NCBI GenBank assembly: GCA_947631865.1
Contig: CANRNF010000009.1
Location: 1-56,650 of the forward strand
Reading direction: 5' to 3'
DNA: 56,650 nucleotides
Source of the DNA: an uncultured Oscillospiraceae bacterium
GTDB lineage: Bacteria > Bacillota > Clostridia > Oscillospirales > Oscillospiraceae
A program made the translations under genes and the position numbers. This document shows positions 1 through 56,650 of this stretch, piece by piece. Under the pieces are notes generated by a model. That model saw only the letters and a list, made by a program, of their open reading frames with translations, searched no databases and was not told where the DNA came from. Each line of letters opens with the position of its first letter. The stretch's first letter is position 1.

Positions 1-1545
1 CAGGAGCAGATGTACCAGCAGCTGAACAACACCATGAGCCAGATCGGCGAGCAGGTGGAGCTGATGGACTCCCTCTACCCGCTGTTCATGTCCAACAACC
101 TCATCTATGATAGTTTGGAGACGAACAGTGCGAACAGTTACAACACCACAGCCATCGAGCGCCAGATGACCTACCTTCTCATCACCAACTACGCCTGGAA
201 GGAGAACTTCATCGACTCTGTCACCATCTACTCCAAGGGTGGCCAGACGTACCGTGTCTCTGCTGTCGACTCCCGAGAGGATATCCGGCAGGTCAAGGAG
301 ATATACCAAGACGTGGACAAAAGGCTGCCGTCCCTGCAGCTCATCCACTCCGAGGAAAAGGGCGGCTCGCTGTACTTCACCCGCAACATCTTCAGCGCCA
401 ACACAGGCTACCCCATCGCCACCATGATCATCTCCGTCAACGGTCCGGCCTGGATCAGCTACCTCAGCCGCGCCATCGACGACGACTGGTCCATCCTCCT
501 GTATAACGAGGATTTTGAACTGTCCTCCCTGCCTGGCCAGTCCGCCCCCTTCGACGAGAAGGAATACCTCACTGTCTCCGAAAAGCTGGACGACCTGGAC
601 CTGTCCGCCGTGGTGGTCGCCCCCCGGCGGGAGCTTCAGCAGAAGCTGAGTGAGACGCTGCGGACCTATCTCGCCGTGATCGTCTTTGTCTCCGCTGTCA
701 CCCTCCTGGCCGCCTATGTGCTCAGCAAGGCCTTCACTCGCCCGGTCATGCGCATGATCGGCTATGTGACCCGTATCAGCGAGGGCCGTTACGAGGAGAG
801 CATCCCCGCCACGGAGATGTATGAGGAATTCAACGCCCTGACAGATGCCTTCAACCACCTGCTCCGGGAGATCAACGCCTATCATGCCGACCAGCTGGAA
901 AAGCAGATGCTCCTGAAAAACGCGGAGATACAGGCCTTGCAGGCTCAAATCAACCCCCATTTCCTCTTCAACACCCTCAACACCCTAGCCTGGAAGGCCC
1001 AGATGGCGGACAACCCGGAACTGTATCAGATGGTCATCTCCCTGGGTGAGCTCCTCAAGACCAACATCCTCTCCAAGTCCTCGTCCTATATATCCCTGGA
1101 AGAGGAGATGCGTTGCATCAAGTTCTACATCTACCTGCAGCAGATGCGCTTTGAGGACAAGATCACCGTGAACATCGACCTGGCCCCCGGGCTGCAGAAA
1201 ATACAAATCCCCTGCTTCTGCTTGCAGTCATTGGTAGAGAACGCTTTTGAACATGGCTTGGAACCCAAAAAGGGCAGTGGCGAACTGCTGATCAGCACTT
1301 GCAAGGAGGACGGCTTCGTGCGCTTTTCCGTCCGAGATGACGGCGTTGGCTTTGCCGACATACCGGACCTGGAGTCTATTCAGCCGTCTTCCAAAGACTC
1401 TCATACTCATATCGGCCTGCGGAACCTGGACCGGCGGCTCTATCTCCTCTATGGGGATGTAGCTCACCTACAGATTATTAGCGCTCCCGATGTAGGAACA
1501 GAAGTTTCATTCAGGATACCTCTTCCGGAGGAGGAGACGCCATGA
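1..1545 (+). CDS. Sensor histidine kinase, YesM/LytS-type (5' end outside window)
   Basis: Membrane sensor kinase, probably sensing sugars or peptides and phosphorylating the AraC-type regulator that follows. The frame is open to the first base of the window, so the start and first membrane helix are missing; residues here count from the Met codon at 10. An outer sensor region (about 1-215) is followed by a membrane helix (about 218-240), a HAMP linker, the His_kinase core with INPHFLFNTLN (phospho-His about 317), an N box (VENAFEHG, about 410) and a G box (DDGVGF, about 443). Its stop overlaps the next ATG by 4 bases, so the pair is translationally coupled. YesM/YesN pairs usually sit beside a sugar ABC transporter, which would lie upstream. 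Family assignment is firm; the ligand is unknown. Confidence 0.93.
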   Translation, partial: QEQMYQQLNNTMSQIGEQVELMDSLYPLFMSNNLIYDSLETNSANSYNTTAIERQMTYLLITNYAWKENFIDSVTIYSKGGQTYRVSAVDSREDIRQVKEIYQDVDKRLPSLQLIHSEEKGGSLYFTRNIFSANTGYPIATMIISVNGPAWISYLSRAIDDDWSILLYNEDFELSSLPGQSAPFDEKEYLTVSEKLDDLDLSAVVVAPRRELQQKLSETLRTYLAVIVFVSAVTLLAAYVLSKAFTRPVMRMIGYVTRISEGRYEESIPATEMYEEFNALTDAFNHLLREINAYHADQLEKQMLLKNAEIQALQAQINPHFLFNTLNTLAWKAQMADNPELYQMVISLGELLKTNILSKSSSYISLEEEMRCIKFYIYLQQMRFEDKITVNIDLAPGLQKIQIPCFCLQSLVENAFEHGLEPKKGSGELLISTCKEDGFVRFSVRDDGVGFADIPDLESIQPSSKDSHTHIGLRNLDRRLYLLYGDVAHLQIISAPDVGTEVSFRIPLPEEETP

Positions 1546-3044
1546 TATTCCATCTTCTGATTGTGGACGACGAGGCCGCCACCCGCCGGGGGCTTTCCAG
1601 CTTTTTTGACTGGGGGAGCATCGACTGCGACGTGACCGCCACGGCCTGTGACGGTGCCGAGGCCATCGAGATCATCAAGAGCACCCCCGTGGACATCGTG
1701 ATCACGGACGTGAAGATGCCCGTGACGGACGGGCTGGAGCTGGCCCGGTATATCTATGAGAACCACCCCCAGATCGCTGTCATCATCCTGACCGGCTATG
1801 CGGAGTTCGAGTATGCCCGGACAGCCATCCGGTACAATGTCTCCTCCTTCCTCTTAAAGCCCACCCCGAAGGATGAGATCGTCGCCGCCGTGAAGGAGGC
1901 CCAGCAGCGGATCATCGTCTCCAAACGACAGGACTCCATCGCCAAAAGTGAGTTGGCTTTTCTGAAGGACCAATTCCTTCAGGAGTTAACCTATGGCAGT
2001 GTCTCGGAAGATACCGACAAGCGGCTGGAGCAGTTCCACATATCTCTGGACTATTACTATATCGCCGCCTTTCGCCTGGACGGGGCGCCCTCGGAGCTGA
2101 ATCAGCTGAAAGAACTCATCATCCAGCAGAAATCTAACAGCTTTTGTTTCCGGTACAACAACCTGATACTCTCTGTCTATTTTTACGAGGAACTGGCATC
2201 CGTGATGGAGAACTGTCAGGAGATCGTCCGCATCCCGGAGCAGCTGTATTCCATGAAGGTCTTTGTGGGCGTCAGCAGCCTGCACCATGGAGCGGCCGAG
2301 TTCTCCACCGCCACCTTCGAGGCCATTCACACCTTGTCGCTAACGTTCTACTCCCCCTCCTCCATCGCCGTGTTTGATGCGGCTGAAGGGCGGATTGATA
2401 ACATTCTATCGGCAGAGGATACTCTATCTCTGTATGAACTGGAGAACGCCATCCGCCAGCGGGACTTCCAAGCTGTGTCCGCAGTGACCAGCGCTCTATT
2501 TCTGAAACTGAAAAGCAACTTCGTCAACGAAAATGATGCCAAGAGCATTTGCTCATACATCTATTATCTCACATTCCGTGTGTTGGCGAAGAGCGGACAT
2601 GCCCTTCCTTCGGAGGAGCATCTGGCTCAAATCGGTCGTGCCACCGACATTTTCCAGTTGGAGGACATCATAAAGCGGCTGCTGGCCTTTGCCCGGGAGG
2701 AGCTGACCAGCTCAGACCGGGAGTACAGCGGGTATGTGCAGCAGGCCATCACCTACATCCGCGAGCACCCCGCCGACGAGCTGACATTGGACGACATCGC
2801 CCAGCACACTCACATGAACAGCTCCTATTTGAGCCGCATCTTCAAAAAGGAGTGCGGCTGCTCCGTCACGGAGTACATCACCACCATCCGCATGGAGAAG
2901 GCGAAGGAACTTTTGGAGACCACGAACCTTCTGACCTACGAGATCGCGGAACAGATAGGCGTCAACGAGCCGTCCTACTTCTCCATGCTGTTCAAGAAAT
3001 ACGCCGGCCTAACGCCGACGGAATACAGAAGCAGATTTCGGTGA
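1542..3044 (+). CDS. Response regulator, YesN-type (REC + AraC helix-turn-helix)
   Basis: DNA-binding partner of the preceding kinase. An N-terminal receiver domain (1-120) has the acidic pocket (VDDE, residues 9-12), phospho-acceptor Asp56 in ITDVKMP and Lys106 in FLLKP. A long middle region (about 130-390) follows, as is normal for YesN proteins. The C-terminal 100 residues are an AraC double helix-turn-helix, with a clear second helix pair in SSYLSRIFKKECG and SYFSMLFKKYAG. At 500 residues it has the usual length. It starts inside the kinase stop codon. Its targets cannot be read from the window. Confidence 0.94.
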   Translation: MIFHLLIVDDEAATRRGLSSFFDWGSIDCDVTATACDGAEAIEIIKSTPVDIVITDVKMPVTDGLELARYIYENHPQIAVIILTGYAEFEYARTAIRYNVSSFLLKPTPKDEIVAAVKEAQQRIIVSKRQDSIAKSELAFLKDQFLQELTYGSVSEDTDKRLEQFHISLDYYYIAAFRLDGAPSELNQLKELIIQQKSNSFCFRYNNLILSVYFYEELASVMENCQEIVRIPEQLYSMKVFVGVSSLHHGAAEFSTATFEAIHTLSLTFYSPSSIAVFDAAEGRIDNILSAEDTLSLYELENAIRQRDFQAVSAVTSALFLKLKSNFVNENDAKSICSYIYYLTFRVLAKSGHALPSEEHLAQIGRATDIFQLEDIIKRLLAFAREELTSSDREYSGYVQQAITYIREHPADELTLDDIAQHTHMNSSYLSRIFKKECGCSVTEYITTIRMEKAKELLETTNLLTYEIAEQIGVNEPSYFSMLFKKYAGLTPTEYRSRFR

Positions 3045-3098
3045 CAGGCGTTTTGGCAACACAAAACAGCCGAGAGTCTCCTGTATAATCAAAAGCAG

Positions 3099-3127
3099 TT
3101 GACAATATAGGATAAATCCCATATAAT
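3099..3127 (+). promoter_or_regulatory. Consensus promoter of the higBA operon
   Basis: Perfect TTGACA (3099-3104) and TATAAT (3122-3127) with a 17-base spacer. It lies 41 bases upstream of the ATG at 3168. Nothing else is close enough downstream for it to serve. Confidence 0.85.
3105..3124. promoter_or_regulatory. Palindromic operator inside the higBA promoter
   Basis: A near-perfect inverted repeat, ATAT-a-GGAT-aa-ATCC-c-ATAT, fills the spacer and overlaps the -10 box. Type II antitoxins of the HigA family bind such palindromes to repress their own operon, so this is the likely HigA site. The role is inferred from position and symmetry. Confidence 0.6.
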
Positions 3128-3167
3128 ATGACCAGAGATAGATTTGATGCATAAGGACAAACTACCT

Positions 3168-3518
3168 ATGGACTTTGAGATCATTTTCTATGACAGGCCA
3201 GATGGTACAGAGCCGGTCAGGGAATTCCTTGATTCCCTGGATGTGAAGATGCGGGCCAAGATGGTGCGGGAGATCGAACTGCTGGCCGTCAACGGCACGG
3301 ACCTGCGGGAGCCATATTCCAAGACGATTGGTGACGGCATATTTGAGTTACGCGCAAAAGTGGGGTCGGATATTTCCCGGGTGCTGTACTTCTTCTTTAT
3401 TGGACGAAAGATCATCCTGACGAATGGTTTTATCAAGAAGTCTAATCGGACGCCTCCCGGCGAGAAGGACAAAGCGATAAAATATCGGGCGGAGTATATG
3501 AGCAGAAAGGAGCTTTGA
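3168..3518 (+). CDS. higB: HigB/RelE-like toxin (phage Gp49-type)
   Basis: Predicted type II toxin, an mRNA interferase of the RelE/ParE fold (116 residues, usual size). Family marks are the start FEIIFYD, the middle LREPYSKTIGDGIFELRAK and the core strand SRVLYFFFIGRKIILTNGFIKK, then a basic tail typical of Gp49-like toxins. The ATG at 3168 is chosen because AAGGAC lies at the right distance; ATG 3147 and TTG 3144 are also in frame and would add 7-8 residues. The antitoxin gene starts one base after the stop, a toxin-first order typical of HigBA. Confidence 0.85.
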   Translation: MDFEIIFYDRPDGTEPVREFLDSLDVKMRAKMVREIELLAVNGTDLREPYSKTIGDGIFELRAKVGSDISRVLYFFFIGRKIILTNGFIKKSNRTPPGEKDKAIKYRAEYMSRKEL

Positions 3519-3519
3519 T

Positions 3520-3813
3520 ATGTCCAGCTTTAATGAATACTTGAAGGAACAGATGAAGGACCCGGAATTCAAGCAGGAGTATGATGCTCTGGAGCCGGAG
3601 TTCGCCATCATCCAGGCATTGATCGATGCCCGCAAGGCCTCGGGGCTTACCCAAAAGCAGCTCGCGGAGATCACTGGCATCGCCCAGGCGGACATCAGCA
3701 AACTGGAAAATGGCAACGCCAACCCCTCCCTGCGGACGCTCCAGCGCTTGGCCTCCGGCATGGGAACATCGTTGAAAATCGAGTTTGTGCCAACCGCAAA
3801 TAGTGGGATGTAA
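3520..3813 (+). CDS. higA: HigA-like antitoxin, XRE family
   Basis: 97-residue antitoxin with an N-terminal segment that probably wraps the toxin (1-35) and a Cro/C1-type helix-turn-helix (about 38-92: ASGLTQKQLAEITGIAQADISKLENG). It should neutralise the upstream toxin and repress the operon through the palindrome in the promoter. An AAAGGAG-type ribosome site lies inside the end of higB. Family certain, pair assignment strong from adjacency. Confidence 0.9.
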   Translation: MSSFNEYLKEQMKDPEFKQEYDALEPEFAIIQALIDARKASGLTQKQLAEITGIAQADISKLENGNANPSLRTLQRLASGMGTSLKIEFVPTANSGM

Positions 3814-4137
3814 ACCACTCATAATGACAGCGCCTGACAGAATTCTTTTGCCGGGCACTGCTATTTGATTTAGGCTCAATGGACCAGTTCTGCCATTGAT
3901 GCGTTTGGAGTTTTCTGGCTCTTTGCAGTATCATGATCTCCTTTCTTTGGGGACTGGAGAAATTATAGGAGAAAATGGCAGGGAGATAAAGGTGCACCAA
4001 TTTTAAATTATCCGTTGTGCCAAAAGAGATTTGCACCAATTTTGCTCACGTGAGGTGAGTGAAATTGAAAAATGGTGCAAAGCGTTGTAGCCGCCAAGAT
4101 AATAGAGAGGCTATTCTCCCATGTGACCATGGAAGGC
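3814..4137. other. Gene-free stretch with repeated GTGCACCAATTTT motif
   Basis: No credible gene. The motif (T/G)GCACCAATTTT occurs as two direct copies (about 3991-4003 and 4031-4043) and an inverted copy near 4066-4081. The second and inverted copies form an imperfect hairpin around CTCAC-gtga-GGTGAG. This could be an end or scar of a lost element; no open frame supports a transposase. Confidence 0.4.
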
Positions 4138-4173
4138 AAAAGCACGGCTGCCCCAAAGGGCAGCCGTGCTTTT
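4138..4173. terminator. Bidirectional hairpin terminator
   Basis: A perfect 16-base stem with a CAAA loop; the arms begin in AAAA and end in TTTT, so it can end transcripts from both strands. It immediately follows, on the minus strand, the tRNA-like element at 4178-4283. Confidence 0.75.
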
Positions 4174-4177
4174 GCTG

Positions 4178-4283
4178 TATGGGGATTCGAACCCGAGGGC
4201 TCTTGGCAAGGCGCCAGCGGCGCCTTGCAACCCGAGGCGGCCTGCGCCGCAGCGCAGGTCGAATCCCACCGCTTCCGCCACGA
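4178..4283. repeat. tRNA-T-loop-like palindromic element with nested hairpins
   Basis: The outer arms GGGATTCGA (about 4183-4191) and TCGAATCCC (about 4258-4266) are inverted and resemble the T loop of tRNA on either strand. Inside are two perfect hairpins: AAGGCGCC-agc-GGCGCCTT (4209-4227) and CCTGCGC-cgca-GCGCAGG (about 4240-4257). No acceptor stem or anticodon arm can be folded, so it is not called a tRNA. It could be a decayed tRNA or a dispersed structured repeat. Confidence 0.45.
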
Positions 4284-4322
4284 TCCTTGGCCGGTGTGGA
4301 GAAAAACACACTTTCCAACATT

Positions 4323-4358
4323 ATGAAAGACACCCCATTCCATAGGGGTGTCTTTCAT
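4323..4358 (+). terminator. Hairpin terminator downstream of the polysaccharide operon
   Basis: A 14-base perfect stem (ATGAAAGACACCCC and its complement) followed on the plus strand by TTTTTT. It lies 56 bases beyond the stop of the wzy gene and marks the end of the locus. Confidence 0.65.
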
Positions 4359-4413
4359 GTTTTTTGGCGACTTGACTCTTTCTCCGCAAATCACCAGCCA
4401 TACTGTGCCGCGA

Positions 4414-5766
4414 TCATCCCCTGTTACGGTGAGCCACGATTTTGATCCCTTTCATCTTGACCTTTGTAAATATAAGTCGTAATAGCCACCAGCTCAAGAG
4501 GTATTTCAATATGTTCAAAGAAAACAGCGCCTGATAAAATCTATCATAAAAGAACGAAAGCAATAACGTTTGGTATATATACGCATATAGAACCGTAACA
4601 ATGCTGATCTTAGGCTGTTTCCTTCCGTAAACAGTTTTCAAAAAGATGATTTGAGAAACAGCGGCCATCAAAGCCACCTCTATGATCACCCCGGGATATC
4701 CAAAGTCATGCAGATAACAGTAAAAACACGTATATACATTCCCAAGGCCATAACCGTGAACCGACCTGTAAGGCAAGTCGGCGTTCATTTGCCATTCTGG
4801 TTTTCCTAAAATGCGCCCGGCCGAATTAACGATATTTCTAAAAGTCTCCGCATGTATCAAGTCGCTTCCGAATTTTCCTTCCCGTATGAACGTATCCAAA
4901 TTCTTCAGCGGTGCGGCAAGATACACACCTAGATAATCGACCATCGAGTCATTTGACTTTCTTCCGAACCACTCAAGTGTCCAGTACAAAGCGCACATGA
5001 CCAGAATTCCTACCGCCAGTAAGAATAACAGCGTCTTGAATCGAATATGAAACGCCCATCCTCTTGATTTTTCAAAAATAACATACGCTAATACCACGGA
5101 CACAAAAAGCGCAATTACAAACGGCCCTCTATTTCCCGAGGTAAACAAGCCGATGAACCAGCATGCTAAATTCAGCAGCAATAAGCCCCTGTTACCTTTG
5201 TATCCCAACACGATGCCATGAATGAGGAAGTAGAGCATCATATAGCCGCAGGCATCAAAGAACGCTTTGGTCTGGTTCAAAATAAACGGGAATCTGATTT
5301 TTTCCTCTAAACTGCCAAATTTACTGATCTTTGCTAAGCTTGCGACCTTTTCGACCAAGGAGCCCCCTGGTGCCAGGCTGTATATATAGTATATCCATAC
5401 AATGGTCACGATTACATTCAAAACAGACAGTATGATCAGCACGCTCCTGCTCAACTGAATAGGCTCATCCAATATGCCCGCTTTTCGTAAAAGCTGCTGC
5501 TTTGATGCACTATGTGCCTTGCTATAGAGCCATGAACATAACACCGAAACAACATAGAACAGCGTCACGCACCCAATCAGCACGAGCATGGTTTCATTGC
5601 TCAGTTTTACGTCCCACTTATCAACAAAGAACAGCAGGAAAACCGCTTGCGGGATAAAGCTGGCAACAAAGCCGAGCTGCGGCGTCAAAAGGACCCGCCT
5701 TGACTGCGCGACGCACAGCAAAAGCAAGCCTATCAGCCACACTATCCAAATAATCACACGAGTCAT
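4414..5766 (-). CDS. O-antigen/capsule repeat-unit polymerase, Wzy-like
   Basis: Integral membrane protein of 450 residues with about 10-11 hydrophobic helices and a large outer loop (about 270-350) carrying few charged motifs, as in Wzy polymerases that join lipid-linked repeat units outside the membrane. The fragment FTSGNRGPFVIALFVS and the loop SVHGYGLGNVYTCF fit the oligosaccharide repeat-unit polymerase family. It starts after a GAGGT site, 23 bases downstream of the flippase gene, and is the last gene of the locus. The DNA is markedly AT-richer than the flanks, as usual for wzy. Sequence conservation in this family is weak, so the call rests on topology and context. Confidence 0.8.
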   Translation of the reverse strand: MTRVIIWIVWLIGLLLLCVAQSRRVLLTPQLGFVASFIPQAVFLLFFVDKWDVKLSNETMLVLIGCVTLFYVVSVLCSWLYSKAHSASKQQLLRKAGILDEPIQLSRSVLIILSVLNVIVTIVWIYYIYSLAPGGSLVEKVASLAKISKFGSLEEKIRFPFILNQTKAFFDACGYMMLYFLIHGIVLGYKGNRGLLLLNLACWFIGLFTSGNRGPFVIALFVSVVLAYVIFEKSRGWAFHIRFKTLLFLLAVGILVMCALYWTLEWFGRKSNDSMVDYLGVYLAAPLKNLDTFIREGKFGSDLIHAETFRNIVNSAGRILGKPEWQMNADLPYRSVHGYGLGNVYTCFYCYLHDFGYPGVIIEVALMAAVSQIIFLKTVYGRKQPKISIVTVLYAYIYQTLLLSFFYDRFYQALFSLNILKYLLSWWLLRLIFTKVKMKGIKIVAHRNRG

Positions 5767-5788
5767 TTACCAGACACCTCAAATACCC

Positions 5789-7243
5789 TCAGGAGCTCCT
5801 CTGCATTTTTGCTGCGGCAGCATGCATCGCCATCCTTAAGAATGGGTTCTTCAAAAACAGCAGGCAGGCAAAATATACAGTTACAGACAGCACAACTTTT
5901 AACACCATGAGGAGGATAGAATTACAGTTGCACTGGTCCAGAAGCAGGCATACCACCGGTATGCCTGCCGCCGCGAGCCAATACTGGTAATAGCATTTAA
6001 ATACTGCCTTCATATCAAAATATCTTGAGGCGTTTGCAAAGCATATCACCGCTACAGCAAACTCCGCAGCCACTGTTCCCACCGCCGCACCATTTTCTGC
6101 ATAACGCGGGATCAGCAGCATATTCAATGTGAAATTCGTCACTGCCCCTGCCATCGTGGAGATAAGGATCAACTTTTCCTTTTTCATGGGGACGAACGTC
6201 TGCTGATTAGTGGCCACGCTGAACGGAATAAGAATAACGATAGGCGTCATGATCCTCATAGCCGTTCCCGCCGCGAGAAACCCACTTCCGCTGAGGAGCA
6301 GGATGATCTCATCGCTCAGCATAAACAGACCGACGGCAGCTGGTATGGACAGCAGGAACGTATAGTTATATGCCTTCCTGACCAGCTCCTCTACCTTGTA
6401 CTTCTCGTTCTTTCCAACATAATAAGACAACCGTGGTATCAACACGACGCCAATGGCGGCGATGAGCGAGTTGACCATTCTATGTACTTTAACAGCCGCG
6501 GTGTATCTCCCCACTGCCGCGTCGTCCTGCAAAAAGCCCAGCATCGTCGTGTCCAGCACGGTATACAATTCGATCGATACCGCCAGCGCAAACAGCCACA
6601 GCAGCGGTCTTAGATGCTTCCTGAGCTCGAAGTGTCCGGTCCCTAAAAAAGTAACGTATTTACGCGCATTGATAAAGTTCAATACATAAACGCCAGAGGA
6701 CGCGAAAACCGTCACGGCAGCATAGGGCACTATGTCCTCCGGCTCCCTGACGAATATGAACATCAGGACCAGCGCGATCGCTTGAAACGCCACAGAGCGA
6801 ACAGCTATGTAGCGATACTCCTCCAACGCCTGGTAGAGCCACTCCATACCAAGGCCCTGCAGAGGGATCGCCAGTGCGCACACAAAGAACAGCGGGCCAT
6901 ATCCATGGACCCTCGGTATCGCCGCGAAGCATACGACCGCCATGGCGCAGGACACAAAAGTCGTGCACCCATTGATGATGAGCATCTCCTGCACGAATCT
7001 GCTCAGCATGTTTTTATCTTCTCTCAGCTTTGCCGCCTCTCGTGTCCCGTAGTAGTTCATACCGAGCATCGCCACCATCACGAAGTAAGATATGAACGAC
7101 TTTACAAAGTTTACTTTTCCTATCCCTGTCTCACCCAGGATCCTGGACGCATACGCAAACGTGATAAGGGGAAAAACAAGGGACGCGAAGGTCTTTATGA
7201 TGTTGAATATTCCGTTTTCGAGCAGGGACCCCGATCGCTTCAT
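5789..7243 (-). CDS. Polysaccharide repeat-unit flippase, Wzx-like (MOP superfamily)
   Basis: 484-residue membrane protein with about 14 helices that should flip the undecaprenyl-linked repeat unit to the outer face. The N terminus (ENGIFNIIKTFASLVFPLIT, then YASRILG and GKVNFVKS) is the classic Wzx signature. It begins right after the stop of the preceding glycosyltransferase (TAG directly followed by ATG), so the two are coupled, and it is followed by wzy. Length and topology are normal. Confidence 0.9.
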   Translation of the reverse strand: MKRSGSLLENGIFNIIKTFASLVFPLITFAYASRILGETGIGKVNFVKSFISYFVMVAMLGMNYYGTREAAKLREDKNMLSRFVQEMLIINGCTTFVSCAMAVVCFAAIPRVHGYGPLFFVCALAIPLQGLGMEWLYQALEEYRYIAVRSVAFQAIALVLMFIFVREPEDIVPYAAVTVFASSGVYVLNFINARKYVTFLGTGHFELRKHLRPLLWLFALAVSIELYTVLDTTMLGFLQDDAAVGRYTAAVKVHRMVNSLIAAIGVVLIPRLSYYVGKNEKYKVEELVRKAYNYTFLLSIPAAVGLFMLSDEIILLLSGSGFLAAGTAMRIMTPIVILIPFSVATNQQTFVPMKKEKLILISTMAGAVTNFTLNMLLIPRYAENGAAVGTVAAEFAVAVICFANASRYFDMKAVFKCYYQYWLAAAGIPVVCLLLDQCNCNSILLMVLKVVLSVTVYFACLLFLKNPFLRMAMHAAAAKMQRSS

Positions 7244-8290
7244 CTATCTTTTCAACACTTTCTCGTTCAACGTATAGATCAGCTTTAGAGGCCATATCCA
7301 TGGCAACCGAAGCATGTGCCGCAAAATATTTTTTTTAATACTCAAATAGCGGCCATCCCGGCTATAGATCGCATCGTGATAATACGGCATCATGCGCATT
7401 TCCATGATCTGCGCTTTGATCTCTCTTCCAGACGCGTGGTTAGCAGGATGGAAATAATCAACAGTCATTAGGTTGTTGATGACCACCAGAGTATATGAGT
7501 TGACACCCAGCTTAAATAGCTCATAGCTTCTTTTTCCTTCTATGTATTCGTTTATCTTGGTGAGAAAATAATAGCTGACCACCGGCTTATCAGGGTTCAT
7601 GCGATTGACTATTGATGTTCCTACCCACCTGTAATGATACCCCACAAAGCCGCATCCGCCGATGCTGCCCGCCTTGTCAAATACTTGGAAGCAAAACAGG
7701 ATATCCTCCCACGCTTTGCAGTTGGTGTCAAAGAGCAGCTCATTGTCTTTAATAAATCCAGTTCTGTATAGTTTATCCCACGCCGCTGCTGTCGGTTTAT
7801 TCGTCCCGATGCTGCAGCACCGGCCGCATAGCACTTTTGCCACCAATGCGTCCAGCTCTTTTTCAGTATCACAGAAAAAGCGCTCCGTAAAAACAGATGT
7901 CACTGCCGAACCATTCTCGTCTTCATGTATTTGCCCTCCTCCGCAGAAGACATCCACATCCATGTCCCCCATCTCGGAGAAGAGTCTTTCAAAGTAATCA
8001 AGGGAACACCAATCGTCTGAATCTACAAAAGCGATCCACTCGCCCGTCGCCCTTCTGATACCGTCATTGCGCGCGGCGCTGAGCCCGCCGTTTTTCTTAT
8101 GCAGGACGCTGACACGCGCATCTCTCGCGGCATACTCATCGCAGATCGCGCCGCAGTTGTCCGGCGAGCCGTCGTCGACCAGAATGATCTCAAGGTTTTT
8201 GTACGTTTGGTCCACTACGCTGTCCAAACACTGGCGAAGATACGGCTCCACATTATAGATCGGGATAACAACCGATAACTTGGGGTTCAA
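7244..8290 (-). CDS. Family 2 glycosyltransferase (GT-A fold)
   Basis: Cytoplasmic sugar transferase acting on the lipid-linked repeat unit. The first 110 residues show LSVVIPIYN, VDDGSPDNC, NGGLSAARNDGI and the metal-binding FVDSDDW; the C-terminal 200 residues probably set specificity and contact the membrane. The TTG at 8290 is preferred because GAGGAGG lies 8 bases before it; another in-frame TTG at 8326 adds 12 residues and overlaps the methyltransferase end. Donor and acceptor are unknown. Confidence 0.9.
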   Translation of the reverse strand: MNPKLSVVIPIYNVEPYLRQCLDSVVDQTYKNLEIILVDDGSPDNCGAICDEYAARDARVSVLHKKNGGLSAARNDGIRRATGEWIAFVDSDDWCSLDYFERLFSEMGDMDVDVFCGGGQIHEDENGSAVTSVFTERFFCDTEKELDALVAKVLCGRCCSIGTNKPTAAAWDKLYRTGFIKDNELLFDTNCKAWEDILFCFQVFDKAGSIGGCGFVGYHYRWVGTSIVNRMNPDKPVVSYYFLTKINEYIEGKRSYELFKLGVNSYTLVVINNLMTVDYFHPANHASGREIKAQIMEMRMMPYYHDAIYSRDGRYLSIKKNILRHMLRLPWIWPLKLIYTLNEKVLKR

Positions 8291-8303
8291 TCGTCTTTCC
8301 TCC

Positions 8304-9174
8304 TCATGGGATTTTCTCCAAAACAAAAAACAGTGTGTCGCACTTTTGGAGCTCTTTCAATTTATTCTCATATTCCCTATCCAAGCCTGCGCTGTCCAGC
8401 TGGCTCCATTTTTCATGGCCTCCGGGCTTCCCTTTCGCCAGCCACATCAAATGGTTTGCCAGCGGATATCTCTGCATCTGGCCGGGGGATACGATCCTGA
8501 ACTTCCCACAACGTTCAATGATCATGGTCAAGCTCTTTATTGTATATAGGAACAAATGAGCGCTCCAATACGTAAAGTCCGCAAAAGCTTCGCTCTCATA
8601 CAGAGACAAAAGTACATCGTCGGCATTCGGCACTTCAATGATCAGCGTGCCGCCCGGCCGCAGGTGCTGGCCGATCTTATTCAGCCACTTCTCTGGGTCA
8701 GACAGGTGTTCAAAGACATGGAACAGCGTTATAACATCGAATATCCCGCTGCTCTCGTCGATATCTTTGTAGCACTTTATCCCGATACCCCCGACGTACT
8801 CCCTCTCCTCTTTCCCGAGTTCCACGCCGCAGCATTCGCTTGCTATTCTCTTTATGTTCTTTAAGAAGCCTCCATATCCACACCCAAAATCCATCACGCG
8901 CTTCCCGGCGCAGATAGATCTGACCATATCAAACCGACGGTCATCATCCGGCTTATGCAATCGGAGCTTCGTCTCTATATCCATTTCCAAATCGACACCT
9001 GTTTTGTGCATGAATCCGTTCTCATAGTCATAGTCAATATCTATGACACTTAAAAATCTCGTTCCACACTCCGGGCACCGATATACGTTTATTGCATCGT
9101 TATCCCTGGTCCCTTTATGGACTAAGTACCCCCCCCCCGCCACAGATCGGGCACATCCTTTCTTCAGCTGGCAT
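8304..9174 (-). CDS. Class I methyltransferase with N-terminal zinc ribbon, frame broken by a G10 run
   Basis: SAM-dependent methyltransferase: VMDFGCGYGGFLKNI (SAM loop), VITLFHVFEHLSDPEKW (post-II motif) and LRPGGTLIIEVPN. It probably methylates a sugar of the repeat unit. The best start is ATG 9174 behind GGAGG; it encodes MPAEERMCPICG and then meets ten G (9129-9138), after which the frame stops at TAA. With nine G the frame runs on through GGGYLVHKG to a second CPECG pair and the catalytic domain. As given, only a poorly placed GTG at 9143 opens the catalytic frame. The gene is therefore off or weakly expressed in this copy, switchable by slippage, or carries a homopolymer sequencing error. 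Confidence 0.85.
9129..9138 (-). repeat. G10 homopolymer in the methyltransferase 5' coding region
   Basis: Ten C on the plus strand, ten G in the coding strand, between codon 12 of the true reading frame and the catalytic domain. Nine G would restore one continuous frame from ATG 9174. This is the longest homopolymer seen in the window. Confidence 0.9.
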
Positions 9175-9267
9175 TATCGTTCCTCCTAAACACAGATTAT
9201 ATGGTTATGTCCGGATTTTGTTGTCATGTCATCTTCTCCATTTTGTTTGTCTGTCGTTTATCTGCGC

Positions 9268-9933
9268 TTACCGTCTTTTTATTAACGTCTCAATGATGGC
9301 CCAGTCTCTGGGCTCGTCGATCTCAAAGAGCGAATCGTCATCCATCTCCAGCGCCCGGATATTTCCGGAGATACGGTTTTTTGAGGATAACAGGCCATTT
9401 TTCGACGTAATATAGAACGCCCCGTTTTCTACAAGGTATCCGTCATACTCCTGCCGCCGGGGACGATGATATATGTCATAGTTATATGGATGTGCCATCC
9501 CATCCGGTGTACTCATCCAAAGGAATTGATAACGACGCACCGCGGAGAATACGCTGTCACAATCTGGCCGGTCATATAAGGCAAACCCCTTTTCCAAGTC
9601 AGCGGATGTCAGTAACGGGGACGTTGCCTGGATCAAAACGATGTTCTCAAATTCATGCTGTTCCGCAAATTCCAGCATAGCCGACTCCGTCGTGGCCGTA
9701 TCGCTGGCCGTTTCCGCGCTGCGGTCGACTACGCTGACTTTAGCAAGGCCGAACCTCTCAACAGCAGACTTGATCTGTTCGCTGTCCGTGGAAATATAGA
9801 CCTTGTCGATCCGGCTGCACTCGCAGGCCGCCTTGGCCGTCCAGTAAACAAGGGGCTTTCCGTTGAGCGGCTTGATGTTTTTCAACGGGATGGATTTGCT
9901 TCCACCGCGGACAGGAATAAATGCGACATTCAT
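9268..9933 (-). CDS. CMP-acidic sugar synthetase (acylneuraminate cytidylyltransferase family)
   Basis: Activates a 2-keto-3-deoxy sugar acid with CTP for transfer to the polysaccharide. The 221-residue protein has the nucleotide-binding start FIPVRGGSKSIPLKNIKPLNGKP, the ISTDS strand, LIQATSPLLTSADLEKG and the late NGAFYIT and FEIDEPRDW motifs, all standard for NeuA/PseF/LegF enzymes. It lies 11 bases after the NeuB-like gene with a GAGGGA ribosome site. Sequence alone does not tell which acid it uses; the neighbouring phosphatase-isomerase fusion argues against plain N-acetylneuraminate. Confidence 0.92.
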   Translation of the reverse strand: MNVAFIPVRGGSKSIPLKNIKPLNGKPLVYWTAKAACECSRIDKVYISTDSEQIKSAVERFGLAKVSVVDRSAETASDTATTESAMLEFAEQHEFENIVLIQATSPLLTSADLEKGFALYDRPDCDSVFSAVRRYQFLWMSTPDGMAHPYNYDIYHRPRRQEYDGYLVENGAFYITSKNGLLSSKNRISGNIRALEMDDDSLFEIDEPRDWAIIETLIKRR

Positions 9934-9944
9934 AACCCATTCCC

Positions 9945-10781
9945 TCAGCAGCCCCGCAGCTTCTTGCGGGTCTCCAGCTCCTTGGCGGAGAGGACCTTCT
10001 CCCCGTCGCCCAAGACCTGCTCGATGAGGCGGATATCCTTCACCAGCCGGAACATGTCCTCTACGTTGAGTGACGCCGCCTGGTCGGAACCGTACATGGT
10101 GTTGTCCAGAGTGATATGCCGCTCGATAGACGTGGCGCCCAAGGCCACAGCCGAGGTGGAGATGATGCGGCCCGTCTCGTGGCCGCTATACCCCACCTTG
10201 CAGCCGTACCGCTCCTTCAGCGCCGGGATCATGCGCAGATTGGCGTCCTCCTTCGGCATGGGATAGGTGCTGTTGCAGTGCATCAGCTCAAAGGGGCAGT
10301 TCGCCCCGCGGAAGATCTCCACCGCGTGATCTATCTCGTCATAGGTGCTCATGCCGGTGGAGATAAATGTATACCGTCCCTCCGAGGCCACCTCGTTCAG
10401 GATATCGTCCCGGGTCAGCATAGCGGAGGCGATCTTGTTGTATTTCAGGTCATACTGAGCCAGGAATTTCTGGGAGTCGATATCCCACGCGGAGGCGAAC
10501 CACTCGATCCCCAATTCCCGGCAGTAGCGGTCGATCTCGTCGTACTCCTTCTTTCCGAACTCCAGTCCCTCCTTCTGGGCCCGCTGGGTCGTGCCCCAAG
10601 GGCTCTCCCGGTAGCTGGCCAGATACTCCGGCGTATAGACCTTGTCCACGGTCCGCTTCTGAAACTTCACCGCGTCGCATCCGCTCAGGGAAGCCCACTC
10701 GATCAGCTTCTTGGCGATGTTTAGGTCGCCGTTGTGGTTGATGCCGATCTCCGCAATGACAAAAACATGTTCTCTGCTCAT
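9945..10781 (-). CDS. NeuB-type sugar-acid synthase lacking the SAF domain
   Basis: PEP-dependent condensing enzyme of the NeuB/SpsE family, a TIM barrel. Landmarks are FVIAEIGINHNGDLNIAKKLI, AVKFQKR, the FASAWD and KIASA segments, FISTGMST, LMHCNSTYP, GYSGHETG and the late IERHITLD. At 278 residues it ends just after the barrel (VLGDGEK, then KLRGC); the usual C-terminal antifreeze/SAF domain of about 60 residues, which caps the neighbour's active site in NeuB dimers, is absent and no frameshifted remnant is visible. The start overlaps the preceding stop (ATGA) behind AAGGAG. Substrate is probably a phosphorylated aldose, given the phosphatase next door. Confidence 0.9.
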   Translation of the reverse strand: MSREHVFVIAEIGINHNGDLNIAKKLIEWASLSGCDAVKFQKRTVDKVYTPEYLASYRESPWGTTQRAQKEGLEFGKKEYDEIDRYCRELGIEWFASAWDIDSQKFLAQYDLKYNKIASAMLTRDDILNEVASEGRYTFISTGMSTYDEIDHAVEIFRGANCPFELMHCNSTYPMPKEDANLRMIPALKERYGCKVGYSGHETGRIISTSAVALGATSIERHITLDNTMYGSDQAASLNVEDMFRLVKDIRLIEQVLGDGEKVLSAKELETRKKLRGC

Positions 10782-11878
10782 TTTTTCTCCTTATCTACCG
10801 CTGCGACAGCCGCCTTTTCCACGGCTTCGCAGATGATGTGTCCGATCAGAATGTGCATCTCCTGGATGCGGGGTGTGTCCCGGGACGGCACGTTTATCAG
10901 GCAGTCCGTATAGGGCCGTATCGCCGCCTCGTCCTTGAGCTCACCGGTCATCAGGATCGTCTTCACGCCCATTTCCTTCGCCTTCTGAAAGGCCCGCAGG
11001 ATATTGGCGCTTGTCCCGCTGGTGGTGATACCGACGAGAACGTCGCCCTCCTTCGCCCTGGCCTCCAGCTGCCGGGCAAAGATCATATTGAAATCGTAAT
11101 CATTGGCAAGCGCCGTGAGGATGGACGTGTTGACCGTCAGTGCCTCCGCCCGCAGGGCCGGGCGCTCCAGATAGAACCGCCCCACCATCTCTGCCGCCAG
11201 ATGCTGCGCATCCGCCGCGCTGCCGCCGTTCCCGCACAGATAGAGGCAGCCGCCGCTTCGATAGCAATCGTTTATCGTTCGGATCGCCGCATCGACCCGG
11301 CCGCACAGGCCCTCGTCCGCCGCGAGGGCGTCAAGAGCAGCGCGGTGCTCTTCTACGCGCCTGCGGATAAGCTCGCCCGCTCCGGTTTGTCCGGCATCAG
11401 CGGGTGCCGGGCAGGTTTTTCTTTTTTCCAGGATCGTATAGCATTCGGCGATGCATCCCTCGCCCCCCCTGCGTTTCAGGACGATATCCGCCACGCGCTT
11501 TGCCTCGTCGATGGCGTCGGCGGGGCATATGCCCAGGCCGGTCATCTTCAACACAGGTATGTCGTACTTCCCATCGCCTATGTAGCACAGCTCATCAGGG
11601 GAAAGGCCGAACCGTTCTCCGATCTCCCGGACGGCGTCAGTCTTCGTCTTACAGCCAAGGCTTACATAGTCCAGCGGGACCATCCGGGAAAAGGCCTGGC
11701 TGAACGGCGTGTTCTCTCCCGAGATGCAGCCCACCTTATAGCCCGCCTCGTGCAACAGGCCAATGGCATCCAAATCTTTCAGCGAGACTGTTTTCGTTTC
11801 CCCGTCTTCTCCAATATATCGTTTTCCATCTGTTATCACACCGTCTATATCAAAGACGAGCATACGGATGTTTTTCAT
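10778..11878 (-). CDS. Fusion: KdsC-like HAD phosphatase + GmhA-like SIS isomerase
   Basis: One 366-residue protein with two enzymes of ulosonic or heptose sugar metabolism. Residues 1-160 are a C0-type HAD phosphatase: FDIDGVITDG (Asp nucleophile), the SGEN motif and YIGDGKYDIPVLK as the metal loop, like KdsC. After a linker near 160-175 comes a GmhA-type sedoheptulose-7-phosphate isomerase: LYLCGNGGSAADAQHLAAEM, LTALANDYDF, ITTSGTSANILRA and QEMHILIGHIICEAVE. It is 4 bases upstream-overlapping with the NeuB-like gene. The two halves are normally separate proteins. The arrangement suggests one supplies the sugar phosphate and the other removes phosphate after condensation; this is inference. 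Confidence 0.88.
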   Translation of the reverse strand: MKNIRMLVFDIDGVITDGKRYIGEDGETKTVSLKDLDAIGLLHEAGYKVGCISGENTPFSQAFSRMVPLDYVSLGCKTKTDAVREIGERFGLSPDELCYIGDGKYDIPVLKMTGLGICPADAIDEAKRVADIVLKRRGGEGCIAECYTILEKRKTCPAPADAGQTGAGELIRRRVEEHRAALDALAADEGLCGRVDAAIRTINDCYRSGGCLYLCGNGGSAADAQHLAAEMVGRFYLERPALRAEALTVNTSILTALANDYDFNMIFARQLEARAKEGDVLVGITTSGTSANILRAFQKAKEMGVKTILMTGELKDEAAIRPYTDCLINVPSRDTPRIQEMHILIGHIICEAVEKAAVAAVDKEKK

Positions 11879-11881
11879 TCT

Positions 11882-12112
11882 TTCTTCGTGTTTCCCTCAA
11901 ACAAAGAATCGAAATCTACTCTCTCAAATACTTCCAGCTTTCCCACTCTATCCAATCATCCGGATCGATGAACATCACCCACTCACCGATCGCGTTATCG
12001 ATGCCATCGCTGCGTGCCTCACTGACACCTTCGTTTTGCTTTCGGATAACAAGGATGCGCTCATCCTTCGCCGCGTACTCATCGCAGGCCATCCGCTTCC
12101 CGCCCAGGCATG
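11882..12112 (-). pseudogene. Family 2 glycosyltransferase fragment joined to a DUF115 3' tail
   Basis: The minus strand encodes about 60 residues of a GT2 core with no start: ACDEYAAKDERIL, then QNEGVSEARSDGI and EWVMFIDPDDW, ending at a stop. Immediately after, the DNA switches to a copy of the 3' end of the DUF115 gene at 14.2 kb (frame encoding GKLEVFERVDFDSLF). It is therefore the scar of at least two recombination events. It is flanked by the AsnB-like gene and the phosphatase-isomerase fusion. Confidence 0.75.
11896..11944. repeat. 49-bp direct repeat, copy 1
   Basis: Matches 14202-14250 at 48 of 49 positions (C against T once), in the same orientation. In copy 2 it is the last coding stretch of an intact gene; here it is an orphan. 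Confidence 0.9.
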
Positions 12113-12113
12113 C

Positions 12114-13853
12114 TTAGTTTTCTCTTGACCAATTCAGATAGCTCTTCGTCTCTAAAGCGTCAAGAATACGCTTTGTATCCCAAATCGACGCCATCTCAAG
12201 GTCAGATGTCTTTTTGACCTCATCAAGTGGTATATCTGTGCCGAATATATCCCAGAACCACTTACAGTCGTTTTTCATATCTTCCTCGAAAGACCGCCAG
12301 ACCTCTGGGGAACGCCAATACTTGACAGAGACATGGGACCCATCTCCCCTGAGCAGCTTGTCAAGCATCCCAAAGCACTTCCGGAAAAACTTAAAGCTGT
12401 TTGCTTTAGCGGGCGCCACGCCGCACCCTTCCTCCGCGATTTTGCCGGATTCCGGCAGATTGCGCATGATTGTCCCCCGCAAAAGCGCCCTATGCTGCAG
12501 CAGCATTGCGGAGCACCGCAATGCCTGCTTCATTACAAAAGACGAATAGATAGAATACGCCGGCTTAAAGCTATATACGCTCTCAAAGGCACCATTGCAG
12601 GAATAGAAGCCTACGGACCATCCACGGAAATTGAAAACCGTCTCAAAATAAGACGTTCCACCGTTCATGATGGTCTCCACCGCCGCTTCTGCTCGCCCGT
12701 TTATATCTTCACGCGGGGACAAAAACAGTCTCCGCTCCCACGGATAGCGGAACGTGTCCTCCTTAAATGGCACACCAAACAGCTGATGCAACCCGTTATT
12801 GATACGGCTTTTGCTATTGAAATACAAAATCATATCCTCGGCATACTTCATGACCTGAGAGAGCGTAAAGCTCTCCTTCACGTCATAGTGCGTGGCAAAA
12901 AGCTGCTGGCCCATGCCCATACCGCCGGTCAATAGTACGTCGAAATCAAGCTCCCTGTCCGGCACAAATTTATAAATGTCCCTCGCCGCCTCCTGCGTGG
13001 GGCCGTCAGGATATCTGCGGGTTTGCAGCTCCTTCACCGTTCCGATCTGCTTCGGATCCCACTCCACAAATGTGATAGGGACAGAATACAGGTCCGCCAG
13101 TTTTTTCGCGTTGCGGACGCTCCGCGCCAGCAGCACCCCATTAGGCCGCAGTTTACAGATATTAAAGCATCGGACCCTCATCCCGTTTTTCAGCGCGTAG
13201 TGTAGCGCGAGCCTGGAATCCAGGCCGCCGGAGAGGCCCAAGCCATATACCACATCGCCATACTTCTCTTTGATGCTCTGCATTGTGGCATCCAGTGCGC
13301 GGCCGATATTCTCCGCTGCCTCATTCATATCTGTCACTTCACCGCTGAACCTGCAAAGATGATACCGGGAACTCTTCAACTCATCTGCTATCACGTCATA
13401 CTCGACCTTCGTTGCCGGAAGCAGGATCGACAGATTTTTTATGACTGTCCCTTCATTCATAAAAGCACTTCCTATGGTCATACGTGCCTTTATGTTTGCC
13501 TCATCAACATCTGAAAAAGTCGGCTGGATAGCCCTGATGATATCCCAGAAATCATCAGAAACGAGAAGGCTGTGATCGCCGTGATAATAGTAGACTTTTT
13601 CGCTGGCCATAAGGTCAGAGCAAAGAACCACTGTATCCCCCCATGAAATTAGAACCATGGAGCCGTCATACGCCTGCATCGCCACCGGATCATTCTCCCA
13701 GCCGCAACCCAACACCTCCGCCTCTTTTCCGCCATAGGCGTATCCGACCAGAAGCTTTTGCTTCTTTTCATCCACACAAACGGGAATAGGCCGGACCGTC
13801 TGGGTCGGCGTGTATTTTGCGCCGTCCTTGTTTACCGTTAAAAGAAATGACAT
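12114..13853 (-). CDS. Asparagine synthase-like ATP pyrophosphatase
   Basis: 579-residue protein of the AsnB family, probably amidating or otherwise activating a carboxylate on the polysaccharide or its precursor. The C-terminal half has the PP-loop GLGLSGGLDSRLALHYA (about 204-220). The N-terminal region has the shape of the class II glutamine amidotransferase fold (ISWGDTVVLCSDLMASEKVYYY), but the protein begins MSFLL, without the catalytic Cys2, so it cannot use glutamine in the usual way. AAGGAG lies 9 bases before the ATG. Similar Cys-less homologues occur in O-antigen loci; the exact substrate is not visible. Confidence 0.75.
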   Translation of the reverse strand: MSFLLTVNKDGAKYTPTQTVRPIPVCVDEKKQKLLVGYAYGGKEAEVLGCGWENDPVAMQAYDGSMVLISWGDTVVLCSDLMASEKVYYYHGDHSLLVSDDFWDIIRAIQPTFSDVDEANIKARMTIGSAFMNEGTVIKNLSILLPATKVEYDVIADELKSSRYHLCRFSGEVTDMNEAAENIGRALDATMQSIKEKYGDVVYGLGLSGGLDSRLALHYALKNGMRVRCFNICKLRPNGVLLARSVRNAKKLADLYSVPITFVEWDPKQIGTVKELQTRRYPDGPTQEAARDIYKFVPDRELDFDVLLTGGMGMGQQLFATHYDVKESFTLSQVMKYAEDMILYFNSKSRINNGLHQLFGVPFKEDTFRYPWERRLFLSPREDINGRAEAAVETIMNGGTSYFETVFNFRGWSVGFYSCNGAFESVYSFKPAYSIYSSFVMKQALRCSAMLLQHRALLRGTIMRNLPESGKIAEEGCGVAPAKANSFKFFRKCFGMLDKLLRGDGSHVSVKYWRSPEVWRSFEEDMKNDCKWFWDIFGTDIPLDEVKKTSDLEMASIWDTKRILDALETKSYLNWSREN

Positions 13854-13889
13854 ATTGTTTTCTCCTTATTCCCCAGGTTTGATCTTTAA

Positions 13890-14183
13890 TTAAGGCACCA
13901 GCCGAGACGGTTCAATCGCAACGAGATTCATGGCAACACCCTTCAGAAAAACCAGGAACGCCCCTGCACCGCAACCGATGTCCGCAACGCTTTTGCCTTT
14001 GAATATGTCTGTTTTCGTATACTGAAGCTTGTCCAGCGTCTCCTTATCGGGGACCTCCGCTCCGTACTGCAGAGCAATATCCCGATATCTGGCACTGTCT
14101 GTACTGACAATGACACGGTCGATGCATTTTGATGCCAGCGCATGCTCAATTCGCGCAGGTATGATCGCAACAACTCGGTCCAT
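13890..14183 (-). pseudogene. Chimeric remnant: cytidylyltransferase start + methyltransferase piece
   Basis: A 97-residue open frame made of two unrelated fragments. Residues 1-45 match the start of a CMP-sugar synthetase (VVAIIPAR, then IEHALASKCIDRVIVSTDS), but the roughly 25-residue stretch with the GGSKG nucleotide loop is deleted between AR and IEH. Residues 50-97 are a methyltransferase SAM-binding segment (GKSVADIGCGAGAFL), cut off at VP. Neither half can work. No good ribosome site precedes the ATG. It shows that an earlier acidic-sugar gene set stood here. Confidence 0.75.
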
Positions 14184-14195
14184 CGTTCTATCCGT

Positions 14196-15023
14196 TCAAT
14201 TCTCAAACAAAGAATCGAAATCTACTCTTTCAAATACTTCCAGCTTTCCCCCGCGGGTCGCGTTCTTGATAACAATACCGTGCGCGTCACAGTACTTGCG
14301 TGCGACCTGATAGGCGTTGCGTGTCGGTTCCAGATTCTGAACTGCCTTTCCATGGGAGTCCCCGTTAAAATAATCCTTTACACCAGGCTGCGTCTTAAAG
14401 TGCCCATGTTTATCCATAATATATGAATACTGAAAATCTACTCCCAACAAATAGATTTCTTTGAACCCCATATAGATAGCCAACTGAATCGAAATAAATG
14501 TGACCGTATGCCCGTTCGAGAAACCCTTTGAGACATCTTCTACTATGACCGCAGACAAATCGTTGCCGCGGTTGACCACAAACTCAGTAAGTCCGCCATG
14601 GATTTGTATCGTATTGTCCCACTGTGACGTATCCACGCCCGCTTCGTGAGGAACGAACTTCCATGTGCAAGGGACTTGCCGGATCGCATCTGATTCAGAA
14701 CTCATAAACCCTTTGTCCTGTACGACATACACCCACGGTCTCCAATCGGTTTGATCGAAGATCTCATATATCCGATTTGCTGAAAAGGTGTATTCTCCCT
14801 GAAGTTTATCAAGATCGGCCGCCTTTAGACTGGGACCATTTCCAATAATGAAGCACCGTTCGCCTGCATATCGGTCCTTGAAACCTTTGATCCTCTGACT
14901 ATCTTCACTCAGCAGATATTCCTGATAGATGTTATTTAGTTTTCTGTCCATCCAAGGTTTGCAGAGAGTCCGAACTAATTTGTTATTTTTGATTCTCATG
15001 ACAAGGCGATGTTGAATGCCCAT
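14196..15023 (-). CDS. DUF115 / MptE-like protein, candidate sugar-acid transferase
   Basis: 275-residue protein with RCFIIGNGPSLKAADLDKL and FSANRIYEIFDQTDWRP, then EIYLLGVDFQYS: the DUF115 (MAF_flag10, 6-hydroxymethylpterin diphosphokinase MptE-like) fold. Related Maf proteins attach pseudaminic or legionaminic acid to flagellin, and the GNGPSL loop also recalls GT42 sialyltransferases. In a locus that makes a CMP-activated acid, a transferase role is plausible but not proven. GAAGGAAG precedes the ATG. Its 3' end is duplicated as an orphan at 11896-11944. Confidence 0.7.
   Translation of the reverse strand: MGIQHRLVMRIKNNKLVRTLCKPWMDRKLNNIYQEYLLSEDSQRIKGFKDRYAGERCFIIGNGPSLKAADLDKLQGEYTFSANRIYEIFDQTDWRPWVYVVQDKGFMSSESDAIRQVPCTWKFVPHEAGVDTSQWDNTIQIHGGLTEFVVNRGNDLSAVIVEDVSKGFSNGHTVTFISIQLAIYMGFKEIYLLGVDFQYSYIMDKHGHFKTQPGVKDYFNGDSHGKAVQNLEPTRNAYQVARKYCDAHGIVIKNATRGGKLEVFERVDFDSLFEN
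14202..14250. repeat. 49-bp direct repeat, copy 2
   Basis: Forms the 3' coding end of the DUF115 gene; 48 of 49 bases match the orphan copy at 11896-11944, 2.3 kb away in the same orientation. Confidence 0.9.
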
Positions 15024-15118
15024 TATCTTCTTCCTTCAATCTATAATATATAAGAACGTTGCCTGAATGCAGGCATATATGCTATTACTTTTAGCCCGCA
15101 TACTGTTTCACGTCATAA

Positions 15119-16159
15119 TCAGTTCTTCTGTAAATTTTCTTTTATAAATCTCTGTTTTTTTATTCGGAATGAAAGCGGGCGCAAATTGCAGTAGAATTGC
15201 TTTGCTGCCCAAACATATAACCAATTGGGGGCAATCTTCGAAAATCGATCAAATAAGGAATACATCAGCTGGTTCAGGCGACTCCTTTCGTCTTTCCACA
15301 GGGGTGTTCCTTTCCATGGTGTCTTATCCCGGAACTGCAAATATACTTTTGTATATGGATGATTACACCTTTCAACCCAGGGGCGAAGAGGGATGGAAAA
15401 AGATGTCGTGAAATGGACCATTCCCGGGTCCTTCGCCGCTTTTTCTACTTCGGCTCGCGGATAATACCATTGCATTCTTTTAACTTTGAACAAAGTATCA
15501 TAAGAAAAAGTATACAATAATGTATGAACATTGTATTCGCATGGCAAGCAGAGTATTTTGCCGTCCAATACCGCATTTAAGACACCTTGATCAGGCCATG
15601 GAACATACCCTCCCTGATCGGCCAAATACTTCATAAAGGCATCTTCAATGCCCTGCTCCCGCCAAATCTTCAGATTGATGAGCGCAACTCCTGAGTTGAA
15701 ATATAATCCATCGCCCGGGATCCCTAACATAGAACGATACTTAGGGTCCTCAGGATCCACCATCATGCCTGCGTAGTAGTCTCCCAGGTCCGTTTCCCAT
15801 ATCGGTTCAATTGAACGCAGGAAAATCGTATCACAATCAAAATATAATACCTTGTCTATATTTTTCGGCATCAGCGATGAAACGAACAGCCTTCCGCAGG
15901 TTGCGATCCGGTTGCTCTTCGCCGGGATCGCGACATCCATTCCCAGCAATGCCTCCAAGTCTGGCATAGGAACAGGTATTATTCTTCTATGGTATGTTTC
16001 CGCGATCTCTTGGATCTTTGCCATGTTTTCTTTTTTGATCCCATTATCGATCAAATAGACAGTCAGATCCTCTACCTCTGTGCTACACTCGAATAAGGAC
16101 AATACAGACGTCGCAAATATGCCAGAAAACCGATCATCACAGTTATATACCACATTCAT
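15119..16159 (-). CDS. Family 8 glycosyltransferase
   Basis: Retaining GT-A transferase of the LgtC/WaaJ family, 346 residues. It has the N-terminal VVYNCDDRFSGIFATSVLSL, the metal-binding FDCDTIFLRS (DxD), GLYFNSGVALINLKIWRE and PWPDQGVLNAVL motifs and a late HFTTS segment. GT8 enzymes of surface loci usually move glucose or galactose from a UDP donor, which fits the galE gene upstream. AGGAGG precedes the ATG. The C-terminal 70 residues are basic and aromatic and may dock on the membrane. Confidence 0.9.
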   Translation of the reverse strand: MNVVYNCDDRFSGIFATSVLSLFECSTEVEDLTVYLIDNGIKKENMAKIQEIAETYHRRIIPVPMPDLEALLGMDVAIPAKSNRIATCGRLFVSSLMPKNIDKVLYFDCDTIFLRSIEPIWETDLGDYYAGMMVDPEDPKYRSMLGIPGDGLYFNSGVALINLKIWREQGIEDAFMKYLADQGGYVPWPDQGVLNAVLDGKILCLPCEYNVHTLLYTFSYDTLFKVKRMQWYYPRAEVEKAAKDPGMVHFTTSFSIPLRPWVERCNHPYTKVYLQFRDKTPWKGTPLWKDERSRLNQLMYSLFDRFSKIAPNWLYVWAAKQFYCNLRPLSFRIKKQRFIKENLQKN

Positions 16160-16195
16160 ACAGCGCTTCCTCCTATTGTCTTCTCTGCCGACGCT

Positions 16196-17296
16196 TTATT
16201 GAGCCGCCGCATCCAGGGCCGCACGGATCACCTGGTCCATGTCGTAGTACTTGTACTCCCCCAGCCGGCCGCCAAAGAGCACATTCTGCTCACGCTCCGC
16301 CAGGGCCTTGTATTGCTTGTACAGCGCCCCATTCTTCTCGTCGTTCACCGGATAATAGGGCTCGTCCCCAGGTTTCCACTCCGCGCTGTACTCCCGGCTG
16401 ATCACCGTCTTTCCCGCATCGCCGCTTCCCTGTTCGAACCACTTGTGCTCGATGATCCGCGTGTACGGCGTGTCCCGGTCCGTGTAGTTCACTATAGCGT
16501 TGCCTTGGTAGCTGGGCTTGTCCAGTTCTTCCACCTCGAACCGCACAGAGCGGTATTCCAACGCGCCAAGCCTATAGCCAAAGTAGGCGTCAATGGGTCC
16601 GGTGTACACCACCTTCTCCGCAAGGGCGTCCAGCTCCGCCTTGTGCTCCAGGTAGTCCACGCCCAGACGCACCTCTATGCCCTCCAGCATATTGGCCACC
16701 ATCTGGGTATAGCCGCCCACTGGGATGCCCTGGTACAGGGCGTTGAAGTAGTTGTTGTCGTAGGTGAACCGCACCGGCAGCCGCTTGATGATGAACGCTG
16801 GCAGTTCTTTGCACGGCCGGCCCCACTGCTTTTCCGTGTAGCCCTTTATCAGTTTCTCGTAGATATCCGTCCCCACCAGGGAGATGGCCTGCTCCTCCAG
16901 GTTCTTCGGCTCGGTGATACCGGCGGCATCCCGCTGGGCGGCTATCTTCGCTTCCGCCTCCTCCGGCGTCAACACGCCCCACATCCGGTTGAAGGTGTAC
17001 ATATTGAAGGGCAGGGAGTAGATCTCCCCCTTGTAGTTGGCGATGGTCCCCAGCTTGAAGTTATAAAACTTCGTGAACCGGCTCACGTACTCCCACACCT
17101 CGGTATCGTTTGTGTGGAACACGTGAGGGCCGTATTTGTGCACGTTGATACCGGCCTGCTCATATGTATACACGTTTCCGGCTATATGGTCCCTCCGGTC
17201 GATGACCAGACACTTCTTCCCGGCGCTCTTCGCCCGCTCGGCGAACACCGCGCCGTAAAGCCCGGCGCCCACGATAAGATAATCGTACTGTTTCAT
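16196..17296 (-). CDS. glf: UDP-galactopyranose mutase
   Basis: FAD enzyme that converts UDP-galactopyranose to UDP-galactofuranose, so the polysaccharide should contain galactofuranose. Residues 4-35 are the dinucleotide fold (DYLIVGAGLYGAVFAERA), followed by IDRRDHIAGN, YGPHVFHTND, the active-site region around KQWGRP and the C-terminal FGGRLGEYKYYDMDQVI. The length of 366 is standard. It overlaps the end of the upstream GT4 gene (ATGA), so they are coupled; that transferase is a candidate galactofuranosyltransferase. Confidence 0.97.
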   Translation of the reverse strand: MKQYDYLIVGAGLYGAVFAERAKSAGKKCLVIDRRDHIAGNVYTYEQAGINVHKYGPHVFHTNDTEVWEYVSRFTKFYNFKLGTIANYKGEIYSLPFNMYTFNRMWGVLTPEEAEAKIAAQRDAAGITEPKNLEEQAISLVGTDIYEKLIKGYTEKQWGRPCKELPAFIIKRLPVRFTYDNNYFNALYQGIPVGGYTQMVANMLEGIEVRLGVDYLEHKAELDALAEKVVYTGPIDAYFGYRLGALEYRSVRFEVEELDKPSYQGNAIVNYTDRDTPYTRIIEHKWFEQGSGDAGKTVISREYSAEWKPGDEPYYPVNDEKNGALYKQYKALAEREQNVLFGGRLGEYKYYDMDQVIRAALDAAAQ

Positions 17297-18369
17297 TTTC
17301 TGGAGTTGATCCCCTTTTTATATAATTGCGCATATTCCCGGGCCATGACGACTTGGTTCAGTTCAGTCGCCACGCGTTCATGGGCGGCGTCCGTCATCCG
17401 ACCGTCGATACCGTTGTCCAGGAGATGCCGGATGACCCGGCAGTACTCCTCAAAGGTCCCGCAGATATAGCCCGTCTTCCCATCCGTGATGGCATCCACA
17501 TTCCCCGGTATCCGGCTCACGATACACAGCCGTTTGAAGTACATGGCCTCCATGATGGAGAACGCCAGCCCCTCGTACAGCGACGTCAGCATAAACACGG
17601 ACGAATCCATCATCCGTTTCACGGCCTGTTCTTTCGTCACCCATCCCGTGATCTCAATGTTCGGGCTGGCCAGTTCGCTCTCCAATTCGCCGCCGCCTAT
17701 CCAGGTGAACTTCACATCCGGGAACGCCGCAGCGATCCGATTGAACATGGCTGGGTCCTTCTGGGGGACTACACGGCCCAAGGTGCATATCCTTATTTCG
17801 TCCGGGCGCTTGTCCCAGTCCAAACCAAACCGGTCCAGCTCCGTCAGGTTCACGCCGTTGTTGATAAAGGTAGCCTGTCGGGACACCTTCTTCGCCGAGT
17901 CATACTCTCCCTCGCAGGAAGCCACCGTGATGCTGGGCCGGCAGCCCAGCATCTTCTCTAACACGTAGTACATCTTCCGCTTTGCGGCGCTGCACTGATA
18001 CATGAGGAAGCTGTAGCCCTGGGGCGAATAGAAGATCGGTGTCTTTTTGCCATCCAGCGCCAAGCGGCCGATGGCGCCCGCTTTGGTGGAATGCAGATGC
18101 ACCACGTCCGGCTGTATTTCATCGAATATACGTCGAACCTCTCGAATCGCCGCCAGATCCTCCCTGGGACTGATCTCCCGGGTCAGGTGCTCAGAGCGGA
18201 TGAACCTGACGCCGGACTTGAACAGCTTTTCCGGCTCCTTCGGCGATTCAGCCCGCTCGTTGTAGAGGATGTACTGCTCGAATTCGTCGCCCAGCCCATT
18301 GGCCAGCGTCTGCAGCGCACCCAGCACGCCGCCGGCAAACGCCTCGATGATATGCAAAACCTTTACCAT
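17293..18369 (-). CDS. Family 4 glycosyltransferase (copy 2 of a tandem pair)
   Basis: GT-B transferase, 358 residues. It has LHIIEAFAGGVLGALQTLANG at the start, DVVHLHSTKAGAIGRLA, the nucleotide-sugar region LGRVVPQKDPAMFNRIA and the ExxxxxE segment EGLAFSIMEAMYFKRLCIVS. It is clearly a paralogue of the gene immediately upstream, with matching C termini (TDAAHERVATELNQVVMAREY). The ATG at 18369 follows GGAGG. The pair probably add successive or related sugars. Confidence 0.93.
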   Translation of the reverse strand: MVKVLHIIEAFAGGVLGALQTLANGLGDEFEQYILYNERAESPKEPEKLFKSGVRFIRSEHLTREISPREDLAAIREVRRIFDEIQPDVVHLHSTKAGAIGRLALDGKKTPIFYSPQGYSFLMYQCSAAKRKMYYVLEKMLGCRPSITVASCEGEYDSAKKVSRQATFINNGVNLTELDRFGLDWDKRPDEIRICTLGRVVPQKDPAMFNRIAAAFPDVKFTWIGGGELESELASPNIEITGWVTKEQAVKRMMDSSVFMLTSLYEGLAFSIMEAMYFKRLCIVSRIPGNVDAITDGKTGYICGTFEEYCRVIRHLLDNGIDGRMTDAAHERVATELNQVVMAREYAQLYKKGINSRK

Positions 18370-18450
18370 CTCTACGCCGCCTCCTTTTCAGAGACAGCGC
18401 AGAGCGCCGGGATTGTTACAACATATATAACAGGGGAACTTCCCCCGTTT

Positions 18451-19542
18451 TCAGTTAGGAGTTGTACCCCCCCCCATGGTTTTCATAGCCTTCTTGTACA
18501 GCTCGCCATATTTCCGTACCATGACGGTCTGGTTCAATTCTGTCGCCACTCGCTCATGGGCCGCATCCGTCATCCGACTGTCTATCCCATCATCCATAAG
18601 GTGTTGGATCACTTCTACGTAGTCCTCCATTCTTTCGCATACATATCCCGTCCTGCGGTTCTCTATCACGTCCACATTCCCAGGTATCCGACTGACGATG
18701 CACAGCCGCCTCAGGTACATCGCCTCCAGCAGTGAAAGTGACAGGCCCTCCCACCGTGATGGCAGCAAAAACACCGCCGACTCCGTGACCTTCCGCAGCG
18801 CTTCCTCTCTCGGCAGCCACCCTGTCACCTCTATATTGGGGCTGGTAAGGACCTCCCGCAGCTCACCGTCCCCTATCCAGGTGAACTTCACGTCCGGGAA
18901 TGCCTCTGCAATCTCGTTGAACCGCTCAGGGTCCTTTTGCCGGGATATCCGCGCCAGCGTGCAGACGTTCACCCCGTCGGATCTCGCTGCAATATCGGGT
19001 ACAAGCGCGTCTACCTCTTGCGCATTGATGCCATTACTGACATAGGTGATGTCCTTCGTTACCCGCTTGCCCTGTTCACACTCGCCCTTGCCGCAGGCGA
19101 CGGTGGTGCATCTGCGGTATCCGCATACTTTCTCAAAAAGAAAGTACATCCGCCGCTTCATCTCCCCACAGCCGTCCATCAGAAAGCTATAGCCGTGTGG
19201 CGTGTAGAATAGAGGCAGCTTCTTCCCGTTTATTGCCCACCGGCCCAGAGCACCTGCCTTGCTGGAATGGAGATGCACTATATCCGGCCGGACCTCTTTC
19301 ACAACGCGTCGTATCTCGAAAAACGCCGCGATATCTTCTCCCGGCCTCAATTCACGGGACAAGTTCTCAGACCGAATCAGCCTTGTTCCCGGCCGAAAGA
19401 GCTTTTCCGGTGCGTCCGGCGTGTTATCCCGACGGGCATACAGTATAATGTGCTCGTCTTGCTCGTCCGAGCCGTTGATAAGCGCCTGCAGAAACGTGAC
19501 CACGCCCCCGCCGAATGCCTCTACGATATGTAATACCCTCAT
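18451..19542 (-). CDS. Family 4 glycosyltransferase (copy 1 of a tandem pair), G9 run at its end
   Basis: GT-B transferase of 363 residues, a paralogue of the next gene (LHIVEAFGGGVVTFLQALING, DIVHLHSSKAGALGRWA, LARISRQKDPERFNEIA, EGLSLSLLEAMYLRRLCIVS). ATG 19542 is chosen because it aligns with the paralogue's start; an in-frame codon at 19578 would overlap galE. The last codons contain nine G (18467-18475) and give the tail MGGGTTPN. With eight G the frame would read on for about 30 codons and stop two bases before the start of the paralogue. Confidence 0.92.
   Translation of the reverse strand: MRVLHIVEAFGGGVVTFLQALINGSDEQDEHIILYARRDNTPDAPEKLFRPGTRLIRSENLSRELRPGEDIAAFFEIRRVVKEVRPDIVHLHSSKAGALGRWAINGKKLPLFYTPHGYSFLMDGCGEMKRRMYFLFEKVCGYRRCTTVACGKGECEQGKRVTKDITYVSNGINAQEVDALVPDIAARSDGVNVCTLARISRQKDPERFNEIAEAFPDVKFTWIGDGELREVLTSPNIEVTGWLPREEALRKVTESAVFLLPSRWEGLSLSLLEAMYLRRLCIVSRIPGNVDVIENRRTGYVCERMEDYVEVIQHLMDDGIDSRMTDAAHERVATELNQTVMVRKYGELYKKAMKTMGGGTTPN
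18467..18475 (-). repeat. G9 homopolymer at the 3' end of a glycosyltransferase gene
   Basis: Nine G in the coding strand. The stop used changes with the number of G: nine give the short tail seen, ten stop almost at once, eight extend translation to the next gene's start region. Confidence 0.9.
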
Positions 19543-19547
19543 CCCTG

Positions 19548-20522
19548 TTAAAACTCTCTCTGCTCGTGCCAGGTCCATGCATGTTTCACGATGGTTTCTA
19601 TATCTCCATACATGGGCTCCCAGCCCAGGACGCGCTTCGCCTTCTCGCTGCTGCCTACCAGGATCGCCGGGTCTCCCGGCCGCCGCTCAGACAGCACTAC
19701 CGGGATATCTCTCTCCGTCACCCGCTTCGCCGCCTCTATCAGCTCCAGCACGCTCGTCCCCTTCGTGTTCCCAAGGTTCAGAAACTGGCTCTCCTTCCCC
19801 GCCTCCAGGTGCCGCAGCGCCAGCAGGTGTGCCGCCGCCAGGTCGCTCACATGTATGTAGTCCCGGATGCAGCTCCCGTCCCGCGTCGGATAGTCCGTAC
19901 CGAACACCTTCACGTTGGGCCGCTTTCCCGACGCCGCGTCCAATATCAGCGGGATGATGTGCGTCTCCGGGTCGTGGGCTTCCCCTATCTCTCCCTCCGG
20001 GTCCGCTCCCGCCGCGTTGAAGTACCGCAGCACCACGTACTTCAGCCCATAGGCTCTCTCGTAGTCCTTGAATATCCGCTCCACCGCGTACTTGGTGAAG
20101 CCATAGGGATTGATGGGGTTCTGAGGCATGTCCTCCGTGATGGGCGTCTTCTCCGGCTCCCCGTAGGTAGCGCAGCTGGACGAGAAGATGATCTTATCGC
20201 AGCCAAATTTGCGCATCACCTTCAGCAGGTTCAGCGTACAGCCGATGTTGTTGTAGTAGTACTTCTCCGGCTCCGCCACCGACTCCCCCACATAGGCATA
20301 GGCCGCGAAGTGGAACACCGCCTCGATGGGATACCTCTCGAACACCGCCTCGATCTGGCCGATGTTCTTCAAGTCCCCCTCGATGAGCGTTCCCCACTTC
20401 ACCGCCTCCCGGTGACCGTATATGAGATTGTCGAACACCACCGTCTCATAGCCCTCATGGGCCAGGAGCTTGTTGATGTGGGAACCGATGTATCCGGCTC
20501 CGCCTGTCACCAAAATAGCCAC
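19548..20522 (-). CDS. galE: UDP-glucose 4-epimerase
   Basis: NAD-dependent epimerase supplying UDP-galactose for the galactose transferases and for Glf. It is a 324-residue SDR enzyme: VTGGAGYIGSHINKLL (NAD loop), IFSSSCATYGEP (Ser), YGFTKYAVERI (YxxxK), FNAAGADPEGEIGE and the C-terminal GWEPMYGDIETIVKHAWTW, all specific to GalE. The GTG at 20522 is the only start giving the full NAD loop. It ends 5 bases before the following glycosyltransferase start. Confidence 0.96.
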   Translation of the reverse strand: MAILVTGGAGYIGSHINKLLAHEGYETVVFDNLIYGHREAVKWGTLIEGDLKNIGQIEAVFERYPIEAVFHFAAYAYVGESVAEPEKYYYNNIGCTLNLLKVMRKFGCDKIIFSSSCATYGEPEKTPITEDMPQNPINPYGFTKYAVERIFKDYERAYGLKYVVLRYFNAAGADPEGEIGEAHDPETHIIPLILDAASGKRPNVKVFGTDYPTRDGSCIRDYIHVSDLAAAHLLALRHLEAGKESQFLNLGNTKGTSVLELIEAAKRVTERDIPVVLSERRPGDPAILVGSSEKAKRVLGWEPMYGDIETIVKHAWTWHEQREF

Positions 20523-20545
20523 GTTTCTTACTCAGTTCCCCTTCT

Positions 20546-21052
20546 TTACTCTCCGTTCATACCCAGAACAGCGCCAAAGGTCTTGAAGATGATCTTCAAA
20601 TCTGTGCCTATGCTTCTCTCCCGTATGTATTGCAGGTCCATCTCCACCCACTCGTCAAAACTGCACAGATTTCGGTCCTTCCGCACCTGCCAGTAGCAGG
20701 TCAGCCCCGGCGTCACGCTCAGCCTCTGCCGCTGGTAATCGCTGTACTGCGCTACCTCCCGCGGCACCGGCGGCCGGGGTCCCACGATGCTCATGTCTCC
20801 CCGAAGCACGTTCCAAAGCTGGGGCAGCTCATCTATGCTCGTCTTACGGATGAACTTTCCCATCCGCGTGATACGCGGGTCGTCCTTGATCTTGAATACC
20901 GGCCCATCCATCTCATTCTGGCCCATCAGTTCATCCAGGCGCTCCTCAGCATCCACTACCATGGACCGAAACTTATAAAACCGGAATTCCTTCCCATCCT
21001 TGCCCACCCTCGTCTGCGTGAAGATGGGCGCTCCCTTCGGGTCATCCAGCAC
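20546..21052 (-). CDS. Second initiating sugar transferase, N terminus out of frame with any start
   Basis: Polyprenyl-phosphate sugar-1-phosphate transferase domain: TQTRVGKDGKEFRFYKFRSM, DDPRITRMGKFIRKTSIDELPQLWNVLRGDMSIVGPRP and LSVTPGLTCYWQVRKD. The GTG at 21052 is the first possible start, yet the frame is open further upstream and encodes the missing membrane helix and lead-in (YLFIKRAFDIAAS, then GLIVLSPLFLVVSILIV). No ATG, GTG or TTG exists between the G8 run at 21196-21203 and GTG 21052, nor between that run and the TAA above it. One extra G would join it in frame to the preceding sugar transferase. The intact domain can thus be made only by slippage or in another phase state. Confidence 0.88.
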   Translation of the reverse strand: MLDDPKGAPIFTQTRVGKDGKEFRFYKFRSMVVDAEERLDELMGQNEMDGPVFKIKDDPRITRMGKFIRKTSIDELPQLWNVLRGDMSIVGPRPPVPREVAQYSDYQRQRLSVTPGLTCYWQVRKDRNLCSFDEWVEMDLQYIRERSIGTDLKIIFKTFGAVLGMNGE

Positions 21053-21186
21053 GATGAGAATAGAAACGACAAGAAACAGGGGCGATAATACAATGAGTCC
21101 GGCTGCCGACGCGGCGATATCGAACGCACGCTTTATAAACAGATACGACCATCCGTGCCGGTTCCACGAACTGTATACACTTCTTC

Positions 21187-21909
21187 CTAGTAAGTCCCCC
21201 CCCTGTGGACTACTACAGATATCGTTTTAAAGAGGATCTTTATATCCAGCTTTAGACACTGGTTTTCCACATAGTACAGCTCCAACTTCTGCCGCTCCCC
21301 GGTCTCATAGGTGCTGTCGTTCCGCCCATGGGTCTGCCAGTAGCCTGTGATGCCCGGCTTCACAGACAGAAGTGTCCGCTGTTCTTCCGCTCTGTAATAC
21401 TTTCCCAGTTCCTCCCGCAGCACCGGCCGCGGGCCCACAAGAGACATATCACCTTTTAAAATGTTTAATAGCTGCGGCAACTCATCCAGGCTCGTCCGAC
21501 GCAGCACCGCCCCAAAGCAATGCTCTCCGTCTCCAGGCTTCTTGTAGCCGATGAGCCGCGGGTCGTCACGCAGTTTGAACTCCCGTTTGTATTCCTCCAA
21601 CTGCTCCGACGTCAGCGTATCTTCCAGAGCGTCCGCCCCTCGCCGCATGGTCCGGAACTTAAAGACAGATATCTCTTTCCCATTCAGACCAATGCGCTTA
21701 TGGGCATAAAAAGGGATGCCTGGGTCTCTGACCATGATCATCAACGCGATGACCGCCATGGGAACGAGGCATATCGCCGTCATTAACGCCGAGGCCACGA
21801 TATCGAACACACGCTTTATGAACTTGTATGCGCGGCTGGTGTTGCCGGTGACCTCCGCGACCTTTGTCGGAGCGTCCGCCACCGCCGTCGTTCTGTTCTC
21901 AGCGTCCAA
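21187..21909 (-). CDS. Initiating sugar transferase (undecaprenyl-phosphate sugar-1-phosphate transferase)
   Basis: Starts the repeat unit by moving a sugar-1-phosphate to undecaprenyl phosphate at the inner membrane. It is 240 residues: one helix-hairpin (FIKRVFDIVASALMTAICLVPMAV), YAHKRIGLNGKEISVFKFRTMRRGAD, a DDPR motif, LRRTSLDELPQLLNILKGDMSLVGPRP and the KPGITGYWQTHGRND segment. The TTG at 21909 follows GGGGGAGAG. The end, VVVHRGGTY, is typical of the family, so this phase looks normal; the tail is encoded across the G8 run. Confidence 0.94.
   Translation of the reverse strand: MDAENRTTAVADAPTKVAEVTGNTSRAYKFIKRVFDIVASALMTAICLVPMAVIALMIMVRDPGIPFYAHKRIGLNGKEISVFKFRTMRRGADALEDTLTSEQLEEYKREFKLRDDPRLIGYKKPGDGEHCFGAVLRRTSLDELPQLLNILKGDMSLVGPRPVLREELGKYYRAEEQRTLLSVKPGITGYWQTHGRNDSTYETGERQKLELYYVENQCLKLDIKILFKTISVVVHRGGTY
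21196..21203 (-). repeat. G8 homopolymer between two sugar-transferase frames
   Basis: Eight G in the last codons of the first sugar transferase. A ninth G, or a -1 ribosomal or polymerase slip on this run, puts translation into the frame that encodes the whole second sugar transferase. Confidence 0.9.
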
Positions 21910-21926
21910 GCTCGCTCTCCCCCAAC

Positions 21927-22868
21927 TCAGGCCCTTTCCATGAGCCCTCTGTAGTACTCTATCGTCTTCGCCAGGCCCTCCCGCAGAGGCACCTTCGGCT
22001 CCCAGCCCAGCAGTGCCTTCGCCTTCGTGATATCCGGCCGCCGCTGCTTCGGGTCGTCTTTCGGAAGCTCCTTGTGCACCAGCTTCGACCCGCTTTTCGT
22101 CTGCTGCAGCACTTCCTCCGCCAGCTCCAACATCGTGAACTCACCAGGGTTTCCCAGATTCACCGGGCCCGTGATATCCTCTGCCGAGTTCATCATCCGG
22201 TAGATGCCCTCGATCAGGTCGTCCACGTAGCAGAAGCTCCGCGTCTGCTTCCCGTCGCCGTACACCGTCAGGTCCTCGCCCCGCAGCGCCTGGTTCACGA
22301 AGTTGCTGATCACACGCCCGTCCTTGGGGTCCATCTTCGGGCCGTATGTATTGAAGATGCGGATCACCTTGATCTTCACGCCGTACTCCCGGTGGTAGTC
22401 GAAGCACAGCGTCTCCGCCGCACGCTTCCCCTCGTCGTAGCAGCTGCGTATCCCGTCCGGATTCACATTGCCCCAGTACGTCTCCGGCTGGGGGTGCACC
22501 TGCGCGTCCCCGTATACCTCCGACGTGGAGAACTGCAAAACCGTGGCGTCGTTCTTTCGCGCTAACTCCAGCATGTTCAGCATCCCGAACACGCTGGTCT
22601 TCAGCGTGTGCACCGGGTCCGCCTGGTACGCCGGGGGACTTGCCGGGCACGCCGCGTTATAGATCTGGTCCACTTCCAGCTCTATCGGCTCCACGATGTC
22701 GTGCCGGATGAACTGGAAGTTGGGCTTATCCATCAACTCCCGGATGTTCTCCGTCCGTCCGGTCTGCAGGTTATCCAGGCAGTACACATAGTTCGCCGGG
22801 TCCTTCAAAAGCCTCTCGCACAGGTTGGAACCTAAGAAGCCTGCGCCGCCGGTCACCAATATCCGCAT
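21927..22868 (-). CDS. UDP-glucuronate decarboxylase (UDP-xylose synthase)
   Basis: SDR enzyme (313 residues) that oxidises and decarboxylates UDP-glucuronate to UDP-xylose. It has [17 protein letters not shown], the UXS-specific stretch [23 protein letters not shown] (read in parts), [20 protein letters not shown] (YxxxK) and [10 protein letters not shown]. It follows ugd by 12 bases, giving a two-step route from UDP-glucose to UDP-xylose. GAAGG precedes the ATG. Confidence 0.95.
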
Positions 22869-22880
22869 CCTTCTCTACCC

Positions 22881-24101
22881 TCAATCCCGATGGTACTGGT
22901 CCCGCGTGTACAGCTTGTCCGCCGCCGGCGCCAAAACATCGTCATACCGGTTCGCGATGATCACGTCGCTCTCCGCCATGAACGCCGACAAGTCGTTGTT
23001 CACGCTGTATCCGTTGAACTCGCTCTGGTCCTTCAGCGTGGGCTCATAGACCACGATCTTCACGCCCTGGTCCGCCAGGTACTTCATCACGCCCTGGATG
23101 GCGCTCTCACGGAAGTTGTCCGAGTTGGACTTCATCGTCAGCCGGTACACGCCCACCACGGGCGCGTTCTTGCCACTCAGACGCTTCATCACCTGGGAGG
23201 CGATGTGCTCCTTGCGCACATCATTGGTCTCCACCACCGCACGGATCAGCCGCTGGGGCACGTCCGCGCAGTTGGCTAGAAGCTGCTTTGTGTCCTTCGG
23301 GAAGCAGTACCCGCCGTAGCCGAAACTCGGGTTGTTGTATCCGTCCCCGATGCGGTAGTCCAGGCACACCCCGTCGATGATCTCACGGGCGTTCAGACCG
23401 TTCAGCTCCGCGTAGGTGTCCAGCTCGTTGAAGAAGCTCACGCGCATGGCCAGATAGGTATTGGCGAACAGCTTCACCGCCTCCGCCTCTGTGAAGCCCA
23501 TCACCAGCACGGGCACATCCTCCCGTAGGGCGGCTTCCTTCAGAAGCTGACCAAACGCCTCCGCCGCCTTTACCAGCCGATCGTCCTCCATATCCGTCCC
23601 CACGATGATCCGCCGGGGGTAGAGATTGTCGTACAGCGCCCGGCTCTCCCGCAGAAATTCCGGGCTGAATAGGATATTCTTACATCCCGTCTTCTCCCGC
23701 AGGCTCTTGGTATATCCCACGGGGATGGTGCTCTTGATGACGATGATGGCGTCCGGGGCGTATTCCATCACCTGGGCCACCACATCCTCCACCGCGGAGG
23801 TATCGAAATAGTGCTTGTGAGGGTCATAGTTGGTGGGCGTCGCCACGATCACCAGGTCCGCGCCCGTATAGGCTTCCTTCCCGTCTGTGGTCACTGTGAG
23901 GTGCAGGTCCTTCGTCGCCAGGAATTCCTCGATCTCCGGGTCACGGATGGGGGACCGCTTTTCCTTGTTCAGCATGTCTGCTTTCGCCTGATGCTGACAC
24001 GTGGCCACCACCTCGTGCTCCCGCGACAGCAGCACCGCCATGCTCAGTCCTACATACCCGATCCCCGCTACCGCGATCTTGCCGATAGTTTCATTTTTCA
24101 T
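22881..24101 (-). CDS. ugd: UDP-glucose 6-dehydrogenase
   Basis: Makes UDP-glucuronate with NAD, the first committed step of the locus. It is 406 residues long: IAVAGIGYVGLSMAVLLSREHEV (NAD loop), VIVATPTNYD, IVIKSTIPVGYT, FSPEFLRES, the catalytic-Cys region FGYGGYCFPKDTKQL and a C-terminal UDP-binding domain. It is the first gene after the promoter at 24.37 kb, with a leader of about 250 bases. Members of this length resemble the E. coli-type Ugd. Confidence 0.95.
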   Translation of the reverse strand: MKNETIGKIAVAGIGYVGLSMAVLLSREHEVVATCQHQAKADMLNKEKRSPIRDPEIEEFLATKDLHLTVTTDGKEAYTGADLVIVATPTNYDPHKHYFDTSAVEDVVAQVMEYAPDAIIVIKSTIPVGYTKSLREKTGCKNILFSPEFLRESRALYDNLYPRRIIVGTDMEDDRLVKAAEAFGQLLKEAALREDVPVLVMGFTEAEAVKLFANTYLAMRVSFFNELDTYAELNGLNAREIIDGVCLDYRIGDGYNNPSFGYGGYCFPKDTKQLLANCADVPQRLIRAVVETNDVRKEHIASQVMKRLSGKNAPVVGVYRLTMKSNSDNFRESAIQGVMKYLADQGVKIVVYEPTLKDQSEFNGYSVNNDLSAFMAESDVIIANRYDDVLAPAADKLYTRDQYHRD

Positions 24102-24171
24102 CCGTCTTCTGTTCCTATTCTTTCTTTTTATGTCTCCGGTCCATCCGGAAGCGCCTCCGCGCAGCAGGGAT

Positions 24172-24233
24172 AAAAAAGCTTGCCCTCCCGAGGAAAGGTC
24201 GCCGGAAAAGGGGACGCCCTTTCTCCGCCAGCC
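24172..24233 (-). promoter_or_regulatory. Leader hairpins of the polysaccharide operon, attenuator-like
   Basis: On the minus strand the leader holds a hairpin GGAGAAAGGG-cgtc-CCCTTTTCC (24211-24233), then CCTTTC-ctcg-GGAGGG (24183-24198) followed by CAAGC and six T (24172-24177). The second looks like an intrinsic terminator about 70 bases before ugd. Another small hairpin, GGGTAT-tgaatc-ATACCC, lies at 24269-24286. Long clostridial polysaccharide operons are often controlled by antitermination in such leaders; that role is inference. Confidence 0.45.
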
Positions 24234-24359
24234 TCATCCATACCGCGCGGTAGTCATTATATTTTGCGGGTATGATTCAATACCCATGCGGAACCCTTTG
24301 TCACTTGATCTGCATAGCACAATCATTCCATGGTACGATAACTATCAAAATACTAAAAA

Positions 24360-24388
24360 ATTATACTCTGCGATGCCTTTATTGTCAA
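24360..24388 (-). promoter_or_regulatory. Consensus promoter of the polysaccharide operon
   Basis: On the minus strand a perfect TTGACA (24383-24388) and TATAAT (24360-24365) with 17 bases between. It is the only strong promoter seen in front of ugd, and no other consensus promoter was found within the 20-kb gene run. Confidence 0.85.
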
Positions 24389-24507
24389 CAAAATACGGCC
24401 TTCCAAATGCTTACAATCCCTATATTTTCTGTACTTTTAACCAAATTGTAACTATATATGGTTATTCTGGCGGTTCCCTCTTGGCGCCCGCATTTTTGGG
24501 CACAGAC

Positions 24508-24539
24508 AACCGCCCTGCATCAGACGATGCAGGGCGGTT
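24508..24539. terminator. Strong hairpin after the anti-sigma gene
   Basis: A perfect 13-base stem (AACCGCCCTGCAT) with a six-base loop. The T run is on the plus strand, so it would mainly stop plus-strand transcription toward the anti-sigma gene, but the stem may also end the minus-strand sigma/anti-sigma transcript. Confidence 0.6.
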
Positions 24540-24554
24540 TTAGTATATCGCGCG

Positions 24555-25772
24555 TCACTTGGTGAAGGTCAGGTCCAGGTCCACGTCCAGCGGGCTCAGG
24601 CCGTCTTGCAGGGTATTCCCGTCGATCCATGCCTCCTCATAGGGCACGGGCCGGCCGCTTTCATCCTGATAGCCGCTGCCATGGCCCACGGCGGTGACGC
24701 TCTCCACTTCGGCCGGGTCGATGAGCCGGTTGAACGTATCATTCATGAGAAAGTCCTCGCCGTAGCAGCCCACAATGGAATTGTCCATATAGGGCTCGCT
24801 CTGTTTCAGAACGAACTGGGTGCCGTCGGTCATGTGAATGACCACGTCGTTGAAATAGTAGTTCTGCCTGTAGGGATTCCCCTCCGGGGGCACGATCTGC
24901 AGCCCCACCGGGGAGATGCTGGCGCTCCAGCCCTCCGGGCCGGAGAGGGGCGTGACGGGCACCGCTGTGGACAGGGGGAATATCACGCCGCCCTCGGCCA
25001 GCACGTCGGCGGCCAGCGTGGCGTCCGGGTCGTGCTCCTTGACGACGCAGAAGGTCAGCTTCAGATTCTTGGCCTCCTCCATGCCCCCCATGGCCGCGAA
25101 GTACATGGCCACCGTCTTTCGGGTGTCGGTGCCCCCTGCCGCCACGAAGCTGCGCTCGTCCAGAAAGTGTATTCTCTCGCCGTTCTCATCCGCGAAGTAC
25201 AGCGTGGCGCTCCGCAGGGAGCCGACCATATTCGGGTCCTGGTTCAGCATGCCGCCATCCTCGGTAAATTCCATGCCGGGGAAGCCGTTGGGGTCCTCCA
25301 TGGTGTAGGTGAGCACGCCCATGCCGTTGGCGTCCATGACGATGTTCTCCACGGTGAAGGTCACGCCCTGGACCGTCACGGACTGGCCCACGCTGGCCGT
25401 CTCGCCGCCCACCAGCTCTTCCGCCGCCTCCGGGTCCACCGGCGCCCGCTCCTGGCCGGGCACCACATATTCTATCACCACGTTGCCCTCCTTGTCGGTG
25501 AGCTCCACGTGTTCCGGGTCCTTGCTTCGGATGGCCTCGTCGCCAAACACGGTGTCGAAAAATCCCGTGTACTCCCCCACGGCGTAGACCGTGACGGACA
25601 GGGCCGCTACCAATATGGCCGCCACCAGCGCGCCCCGCAGGGCGCTGCGGCCCGCCTTCTTCCCATACTTTGCCGTTTTTTCTCTGTCGATCATAACCAA
25701 TACCTCCTCCAGGGTATCCGGGGAGGCGTGCAGGGGCTCCAGGGCCCTGCGGATGGTCTGCCTTTCATTCAT
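24555..25772 (-). CDS. Membrane anti-sigma factor, DUF4179 type
   Basis: 405-residue single-pass protein. The cytoplasmic N terminus (1-45) is the presumed sigma-binding part, a membrane helix covers about 46-66 (GALVAAILVAALSVTVYAVG) and the rest is a DUF4179-like outer domain of beta strands (GEYTGFFDTVFGDEAI start). It overlaps the sigma gene by 8 bases, which ties their amounts together. It should hold the ECF factor at the membrane until a cell-surface signal arrives. Confidence 0.88.
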   Translation of the reverse strand: MNERQTIRRALEPLHASPDTLEEVLVMIDREKTAKYGKKAGRSALRGALVAAILVAALSVTVYAVGEYTGFFDTVFGDEAIRSKDPEHVELTDKEGNVVIEYVVPGQERAPVDPEAAEELVGGETASVGQSVTVQGVTFTVENIVMDANGMGVLTYTMEDPNGFPGMEFTEDGGMLNQDPNMVGSLRSATLYFADENGERIHFLDERSFVAAGGTDTRKTVAMYFAAMGGMEEAKNLKLTFCVVKEHDPDATLAADVLAEGGVIFPLSTAVPVTPLSGPEGWSASISPVGLQIVPPEGNPYRQNYYFNDVVIHMTDGTQFVLKQSEPYMDNSIVGCYGEDFLMNDTFNRLIDPAEVESVTAVGHGSGYQDESGRPVPYEEAWIDGNTLQDGLSPLDVDLDLTFTK

Positions 25773-26250
25773 CGCTTTTCGCCTCCGTCAGCATGTTTTT
25801 CAGCCTCTCCCTGGCCCGGGCCAGCCGGGTGCCCACCGTGGGATCTGGTATGCCCAGCAAATGCCCGATCTCGGCAATGGAATAGCCCTCGTAGTAGTAT
25901 AGGACGATGACGGCCCGGTACTTCCTGTCCAGGGCCATGATGGCCTCGTACAGGTCCCGGTCCCGGTCGGTCTCGAACGCCAGCGTGTTCTCGTAGTCCT
26001 CCAGGGGCTCGCTCCGCTTTCGCCATGGCGAGCGCAATATCTTTTTGCACTCGTTCACCGTCACCCGGATGAGCCACGCCCTCACGTGCTCGCCGCTCTC
26101 AAACGTCTTGTCGGTGCGCCACAGGGCCAGCAGCACGTTTTGGGTCACGTCGTCCGCCTCCTCCCGGCTGCGCAGGTAGCTGTAGGCCAGTCGGAAGATC
26201 ATATCCATATGCTTTTGTGCCAGGGATGTGAACTGCTCTCTTGTGAACAT
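25765..26250 (-). CDS. ECF RNA polymerase sigma factor
   Basis: 161-residue sigma-70-like factor with region 2 (QKHMDMIFRLAYSYLRSREEADDVTQNVLLALWR) and region 4 (YRAVIVLYYYEGYSIAEIGHLLGIPDPTVGTRLARARERL), quoted in part and with no region 3. ATG 26250 is chosen for its GAGAGG ribosome site; an upstream GTG at 26313 would add 21 residues. The pair with a DUF4179 anti-sigma is common in clostridia and often controls envelope stress. Its target promoters cannot be set from one window. Confidence 0.93.
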   Translation of the reverse strand: MFTREQFTSLAQKHMDMIFRLAYSYLRSREEADDVTQNVLLALWRTDKTFESGEHVRAWLIRVTVNECKKILRSPWRKRSEPLEDYENTLAFETDRDRDLYEAIMALDRKYRAVIVLYYYEGYSIAEIGHLLGIPDPTVGTRLARARERLKNMLTEAKSDE

Positions 26251-26346
26251 GTTCCGTTTCCTCTCGAAAAGCTTTTCACTGATAATATCCGCGAAGGCGC
26301 CCGGATTTTTCACCGGACGGCGTGATTTTGCAAAAATCGCCCCGCC

Positions 26347-26375
26347 TTGACAGACCTCTTGGCGGATGCTACCAT
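26347..26375 (+). promoter_or_regulatory. Promoter of the GH3 gene
   Basis: TTGACA (26347-26352), 17-base spacer, TACCAT (26370-26375). It lies 33 bases before the ATG at 26409. A second TTGACAGA copy sits at 26390, just upstream of the ribosome site. Confidence 0.6.
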
Positions 26376-26408
26376 ATTTCTGACGTATTTTGACAGAGGG
26401 AGGGGCAC

Positions 26409-27698
26409 ATGATGCGCGGTCTGGCGAAATTGGTCCTGGCGCTTGCGGCGTTGGCGTGCGTGCTGCTGGCGGCCACGTTCGTCTTTCCGCCGGACCGGGC
26501 CGCCGCCCCTGTGGCGGAAAAGGCGGCGCCTGTCACCTCTCTCCCCGCGCCCACCGCCGTCCCCACGTCGGAGCCTACGCCAACGCCCTCCCCCTCTCCC
26601 ACTCCGGCGCCCTCCCCCACGCCCACCCTGGCAGAGCGGACGCTGACAGGGTTATCGCTGGAGGAAAAGGTGGGGCAGCTGTTCGTCCTCCGGCCGGAGG
26701 ACCTGTGGACCGCCCAGTACGAGGGCCCCATCACCGACTGGTCCGGCTACAGCCAGACGGAGCTCACCGACGCCATGTGCCGGGGGCTGGAGGCCTATCC
26801 CGTGGGCGGTATCGCCCTGTTCGGGCCGAACCTCTCCTCGTCCCAGCAGCTCACGGCCCTCATCGACGGGCTGCAGGCCGCGTCCAAAACGCCCCTTTTC
26901 ATCTCCGTGGACGAAGAGGGCGGCACGGTGGCGCGGCTGGCCGGGTCCGGCCTTTTCGACGTGCCCTGGGTGGGCTCTATGGAGAACGTAGGCGCGGCCG
27001 GCGACCCGGAGAAGGCTCGGGAGGCCGGCCGCACCATCGGTACATATCTGGCCCGATACGGCTTCAACCTGGACTTCGCCCCGGTGGCAGACGTGAACAC
27101 CAACCCCAACAACGTAGTCATTGGCAGCCGTGCCTTTGGCAGCGACCCGGCCCTGGTGGCCAAAATGGTCCCCGCCTTTCTGCAGGGGCTCCACGAGGCG
27201 GGCGTCATGGGCTGCGTCAAGCACTTCCCCGGTCACGGAGATACCTCCGGCGATACCCACGAGGGCTATGTGTCCGTGTCCAGGACCTGGGACGAGCTTT
27301 TGCAGTGCGAGCTCATTCCCTTTAAGGCGGCCCTGGACGAGACGGACCTGGTCATGGCCGCCCATATCACCGTCCCCAGCGTCACGGACGACGGCCTGCC
27401 CGCCTCCCTGTCCCAGGAGATGCTCACCGGAAAGCTCCGGGGCGAGCTGGGCTATGAGGGCGTGGTGATCACGGATTCTCTCGGCATGGGCGCGGTGGCG
27501 GACAACTATGCCGCCGGGGAGGCGGCCAAGCTGGCCTTCAAGGCCGGGGCGGATATCCTGCTCCTGCCGGAAAACCCGGTGGAGGCGTTCAATGCTGTGC
27601 TGGAGGCGGTGCGGACCGGGGAGATACCCCAGGAGCGGCTGGACGAGAGCGTACTGCGCATCCTGACATTAAAAGGGGCATACGGCCTTTTGGGATAA
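26409..27698 (+). CDS. Secreted beta-N-acetylhexosaminidase, GH3 (NagZ-like)
   Basis: Probably trims N-acetylglucosamine from muropeptides or other glycans outside the cell. An N-terminal signal anchor (about 4-25, LAKLVLALAALACVLLAATF) is followed by a Pro/Thr/Ser-rich linker (about 30-75) and a GH3 domain: FISVDEEGGTVARL, DFAPVADVNTNPNN, the bacterial NagZ loop KHFPGHGDTSGDTHEG with the catalytic His/Asp, and VITDSLGMGAV with the nucleophile Asp. The ATG follows GGGAGG; a second Met is codon 2. Many clostridial NagZ proteins are exported in this way. Confidence 0.92.
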   Translation: MMRGLAKLVLALAALACVLLAATFVFPPDRAAAPVAEKAAPVTSLPAPTAVPTSEPTPTPSPSPTPAPSPTPTLAERTLTGLSLEEKVGQLFVLRPEDLWTAQYEGPITDWSGYSQTELTDAMCRGLEAYPVGGIALFGPNLSSSQQLTALIDGLQAASKTPLFISVDEEGGTVARLAGSGLFDVPWVGSMENVGAAGDPEKAREAGRTIGTYLARYGFNLDFAPVADVNTNPNNVVIGSRAFGSDPALVAKMVPAFLQGLHEAGVMGCVKHFPGHGDTSGDTHEGYVSVSRTWDELLQCELIPFKAALDETDLVMAAHITVPSVTDDGLPASLSQEMLTGKLRGELGYEGVVITDSLGMGAVADNYAAGEAAKLAFKAGADILLLPENPVEAFNAVLEAVRTGEIPQERLDESVLRILTLKGAYGLLG

Positions 27699-27729
27699 AA
27701 AGTCCGCGGCATCTCGCCGCGGACTTTTT
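27697..27729. terminator. Bidirectional terminator between GH3 and TauE genes
   Basis: A perfect 14-base stem (AAAAAGTCCGCGGC) with an ATCTC loop and T tracts on both strands. It separates two converging genes. Confidence 0.9.
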
Positions 27730-27735
27730 CCTATC

Positions 27736-28455
27736 TCAGAACACCATCATGGCCGCGCCGGACACGGCCATCATGACATATATGGCCTTGCGGATGAAAT
27801 CCACGTCCACCCGTTTGAACACATAAAGGCCCAGGACATTGCCCAGCACCAGACCCCCCAGGGCTACCAGAAAGGCCCGGAACACGCCTCCGTCGATGGC
27901 GCCGTTTAAAAACCGCACGGCGATCACGTAGAAGTTGGAGACGCTGAAATAGGCCTGGATGGTGGCCAGATACTCCTCCTTCGTCTCCGTGGTGGCGGAG
28001 AAGTAGAGGCTGGCGGGCGGGCCGCCGGTGGCGAACAGGCCGCTCATGACCCCGCCGATAGCCCCGGCGAGAAGGCCGTTTTTCGTGTTGGCCTTCAGGC
28101 GGATGTGCTTGGCAGCGAAGATGAAGTACCCGCTCAAAACAAGTAAAAACGCCCCCAGCACCCGCTTCAAAAGCGCGTTGTCCATCCCCACGGCCACCCG
28201 CACGGCGATAAAGCTGGCCACCAGGTACGCCGCCATGGGCACCGCCAGAAGACGCCAGCGGATGTGCTTCCGGTAGCGGACGGCCAGGATGGTGGACTGG
28301 ACGAAGGTGACCATGTTGATGGTGGACGCGGCGTGGACCGCCGAACCCAGAGCGTAGGGCATGAAGATCATCCCCAGCACCCCGAAGCCGAAGCCGCACA
28401 CCGTATTGAGTACACACCCGGCGGTGCTGGCCAGCAGAACGATCAGATATGTCAT
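27736..28455 (-). CDS. TauE/SafE-family membrane permease
   Basis: About eight membrane helices in 239 residues, with the family's repeated pattern NTVCGFGFGVLGMIFMP near the start and GLFATGGPPASLYFS in the second half. Members export sulfite or organosulfonates or serve as general anion transporters; the substrate here is unknown. ATG 28455 is chosen for the GGGGAGGGG site; an upstream in-frame codon at 28485 adds a charged 10-residue stub. It is a single gene with no sulfur-metabolism neighbours. Confidence 0.88.
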   Translation of the reverse strand: MTYLIVLLASTAGCVLNTVCGFGFGVLGMIFMPYALGSAVHAASTINMVTFVQSTILAVRYRKHIRWRLLAVPMAAYLVASFIAVRVAVGMDNALLKRVLGAFLLVLSGYFIFAAKHIRLKANTKNGLLAGAIGGVMSGLFATGGPPASLYFSATTETKEEYLATIQAYFSVSNFYVIAVRFLNGAIDGGVFRAFLVALGGLVLGNVLGLYVFKRVDVDFIRKAIYVMMAVSGAAMMVF

Positions 28456-28530
28456 AGAAGGGCCCCTCCCCTTTTTGCCTTTCACGGTATATCACACAAG
28501 GCCCCGGAATGCAAGAGGTCCCGGGCTTTA

Positions 28531-28558
28531 TTGATTTTCCCGTGCAAAAGAATATAAT
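28531..28558 (+). promoter_or_regulatory. Promoter of the MATE gene
   Basis: TTGATT (28531-28536), 16-base spacer, TATAAT (28553-28558), 33 bases before the ATG. Confidence 0.7.
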
Positions 28559-28590
28559 GGTGGGGGAAACGGCGAAAGGAGGCGGACACG

Positions 28591-29910
28591 ATGCGGGACA
28601 TGGTAAAGGGCGGCGTGGCGAAAAACATCCTCTCCTTCACCGTGCCGCTGGTGCTTGGCAACCTCTTTCAGCTCACCTACAACGCTGTGGACAGCATGAT
28701 CGTGGGCCGCTTCGCCGGGGACGGAGCCCTGGCCGCCGTGGGTACGGCGGACCCGGTGATGAATTTGCTCATATTGGGCATCACGGGCCTTTGCATCGGC
28801 GCCGGCGTCCTGATGAGCAACGCCTTCGGCGCAAAGGACTTTGGGCAGCTAAAAAAGGAGCTGGCCGCTATGCTGGCCCTGGGGATGGGCCTTTCCGGGG
28901 CCATTTTAGTGCTGGGTCTCTGCCTCGCCCGGCCCGTCTTCGGCCTGATGCAGGTGCCGGGCGAGGTGCTGCCCGACGCCCTCAGATATATGCGCGTCAT
29001 CTTTCTGGGCATGCCCTTCACCGGCCTTTACAACATCTACGCCGCGGCCCTGCGGAGCATCGGGGACGCCCGGACGCCCACGGTGTTCCTCGCGGCGTCC
29101 TGTGTGATGAACGGCCTTTTGGACGTGCTGTTCGTGGCGGGGTTCCACTGGGGCGTGACCGGGGCGGCCCTGGCCACGGATCTGGCAGCCTTGGCCTCCG
29201 CCGGGGCATGTGTGGTCTATACGTACAAAAAGGTGACGCTTCTCCGCCTGGACCGGGACGAGCTGCGGCCGGAGCGGGCCCTGGTGGCCCGGACGGTCCG
29301 CTATGGCGCGGCCACGGCCCTGCAGCAGTGCAGCCAGCCCCTGGGCAAGCTCTTCATCCAGGGCATGGTGAACACCCTGGGGGTCAGCACCATGGCGGCC
29401 TTCAATGCCGTGGGCAAGATAGAGGATTTCGCCCTGGTGCCGGAGCGGAGCGTGGCCAACGCCATGACCACTTTCACCGCCCAGAACGACGGGGCCGGCC
29501 GGAAGGACCGGGTCCGGCAGGGGCTCATAAAGGGCCTCACGCTGGAGCTTGGCTACTTCGTGTTCATCTGCATCGTCATTTTGTGGCTCCACCGGCCCAT
29601 GCTGGGGCTGTTCTCCACCGAGGCGGCCACACTGGAGGAGGGCTCCCGGTACTTCCGGGTCATGGCCTTCTTCTATTGGCTCCCGGCGCTCACCAACGGC
29701 GTGCAGGGCTTTTTCCGGGGCATGAAGCACATGAAGATCACCCTGGCCCTCACGCTGACCCAGATATCCGTCCGGGTGCTGGTGACCTGGCTGCTGCTGG
29801 GGCATCTGGGTATCACGGGCATCGCCTACGCCTGCGCCGCCGGCTGGACCGCCATGCTCATCGTGGCAGGGGTCTACTTCCGCCGGGCGGTGTATCCCCA
29901 GATACGGTAA
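28591..29910 (+). CDS. MATE-family efflux transporter
   Basis: 439 residues with 12 predicted helices in two bundles of six. Family signatures are FTVPLVLGNLFQLTYNAVDSMIVGRF at the start and the related TALQQCSQPLGKLFIQGM in the second half. MATE proteins expel drugs or metabolites using sodium or proton gradients. A strong AAAGGAGG site precedes the ATG. Single-gene unit with its own promoter. Confidence 0.94.
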   Translation: MRDMVKGGVAKNILSFTVPLVLGNLFQLTYNAVDSMIVGRFAGDGALAAVGTADPVMNLLILGITGLCIGAGVLMSNAFGAKDFGQLKKELAAMLALGMGLSGAILVLGLCLARPVFGLMQVPGEVLPDALRYMRVIFLGMPFTGLYNIYAAALRSIGDARTPTVFLAASCVMNGLLDVLFVAGFHWGVTGAALATDLAALASAGACVVYTYKKVTLLRLDRDELRPERALVARTVRYGAATALQQCSQPLGKLFIQGMVNTLGVSTMAAFNAVGKIEDFALVPERSVANAMTTFTAQNDGAGRKDRVRQGLIKGLTLELGYFVFICIVILWLHRPMLGLFSTEAATLEEGSRYFRVMAFFYWLPALTNGVQGFFRGMKHMKITLALTLTQISVRVLVTWLLLGHLGITGIAYACAAGWTAMLIVAGVYFRRAVYPQIR

Positions 29911-29953
29911 AAGCCCCCGGCGGAGCCGGAGGCTGGAATAGACGTATTGATCG

Positions 29954-30850
29954 TCATTGCCACGCGTGGGTGCGGATATTCATGAGCATGGCGTTGAGGC
30001 CGGTGGTGTTCATGTGGATGCCCATGGCGGTGTCGTCGGTGTAGTCCAGCCGGAGCTGGCCGTTCTCATCCATGAGCACGTCGTGGGCGTTGAGGTACCG
30101 AAGCCCTTTTTCCTCCGCCATGGCGTATATCCACTTGTTGGCAGTATTGATCTTCTCGTTGCTGATACCCTTGGGGACCCGGCTGTCTATCACCGGGAAG
30201 ATGGACTGGCAGATAATCTTCGTGTCAGGGCTGGCGGCCATGATGGCGTCCAGCATATCCAGGTAGTAGTCCCTGAACTCCTGCTCATCCAGGAAGGCGA
30301 TGCCATTGAGTCCCAGGGTGATGACCAGGTACTCCGGCTGCCGCCGGGCGGCACAGTCGGGGATAAAGAGGCTCACCGGCGTGGTGGGGCTGGCCGGGTC
30401 ATAGTAGTTGATGGGGTCGATCTCCCAGTTGAACAGGCTCATGGTGCCGATGGAGTCCGTCCACACCTGGGTGAAGGGGAGCACATCGTACCCCGCCAGC
30501 CAATAGGTGGTGCTGTCCCCCAAAAACACCATCTTGTCGATGTACTCCTGGCCCGCGTCCTCCGTCTCGCCCAGCTCCACCGGCACAGGCGTGGGCTCCG
30601 GCGTGGCTGTAGGTGCAGCCGTCGGTGACGGCGTCGGCTTTGGCGTGGGAGACGGCGCGGCCGTGGGGGCCGCGGTGGGCGGCAGCGTGAACGCCGGCGA
30701 GGCGGTGCTGCGGGGCGAGGGCGTGGAGGTCGTCCGGGCGGAGGCAAAGCCCGTGCTCACCCACAGGAGCGCCCCCATGGAAACAGCAACGGCCGTGGCC
30801 AGTACAGCCACGACGATGACAGGCAAGTTTTTCGATCCGCGACGGCGCAT
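29954..30850 (-). CDS. Exported SGNH/GDSL hydrolase
   Basis: Secreted or membrane-anchored esterase of 298 residues, perhaps deacetylating surface glycans. A basic start and membrane helix (about 8-35) precede a long Thr/Pro/Ala/Ser linker (about 40-95). The SGNH blocks are VFLGDSTTY (Ser), ITLGLNGIAF (Gly, Asn) and IHMNTTGL (His), with CQSIFPVIDSR between. ATG 30850 is chosen for GGGAGG six bases before it. The low-complexity linker resembles that of the GH3 enzyme nearby, suggesting both work in the cell wall. Confidence 0.88.
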   Translation of the reverse strand: MRRRGSKNLPVIVVAVLATAVAVSMGALLWVSTGFASARTTSTPSPRSTASPAFTLPPTAAPTAAPSPTPKPTPSPTAAPTATPEPTPVPVELGETEDAGQEYIDKMVFLGDSTTYWLAGYDVLPFTQVWTDSIGTMSLFNWEIDPINYYDPASPTTPVSLFIPDCAARRQPEYLVITLGLNGIAFLDEQEFRDYYLDMLDAIMAASPDTKIICQSIFPVIDSRVPKGISNEKINTANKWIYAMAEEKGLRYLNAHDVLMDENGQLRLDYTDDTAMGIHMNTTGLNAMLMNIRTHAWQ

Positions 30851-30921
30851 ATATGCCTCCCTGCAAATTGAAACTGGTGATATCATGTCCGGGGCAGTCG
30901 GTTTTCAGTCCGGGGACCGTC

Positions 30922-30950
30922 TTGCAAAACCGGCCGCGCCTTGGTATCAT
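30922..30950 (+). promoter_or_regulatory. Promoter of the PH-domain gene
   Basis: TTGCAA (30922-30927), 17-base spacer, TATCAT (30945-30950), about 49 bases before the ATG at 30999. Confidence 0.6.
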
Positions 30951-30998
30951 AAGGGTATCCGAAATCGTGACATATCTGTCTTCGGAGGTGGATGGGAA

Positions 30999-31535
30999 AT
31001 GAGACGAAAAAGCGAGCTGGCCGAGGGCGAAAAGCTCATATTGATGGCCAAGTCCCGGTGGACCAGCTTCATCCTGCCAACGTTGGTGCTGGCGGGCTAT
31101 CTCGCCCTGTGGCACGCCATCCAGGTCCACGGGGAGGACACCCTGGTGGTCCGGCTGCTCCTGGTGGCCTTCGGCCTCTGGGGCGTGCGGTTCTTCGCCC
31201 CCCGGCTGGCCACCTACCTGATGCTCACCGACAAGCGCATCTACGGCGAGGCGGGCATCCTGGTGACCAAGACGCTGGACGTGCCTCTGGACCGGGTGGG
31301 CGGCGTGTATGTGGAGCAGACCCCCCTGGGGCGGCTCACAGGCCGGGGAACGGTCACCATCACCACCGCGGGCAGCCAGTTTGAATTCCCCTACATCCCC
31401 TCCGCGGTGAAGTTCCGGGACGCGCTGACCCGGCAGCTGGAGCTGGCCCAGACGGAGGCGGACCGGCGGCATACCCAGGCCCTGGCCCACGCCATCGTGA
31501 GGGCCTACCGGACCGCGGAGCGGCCCCGGCGCTGA
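30999..31535 (+). CDS. PH-domain membrane protein (YdbT/bPH2 type)
   Basis: 178-residue protein with two close membrane helices (about 24-42 and 48-66) and a bacterial PH-like domain (about 68-150: YLMLTDKRIYGEAGILVTKTLDVPLDRVGGV, in part). The phrase TDKRIY and the following strand order are the bPH2 mark. Function in the family is unclear; some affect antimicrobial resistance. The ATG 30999 has GGAGGTGG upstream; the open frame extends earlier but would run into the divergent promoter region. Confidence 0.85.
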   Translation: MRRKSELAEGEKLILMAKSRWTSFILPTLVLAGYLALWHAIQVHGEDTLVVRLLLVAFGLWGVRFFAPRLATYLMLTDKRIYGEAGILVTKTLDVPLDRVGGVYVEQTPLGRLTGRGTVTITTAGSQFEFPYIPSAVKFRDALTRQLELAQTEADRRHTQALAHAIVRAYRTAERPRR

Positions 31536-31557
31536 ACGGGAACATCGATAATGTGAT

Positions 31558-31581
31558 GGGAACGGCCCGCGGGCCGTTCCC
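31558..31581 (+). terminator. Terminator after the PH-domain gene
   Basis: A perfect 24-base palindrome of GGGAACGGCCCG and its complement, followed by GTTTCTTTTTT. It also ends near the aquaporin gene on the other strand. Confidence 0.85.
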
Positions 31582-31590
31582 GTTTCTTTT

Positions 31591-32292
31591 TTACTTGTCG
31601 CTGGCGATGAACTTGTAGACCAGGGCGGCCAGAGCGGCGCCCACGAAGGGTCCCACGATGAACACCCACAGGCAGCCCATGGGCGCGCTGTTGCCGGTGA
31701 TGGCGGCCACCACGGCGGGGCCGAAGCTCCGGGCGGGGTTCACGGAGGTGCCGGTGAGGCCGATGCCCAGGATGTGGACCAGGGTCAGGGTCAGGCCGAT
31801 GACCAGGCCGCCGAAGGAGCCGTGGCCGGCCTTGCTGTCGGTGACGCCCAGGATGGTGAGCACGAAAATGAAGGTCAGGACCACCTCCACCAGCACGCCC
31901 GCCGCGGCGCTGCCGCCCACGCCGCCCAGACCGTTGGTGCCAAAGCCGCCGGTCATGTCGGTGACGCCGCCCAGGCCGAAGATGGCGGCCAGGATGCCCG
32001 CGCCGGCCAGGGCGCCCAGGCACTGGCTGATCACGTAGCAGATGAAGTCCTTGGCGCTCATGCCGCCGCTCATCAGCACGCCCAGGCTCACCGCCGGGTT
32101 GATGTGGCAGCCGGAGACATTGCCCACGCAGTAGGCCATGCCCACGATGACCAGGCCGAAGGCCAGGGCGGTCAGGATGTACCCGCCGCCGGCGGCCGCA
32201 TCGCAGCCCACCAGCATGGCGGTGCCGCAGCCCATGACCACCAGCACGCAGGTGCCGATGAACTCGGCCACGTACTTTTTGATGCTGTTCAT
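31591..32292 (-). CDS. Aquaporin (MIP family)
   Basis: Water or small-solute channel of 233 residues, six helices and two half-helices carrying the NPA boxes: CHINPAVSLGVL and VNPARSFGPAV. The Arg after the second NPA belongs to the selectivity filter, and the residues around it fit water-type channels (AqpZ-like) more than glycerol facilitators, which have a longer loop. It ends at the terminator shared with the PH-domain gene. Substrate call is moderate. Confidence 0.93.
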   Translation of the reverse strand: MNSIKKYVAEFIGTCVLVVMGCGTAMLVGCDAAAGGGYILTALAFGLVIVGMAYCVGNVSGCHINPAVSLGVLMSGGMSAKDFICYVISQCLGALAGAGILAAIFGLGGVTDMTGGFGTNGLGGVGGSAAAGVLVEVVLTFIFVLTILGVTDSKAGHGSFGGLVIGLTLTLVHILGIGLTGTSVNPARSFGPAVVAAITGNSAPMGCLWVFIVGPFVGAALAALVYKFIASDK

Positions 32293-32325
32293 TTTTTAGT
32301 TCTCCTTCTCTTTTTTCAAGAAAGG

Positions 32326-32345
32326 GCCCCGCCTTGACGCGGGGC
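32326..32345 (-). terminator. Terminator between LURP-one gene and aquaporin
   Basis: Stem GCCCCGC-cttgac-GCGGGGC; on the minus strand it is followed by a T-rich stretch. It ends the transcript of the LURP-one gene. Confidence 0.65.
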
Positions 32346-32356
32346 TCTTTTCCTGT

Positions 32357-32911
32357 TTACGGATTGCCGTTATTGCCGCTGTTCATAGCGGCGGCGCCGC
32401 CCATCGCGGCCGTGGAGGACTCGTTCTCCCGGCGGATCTCCCGTTCCCGGATGATGCGCTCCAGGGCCACGTAGATGGCCACGATCCGGTCCAGCTGGCT
32501 CTCGTCCAGCACGTCGATATAGTACACGTCGTGCAGGGACACCCACTTCTGGTGGGTCCGGGCCAGAACGGCCCCCAGCTGGTTGACGAACTCATAGTTG
32601 TGCTGGAGCACGTCGCCCCGCAGCTGCCAGCCCAGGCCCTCCAGGTCGATGACGTCCCTCATCACGTGGAACCACTCGGTGCGGACCTCCACCTGCTCGC
32701 CGTCGACGAACTCTATGATGTGTGTCTCGTGCAGGGAGATGGGCTTATGGGAGATGGTGGCGATGGGCTCGCCCGCGGCGTTGCGGACATAGGTGGTGTC
32801 GTGGATGGAGATGGCTTTGCTCTCCACCGTGTACATGATCTCGTCGGCCTCGTTCATGATCTCCATCTTCTTGTGGATGGAGAGCATCTTGCTCTTGGCG
32901 TGCAGAAGCAT
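32357..32911 (-). CDS. LURP-one-related (LOR/DUF567) protein
   Basis: 184 residues with a tubby-like beta-barrel pattern: repeated strands of the form KMEIMNEADEIMYTVESKA, HDTTYVRNAAGEPIATISHK and HYEF-type turns (in part), typical of LOR proteins. The C-terminal 30 residues are a Gly/Asn/Ala-rich tail. The biochemical role is not known; related tubby-like folds bind phospholipids. GGAGGGA precedes the ATG. Confidence 0.82.
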   Translation of the reverse strand: MLLHAKSKMLSIHKKMEIMNEADEIMYTVESKAISIHDTTYVRNAAGEPIATISHKPISLHETHIIEFVDGEQVEVRTEWFHVMRDVIDLEGLGWQLRGDVLQHNYEFVNQLGAVLARTHQKWVSLHDVYYIDVLDESQLDRIVAIYVALERIIREREIRRENESSTAAMGGAAAMNSGNNGNP

Positions 32912-32947
32912 AGCGGTCCCTCCTTGTAATTACTTTCGGCGGTCCGC

Positions 32948-33349
32948 TTACGTGTCCGCCAGGCCCTTGAAGGCGCCGATGAGATACAGCACGGGCAGGA
33001 TCAGGGTGATGGCCACGGTGATGACGATGCTGAGGGCGCTGTCAAAGAGGGAGATGTTCAGGAGCGCGCCCAGCACGGAGCCGATGAGGATGATGAAGCC
33101 CAGCACCTTGCAGGCGGTGATCTTGCCCTTCAGGCCCAGGATGCCGGCCACCAGGTCGAACACAGCCTCGCCGACGAGTATGACCGTCATGACGCCGCCC
33201 ACGGCCACGCCGAAGCCCAGATTCTCCGTGATGGAGGCCAGGATGGCGCCGCCCAGGATGGCGACCAGCAGGGCGAGCACGATGCCGACGATGCCCAGGA
33301 TGACGAAGAGGATACTGATGACTTTCAGTAGTGTATTGGGTGCTTTCAT
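32948..33349 (-). CDS. Small four-helix membrane protein (DUF4064-like)
   Basis: 133 residues with four hydrophobic segments: LLKVISILFVILGIVGIVLA, then Gly/Ala-rich helices ending VAITLILPVLYLIGAFKG. Small clostridial proteins of this plan fall in DUF4064 and relatives with no known function. ATG 33349 follows AAAGGA; a Met seven codons earlier is less well placed. It sits 93 bases after the mechanosensitive-channel gene and may be co-transcribed. Confidence 0.75.
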   Translation of the reverse strand: MKAPNTLLKVISILFVILGIVGIVLALLVAILGGAILASITENLGFGVAVGGVMTVILVGEAVFDLVAGILGLKGKITACKVLGFIILIGSVLGALLNISLFDSALSIVITVAITLILPVLYLIGAFKGLADT

Positions 33350-33461
33350 TTGTTGTTCCTTTCTTTTCAAAAAAGTTTTTTCGAGTTATCCTGTACGCCC
33401 CGGCCGGGGCGGCGCTGGAAGAGCCGTTCACCTCCCTTTCATGCGCTATGTATCTATGCAG

Positions 33462-36400
33462 TCAGTTTGGAAATGTTGTCTCTATGTTTTTGCTCAGCTC
33501 TTCCTGCTCCTTGGCGAATTTCTCCGCCTGCCGCTTCTGCCACTCGGTGGCCTCCAAAAACTCCACCGGCTGGTTGACGACCACCTGCGGGAAGGGCACG
33601 TTGATCTTGTGCTTGTCGAATATGAGCTTCATCTCCCGGTTCAGGTCCCTGACCATCTGGATGCGGTCGCCCTCGGCGCACTGGGCCACGATCTTGATGA
33701 TCACGCCGGAGTCGCCCAGCTCGGCCACGCCCTTGTAGAAGGGGCCGTCGGTGATCTTGGGCAGGTGCTTGCGCACGTTGGGCAGCTCCTCCTTCAGGAT
33801 GGCCTCCACCCGCTCCAGGCTCTCGCCGTACTCGATGCCGATGTCGCAGGCGGCGAAGGACTCCTTCCGGGTCATGTTGATGACGTTGGAGATGGCGCTG
33901 TTGTTGATGATCTTGATGTTCTTGCCGGGCTCCTCGATCTTGGTGGTGCGCACGCCGATCTCCACCACCGTGCCGCGCCAGTCGCCGATGGTGACGATGT
34001 CGCCCACCCGGAACTCGCCCTCGAAGATGATGAACAGGCCCGCCACGATGTCCTTCACCAGGTCCTGGGCGCCCAGGCCGATGACCAGGCTCAAAATACC
34101 GGCGGAGGCCAGCAGCGTGGCGGTGTCCACGCCGAACATGGCGAAGCCGAAATACAGCGCCACGATGACCGACACGTATTTCACCAGGTTGTTCACCAGG
34201 CGTATCACAGTCTCGCCCCGGGCGCTCATGCTCCGGCTGAGGAACTTCAGCACGGACCGGAGCACCATGCTCACCACGCTGATCACGCATATGATCATGA
34301 TGCTGGCGGTGACGGCGAACACGTTCACGCCCCGGGTCCAAGTGCCGTCCAGGACGTAGCGGAACACACTGGTGCGGGTGAAGGCGGCCTCCTTGTTGGC
34401 CACGGCCACCACGATGAACAGGGCCAGCATCCCCAGCATGACCTTCAAGACCAGGGTGGTCTTCTGCTCGGGGGTCATCTCGCCCCAGCCCAGGGCCTGG
34501 TTGCTCCACCGGCTGAAGGCGCTCTCGGTCTTCTTCACCGAACCGTCGGGCATGACCACGTCCACCATCCGGCTGCGCTTGCCGGAGCCGGACCCGTTCG
34601 GAGCGGCCTCCGCCGGGGCCTTCCCGGCGGCGCCCTCCTTTTCCCGCCGCTCAAAGCTGAGCAGCACGCACATGAGGGCCAGCCCCAGCAGGCTCACGCC
34701 CGTGGTAGACAGGCTGATGAGGACCCGGTCCCCATAAAGCTCGGCGGAGGGGATGACCGCATAGACGAACCCCTCGTCGGTCTCGATGGCGGAGCCGTAG
34801 TACTTATCCATGCCCAGGGTCACGTAGCCGCTGTCCCCGTCGCGGTACATGTCGCTCTTCATGCCGTAGTCCTCGGAGCTGCGGCCGATATACCGCTCGT
34901 CGGGGTAGTAGATGAAGTTCTTGGTGTCCCGGTCCACGGCGAAGGCGAAGCCGTTCACGCCCACCCGGATGTTCTGGAGCACCGCGCCCAGGCTGAGCTG
35001 CTGCACCGCGTCGGCCAGCAGCTCCGGCTGGACGGAGATCTGCACGAAGCCGTTGGCGTCGCCGTTCTCGTCCCGGATGGTCACGCCCACGTACTGGCGG
35101 TACACGCCCACATCGTCCATCTGGGCCGCCTGGACCAGATAGGGCACGCCCTGCAGCAGCTGCCGGAACTCATAGGACTGATCCCCGGGCTCCTGGCTGA
35201 GGATGAAGTTGGTGTAGGGGGAGTCGGTGGCGGCGATCTCGCCGTTTTTATCGAATATGAAGACATACTCCACGCCCAGGGCGTCGCTGAGCTCGCTCAG
35301 CATCTTCTTGTCCTGGAAGATATCGGGCCGCTTGCCCAGGATGTAGGAGGCGGTCTCGCCCTTGCTGATATAGCTGGTGTTGTACTGCTCCGTGAGCAGG
35401 TCCACGTTCTTCCGGTACCGGCCCATGGTCATCTCCACCTCCTCCAGCCGCTGGGTGTTGGCGATGGAGGCCCGGCTCATGGAGTAGAGGGTCTGCATGT
35501 AGAAGGAGGCCACCAGGATGAAGATGAGCCCCACCGCCGAGGCGGTGACCAGCTTCCGTCCCACCCGCCGGTGGTAACGGAAGGGACCCATGTTCTTGTA
35601 ATCCGCCTCGGAGGTCCGGGTCTTCTGCTCCTCCCGGAGCATGGCGATGGCGTAGAACACCACCACGGTGATGGCCGCGAAGAACACGAACAGCACGATG
35701 ATGACCGTGATGGGGTTGGCGGAGTTTATCTCGTTCCTGCTCACGGCGCAGATGATATACACGTCCCCGTCCCGGACCACGCCGCAGTAGAACTCATAGC
35801 CGTATATGGTCATCCAGCAGCACTTGCCGTCCTCCAGGTCCTCCACCTGGATGCCCGCGTCCAGGGCGTCCTGGCCGATGAGGTCCTCGTAGGGGTGATA
35901 GAGGAAGGTATAGTCCTTGGCGGATATGACGAAGGAGTGGCCGTCCAGGCCCACGCTCACGTTCTCCAGCACGCTCTTCCAGGAGGAGGTCTCCTCCGTG
36001 AGCCGGTCCAGCTCCGCCGGGTCCTGGGCCACCACGGCCATGCGGCCCCAGTCGATCATGGCGCCGTAATAGCGCAGGCGGCTGCCGCCGGTATCCACCT
36101 CGAAGGCCTGGGAGGGCTGGGAGGCGGAGGTGTTGTCCCGGGCGAACACGGTCCGCAGCTGGTTATACCGGGCCCGGGTGAAGTCCACCTTGGAGGGCCG
36201 GGCGCTGTAGAGCTGGTTGCCCCGGCTGTCCAAGATGAAGACGTTGTTCACGTCCAGCAGGGTGCGGTAGCTCTCCATCACGTCCTCGTCCAGCTCCGGA
36301 TCCACCTGCTCCCGCACCATGTAGGCCAGGCTCTTGGCCTTGGACTGGTAGATGCCGTCCACGGTCTCCTTGAGCCGTTTGGTGGAGGCGCTGGTGGTCT

Positions 36401-36560
36401 GGACCAGCTCCCGGATCTGCTCGATCTTCTGGGCCGTGTCCCGGCTCTGCTGCTCCAGGGACAGGTGGTTCTGCATGGAGGTCAGATAGAATCCCAGGCC
36501 TACCAGGCACAGGATCTCGATGATGACCACGACGATGGCTTTTCTCTTCAGCTTATCCAT
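33462..36560 (-). CDS. MscS-type channel with two N-terminal outer sensor regions
   Basis: 1,032 residues. Helix 1 (about 9-28) leads to an outer sensor region (about 30-290) with a PAS/Cache-like core (NNVFILDSRGNQLYSA; VSVGLDGHSFVISAKDYTFLYHP). A second membrane pair (about 300-390) leads to a second, similar sensor region (about 400-610: YVFIFDKNGEIAATDSPY; IRVGVNGFAFAVDRDTKNFIYYPD). Further helices lead to the MscS pore helix and beta domain (LASAGILSLVIGLGAQDLVKDIVAG; FRVGDIVTIGDWRGTVVEI; NNSAISNV) and the MscS C-terminal domain. Plain MscS is under 300 residues. ATG 36560 lies 11 bases after the stop of the binding-protein gene, so the two form an operon. Confidence 0.88.
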   Translation of the reverse strand: MDKLKRKAIVVVIIEILCLVGLGFYLTSMQNHLSLEQQSRDTAQKIEQIRELVQTTSASTKRLKETVDGIYQSKAKSLAYMVREQVDPELDEDVMESYRTLLDVNNVFILDSRGNQLYSARPSKVDFTRARYNQLRTVFARDNTSASQPSQAFEVDTGGSRLRYYGAMIDWGRMAVVAQDPAELDRLTEETSSWKSVLENVSVGLDGHSFVISAKDYTFLYHPYEDLIGQDALDAGIQVEDLEDGKCCWMTIYGYEFYCGVVRDGDVYIICAVSRNEINSANPITVIIVLFVFFAAITVVVFYAIAMLREEQKTRTSEADYKNMGPFRYHRRVGRKLVTASAVGLIFILVASFYMQTLYSMSRASIANTQRLEEVEMTMGRYRKNVDLLTEQYNTSYISKGETASYILGKRPDIFQDKKMLSELSDALGVEYVFIFDKNGEIAATDSPYTNFILSQEPGDQSYEFRQLLQGVPYLVQAAQMDDVGVYRQYVGVTIRDENGDANGFVQISVQPELLADAVQQLSLGAVLQNIRVGVNGFAFAVDRDTKNFIYYPDERYIGRSSEDYGMKSDMYRDGDSGYVTLGMDKYYGSAIETDEGFVYAVIPSAELYGDRVLISLSTTGVSLLGLALMCVLLSFERREKEGAAGKAPAEAAPNGSGSGKRSRMVDVVMPDGSVKKTESAFSRWSNQALGWGEMTPEQKTTLVLKVMLGMLALFIVVAVANKEAAFTRTSVFRYVLDGTWTRGVNVFAVTASIMIICVISVVSMVLRSVLKFLSRSMSARGETVIRLVNNLVKYVSVIVALYFGFAMFGVDTATLLASAGILSLVIGLGAQDLVKDIVAGLFIIFEGEFRVGDIVTIGDWRGTVVEIGVRTTKIEEPGKNIKIINNSAISNVINMTRKESFAACDIGIEYGESLERVEAILKEELPNVRKHLPKITDGPFYKGVAELGDSGVIIKIVAQCAEGDRIQMVRDLNREMKLIFDKHKINVPFPQVVVNQPVEFLEATEWQKRQAEKFAKEQEELSKNIETTFPN

Positions 36561-36570
36561 GACAGCCCCC

Positions 36571-37323
36571 TCAGTCCCACTTGTCGATGAACGCGTCCAC
36601 CGTGCCGTCGGCGAGCATCTCATCCATGGCCGCGGCCACCTCGCCGCTGAGCTCCGAGTCCTTCTGGGTGGCCACGCCGTAATACTGGGTGGCCAGGGAG
36701 CCGGGCAGGTAGGCCCGGTCGTCGTTCATGTACGCCTGGGCGATGCAGCCGTCCATGCACACCGCGTCCACGTCGCCCACCTCCAGGGCGTCCGCCAGGT
36801 CTGGATAGGAATCCAGCTCCTTCAGCTCCACGCCCTTGTGGCTGTATTTCTTCATGGTCTCCGTCACCAGGTCGCCGGTGTTGGACCCTGCCAGCACGCC
36901 CACGGTCATCCCGCCCAGGTCCATCCACTGCCGGAAGCAGGAGGAGGTCTGGACCATGAACACCGTGTCGTCGCTGTAATAGGGGGCGGAGAAGTCGAAC
37001 ACCTCCTGCCGCTCCTCGTTGATGGAGTAGCAGGCGATGAGGCAGTCCACCTGGCCGCTCTCCAGCGTCTCCCGGCGGGTGGCCGGGGTCACGGTGACGA
37101 ACTGCACGTCCTCCCGGCCCAGGCGTTTGCCCAGTTCCCGGGCCAGGTCTATCTCCAGCCCGTAGTATTTCCCGGTGGTCTCGTTCAGGTAGCTGAAATT
37201 CACGATGTCGTCCCGAACGCCCACGGTCAGCGTGGTCTCCGCCGCGAGAGCCCGCCCGCCGGAGAACAGCCCCACGGCCAGCGCGGCCAGCAAGAGCAGC
37301 GGCACTATACGGTTCTTCTTCAT
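36571..37323 (-). CDS. Exported solute-binding protein, SBP_bac_3 (amino-acid type)
   Basis: 250 residues. A signal peptide (about 4-25, ending GGRALA-AE, no lipobox Cys) precedes a two-lobed periplasmic-binding fold: TLTVGVRDDIVNFSYLNETTG, YGLEIDLARELGKRLG and IACYSINEERQEVFDFSAPYY. It resembles glutamine- or cystine-binding proteins of ABC importers, but no permease or ATPase gene is adjacent; the next gene is the sensor-MscS channel. Lacking a lipid anchor, it would be held by a partner or released. ATG 37323 is chosen for the signal peptide. Confidence 0.9.
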   Translation of the reverse strand: MKKNRIVPLLLLAALAVGLFSGGRALAAETTLTVGVRDDIVNFSYLNETTGKYYGLEIDLARELGKRLGREDVQFVTVTPATRRETLESGQVDCLIACYSINEERQEVFDFSAPYYSDDTVFMVQTSSCFRQWMDLGGMTVGVLAGSNTGDLVTETMKKYSHKGVELKELDSYPDLADALEVGDVDAVCMDGCIAQAYMNDDRAYLPGSLATQYYGVATQKDSELSGEVAAAMDEMLADGTVDAFIDKWD

Positions 37324-37456
37324 CCTTCCGACCGTCCTTCCCTGGAAGACATAAACAACAACATTGACCACAGGCGGCTGCACGTCGCAATACCGCCATA
37401 ATATACACTAAATTATAATATACCATACAAGTTTTTTACACGCAACAAAAATATGT

Positions 37457-37501
37457 TTCGTCCCTCCCCCCGGGCGTTGGAGCTCCGGAGAGAGGGACGA
37501 A
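37457..37501 (-). terminator. Terminator of tcdA
   Basis: Stem TTCGTCCCTC / GAGGGACGAA around a GC-rich loop; on the minus strand it is followed by ACATATTTTTG. It separates tcdA from the AT-rich promoter region of the binding-protein gene (about 37390-37450), which contains several TATAAT-like boxes. Confidence 0.65.
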
Positions 37502-37504
37502 TGT

Positions 37505-38236
37505 TCAGCTATCCTCTTTTTCCTTTTCCTTTGCCTTTGCCGTCAGGTCCTTTACCACCTCGCCGGCGATGATGAGCCCCGCCACGGAGGGGACGAAGGC
37601 CACGCTGCCGGGGACCGGGCGGGGACCGTCCTCCGGCGCTCCTTCGGGCTGGAGAGGCTCCTCCTCGGACCAGACCGTTTTCAGCCTTCTGATGCCCCGC
37701 TTTTTCAGCTCCCGGCGCATGGCCCTGGCCAGGGGGTCCATCCGGGTCTTATAGATATCCCCCGACCGGAAGGCGGTGGGGTCCAGCTTGTTCCCGGCGC
37801 CCATGGAGCTGATGATGGGGACGCCTGTCTGGTCGCACTTCACCGCCAGGGCCAGCTTGGCCGCCACGGTGTCCACCGCGTCCACCACGTAGTCGTATTT
37901 CTCAAAGGGGAAGTCGTCGATGTTGTCCGGCAGGACGAAGCGCCGGTATGTCTCCACCTTTGCCTGGGGGTTGATGGACAGGATGCGCTCCTTCATGGCC
38001 TCCGTCTTGGGCCGGCCCAGGGTGTTGACGGTGGCGATGATCTGCCGGTTCAGGTTGGACAGGTCCACCTTGTCGTTGTCCACCAGGTCGAAAGCCCCCA
38101 GGCCGCTGCGGGCCAGGGCCTCGCACACATACCCGCCTACGCCGCCTACGCCGAACACGGCCACCCGTGACCGGGCCATGACCGCCATGGCCTCCGGGCC
38201 CAGGAGCATCTCCGTTCTGTAAAACGGTCCGTGCAT
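37505..38236 (-). CDS. tcdA: tRNA threonylcarbamoyladenosine dehydratase
   Basis: E1-like ATP enzyme that cyclises t6A to ct6A at position 37 of ANN-decoding tRNAs. 243 residues: VAVFGVGGVGGYVCEALARSGLG (nucleotide loop), VDNDKVDLSNLNRQI, the KTEAMKERI helix, VVDAVDTVAAKLAL and the SSMGAGNKLDPT motif that separates TcdA from ThiF and MoeB. The C terminus is highly charged (KAKEKEKED). Length and motifs are standard. Confidence 0.94.
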   Translation of the reverse strand: MHGPFYRTEMLLGPEAMAVMARSRVAVFGVGGVGGYVCEALARSGLGAFDLVDNDKVDLSNLNRQIIATVNTLGRPKTEAMKERILSINPQAKVETYRRFVLPDNIDDFPFEKYDYVVDAVDTVAAKLALAVKCDQTGVPIISSMGAGNKLDPTAFRSGDIYKTRMDPLARAMRRELKKRGIRRLKTVWSEEEPLQPEGAPEDGPRPVPGSVAFVPSVAGLIIAGEVVKDLTAKAKEKEKEDS

Positions 38237-38280
38237 CCCGCTCCCCTCCTTTTTGCAAGATCTTGCTCACACTTGCTCAC

Positions 38281-38308
38281 ATTGTAGCATGTCTTTTCCC
38301 GAATGCAA
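38281..38308 (-). promoter_or_regulatory. Promoter of tcdA
   Basis: Minus-strand TTGCAT (38303-38308), 16-base spacer, TACAAT (38281-38286). Just downstream, two perfect tandem copies of CTTGCTCACA (38262-38271, 38272-38281; plus-strand reading) cover the likely transcription start. Confidence 0.55.
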
Positions 38309-38332
38309 GGCCAAAACGCCCCCTTGGGATGC

Positions 38333-38364
38333 AATTCGAGTCGTGTTTTTGTCGATTCGAGACA
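38333..38364 (+). promoter_or_regulatory. Tandem direct repeat, candidate LytTR operator of the peptide operon
   Basis: Two copies of C-x-ATTCGAG-x-C (38332-38342 and 38353-38363) whose starts are exactly 21 bases apart, ending about 8 bases before the -35 box. LytTR regulators (AgrA, ComE, BlpR type) bind paired direct repeats two helical turns apart in this position. A LytTR regulator is encoded 4.3 kb downstream. The repeat sequence itself differs from the AgrA consensus. Confidence 0.5.
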
Positions 38365-38370
38365 GAGCGG

Positions 38371-38399
38371 TTGACGGCCGCCCGTAATTTCGTTAGTAT
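38371..38399 (+). promoter_or_regulatory. Promoter of the Cys-rich peptide operon
   Basis: TTGACG (38371-38376), 17-base spacer, TAGTAT (38394-38399), 34 bases before the GTG of the first peptide gene. It is the only promoter-like sequence seen before 40.7 kb on this strand. Confidence 0.7.
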
Positions 38400-38433
38400 G
38401 GTATCGTAAAATTGTATTGAGGGGGAACACACC

Positions 38434-38658
38434 GTGAACGACGAAGAGATCCTGGACGAAAAGACTTTGGAGGGCGTCGCCGGCGGGGCGATGAACGACG
38501 CCATGCTGTACGCTGAGTTTATGGCGTACTTCATCACGCACAACTGTCCCGGCTGCGCGCTGGCCGACACCGACTGTCCCTATGCCCTCGACCCGAGCCT
38601 GGTCTATGAGGAAGTGAAGCACGACAAAAAAACGCCCTGCCCCCATCGGCCGAAATAA
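38434..38658 (+). CDS. Double-glycine-leader Cys-rich peptide 1
   Basis: 74 residues: an acidic leader ending LEGVAGG (Leu -7, Val -4, Gly-Gly -2/-1), the classic C39-peptidase cleavage pattern, then a core with four Cys in the order C-x2-C-x6-C...C (NCPGCALADTDCPY; late PCPHRP). Predicted to be a secreted bacteriocin, pheromone or modified peptide precursor. GTG start behind GAGGGGG. First gene of an eight-peptide operon; no match to a named bacteriocin is recognised. Confidence 0.8.
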   Translation: MNDEEILDEKTLEGVAGGAMNDAMLYAEFMAYFITHNCPGCALADTDCPYALDPSLVYEEVKHDKKTPCPHRPK

Positions 38659-38674
38659 AAAGGAGGAGCACCCC

Positions 38675-38902
38675 GTGAGCGAGGAGAAAAAGGCGGACGG
38701 GAAGACGCTGAGCGACGAGACCGTGAAGGCCGTATCCGGCGGTCTGGAAGAGCATGACGATCCATTTTTTACATTTTTCCATGCCAACTGCCTCTGCTGC
38801 CGTTTGACCGCGGACTGTGTCTATGGAAGTTTTGAACATGCCTTTGAATTGCTGGGCAGCAGGCCGGACGCGGTGTGTTTCGGGAAATATCTTGACCCTT
38901 AA
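38675..38902 (+). CDS. Double-glycine-leader Cys-rich peptide 2
   Basis: 75 residues. The leader ends VKAVSGG (Val -7, Val -4), followed by an acidic and aromatic core, EEHDDPFFTFFHANC, and five Cys (CLCC-x5-C-V-Y; one late Cys). It shares the C-x2-C-x5/6-C-x-Y pattern with peptides 1 and 3. The GTG start has a strong AAGGAGG site 16 bases after the previous stop. Function unknown; paralogue by leader and Cys spacing rather than overall identity. Confidence 0.8.
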   Translation: MSEEKKADGKTLSDETVKAVSGGLEEHDDPFFTFFHANCLCCRLTADCVYGSFEHAFELLGSRPDAVCFGKYLDP

Positions 38903-38928
38903 ATATCAAAAATCAGGAGGAACACACC

Positions 38929-39165
38929 ATGAACGAGGAAATGAAGCTGGACGAGAAGACCCTGGAAAAGATCACCGGCGGGATATCCGCCGATGATCTC
39001 CAGGCGGCCGAGATCTTCCGCGTGCCCTTTATCGACGCCTATTGCAGCCGCTGCTCGAGATGCAACACGGAGTGTTCCTATCCCAGCGGCGACCCCTTCG
39101 ATACGACGGCGATGTATTATGTGTTCAAGGACAAGCCGGGCTGCCCCTGGATCGTCCCCAAATGA
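38929..39165 (+). CDS. Double-glycine-leader Cys-rich peptide 3
   Basis: 78 residues. The leader MNEEMKLDEKTLEKITGG is nearly the same as that of peptide 1 in its last twelve residues (DEKTLE then hydrophobic -4, GG). The core has five Cys: C-x2-C-x2-C-x3-C-S-Y, then GCPW near the end. AGGAGG precedes the ATG. The shared ending CP or C-P-like with peptides 1 and 8 suggests a common fold or crosslink pattern. Confidence 0.8.
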   Translation: MNEEMKLDEKTLEKITGGISADDLQAAEIFRVPFIDAYCSRCSRCNTECSYPSGDPFDTTAMYYVFKDKPGCPWIVPK

Positions 39166-39190
39166 CAACGCGGACAAGGAGGAAAACGCC

Positions 39191-39379
39191 ATGAGAAAAT
39201 GTGTGCGCTGCGGCGCGGAGATGGAAGAGGGCTTCACATTCACCGGCTCGGGCGGCAACGTGATACGGCGCAAGGGCCTGGGCGGAAAGGCCGTCTACCC
39301 CAAGGCGGCGGTGTGCCCCGTCTGCGGCGAGGTGAGCGTCTACGTGGACGAGGAGCAGCTGGAAAAGCTGAAAAAGTGA
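39191..39379 (+). CDS. Small zinc-ribbon protein without leader
   Basis: 62 residues with two CxxC pairs (KCVRCGAE near the start, VCPVCGEV near 42), i.e. a compact zinc ribbon, and a C-terminal acidic helix (VDEEQLEKLKK). Unlike its neighbours it has no double-glycine leader, so it should stay in the cell. It lies inside the peptide operon with its own AAGGAGG site and may be the ancestor or cytoplasmic partner of the zinc-ribbon-like peptides that follow. Confidence 0.75.
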   Translation: MRKCVRCGAEMEEGFTFTGSGGNVIRRKGLGGKAVYPKAAVCPVCGEVSVYVDEEQLEKLKK

Positions 39380-39389
39380 GGTATGGATC

Positions 39390-39626
39390 GTGATGACTGA
39401 CGAGAAGAAAACCCCGCGGGGGGGGGTAACCCCTGAACTGGAGGATGACGTCCTGGACGTAGTGACCGGCGGCGCCGCCGATGGGACGTTTCTGTATCGC
39501 TGCCCCAATTGCGGCTATGAGTATCGTGGCTTTCCGACGGCGACGATCGAAGGTTCTAACGAGCCGTGGTGCCCGTGCTGCGCCGTTATTGATCACTGCA
39601 ATACGAGAATGATTAAGGTCGGCTAG
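39390..39626 (+). CDS. Double-glycine-leader peptide 4, zinc-ribbon-like core, G9 run in leader
   Basis: 77-78 residues (GTG 39390 or ATG 39393). The leader ends VLDVVTGG; the core carries RCPNCGYEYRG and WCPCC, two CxxC-type pairs typical of a zinc ribbon, plus a late Cys. Codons 10-13 fall in a run of nine G (39418-39426): only a multiple-of-three change keeps the frame, so one slip would abolish the peptide. This copy is in the on state. Confidence 0.8.
   Translation: MMTDEKKTPRGGVTPELEDDVLDVVTGGAADGTFLYRCPNCGYEYRGFPTATIEGSNEPWCPCCAVIDHCNTRMIKVG
39418..39426 (+). repeat. G9 homopolymer in the leader of peptide 4
   Basis: Nine consecutive G about 25 bases after the start codon. Eight or ten G would shift the frame before the double-glycine site. 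Confidence 0.9.
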
Positions 39627-39652
39627 AGCCTATAAAACAGGAAGGAAACGCC

Positions 39653-39856
39653 ATGAGCGAAGAAAAAACAGTCACCGACCAGGAGATGGAAGAGGTCGCC
39701 GGCGGCATCAAACTCCCGCCCCTGACGGCTTTGTACCGCTGCTACCAGTGCGGCGCGGAGCAGCGCCTTGAGGTGACTACGCGTCTATATTATTGCAGTA
39801 AATGCCGTTTGCCAATGGGCGTCGTGTCCGGCTCTGAGACGCGAGGTCAGGAATAA
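39653..39856 (+). CDS. Double-glycine-leader peptide 5, zinc-ribbon-like core
   Basis: 67 residues. The leader ends MEEVAGG; the core begins IKLPPLTALYRC and has YRCYQCGAE and YYCSKCRLP, two CxxC knuckles about 18 residues apart, the spacing of a zinc ribbon. GGAAGG precedes the ATG. Combination of an export-type leader with a metal-binding core is unusual. Confidence 0.8.
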   Translation: MSEEKTVTDQEMEEVAGGIKLPPLTALYRCYQCGAEQRLEVTTRLYYCSKCRLPMGVVSGSETRGQE

Positions 39857-39877
39857 AACAGAAAAGGAGAAACGACC

Positions 39878-40099
39878 ATGTTCGAGATCGACGATATGGA
39901 ACTGGACAATGTGACCGGCGGGGCCGTCGGGCCCGCGGACCCCTCGCCCACCGCCACCGGCGGCGTCACGTACAAGTGCCCCAACTGCGGCGCGGTGATC
40001 TACGCCAGCACCCGGGATATGTCCGTGACCTGCCCCAATAGGAAGTGCATGAGCACCTTCAATGTCAGGAAGGGAAGGCTCATCGCCTGCAGCCTGTGA
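39878..40099 (+). CDS. Double-glycine-leader peptide 6, zinc-ribbon-like core
   Basis: 73 residues with a short leader ending LDNVTGG, a Pro/Thr/Gly-rich spacer, then YKCPNCGAVIYAS and TCPNRKCMSTF, a zinc-ribbon-like pair set close to that of peptides 4 and 5, and a last Cys near the end. AAAAGGAG precedes the ATG. Followed by a 39-base gap to the next peptide gene. Confidence 0.8.
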   Translation: MFEIDDMELDNVTGGAVGPADPSPTATGGVTYKCPNCGAVIYASTRDMSVTCPNRKCMSTFNVRKGRLIACSL

Positions 40100-40138
40100 G
40101 ACCAAATAAACTAACATAAAAAAGAAAGGAAAAAGATC

Positions 40139-40366
40139 ATGAACGACAACTTCACGAGCAAGGAACTGGACATGAACGCGCTGGAGGGCGTGAACGGCGG
40201 TGTGAAGGTGAACTCCGACGGGGTGTTCCCCCTCATCCTGCAGCACTGCGTTGGCTGCGGAGACCGCAGCGTTGAATGCTGGGCGTATCTCGAGGAGCTG
40301 AAACCGAAGTTCGCGGAGGGCGGCGAGGTGGAAGTCGCGTGCCCCAAGGGTAAGGCCATTCTGTAA
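40139..40366 (+). CDS. Double-glycine-leader Cys-rich peptide 7
   Basis: 75 residues. The leader ends LEGVNGG; the core has four Cys in C-x2-C-x6-C...C order (HCVGCGDRSVECW; late ACPKG), the same spacing as peptide 1, so it returns to the first core class after the three zinc-ribbon-like ones. GAAAGGA precedes the ATG. Confidence 0.8.
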   Translation: MNDNFTSKELDMNALEGVNGGVKVNSDGVFPLILQHCVGCGDRSVECWAYLEELKPKFAEGGEVEVACPKGKAIL

Positions 40367-40415
40367 AAAGAGCTGCGGGGCAGAACAGACAGATCAACGG
40401 ATAAGAGGTGGAAAA

Positions 40416-40646
40416 ATGGGCGAACAGATCCAGCGTGAGGAAGAGCTGCGGGCCGTCAGCGGCGGCGCGGGCGGGCAGAGCTTCGCCGCGCTGGCAGAGG
40501 ACTTCGTCTGGACCAACCGGTGCGACACCTGCCCCGACAGGCACCTCCGGCTCCATTACGGGATGTGCACGGAGGAATATAACCGGCTGCTGATGGAATG
40601 GTCCGCATGCGGTCCGGTGGACACCCGCTGCAAGCGCCGGCCGTGA
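40416..40646 (+). CDS. Double-glycine-leader Cys-rich peptide 8
   Basis: 76 residues. The short leader ends LRAVSGG, with a second GG three residues on. The core has five Cys (RCDTCPDRH, GMC, SACG, TRCKRRP) and a basic end. AAGAGGTGG precedes the ATG. It is the last peptide gene; two GC-rich hairpins separate it from the kinase gene on the same strand. Confidence 0.8.
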   Translation: MGEQIQREEELRAVSGGAGGQSFAALAEDFVWTNRCDTCPDRHLRLHYGMCTEEYNRLLMEWSACGPVDTRCKRRP

Positions 40647-40687
40647 GCCGGCGGCGGAGAAAAGTATCCCCCCGGGTCAGCCGGGGG
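40636..40687 (+). promoter_or_regulatory. Two hairpins between peptide operon and kinase gene
   Basis: GCCGGC-cgtga-GCCGGC (40636-40652, overlapping the last codons) and CCCCCGG-gtcag-CCGGGGG (40669-40687). No T run follows, so they are not full terminators; they may lower read-through or protect the upstream RNA, giving more peptide than kinase. Confidence 0.4.
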
Positions 40688-40711
40688 AACAGTTGGCAAG
40701 GGAGGACAGGG

Positions 40712-42613
40712 ATGAAAGACGATCCTAAACGGCGGTATTTGCCCGGCGCGGCCATCCTGGTGGCGGTGGCGGCGCTGATATTCGTCGTGTTCTCCCTTCT
40801 CAGCGTGACGGAAAAAGAGGACCTGGCCCTGGGCGACTCGGAGGAATGGCGCTTCGGCTGGCGCTATGAGGTGCTGACGGACGACGGCGTGCGCCCCTAT
40901 GAGCCCGTGTATGAGGACGGGTTCTTTCTCCAGCTGCCGGAGGATACCCGGGCCGTGCGCATCACTCGGACCATGACGGAGGATATCCCCCAGGCGGAGC
41001 TGGAGTGGATGAGTTATCAGGACGGCGTGGAGGTGGTCCTGGACGGGTTCCTGCTCTACACGGACTTCCCGGACCTTGTCCGGGACGGGGACGGCTTCGT
41101 CCACCCCGGCGAGGAGCAGTGGGCCCGCGTCGGGCGGCAGCATCAGGACTGGACGGTACGCTCCACGCGCATGAGCCTGCCCGCGGACTATCTGGGCAAA
41201 GAACTGGCCGTCACCACCTACTTCCCGGAGGGAGAGGTGGGAACGCCGGAGTATCCCTATCTGGGAAACGATGACTCAGGGCTGATCGCGACCTCCGTCG
41301 TGTCCACGGTGCGGAATAACACCGCTATGACGGTCTATGCGCTTTTGGCGGTGCTGATGGCGGCGGTGTTCCTGGTAGACTCTTATAACCGCAACGGGGA
41401 CGGCCGGACGCTGCTTTTATGCCTTTACTTCCTGATGCTGTTTTTGATGGAGGCCTACAGTTCCACCGTCGGGTATTACAGCATCCTGACAGAGCGGCTG
41501 GACCTGCGGTTCGTGAGCGTGGTGTATATGGCGCCGCTGTACCTCTATCTGGTGCTGCGGATGAAGAGCCGGTGGAAGTGGCCTCTGTGCGTCATGGTGG
41601 CCGCATGGGCGGGCTTTGAGAGCGTGCGGGAGCTGCGCCTGCCCGAGGGGATCGCAGTGCTCGTCGGGCCGGAGACGCTGGCGGTGCTCGTCGTGGTGAC
41701 GGCGGCACTGGCCGTGGACGGCCTGCGGTGGAAAGAGCGCACGAGGCAGGAGAAAAAGCGCATGCTGACCTATGGGCTCATCGCCGCCGGATTTACGGTG
41801 GTCTACATGCTGGACCGGATCCGGGCCTGGGATGGCGACGCCGCCGGCTATTTCCGGGATGAACTGTGGCTGAGCCTGCTGGGTGGCAACTGCTGGTCCT
41901 GGGTGAGCATGTTCAACGCCGTCATCTCCTGGATGGCCGTGCTCGTGGTGATCTCGGAGGCCGTCCGCCGGACGTTGGCGACCCGCCGGACCATGGATGT
42001 GCTCCGGGAGCGGGAGCGCCAGACCATGGCCGGGTATGAGCGGCTGCTGGCCTCGGAGGACGACACCCGCGCATTGCACCACGAGATGCGCCACCACATG
42101 CTGGCCCTGTCCGCCATCCTGGCCGACGGGGACGTGGGGCGCGCCCGGCGGTATGTGGACGCCGTGGCCGACGACCTGGCCCATGTGCCCGGCGGGCGCT
42201 ACTGCCAGAATATCCTGGTGGACATGATCGCCGGGAGCTTTCTGGACCAGGCGGCCGCCCAGGGCATCCAGGTGGAGCACCACCTGAACGTGCCCCAGGA
42301 GCTGAACATCGCCGACGAGGACCTGAGCGTGTTTTTGAGCAACATGCTCCAAAACGCCCTGGAGGCCTGCCGCCGGATGCGCCCGGATCAGCGGCGGTAC
42401 ATATGGGTGGATATGCACCTGCGGGGGAATTTCCTCTGCGTCCAGTGCGTCAACAGCCGCCCGGATGAAGAGGAGCCCCAGGAGCGGGAAGGCCACGGTT
42501 ACGGCCTCGCGGCCATGCGCGCCGTGGCGGAAAAATACAACAGCGCCCTGCTCTTGGAGCGGACGCCGAATGGATTTTCTGTGACCAGCGACTTTTGTCT
42601 GGAGCGCCTCTAG
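40712..42613 (+). CDS. GHKL sensor histidine kinase with 7TMR-DISM-like outer domain
   Basis: 633 residues. A signal-anchor helix (about 10-30) and an outer beta-rich domain (about 35-200; W-x-FGW and WTVRSTRMSLP strands) are followed by about seven membrane helices (205-410) and a cytoplasmic kinase: ALHHEMRHHMLAL (phospho-His about 457), an N box FLSNMLQNALEACRR and a G-rich GHGYGLAAM. This is the HPK10/AgrC-BlpH kinase core with a 7TMR-DISM sensor rather than the AgrC membrane domain. ATG 40712 is set by GGGAGG. It lies 65 bases after peptide 8 on the same strand, so it may share the transcript and sense the peptides. Confidence 0.9.
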   Translation: MKDDPKRRYLPGAAILVAVAALIFVVFSLLSVTEKEDLALGDSEEWRFGWRYEVLTDDGVRPYEPVYEDGFFLQLPEDTRAVRITRTMTEDIPQAELEWMSYQDGVEVVLDGFLLYTDFPDLVRDGDGFVHPGEEQWARVGRQHQDWTVRSTRMSLPADYLGKELAVTTYFPEGEVGTPEYPYLGNDDSGLIATSVVSTVRNNTAMTVYALLAVLMAAVFLVDSYNRNGDGRTLLLCLYFLMLFLMEAYSSTVGYYSILTERLDLRFVSVVYMAPLYLYLVLRMKSRWKWPLCVMVAAWAGFESVRELRLPEGIAVLVGPETLAVLVVVTAALAVDGLRWKERTRQEKKRMLTYGLIAAGFTVVYMLDRIRAWDGDAAGYFRDELWLSLLGGNCWSWVSMFNAVISWMAVLVVISEAVRRTLATRRTMDVLRERERQTMAGYERLLASEDDTRALHHEMRHHMLALSAILADGDVGRARRYVDAVADDLAHVPGGRYCQNILVDMIAGSFLDQAAAQGIQVEHHLNVPQELNIADEDLSVFLSNMLQNALEACRRMRPDQRRYIWVDMHLRGNFLCVQCVNSRPDEEEPQEREGHGYGLAAMRAVAEKYNSALLLERTPNGFSVTSDFCLERL

Positions 42614-43329
42614 ACAAAGGGATGCCGCCGCCTGTCGAAGGCGGCCAGTCCCATTTGGATGCCGGCGTAGTCGGCCCGGCCCATGGGCACCATGTCCCCG
42701 GAGGTCAGGCGCAGCCCGTCCTTGCCCAGCACGGCGATGTGCTCCAGATTCACAAGATAGCTGCGGTGCACCCGGACGAACTGCCCGACGGGCAGCTGCG
42801 GCTCCAGGTCCTGGAGCGTGCCCCGCCAGGAGCTCTCGCTGCCGTCCCGGCGGCGGAGCCTCACCACGTGGCTGTATATCTCGAAATAGAGGACGTCCGC
42901 CACGGGAAGGCGCACCATCCCCTGGGGCGTGGTCAGGGACAGCACGCGGGGCGCGTGCCGCTCCAGAAACAGGTCCAGCACGTCCTCCAGCTGGGGCTGG
43001 CGCAGGGGCTTCAGCAGATAGTGCAGCGGCCGGACGTCATAGCCCGCCACGGCATATCGCTCGCTGCTGGACATGAGCACCAGGTCCATGTCCCAGTCCC
43101 GCTCCCGCAGGAGCTTGGCGAAGCGGATGCCCTTCTCCTCCCCGAAGAGGATGTCCTGGAACAGCAGGTCGCACCGCTCCCCCCGCTCCAGCGCGGACAG
43201 CATCTTGGCAGGCTCGGGATAGTAGGTGACATGGCAGGCCGCCTCCCGCTTCCCGAAGGACTGGGACAGACTGGACGAAAGTTCCGACGCGAACTCGCCG
43301 TCGTCATCGCAGATGATGACCTCATACAT
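42610..43329 (-). CDS. LytTR-type response regulator
   Basis: 239 residues: receiver domain (1-120; ICDDDGEFA, phospho-Asp59 in LLFQDILFGEEKG, Lys about 107 in YLLKPL) and a LytTR DNA-binding domain (about 138-235; VLYFEIYSHVVRLR, VRVHRSYLVNLEHI). AgrA, ComE and BlpR share this plan. It converges on the kinase gene, with the two 3' ends overlapping by 4 bases; partner kinases of this class are usually in the same operon. It probably acts at the tandem repeat before the peptide operon. Confidence 0.93.
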   Translation of the reverse strand: MYEVIICDDDGEFASELSSSLSQSFGKREAACHVTYYPEPAKMLSALERGERCDLLFQDILFGEEKGIRFAKLLRERDWDMDLVLMSSSERYAVAGYDVRPLHYLLKPLRQPQLEDVLDLFLERHAPRVLSLTTPQGMVRLPVADVLYFEIYSHVVRLRRRDGSESSWRGTLQDLEPQLPVGQFVRVHRSYLVNLEHIAVLGKDGLRLTSGDMVPMGRADYAGIQMGLAAFDRRRHPFV

Positions 43330-43430
43330 GGCCCGCTCCCCCCTTTTCCCTGGAATAAAATTGTGGTATCATGTCGTGCGGTTCCGGCGCTATTTTATCA
43401 CACATTTCTCAATAAATCAAAGGTGACTCA

Positions 43431-45572
43431 ATGACGAACAGCGATATGCAAAAACAAAACAGGAAGCGCAGGCCCATCCGCCGCCAGGTGCAGCGGATGG
43501 TTCTCTTGCTGTGCGTGGCGGCTCTGGTGGTCACGGGCGTGCTGTGGGCCGGGAGCCTGTTCGCCCTGCGGGACACGGTCCAGCGGGACAGCCAGGGCCT
43601 GGGCGAGAGCGCGGCCGCCGCCGGCGGCGAGGCGCTGCTGGACCAGATGGAGCAGAACCTCTACAAGGGCGTGCAGAGCGAGGCCGCCGTGGTCGACGAG
43701 AAGCTGGAGCGGTACGCCGCCTTCGTGGAAGACTTCGCCTTCTACGCCCACCGGCTCTATGAGGAGCCGGAGATGTACGTGCCCAAGGAAGTGCTGCCCC
43801 CGGACGCGGCCAGCCAGTATACCTACACCATGCAGCTGGTGTGGCGGGACGAGGATACAGACCGGGCGGCCGTGGAAGAGGAAGTGGGCCTGCTGGCCAA
43901 CCTGGTCCACATATGGCAGCCGGTGATGACCGGCGACGCGGAGAACATCGCCTCCATCTATCTCTGCACTGAGAGCGGATTCATGCTCAATTACGACGAG
44001 CGCTCCGACCTGACGCCGGATTATTTCGGCTATGAGCAGTCCGTGTGGTACCAGTTGGCGCGGGACGCCGGGGACGTGATCTTCACCGTGCCCTACATGG
44101 ACACCTTCGGCCGGGGGCTCATGCTCACCTGCGCCGCGCCCGTCTATGACGGGGACGGCCTCTTCGCCGGCGTGGTGTGCATGGACATGATGGTGGAGGA
44201 CCTGACCCGCTCGGTGCTGGACATCGACTTCGGGGAGGGCTCCTACGGCTTTTTGGTGGACGGGGCCGGATATATCATCGCCTCTCCCCAGATGGAGTAC
44301 GACGGCACCTTCGAGAACGTCCGGGACCCGGAATGCCCCGCCTATGAGGCCGCTAAGAGCATCATGAGCGGCGAGGCGGGCGTCGCGCCCACCTCCGGCG
44401 GGCTCTATTACGCCTACGCCCCCATCGACGCGGCCAGCTGGACCCTGGCCATCCATATGCCGGCGGACATGGTGACGGCCCCGGCGGAGAGCATCCGCAC
44501 GGATATCACCGCCCGTACCGGCGCCACCGCCGAGACCCTGGACAGCAGCATCGCGCGGACGGGGCTCATATCCCTCGCGGTGTTCATCGTTATCATCGGG
44601 GCGGTGGTCGGCATGAGCGGCGCCTTCTCCCGGCGGCTCACCGGTCCCCTGCTGGAGCTGCGGGAGGATGTGGAGCACATCAGCGCCGGTGACCTGACCC
44701 ACCAGGCCGCCGTGCGGCAAAACGACGAGATAGGCGACCTGGCGGAGGCCTTCAACGGCATGGCCGGGTCTTTGGACAAATACATCCACGACCTGACCGC
44801 CATGACGGCGGAGAAGGAGCGCATCGGCGCGGAGCTGGACATCGCCACCCACATCCAGGCCTCCATGCTGCCCTGCATCTTCCCCCCCTTCCCGGACAGG
44901 AAGGAATTCGATATTTTTGCCACCATGAACCCGGCCAAGGAAGTGGGCGGCGACTTCTACGACTTCTTCATGGTGGACGACACCCACTTGGCCATCGTCG
45001 TGGCGGACGTGTCCGGCAAGGGCGTGCCCGCGGCCCTGTTCATGGTCATCGGAAAGACCCTCATCAAGGACCACACCACCCCGGGCCGCGACCTGGGTGA
45101 GGTGTTCATGGAGGTCAACAAGCTCCTGTGCGAGGGCAACGGCGAGGAGCTGTTCATCACCGCCTTCGAGGGCGTGCTGGACCTGGAGACCGGCCAGTTC
45201 AACTTTGTGAACGCCGGGCATGAGATGCCCTTCATCCGCCGGAAGGGGAAGTATACGCCGGAGAAGATACGGGCCGGATTCGTCCTGGCAGGCATGGATA
45301 TGACCCGCTACCGCATGGGTTCCCTGCAGATGGAGCCTGGGGACGCGATCTTCCAGTACACGGATGGCGTGACCGAGGCGACGAACGGCCAAAACGAGCT
45401 GTACGGCATGGAGCGGCTGGAGGCGGTGCTGAACAGGAACGCGGATGCCTCCCCCGATAAGCTGCTGCCGGCGGTGAAGGCGGACATCGACGCCTTCGTG
45501 GGCAGCGCGCCCCAATTCGACGACATCACCATGCTGTGCTTGGAATATAAAGAACCTATGGAAAAGCCATAA
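43431..45572 (+). CDS. Cache-HAMP-SpoIIE (PP2C) serine phosphatase, RsbU-like
   Basis: 713 residues. Helix 1 (about 22-45), a double-Cache outer sensor (about 50-370; YGFLVDGAGYIIASP, YAPIDAASWTLAIHMP), helix 2 (about 382-402), HAMP (LTGPLLELREDVEHISAGDL) and a PP2C/SpoIIE phosphatase domain (about 460-710; ELDIATHIQASMLP, EVGGDFYDFF, VVADVSGKGVPAALFM, TDGVTEATN). Such proteins dephosphorylate STAS anti-anti-sigma proteins; a STAS domain is encoded next. ATG 43431 follows AAAGGTG. Confidence 0.93.
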   Translation: MTNSDMQKQNRKRRPIRRQVQRMVLLLCVAALVVTGVLWAGSLFALRDTVQRDSQGLGESAAAAGGEALLDQMEQNLYKGVQSEAAVVDEKLERYAAFVEDFAFYAHRLYEEPEMYVPKEVLPPDAASQYTYTMQLVWRDEDTDRAAVEEEVGLLANLVHIWQPVMTGDAENIASIYLCTESGFMLNYDERSDLTPDYFGYEQSVWYQLARDAGDVIFTVPYMDTFGRGLMLTCAAPVYDGDGLFAGVVCMDMMVEDLTRSVLDIDFGEGSYGFLVDGAGYIIASPQMEYDGTFENVRDPECPAYEAAKSIMSGEAGVAPTSGGLYYAYAPIDAASWTLAIHMPADMVTAPAESIRTDITARTGATAETLDSSIARTGLISLAVFIVIIGAVVGMSGAFSRRLTGPLLELREDVEHISAGDLTHQAAVRQNDEIGDLAEAFNGMAGSLDKYIHDLTAMTAEKERIGAELDIATHIQASMLPCIFPPFPDRKEFDIFATMNPAKEVGGDFYDFFMVDDTHLAIVVADVSGKGVPAALFMVIGKTLIKDHTTPGRDLGEVFMEVNKLLCEGNGEELFITAFEGVLDLETGQFNFVNAGHEMPFIRRKGKYTPEKIRAGFVLAGMDMTRYRMGSLQMEPGDAIFQYTDGVTEATNGQNELYGMERLEAVLNRNADASPDKLLPAVKADIDAFVGSAPQFDDITMLCLEYKEPMEKP

Positions 45573-45599
45573 GATCATAAAAACTACGGAGGCATCAAG

Positions 45600-46838
45600 A
45601 TGGATGAACTGAGAGCGAGGACCAACCCCGCGTTCAACGCGGCCAAGTCCACCCTGGTGTATCTCATGAAGGCCGGGGACGAGGACGCTGCCATGATGGC
45701 CAAAGAGCTTCACGTCGAACCGGACGAGGTGTTCAGGGAGGGACAGAAAAGCGCCCTGAGCATTGGCATGATGGCACAGGTAGACGCCTTCCACGAGATC
45801 ATGGACCAGTTTCTGGCCGCCGGGCCGGAGAAGACCATCGTGGACCTGGGCTGCGGCTACACCCCCCGTGCCCTGTGGGAGGGGCTTGGAAACAAGCGCT
45901 TCATCGGCTGCGACCTGCCCATCGTCATCGACGATATGGCCCCGCTGGTCACGAAGCTTCTGGCCGGTAAACGCCGGCCAGCCCCGGCGGTATACCGGGC
46001 GGCGGATTTTACAAGCTACGCCTCCCTGCGCTCCGCCCTGGACGGGGTAGCGGGCCCGGTGTGCCTCACCAGCGAGGGGACGCTGGCCTACCTGACCCAG
46101 TCGGAGGTGCGGCAGCTGTGCGCCAACGTACGGCGGGTGCTGAGAGAGTTCGGCGGCCGCTGGCTCACCCCGGACCCGGAGGCGGGCAAGCGTACCATAG
46201 GCACCTTGAGAGCCGTGATGGGCGAGGCTGCCTTCAAAAATATGATGAGCGCCTTCAATACCCTGTCCTCCCAGTCGGACGTGACGGTGGGGAACAACGA
46301 TCTTGTGATGCGCCTCGGGGAGGCAGACGGATTTGAGAAGGCCACGGCCCTTCTGGCTGAAAACGGCCTGAAGGCGAGGCAGCTTCCCATGGACGAACAT
46401 ATGCCCGAGCTGAAGGTATTCACCCATCTCAATGACCAGCAGCGCGAGAATATGAAAAGGCTGTACGCGGGCCTGACCGTCTGGGAGATCACCCCGGACC
46501 CGGACTGGAAGGAGCCCGCCCCGGAAAACAGCAGCGCCTATGCCCTGCGCACGGACGTGGACGGTCCGGAAGTGGTCTTTACCCTTCGCGGCCGGGTGGA
46601 CTCCCTCACCGCGCCGGAATTCCTGGCCGCCTTTGAGAAGGCCGCGGGGGCCCATGTCCTTAAGGACGCCAAGGTAAACATGTCCCATCTGGAGTACATA
46701 TCCTCGGCGGGCCTGCGGGTGCTGCTCATCATGACGAAGCGCCTGGGCCCGGGCCATGTGACCGTCACCGGCGCCAGCGATCTCATCCGGTCCATCTTCG
46801 AGCAAACGGGATACAGTGATATCCTGACGATCAAGTAA
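45600..46838 (+). CDS. Fusion: LCM-type methyltransferase + STAS domain
   Basis: 412 residues. The first 290 resemble leucine-carboxyl-type class I methyltransferases (TIVDLGCGYTPRALWE as SAM loop, FIGCDLP acidic residue, LTSEGTLAYLTQSEV). The last 105 are a STAS anti-sigma-antagonist domain (VVFTLRGRVDSLTAPEFLAAF; the phosphorylatable-Ser segment EYISSAGLRVLLIM). It starts 27 bases after the PP2C gene behind CGGAGG, so the phosphatase is its likely partner. Methyltransferase-STAS fusions are rare in what I know; no anti-sigma kinase is nearby. Confidence 0.85.
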   Translation: MDELRARTNPAFNAAKSTLVYLMKAGDEDAAMMAKELHVEPDEVFREGQKSALSIGMMAQVDAFHEIMDQFLAAGPEKTIVDLGCGYTPRALWEGLGNKRFIGCDLPIVIDDMAPLVTKLLAGKRRPAPAVYRAADFTSYASLRSALDGVAGPVCLTSEGTLAYLTQSEVRQLCANVRRVLREFGGRWLTPDPEAGKRTIGTLRAVMGEAAFKNMMSAFNTLSSQSDVTVGNNDLVMRLGEADGFEKATALLAENGLKARQLPMDEHMPELKVFTHLNDQQRENMKRLYAGLTVWEITPDPDWKEPAPENSSAYALRTDVDGPEVVFTLRGRVDSLTAPEFLAAFEKAAGAHVLKDAKVNMSHLEYISSAGLRVLLIMTKRLGPGHVTVTGASDLIRSIFEQTGYSDILTIK

Positions 46839-46850
46839 ACACTACAGGCT

Positions 46851-46883
46851 CCCACGGGAGCCCAACGAAGTGGGTCCCGTGGG
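46851..46883. terminator. Hairpin after the methyltransferase-STAS gene
   Basis: Stem CCCACGGGA / TCCCGTGGG with an inner CCCA/TGGG stem; no T run on the plus strand. Lies 12 bases after the stop. Confidence 0.5.
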
Positions 46884-46892
46884 AAAAAGGAA

Positions 46893-46954
46893 GAACGGTT
46901 CTGGCCGATGCGCGGGGCCCCGCTTGGGGGGTCCCGGCATCTCCAGAACCGTTC
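46893..46954 (-). terminator. Terminator of tmRNA
   Basis: A 12-base perfect stem (GAACGGTTCTGG and complement) with a GC-rich inner part; on the minus strand it is followed by TTCCTTTTTCCC. It lies 5 bases beyond the mature tmRNA end. Confidence 0.8.
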
Positions 46955-46959
46955 TGACG

Positions 46960-47321
46960 TGGTGGAGCTGAGGGGGATCGAACCCCTGTCCGAAAGCACT
47001 TCAGCGGAACCTTCTCCGGGCGCAGACGGTCATCTCGCGCTTACGCGCCTTTCCCCTTCCCGGTGCAAGCCGTCACGCAGGACGGGTCGGGTAGCTTCAT
47101 TATGCATGGTGCGCTCAAAGCTTTGCGCACGCACGGACGCTGCTAGTCGACGCCCAGGCCCCGGGCCGCAGCGCTCCCGGGCTGGACGGGCCTGCCTTAA
47201 GCGGCGGCCAGAACGGTGTTGTCGTTCTCAGTTACTTTGAAAGGTTCCCAGTTTTAAGGATGTCCGGGTCATCCGCCCGCTTATTCCGCCCCCACGCCCC
47301 CGTCGAAACCATTGCAGCCCC
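46960..47321 (-). ncRNA. ssrA: Transfer-messenger RNA
   Basis: Rescues stalled ribosomes together with SmpB. The 5' end GGGGCTG pairs with CAGCTCC before an encoded CCA; the T arm reads GGGTTCGATCCC and the conserved 5' GGTTTCGACGGGG is present. Length is 362 bases. The tag reading frame lies at 47200-47229 on the minus strand and encodes ENDNTVLAAA then TAA, so stalled proteins should receive (A)ENDNTVLAAA. The exact resume codon is inferred. Confidence 0.94.
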
Positions 47322-47542
47322 TCGTCGGAGCTCGGGCCGCGGCCTCCCTTTGCCCGCCAAGGCGGCAAAGCTCGAGAGCGGCCCGGCTCCTCCTCTTCAA
47401 ACTGCACCCGCTTCGCTGGGCTGCAGTTTGATTGGGAAATAGTCCAGGCCATCCGCGTTTATCCGAGCGTTTTGCTGGAACGAAAAGGAAAGAACGATAA
47501 ACCGTCTCGATATATCAGCGGCTGAAGGCCGGTGATGACTTT
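47322..47542. other. Structured spacer between tmRNA and the cyclophilin gene
   Basis: No gene. It contains several hairpins: TTTGCC-CGCC-aa-GGCG-GCAAA nested within GAGC..GGGCCGC / GCGGCCC..GCTC arms (about 47328-47394), and AAACTGCA..CCGCTTCGCTGGG..TGCAGTTT (about 47398-47430). It is the 5' precursor side of tmRNA, yet I see no convincing promoter next to 47321, so transcription may start further up. The hairpins could be an intergenic repeat. Confidence 0.4.
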
Positions 47543-48061
47543 TTAAACCTTTCTGGGCTCGGGATAGTCCTGGCCGAAGGTCTGGGCCGTGACCTTGTGC
47601 ATGATCTGAGGGGTCAGGGGCTTGTCGCCCCAGCCGGTCTTGGAGGCAGCGATCTTATCCACCACATCCATGCCCTCCAGCACCTGGCCAAAGGCGGCGT
47701 ATTGGCCGTCCAGATGGGGGGCGTCCTCGTGCATGATGAAAAACTGGCTGCCGGCGGAGTCCGGGTCCATGGCCCGGGCCATGCTCAGCACGCCGCGGGT
47801 GTGGCGCAGGTCGTTGATGTAGCCGTTGGCGGTGAATTCGCCGGGGATGGAGTAGCCGGGGCCGCCGGTGCCGTTGCCCTGGGGATCTCCGCCCTGGATC
47901 ATGAAGCCGGGGATGACCCGGTGGAAGATGAGGCCGTTGTAGAAGCCCTTGTTCACCAGGGACAGGAAGTTGTTGACCGTGTTGGGCGCGATCTCAGGAT
48001 AGAGCTCCGCCTTGATGACGCCGCCGTCCTGCATCTTTATCGTCACGATAGGGTTTTTCAT
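47543..48061 (-). CDS. Peptidyl-prolyl cis-trans isomerase, cyclophilin type
   Basis: 172 residues with the cyclophilin core: [34 protein letters not shown] (in part, active-site Arg and Phe), [17 protein letters not shown] and [14 protein letters not shown]. No signal peptide, so cytoplasmic. It begins inside the stop of smpB (ATGA), so both are translated from one message, and it ends beside ssrA. Bacterial PpiB-like. Confidence 0.95.
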
Positions 48062-48528
48062 GCGTTTGCCTCCTTGAATTTCCTGTCCATCTCCCGCCGG
48101 GCGGACTTTTCCGCCGCGTCGGTCCGCTTGTCATAGAGCTTTTTGCCCTTGCACAGCCCCAGCTCCACCTTCACGAGACTGTCCTTGAAGTACAGGCTCA
48201 GCGGCACCAGGGCCAGCCCCTCCTGCTGTACCTTCGCGCCCAGGCGGATGATCTCCCGCCTGTGCATGAGAAGGCGCCGGTCCCGGTCCGGGTCGGCGTT
48301 GAAATAGCTCCCCTGCTTGTAGGGGCTTATGTGCATGCCCTTCACCCAGAGCTGGCCGTCCTTGACGCGGGCGTAGCAGTCCTTCAGGTTCAGGGTCCCG
48401 GCGCGGATGGACTTGACCTCCGTACCGGTGAGCTCGATGCCCGCCTCGTAGCGGTCCAGGATGAAGTAATCGTGCCGGGCCTTCCGGTTCTCCGCGATCA
48501 GCTTCGTTCCCTTTCCTCTTGCCGCCAT
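48058..48528 (-). CDS. smpB: SsrA-binding protein
   Basis: 156-residue partner of tmRNA in ribosome rescue. Family marks: [29 protein letters not shown] (in part), [19 protein letters not shown] and the basic tail [19 protein letters not shown], which enters the mRNA channel. Located 0.7 kb from ssrA, an association common in Bacillota. GGAGG precedes the ATG. Confidence 0.97.
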
Positions 48529-48648
48529 CCGCTCACCTCCCGGGGTCTGTTCACGGGGTATTATACACTATTTTTCCAGGATTAGCAATTCTTACCGCCC
48601 ACAAAGAAAAAAGTTCACAATTGTGTGTTTTTCCATGATAGCACGTTC

Positions 48649-49116
48649 TCAGCGCGAAAAATAGCGTCCCAGGGCGGCGACGGCGTCCTCCCTTATGAGG
48701 CACATCCCCCGCTCTCCGGCCCATGCCTCCCACAGAGGGTCCGCCTCATAGGGCTCGCCAAATTCATATAACGCCGGACAGACGCCCTCCGGGTCCAGGG
48801 CCAGTATGTATCCATCCCCCGACCTATACAGCGCGCCGGGCGCGGTTGGGCACCGCAGCGCCCCGCCCAGCAGGGCCTCCAGGTCGGGGAAATAAAAGGC
48901 GCAGCGCCTGGGCCGCGCGGGCCGGGCGATGATGAGCGTGTCCTCCCCGGCGGCAAAGCACTCCGCTTCCGTCTCCGGCCACGGGGCCAGTCCCCGCTCC
49001 GCCAGCGCCTGCCGCACCAGGCACAGCATCTGCTCCCGGCTGGGCGGCGCCTCCCGGCTGACCCAGAGGGACACCAGCCTGTCCGTGGCCTGTACTGTTT
49101 TCATGATACGCAGCAT
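48649..49116 (-). CDS. MecA-like adaptor protein
   Basis: 155 residues. The C-terminal two thirds follow the MecA pattern: CAFYFPDLEALLGGAL, LYRSGDGYILALDPEG, a degenerate LYEFGEPY in place of LSEYGE and a final IREDAVAALGRYF. MecA hands substrates to the ClpC protease; the N-terminal substrate part here is short and divergent, so its targets may differ. Two starts are possible, 49116 and 49104, neither ideally spaced from GAGGAG. Moderate confidence. Confidence 0.6.
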   Translation of the reverse strand: MLRIMKTVQATDRLVSLWVSREAPPSREQMLCLVRQALAERGLAPWPETEAECFAAGEDTLIIARPARPRRCAFYFPDLEALLGGALRCPTAPGALYRSGDGYILALDPEGVCPALYEFGEPYEADPLWEAWAGERGMCLIREDAVAALGRYFSR

Positions 49117-49269
49117 CTCCTCTGTGCACAGAGTTCCATGAAACGATTATAGTCCAAATGCGACGCCTACGCATAGAATAAAAATGTGGTAATTTCAGCA
49201 CAGGGGTAGTATTCCGGGGAAAAATGTGGTATTATGTAACCTGTTCTGAGATAATAGGGGGAGATCGCC

Positions 49270-49809
49270 ATGGACCATACGGAGACGAAAAAGCGCCGCG
49301 TGAGCACCTACCAGGGGGTAGTCGTGGACCTGACGGAGGATATCGTGTCCCTGCCCAACGGGGCCACGTCTGTCCGGGAGGTGGTCCACCACCCCGGTGG
49401 GGTGTGCGTGGCGGCGGTGGACGAGGAGATGAACGTCTTTGTGGTGCGCCAGTGGCGCTATCCCTTCGGCCGGGAGCTGCTGGAGCTGCCGGCGGGGAAG
49501 CTGGAAAAGGGCGAGGACCCGCTCCCCGCGGCGGCGCGGGAGCTGAGCGAGGAGACGGGTCTGGAGGCGGACAAATGGGAGGACCTGGGCTGTATCTACG
49601 TCTCCCCAGGCATCTCCACGGAAAAGCTCTACCTCTATCTCGCCACCGGGCTCCATCAGGGCCAGGCCCATCCGGACCCCAACGAGTTTTTGGACGTGGA
49701 GAAAATGCCGCTTTCCAAGCTGGCCGCCATGGCCCTGGAGGGCACGGTCCACGACGCGAAGACCGTGGTGGGGGCGCTGAAAGCTCTTTCTTTCCTCGGC
49801 AGGAATTGA
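49270..49809 (+). CDS. Nudix hydrolase, ADP-ribose pyrophosphatase type
   Basis: 179 residues with the full Nudix box GKLEKGEDPLPAAARELSEETGLEA (in part; G-x5-E-x7-REUxEE) at about 76-98, preceded by the ADPRase-type VRQWRYPFGRELLELPAG. Likely splits ADP-ribose or a related nucleotide sugar. GGGGGAG precedes the ATG. Upstream, AAAAATGTGGTA occurs twice (about 49186 and 49219), the second forming an extended -10 box (TATTAT at 49230). Confidence 0.92.
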   Translation: MDHTETKKRRVSTYQGVVVDLTEDIVSLPNGATSVREVVHHPGGVCVAAVDEEMNVFVVRQWRYPFGRELLELPAGKLEKGEDPLPAAARELSEETGLEADKWEDLGCIYVSPGISTEKLYLYLATGLHQGQAHPDPNEFLDVEKMPLSKLAAMALEGTVHDAKTVVGALKALSFLGRN

Positions 49810-49834
49810 TTTTCCTGTCTGTTTGTGCTAAAAT
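49806..49834 (+). promoter_or_regulatory. Promoter of the murA operon
   Basis: TTGATT (49806-49811, overlapping the end of the Nudix gene), 17-base spacer, TAAAAT (49829-49834) with a TGC extension. The leader to ATG 49960 is about 120 bases. Confidence 0.6.
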
Positions 49835-49959
49835 ACCATCTTAGCTAAGTGCGGGCCGGCGTCCTCCTGCCACTGACCCACACGGGAACCGCATTTACTG
49901 AACGCGGAGACGGCCCTGCCGCTCTCCCATCTCTTACATATAAATATCTGGGAGTTTTT

Positions 49960-51267
49960 ATGGAAAAGTACGTTATTCACGGCGGGAAGCCCCTGCGGGG
50001 CTCCGTGGAGATATCCGGCGCGAAAAACGCGGCGGTGGCGATCATCCCCGCGGCCCTCATGGTCCACGGCGTGTGCCGGCTGGAGAACCTGCCCGAGATC
50101 AGCGATACCGATACCCTTCTGCACATCCTCACCTACCTGGGCGCGAAGGTGAACATGATCAACCGCACCACGGTGGAGTTGGACTGCACCCACGTGCAGA
50201 TGGACATTCTCCCCGAGCGGATGTGGGCCCTCACGAGAAAGATACGGGCCAGCTATTACCTCATCGGCGCCATGCTGGGCCGCTTCGGCAAGGCCCGTAC
50301 CACCATGCCCGGCGGATGCAATTTCGGCCTGCGCCCCATCGACCAGCACATCAAGGGCCTCACGGCTCTGGGCGCGGAGATGGACGTGTCCGGCGGCTTC
50401 ATCACCGCCACCGCCGGCGACGGCCGGCTGAAGGGTACCACCATCTACCTTGACAAGGTCTCTGTGGGCGCTACCATCAACATCATGATCGCCGCCGCTA
50501 CGGCGGAGGGCCGCACGGTCATCGAGAATGTGGCCCGTGAGCCCCATATCGTGGACCTGGCCAACTTCCTCAACTCCATGGGCGCGGACGTGCGCGGCGC
50601 GGGCACCGACGTCATCAAGATCCGCGGCGTCAGCCAGCTCCACGGCGGCACCTATACCCTTATCCCCGACCAGATCGAGGCCGGCACCTACATGGCGGCG
50701 GTGGCCGCCGCCGGCGGCGCGGTCCGGGTATCCAACGTGATCCCCAAGCACCTGGAGTGCATCTCCAGCAAGCTGCGGGAGATGAACGTAGAGGTGGAGG
50801 AGGGCGACGACTATGTCCTGGTCCGCCGGGACGGCCCCCTGCACCATGTGAACCTGAAAACTATGCCCTACCCCGGCTTCCCCACCGATATGCAGCCTCA
50901 GATGGCGGCGGTGCTCTGCTGTGCCCCCGGGGACAGCATCGTGACCGAGGGCGTCTGGGCCAACGGCCGCTTCCGTTACGTGGGCGAGCTCAAAAAGATG
51001 GGCGCCCAGATCGAGGTGGAGGACCAGTCCGCCTTCGTCCACGGCGTGGAACACCTCACCGGCGCGGTGGTAAAGGCCTGCGACCTGCGTGCCGGCGCGG
51101 CGGTGGTCATCGCCGGTCTCGCCGCCGATGGCGTCACTGAGGTGGAGGACATCACCTACATCGAGCGGGGCTATCAGGACCTGGTGGGCAAGTTCCGCGC
51201 CCTGGGCGCGGACATCCAGTGCGTCCAGATCCCGGAGGACCGCCCCGCCAACTGGAACGCCGGCTGA
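49960..51267 (+). CDS. murA: UDP-N-acetylglucosamine 1-carboxyvinyltransferase
   Basis: First committed enzyme of peptidoglycan synthesis; adds enolpyruvate from PEP. 435 residues: SGAKNAAVAIIPAAL (catalytic Lys-Asn), MPGGCNFGLRPIDQHIKG with Cys120 (the fosfomycin-reactive Cys), QIEAGTYM and PGFPTDMQPQM. The Cys is present, so fosfomycin sensitivity is expected. ATG 49960 follows GGGAG; the frame is open further up but lacks family sequence. Starts a run of six closely spaced genes. Confidence 0.97.
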   Translation: MEKYVIHGGKPLRGSVEISGAKNAAVAIIPAALMVHGVCRLENLPEISDTDTLLHILTYLGAKVNMINRTTVELDCTHVQMDILPERMWALTRKIRASYYLIGAMLGRFGKARTTMPGGCNFGLRPIDQHIKGLTALGAEMDVSGGFITATAGDGRLKGTTIYLDKVSVGATINIMIAAATAEGRTVIENVAREPHIVDLANFLNSMGADVRGAGTDVIKIRGVSQLHGGTYTLIPDQIEAGTYMAAVAAAGGAVRVSNVIPKHLECISSKLREMNVEVEEGDDYVLVRRDGPLHHVNLKTMPYPGFPTDMQPQMAAVLCCAPGDSIVTEGVWANGRFRYVGELKKMGAQIEVEDQSAFVHGVEHLTGAVVKACDLRAGAAVVIAGLAADGVTEVEDITYIERGYQDLVGKFRALGADIQCVQIPEDRPANWNAG

Positions 51268-51269
51268 GG

Positions 51270-52046
51270 ATGCGCCTCGTCGTATTCGCCAGCGGCTCCA
51301 CGGGCAACTGTGCCCTGGTGCAAGGCGGAGGCCGCTGCGTTCTTCTGGACTGCGGCATATCCGCCAAGCGCATCCGCGCCGCCCTGGAGAGCGAGGGCGT
51401 GGACCCCGCTCGGCTTGACGGCATTTTTATCACACACGAACACTCCGACCATGTGGCAGGGCTCCCGGTCTTCACCAGGCAGTTTCCTCTGCCGGTCTTT
51501 GCCCCTGGAACGGTGGCCGACGCCCTGCGCAGGTCCTGTCCGGGGGCCGCGCAGCTTATAAGGGACATAGACCCGGAGCGGCCCCTCTCTTTGGGCTGCA
51601 TGACCGTGACCGCCTTCCCCACGCCCCATGACGCCCGGGGCGGCAGCGTGGGCTACCGCTTCGAGGCGGACGGCGCTGTTCTCGCCTGCGCCACGGACAC
51701 CGGCTGCGTCACGGACGCCATGCTCCGGTATTTCGACCGGGCGGACGCCGCTCTCATCGAGGCCAACCACGACGTGGACATGCTCCTTAACGGCCCCTAC
51801 CCCGCCTACCTGAAGTCCCGCATCCTCTCGGACCGGGGGCACCTGTCCAACAGCGAGTGCACATGGCTGGCCTCCGTGCTGGCCCAGCGGGGCACGAAGA
51901 AGCTGGTGCTGGGGCACATCTCCAAGAACAACAACCTCCCCTCCGTGGCGGAGCGCGCGGTGCGCCGGGCCCTGGAGGGCAGGGATACGCTCCTGTACGT
52001 GGCGCCGGAATACGGCCGTCTGGAGGTGACCGTATGCTCCGGGTGA
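51270..52046 (+). CDS. yycJ: Metallo-beta-lactamase-fold hydrolase, YycJ/WalJ family
   Basis: 258 residues: FASGSTGNCALV, LLDCGISAKRI, the metal motif THEHSDHVAG, an Asp in ATDTG and the late LGHISKNNN, all typical of YycJ. Family members are linked to the WalRK cell-wall regulon or to DNA repair as a putative 5'-exonuclease. The ATG is two bases after the murA stop, so it is coupled. No walRK genes are in the window. Confidence 0.93.
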   Translation: MRLVVFASGSTGNCALVQGGGRCVLLDCGISAKRIRAALESEGVDPARLDGIFITHEHSDHVAGLPVFTRQFPLPVFAPGTVADALRRSCPGAAQLIRDIDPERPLSLGCMTVTAFPTPHDARGGSVGYRFEADGAVLACATDTGCVTDAMLRYFDRADAALIEANHDVDMLLNGPYPAYLKSRILSDRGHLSNSECTWLASVLAQRGTKKLVLGHISKNNNLPSVAERAVRRALEGRDTLLYVAPEYGRLEVTVCSG

Positions 52047-52459
52047 ACGTGCTCTGCCAGGGCCGGCTGAAGGAACCATATTACATCGCCGCCTGCGGCG
52101 AGTATTTAAAACGCCTGGGCGCGTACTGCAAGACGGAGGTCACGGAGCTTCCTGAGGACGGGGACGTGGCCGCCCGCATCCCCAAGGGGGCGTACGTCAT
52201 CGCCCTTTGCATCGAGGGAGAGAAGCTGTCCAGCCCCGCCCTGGCGGCAAAGCTGGAAAAGCTGGCCGGGCAGGGCGTGAGCCGGATATGCTTTCTCATC
52301 GGCGGGTCCGACGGCCTTCCTGAGAGCGTGAAGGCGGCGGCCGACTATCGCCTGTCCATGTCGGACATGACCTTCCCCCACCACCTGGCGCGGGTGATGC
52401 TCCTGGAGCAGCTCTACCGGGCTTTCACCATCACCGCCGGGGCAAAATACCACAAATAA
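52034..52459 (+). CDS. rlmH: 23S rRNA (pseudouridine1915-N3)-methyltransferase
   Basis: 141-residue SPOUT methyltransferase acting on helix 69. The N-terminal strand VNVLCQGRLKEPYY, the knot FLIGGSDGLPESVK, the conserved SDMTFPHHLARVMLLEQLYRAF and final KYHK are diagnostic. It overlaps yycJ by 13 bases. The yycJ-rlmH adjacency is a known conserved pair in Bacillota. Confidence 0.97.
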   Translation: MLRVNVLCQGRLKEPYYIAACGEYLKRLGAYCKTEVTELPEDGDVAARIPKGAYVIALCIEGEKLSSPALAAKLEKLAGQGVSRICFLIGGSDGLPESVKAAADYRLSMSDMTFPHHLARVMLLEQLYRAFTITAGAKYHK

Positions 52460-52479
52460 CACACCATTGGAGGTGTCCC

Positions 52480-52794
52480 ATGGACTGGGGACTGCATCGA
52501 TACGGAAAGGACTTTGACGCGTGGCCGAAGGGCCCCTCCGGCGAGCCGGAGGAGGCCGCCTTCCTGGTCCACTGCGGGCCTCTGGATATGGAGGCTGACA
52601 TGGTGAGGTCCATGCTGGAGGCCTACGGCGTCCCCAGCGTTTCAAAATACCCCGGAGACGGAGCCTTCGGGAAGGTCATGCTCGGTATCAGCGGTAACGG
52701 CACGGACATTTACGTCCCGGCCAGCCGTCTGGCCGAAGCCCAGGAGCTTTTGAAAGGAGAACCTGACGATGACGGACTACAGGAAGGAATTTGA
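52480..52794 (+). CDS. DUF2007-type small protein
   Basis: 104 residues; the core (about 25-92: AAFLVHCGPLDMEADMVRSMLEAYGVPSV, in part, then DIYVPASRLAEAQELL) fits DUF2007, a ferredoxin-like fold called a putative signal-transducing protein with no proven role. GGAGG precedes the ATG. Its end overlaps the mutase start by 26 bases. Confidence 0.8.
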   Translation: MDWGLHRYGKDFDAWPKGPSGEPEEAAFLVHCGPLDMEADMVRSMLEAYGVPSVSKYPGDGAFGKVMLGISGNGTDIYVPASRLAEAQELLKGEPDDDGLQEGI

Positions 52795-54502
52795 GCGCTG
52801 GCTGGACAGCCCGGCCCTCTCCAACGAGGAGTGGCACGAGCTGGACGCCATCCGCGACGATGAGGACGAGGTCAAAAGCCGCTTCCGCGGCCCGCTGGAA
52901 TTCGGCACTGCCGGCCTGCGGGGCGTGATGGGGGCGGGCCTGGCCCGGATGAACATCCATGTGGTCCGCTGGGCCACCCAGGCCTTCGCGTCGCTGATCG
53001 TGGCCGAGGGGGACGAGGCCCGGCACAAGGGCGTGGTGATCGCCCACGACTGCCGCATCAACAGCCCGGAGTTCGCCCGGGAGGCGGCCTGCGTGTGCGC
53101 GGCCAACGGCATCCATGTGCGGCTGTTCGAGTCCCTGCGGCCCACCCCGGAGCTGAGCTTCGGCGTACTTCACTACGGCGCTACCGCGGGCATCAACATC
53201 ACCGCCAGCCACAACCCCAAGGCCTACAACGGCTACAAGGTATACTGGTCCGACGGCGCCCAGCTTCCCCCCCATCACGCGGAGGTGGTAGCCGCCAATA
53301 TGGCCAAAATCGACATCTTCACCGGTCCCTCTGTCATGGACTTTGAGGAGGCCAAGGCCAAGGGCCTCATCGAGATCCTGGGCAAGGAGACCGACGAGCT
53401 GTTCCTTGAAAACGTCCTGGGTCAGGCCATCGACCCCGCCGTGGTCAAAGACGTGGCGGACGACTTCCAGGTGGTCTACACCCCCTTCCACGGCGCGGGC
53501 CACATCCTGGTGCCCGAGGCCCTGAAGCGGCTGGGACTGAAACACATCCACCCCGTGCCCGAGCAGATGGTGATAGACGGCGCTTTCCCCACCGTGGAGA
53601 GCCCCAACCCGGAGAACCCCGAGGGCTTCTACCTGGCGGTGGATCTGGCCAAGAAGGTGAAGAGCGACCTCATCATCGGCACCGACCCGGACTCCGACCG
53701 GGTGGGCGTCATGGCAAGGGGCAAGGACGGCGAGTTCCACACCATCACCGGCAACCAGATGGGCTGCCTGCTGGCGGACTACGTCATCACCGCCCGCAAG
53801 GCCAGCCACACCATGCCGGAAAAGCCCGTGATCCTCTCCACCATCGTCTCCACCTCCATGGTGCAGACCATATGCGAGCAAAACGGGGTGGCCTACGGCC
53901 AGACCTTCACCGGCTTCAAGTTCATGGCCGAACGGCTGGCCAGCTACGCCGCCGCAGGCACCGGCGAGAAGTACCTCATGGCCTTTGAGGAGAGCTACGG
54001 CTACATGATGGGCGACTACGTCCGGGACAAGGACGCCGTCACCGCCTCCATGATGATCGCCGAGATGGCCGCCTACTACTACAAGAAGGGCATGACCCTT
54101 CTGGACGCCCTGGACGCGCTGTACGAGAAGTACGGCTGGTTCTCCGAAAAGACCGTGAACGTCTACATGGAGGGCGTGGACGGGCCCGAGCGTATGGCGG
54201 CCCTCATGACCGACCTGCGGGAGAACACCCCCGCGGAGCTGGGCGGCATGCGGGTGGCCCGCATGCGGGACTACAAGGACGGCACCGTGTCCGTGCCCGG
54301 CCTGGGCGCCGTGGACCGGACCCCCATCTCCGGGTCCAACGTGCTCTACTTCGAGCTGGAGGACGGCACCAACTTCATCGTCCGCCCCTCCGGCACTGAG
54401 CCCAAGATCAAGATCTACATCCTGGCCCGGGGCGCCAGCAGGGAAGAGTGCGCCGCCAAGGTGGAGACCTTCGCCGCCGCGGCGGACGCCCTGGCCAAGT
54501 GA
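52769..54502 (+). CDS. Phosphoglucomutase/phosphomannomutase
   Basis: 577-residue alpha-D-phosphohexomutase that interconverts sugar 6- and 1-phosphates and so feeds UDP-glucose to the polysaccharide locus. It shows FGTAGLRGVMG, the phospho-Ser loop ITASHNPKAYNGYKVYW (Ser147), the metal loop GTDPDSDRVG (about 305-314), FEESYGYM and the phosphate-binding RPSGTEPKIKIY. AAAGGAG precedes the ATG. The length fits the Bacillota PgcA type. Confidence 0.95.
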   Translation: MTDYRKEFERWLDSPALSNEEWHELDAIRDDEDEVKSRFRGPLEFGTAGLRGVMGAGLARMNIHVVRWATQAFASLIVAEGDEARHKGVVIAHDCRINSPEFAREAACVCAANGIHVRLFESLRPTPELSFGVLHYGATAGINITASHNPKAYNGYKVYWSDGAQLPPHHAEVVAANMAKIDIFTGPSVMDFEEAKAKGLIEILGKETDELFLENVLGQAIDPAVVKDVADDFQVVYTPFHGAGHILVPEALKRLGLKHIHPVPEQMVIDGAFPTVESPNPENPEGFYLAVDLAKKVKSDLIIGTDPDSDRVGVMARGKDGEFHTITGNQMGCLLADYVITARKASHTMPEKPVILSTIVSTSMVQTICEQNGVAYGQTFTGFKFMAERLASYAAAGTGEKYLMAFEESYGYMMGDYVRDKDAVTASMMIAEMAAYYYKKGMTLLDALDALYEKYGWFSEKTVNVYMEGVDGPERMAALMTDLRENTPAELGGMRVARMRDYKDGTVSVPGLGAVDRTPISGSNVLYFELEDGTNFIVRPSGTEPKIKIYILARGASREECAAKVETFAAAADALAK

Positions 54503-54509
54503 GGCTTTT

Positions 54510-55382
54510 ATGAAGCGTTTCCTCAGCACCATTCTCATTCTGAGCCTGTTTCTGGCCCTGGCCGCGCCCGTTCTGGCGGTGAGCGAGGGCCAGGAGCGGG
54601 CGGCGGTGGGCGCGGACCTCACGCAGGATCAGATAGACCAGTTCTATAGCCAGTTCGGTCTGGTCCGGGGCAGCGTCCCGGAGCTCACGGTCACCAACGC
54701 CGAGGAGCGGGATTACCTGGAGGGGCTGGTGGACGAGGCCATCATCGGCCACAACGCCATCTCCTGCGTGTACATCCGCATCCTGAGCGCCGGCTCCGGG
54801 CTCACGGTCACCACGGACAACATCACCTGGTGCACCGAGGACATGTACAAGGCCGCCCTCATGACCGCGGGCATCTACGACGCCCAGGTGAAGGTGGGCG
54901 CGCCCTTCGCCGTGTCCGGCACCGCCGCCCTTACGGGCATCTACAAGGCCTACGAGAGCATCACCGGCGCCCAGCTCCAGACGGCGGCCAAGGAGGCCGC
55001 GGCCGACGAGCTGGTGACCACGGCGACCCTGGCCGATCAGATCGACGACATGGACGCTGTGTCCATCGTCAATGAGTTGAAGCTCATTTTGAACGACACC
55101 AAGTCCATGACGGACGACGAGCTCCGCTCTCAGGTAGCCGCCATCGCAGACCAGTACGGCTACACCCTCTCCGACGAGACAGTCTCCCAGCTGGTGAGCC
55201 TGTGCCGGACGCTGGAGAGCCTCTCCTCCACGGAGCTCCAGGAGAAGGTCCAGCAGTTCAAGGGGGCGCTCTCCACCGTGAGCCAGTATGCCCAGAAGGC
55301 CGCAGGCTTCGGCGAGAAGCTCACCGCCCTGTTCCAGAAGGCCATCGACGCTGTCGCCGGCCTGTTCAGCAGGATAAAATGA
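54510..55382 (+). CDS. Exported DUF1002 protein
   Basis: 290 residues with a cleavable signal peptide (about 1-23, ending PVLA). The body matches DUF1002 (YpuA type): LTQDQIDQFYSQFG, GHNAISCVYIRIL, GLTVTTDNITWCTEDMYKAAL and GAPFAVSGTAALTGIYKAYE (in part), followed by a helical C-terminal half. Role unknown; probably at the cell surface. It starts 7 bases after the mutase stop. Confidence 0.88.
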   Translation: MKRFLSTILILSLFLALAAPVLAVSEGQERAAVGADLTQDQIDQFYSQFGLVRGSVPELTVTNAEERDYLEGLVDEAIIGHNAISCVYIRILSAGSGLTVTTDNITWCTEDMYKAALMTAGIYDAQVKVGAPFAVSGTAALTGIYKAYESITGAQLQTAAKEAAADELVTTATLADQIDDMDAVSIVNELKLILNDTKSMTDDELRSQVAAIADQYGYTLSDETVSQLVSLCRTLESLSSTELQEKVQQFKGALSTVSQYAQKAAGFGEKLTALFQKAIDAVAGLFSRIK

Positions 55383-55437
55383 TATGGCAAGCGCCCCCTT
55401 TGATGAGGGGGCCTTCATCTATGCTCCAGCCCACTCG

Positions 55438-55567
55438 CCTCCCTCAGACGAGGGAGGTGGCCGCCGAAGGCGGTCGGAGGGAGGGAAACAGATGACTGCC
55501 AGCTTGACGGAGGTTTTCCCTCCCCCAGTCTCGCTGGCGCTCGACAGCCCCCTCGTCTGAGGGGGCC
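55438..55567. repeat. Long inverted-repeat (MITE-like) intergenic element
   Basis: The left arm holds the hairpin CCTCCCTC-agac-GAGGGAGG (55438-55457) and CCGCC-gaa-GGCGG, then GGAGGGAGGGAAA. The right arm begins TTTTCCCTCCC and ends with CCCCCTC-gtct-GAGGGGG. The arms mirror each other around a unique core of about 30 bases near 55495. No coding capacity. A smaller hairpin, CCCCCTT-tgatg-AGGGGG, lies at about 55394-55411. Confidence 0.6.
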
Positions 55568-55644
55568 AAGGGGTAGTGTGATGGTCCAACAAAAACCTCC
55601 CTCGTCTTGCACTGGCTCATAAAAAGAGGACAGTAGACAAAAGC

Positions 55645-55678
55645 CCCCCTGTTGTAGGAGAATAACTACGACAGGGGG
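55645..55678 (+). repeat. Hairpin just upstream of the IS3 transposase genes
   Basis: CCCCCTGT-t-GTAG / CTAC-g-ACAGGGGG with an eight-base loop, ending 7 bases before orfA. Such stems near IS ends can block read-through transcription or translation into the transposase. Confidence 0.55.
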
Positions 55679-55685
55679 TATTGTT

Positions 55686-55991
55686 ATGGGAAAACGGAAA
55701 TTCACACATGTAGAGAGATTTGCGTCTGAGATTCTGCGAATGCGTGAGGAAGGACAGACACGCCGGGAGATAGCAGAACACCTGGGGCTGACAAAGGAGC
55801 AAATCAAAAACTGGATCAATCGTTATAACCGCAGGAAAAGGAACCTGGCCGCAGGGATACTGCCCAAACCAAAGGGGCGGCCCAAACAGCGGCCGCTGGA
55901 CGGTGAGGAAGACTACAAGAAAGAAATCGCCAGGCTGCAGATGGAGAACCAGCTGCTGCGGGATTTTCTGCGGTTCACAGAAAGGAAGTGA
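55686..55991 (+). CDS. IS3-family OrfA (helix-turn-helix)
   Basis: 101 residues: helix-turn-helix (FASEILRMREEGQTRREIAEHLGLTKEQIKNW, in part) and a coiled leucine-zipper tail (EIARLQMENQLLRDFLR). It binds the IS ends and pairs with OrfB. Its stop overlaps the GTG start of orfB (GTGA), one base back in frame, so OrfB is made by coupling or a -1 shift. Confidence 0.9.
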   Translation: MGKRKFTHVERFASEILRMREEGQTRREIAEHLGLTKEQIKNWINRYNRRKRNLAAGILPKPKGRPKQRPLDGEEDYKKEIARLQMENQLLRDFLRFTERK

Positions 55992-56587
55992 GGCCAAAAG
56001 CGAAATATCATGTGATCTATGTCCACAGGGACCAATACCCGGTACAGATGATGTGCCAGTTCTTTGGCGTCTCCCGCAGCGGCTATTATTCCTTTGTGAA
56101 GCGATTAGGTAAGCCGGAGACAGATGCAGACCTTGCAAAAGCCATCCAAAAATGTCAAGATAGCTGCGACAGGACATATGGTTACCGCCGTGTATGGCGC
56201 TGGCTGGGATCACAAGGTTTCCACAGGAACAAGAAAACCGTTCTCAGGGTCATGAAGAAGTATGGTTTGTTATCTGAGATCCGCCGCCGCAGGAAGTGGG
56301 TACAGATGGGCCAGCAGGTACACAAGTATGAAAACCTTCTGAACCGACAGTTCCATGCGGACAGGCCCAACAGCAAGTGGGTGACAGACATCTCATATAT
56401 CCATACCGGCCAGGGCGTGCTGTTCCTGTCCATGATCCGGGACCTCTATGACAACAGCATAGTAGCCTACAAAACAGCGACACAACAGACTGTGAACCTT
56501 GTCCTGGACACCATACGGTTGGCGATGAAGAAGGAGAAAAAGAAGGTCGCCTTAAATCTTATTTCTTACTCAGGGGTGACGTGGTAA
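55988..56587 (+). pseudogene. IS3-family OrfB transposase, truncated
   Basis: Residues 1-190 fit the IS3 transposase: YPVQMMCQFFGVSRSGYYSF, YGYRRVWRWL, the first catalytic Asp in WVTDISYI and the second in IRDLYDNSIVAYK. After about residue 188 family similarity stops and the frame ends with NLISYSGVTW; the third catalytic residue (Glu of the DDE set) and about 80 residues are missing. The copy cannot transpose by itself. A rearrangement or another insertion at about 56550 is likely. Confidence 0.8.
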
Positions 56588-56620
56588 AAAGATGGTAGAC
56601 ACGAAAGTGCCTACCATCTT
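56586..56620 (+). terminator. Hairpin beyond the broken transposase
   Basis: AAAAAGATGGTAG and its complement CTACCATCTTTTT around a short loop, ending in a T run. It could be a terminator or the end of a second mobile element that interrupted the IS; the window stops 30 bases later. Confidence 0.5.
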
Positions 56621-56650
56621 TTTGTGCTAGAATGAAGGAAAGGGGTGAGA

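Follow-up and report, generated by a model that had tools for sequence, protein, structure and literature searches.

Double-glycine-leader cysteine-rich peptides of an uncultured Oscillospiraceae bacterium as probable in-trans substrates of a LahT-type exporter

Nine consecutive small genes lie on the plus strand at positions 38434-40646 of the stretch analysed here (56,650 nucleotides, below referred to as the window), and eight of them encode peptides with a double-glycine (GG) leader. The explanation we consider probable is that these eight peptides are substrates provided in trans to a single LahT-type exporter encoded elsewhere in the genome, and that they are secreted, presumably as metal-binding mini-proteins. 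At the sequence level this explanation is supported by the leaders, the size of the family, the exporter, the match between leaders and exporter specificity, and the linkage of arrays and exporter in relatives.

The array and its neighbouring genes

The leaders of the eight genes are 15-27 aa long, net acidic and end with [LVM]xx[VI]xGG. Acidic leaders ending with a hydrophobic residue at -7, Val or Ile at -4 and Gly-Gly, as given in the preliminary description, are seen in all eight. Of 258 window ORFs with lengths of 45-130 aa, nine matched the leader pattern, eight of them being the array genes. Positions -7, -4 and GG agree in 8/8 leaders, being selection criteria; position -12 is hydrophobic in 7/8 (Leu in five, Val in p6, Ile in p7), p9 having Gln. 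The peptides contain 4-6 Cys residues rather than the 4-5 reported earlier, with p5 reaching 6. The array had been described as an operon of eight genes. The eight GG-leader genes stand, but there are nine genes in total, p4 being leaderless, and the array is one of many in this genome. The features are as follows.

38371..38399, plus strand: sigma70-like promoter match TTGACG-17-TAGTAT, 35 bp upstream of p1
38434..38658, plus strand: p1, GG-leader peptide with a class A core; start codon GTG here, ATG in the sister-species gene
38675..38902, plus strand: p2, GG-leader peptide with a class A core; GTG start
38929..39165, plus strand: p3, GG-leader peptide with a class A core; relatives in 8/60 genomes searched
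39191..39379, plus strand: p4, leaderless, zinc-ribbon-like; Zn_Ribbon_1 24.1 bits, just below the cut-off of 25
39393..39626, plus strand: p5, GG-leader peptide with a ribbon-type core, 6 Cys
39653..39856, plus strand: p6, GG-leader peptide with a ribbon-type core; no match in the sister-species array
39878..40099, plus strand: p7, GG-leader peptide with a ribbon-type core; relatives end 20-23 bp upstream of exporter genes in genomes G001 and G021
40139..40366, plus strand: p8, GG-leader peptide with a class A core
40416..40646, plus strand: p9, GG-leader peptide with a class A core; Gln at -12; candidate kinase signal
40712..42613, plus strand: GHKL histidine kinase, 633 aa; HATPase_c_5 6.1e-10; matches in 19/35 genus genomes
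42610..43329, minus strand: LytTR response regulator, 239 aa; LytTR 8.5e-15, Response_reg 8.7e-9
43431..45572, plus strand: dCache-HAMP-SpoIIE phosphatase, 713 aa; 89% over 288 aa to the exporter-locus SpoIIE
45600..46838, plus strand: LCM-type methyltransferase fused to STAS, 412 aa; LCM 2.6e-6, STAS 1.8e-9; relatives close to GG peptides

Around the array, four promoter-like matches were found vs 1.4 expected. The sister species (G033) keeps both hexamers of the match at 38371-38399, which is weakly indicated as the promoter of the array. By its sequence p4 resembles a cytosolic zinc ribbon, and its relatives are present in G021, G026, G030 and G033. PADLOC found no defence-system match among eight window proteins. 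Positions 4414-24101 of the window hold a surface polysaccharide cluster, including genes which, judged by eye, resemble those of sialic-acid-type sugar synthesis.

Genome-wide repertoire of GG-leader genes

The assembly containing the window (G000) comprises 3.02 Mb in 150 contigs and is 87% complete. Two family profiles, A3 and A4, gave 57 matches each in it at E 0.1, partly in identical places. A strict leader detector was then applied to 297,272 bases of this genome, covering the surroundings of the matches and contig C3. It found 56 GG-leader genes on 15 contigs, two of which overlap on C3 (29576-30007 and 29797-29985), so that at most 55 are separate. Forty-seven of the 56 have at least three Cys and nine have none. 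In ten dinucleotide shuffles of the same bases the detector counted 0, 0, 0, 0, 0, 0, 0, 1, 0 and 0 genes. It found none in four of the loci read (53 kb), and it is incomplete, as a profile match on contig C10 (2.4e-6) is absent from its list. Leu occupies position -12 in 50/56 leaders of this genome and, across the genus loci read, in the leaders of 164/186 distinct cores. Position -12 plays no part in the detector, but the profiles used to pick the stretches cover the leader, and hence this count is only partly independent.

Two other arrays have neighbourhoods of their own. The array on C3 (L034 5800-7023) adjoins a Cys-free GG peptide and a weakly Nif11-like GG gene, with another LytTR/GHKL-like pair upstream and an ORF that, judged by eye, looks similar to an ECF sigma factor. 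A D-Ala-D-Ala-ligase-like gene lies alongside the array on contig C38 (L146 4401-10922), together with genes that, judged by eye, look similar to those of phosphonate synthesis.

Exporter and leader specificity

The preliminary description had noted neither an exporter nor a modifying enzyme alongside the peptides. This holds within the window; an exporter is encoded away from it, on C3, and it is the single strong, full C39 exporter of the genome. Its C39-ABC subunit scores 951.3 bits with TIGR03796 (cut-off 853.3) and its second ABC subunit 731 bits with TIGR03797 (cut-off 709.4). A short HlyD-like protein matches TIGR03794 over the N-terminal 47 positions only (42.9 bits, below the cut-off of 156.2). 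The locus runs from the HlyD-like gene through the TIGR03796 and TIGR03797 genes to three GG genes with ribbon-like cores. The C39-type processing proposed earlier is well supported by this full C39 exporter, whose absence would have spoken against it. A second C39 match was rejected as a further exporter, as it belongs to a C39_2-type peptidase whose N-terminus is signal-like. PADLOC matched the exporter to mad3 and mad8 only.

In 106/147 alignment columns the C39 domain has the same residue as LahT150 (PDB 6mpz), and LahT is described as requiring Leu-12, Leu-7 and Val-4 in the leader (PMC6363468, in the part drawn on here). The eight GG peptides are very probably exported in trans by this one LahT-type exporter. 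Near the exporter (L003 3447-5195) and near the C38 array (L146 5377-7152) lie genes for MATE transporters that carry an RsbW-like HATPase_c_2 domain as a fusion; the domain is below the cut-off in the former and above it in the latter.

Linkage of arrays and exporter in relatives

GG genes adjoin exporter genes in 10/11 exporter loci inspected (G000, G001, G009, G013, G020, G021, G026, G030, G033 and G034; the count leaves out G016, G018 and G023). At the eleventh, in G003, about 7 kb separate the exporter from the sole GG gene seen. Upstream of the G001 exporter lie a class A gene (5.9e-8 to A3) and a p7 relative; the gap between the p7 relative and the HlyD-like gene equals 23 bp there and about 20 bp in G021.

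Among 35 genomes of the genus, class A peptides (E 1e-5) and the exporter over cut-off were each found in 13, and both together in 10. With shared ancestry ignored, the one-sided Fisher test yields p 0.0003 for this co-occurrence, p 0.0012 for the 19 genomes at least 85% complete and p 0.032 for the 13 genomes at least 90% complete. Class A without the exporter was seen in G006, G009 and G012. In G009 the second ABC subunit is cut by the contig end ahead of the array, and in G012 the array contig starts inside a gene that adjoins the exporter in other genomes; G006 has no sign of an exporter remnant of this sort.

Core classes and metal binding

The cores of the window peptides are of two kinds, ribbon-type (p5-p7) and class A (p1-p3, p8 and p9), the latter with the Cys pattern C-x2-C...C...C. 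None of 27 class A members matched Pfam at E 0.01, NCBIfam returned only stray weak matches to four families (one in three members, three in one each), and the best E against PDB was 0.17. The class A structure model, with pLDDT 47.7, was set aside. Judging from these searches, class A appears to be a kind without known relatives. For p5-p7 the profile and the p7 model agree with two CxxC knuckles on a beta ribbon; no Pfam ribbon was over the cut-off, and Foldseek gave E above 0.001.

Since members with CxxC..CxxH cores exist (9/186 distinct cores), metal is favoured over disulfides. Metal binding is likely in the ribbon class, considering sequence and model together, and possible in class A by its Cys pattern; the metal peptides proposed earlier thus fare better for the ribbon class, by fold, than for class A. 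Searches of the openly accessible literature found no published description of the peptide family.

Evolution and distribution

The regulators of the array operon are kept in G033 at 91-97%. The G033 counterpart of p5 is 90% identical over residues 5-77, and no start codon of the usual kind was found upstream; p6 has no match in the G033 array. In six peptide pairs the cores differ by 8 synonymous and 10 nonsynonymous changes (pN/pS 0.39), whereas pN/pS of the leaders equals 0.78. Between the two species, then, the cores changed less than the leaders, and these few changes give no sign of fast core evolution. Conserved leader ends with diverse cores, as stated in the preliminary description, are a feature of the paralogues but not of this comparison between species.

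Outside the genus, only our own genome matched class A at 1e-4 among 391 genomes of the class. In 300 genomes of the family the clear matches were three members of the genus, besides partial matches and a match in G333 (4.1e-6) with two internal stops. The large searches scored only the best 14-19 candidates of each genome and could have overlooked rare members outside the genus. Within the genomes searched, class A is complete only in this genus. A second related-locus match, L141 (43% over 44 residues), has no GG leader by the detector.

Genes with a leader and a ribbon occur in other genera (G169 and G333). GG leaders were also found ahead of LysM domains (4.6e-15 and 3.4e-14, both in G165) and of a PepSY domain (6e-12, G345), so the GG leader may act more generally as an export tag in the family. 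The loci with LysM or PepSY cores are L065, L074 and L078, the L074 one just below the PepSY cut-off.

Regulators and p9 as a candidate signal

Kinase loci were inspected in 18 of the genomes with GHKL kinase matches (19 loci). Relatives of p9 are located 37-71 bp upstream of the kinase in seven of them (G000, G009, G012, G020, G021, G033 and G034) and keep the four Cys and the C-terminal Arg pair. The other 12 loci are without p9; in G026 and G030 a p4 relative takes that position. Because p9 relatives precede the kinase in seven loci, p9 may be a signal for the neighbouring kinase. Of the pheromones suggested in the preliminary description, p9 is the only plausible one.

Relatives of the other two neighbouring genes recur as well. 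G013 and G021 have SpoIIE homologues in their exporter loci. LCM-STAS genes occur in four places of our genome, three of them (on C9, C15 and C38) within 5 kb of GG genes; no GG gene was seen within 10 kb of the one on C87. The pairing is also found in G009, G026 and G033. The SpoIIE phosphatases of the window (43431-45572) and of the exporter locus (L003 6861-8888) have different sensor parts and share an 89% identical 288-aa stretch, suggestive of a domain swap or of gene conversion. The LCM-STAS genes beside GG genes are at window 45600-46838, L142 7214-8434 and L146 976-2280, and for the C15 copy only STAS passed in Pfam.

The window contains five LytTR-box matches vs 4.2 expected, none of them upstream of p1, and a search for an upstream motif common with G009 and G012 gave nothing convincing.

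Proposed explanation and alternatives

In the mechanism we propose, the C39 domain of the exporter on C3, which is of the NHLP/LahT type, would read the leader helix at -12, -7, -4 and GG and cut after GG, and the transporter would free mature proteins of 49-60 aa. Each core would probably fold around four Cys ligands, with zinc as the most likely metal: p5-p7 as ribbons, and p1-p3, p8 and p9 as the new type. A tailoring enzyme would be unnecessary. The GHKL/LytTR pair and the SpoIIE and STAS genes would most likely control expression, p9 possibly serving as the signal of the kinase. Export, metal binding, regulation and an extracellular or envelope role are all what we infer from sequence data. 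A bolder version, doubtful as a whole, envisages a genus-specific secretome of metal fingers in which one exporter would release about 50 four-ligand mini-proteins of at least two folds, one of them new, under a pheromone switch based on p9, the products serving, in the anaerobic gut, to act on neighbours or to retain metal extracellularly.

Unmodified class II-like bacteriocins, each aimed at other competitors and induced together as a battery by the two-component system, are an unlikely alternative, and the one that survives best. They would agree with the GG leaders, the exporter and the GHKL/LytTR pair, with the many diverse paralogues showing some turnover (p6), and with a member of the C15 array that exceeds the Pfam ComC cut-off (20.9 of 20.4). 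However, none of the window peptides reached the cut-off of a bacteriocin family; the matches were Bacteriocin_IIc with 13.9 of 27.1 (p8), TIGR01847 with 12.7 of 15.7 (p3) and TIGR03949 with 12.7 of 21.5 (p6). Moreover, the cores carry zinc-ribbon patterns. Extracellular or envelope mini-proteins are favoured over classical bacteriocins because core sequences are conserved between the two sister species, inspection of the array by eye revealed no immunity gene, and the leader serves other folded domains in the family. The secreted bacteriocins suggested earlier gain no direct support.

We regard it as improbable that the peptides are RiPP precursors modified in trans, in the manner of prochlorosins, by an enzyme encoded elsewhere. 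LahT itself, according to the part of its description used here, acts for a lanthipeptide cluster whose precursors are diverse (PMC6363468). Our genome offers the Nif11-like GG gene in the C3 array, which is below the Pfam cut-off (16.8 of 23.8), and the LCM-type methyltransferase as a candidate modifying enzyme. Against this, the three SPASM genes are located on C69, C59 and C8, contigs without arrays, and the array-neighbour proteins tested include no tailoring enzyme of known type.

Intracellular zinc-finger-like proteins with merely leader-like N-termini would suit the leaderless p4 within the array and the mostly cytosolic occurrence of zinc ribbons, but are very improbable given 56 leaders vs 0-1 in shuffles, the frequency of Leu-12 and the linkage to the exporter in relatives.

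Significance

Where one C39 transporter exports a large family of GG peptides, the known cases are mainly RiPP precursors. The cargo proposed here looks instead like ready-folded metal mini-proteins, dozens of them in one genome of a gut Oscillospiraceae bacterium. Secreted zinc-binding mini-proteins would, if confirmed, be unusual in bacterial secretion. The GG leader would then be a general tag exporting small folded domains in this family, and bacteriocin mining would overlook or mislabel such genes. The 186 distinct cores form a test set for the roles of secreted zinc-finger-like proteins.

Comparison with known systems

LysW and other zinc ribbons are without a GG leader, and their likeness to the cores is weak, in fold only. 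The available descriptions of Faecalibacterium MAM (PMC12184118) and Synechococcus EbfG (PMC4997328) present small proteins other than bacteriocins with GG leaders and a C39 exporter; they have these traits in common with the peptides studied here, but the descriptions contain no Cys-ligand cores. Prochlorosins, as far as the cited account goes (PMC10783134), number up to 83 GG precursors per genome, which have diverse cores and are encoded both at scattered sites and in tandem. The present genome likewise has many scattered and tandem GG precursors with diverse cores; however, prochlorosins have Nif11 leaders and LanM, whereas here the CxxC patterns are fixed and the classes few.

The NHLP/Nif11 precursors use the exporter trio TIGR03794/03796/03797, according to the sections of PMC2887384 consulted. 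Two subunits of this trio, TIGR03796 and TIGR03797, are over the cut-off here, many GG-leader paralogues per genome are common to both systems, and one Nif11-like gene is present. The differences are that the window leaders are short, with no Nif11 or nitrile-hydratase-like match in profile searches of the window peptides, the HlyD-like protein is shortened and below its cut-off, and no TOMM or lanthipeptide enzyme was recognised nearby. From the part of PMC6363468 used, the lah cluster of Lachnospiraceae C6A11 serves lanthipeptides, whereas the cores here are of the CxxC kind and no LanM was seen among the loci read; LahT is nevertheless alike in the 106/147 identity of its C39 domain and in the leader positions -12, -7, -4 and GG.
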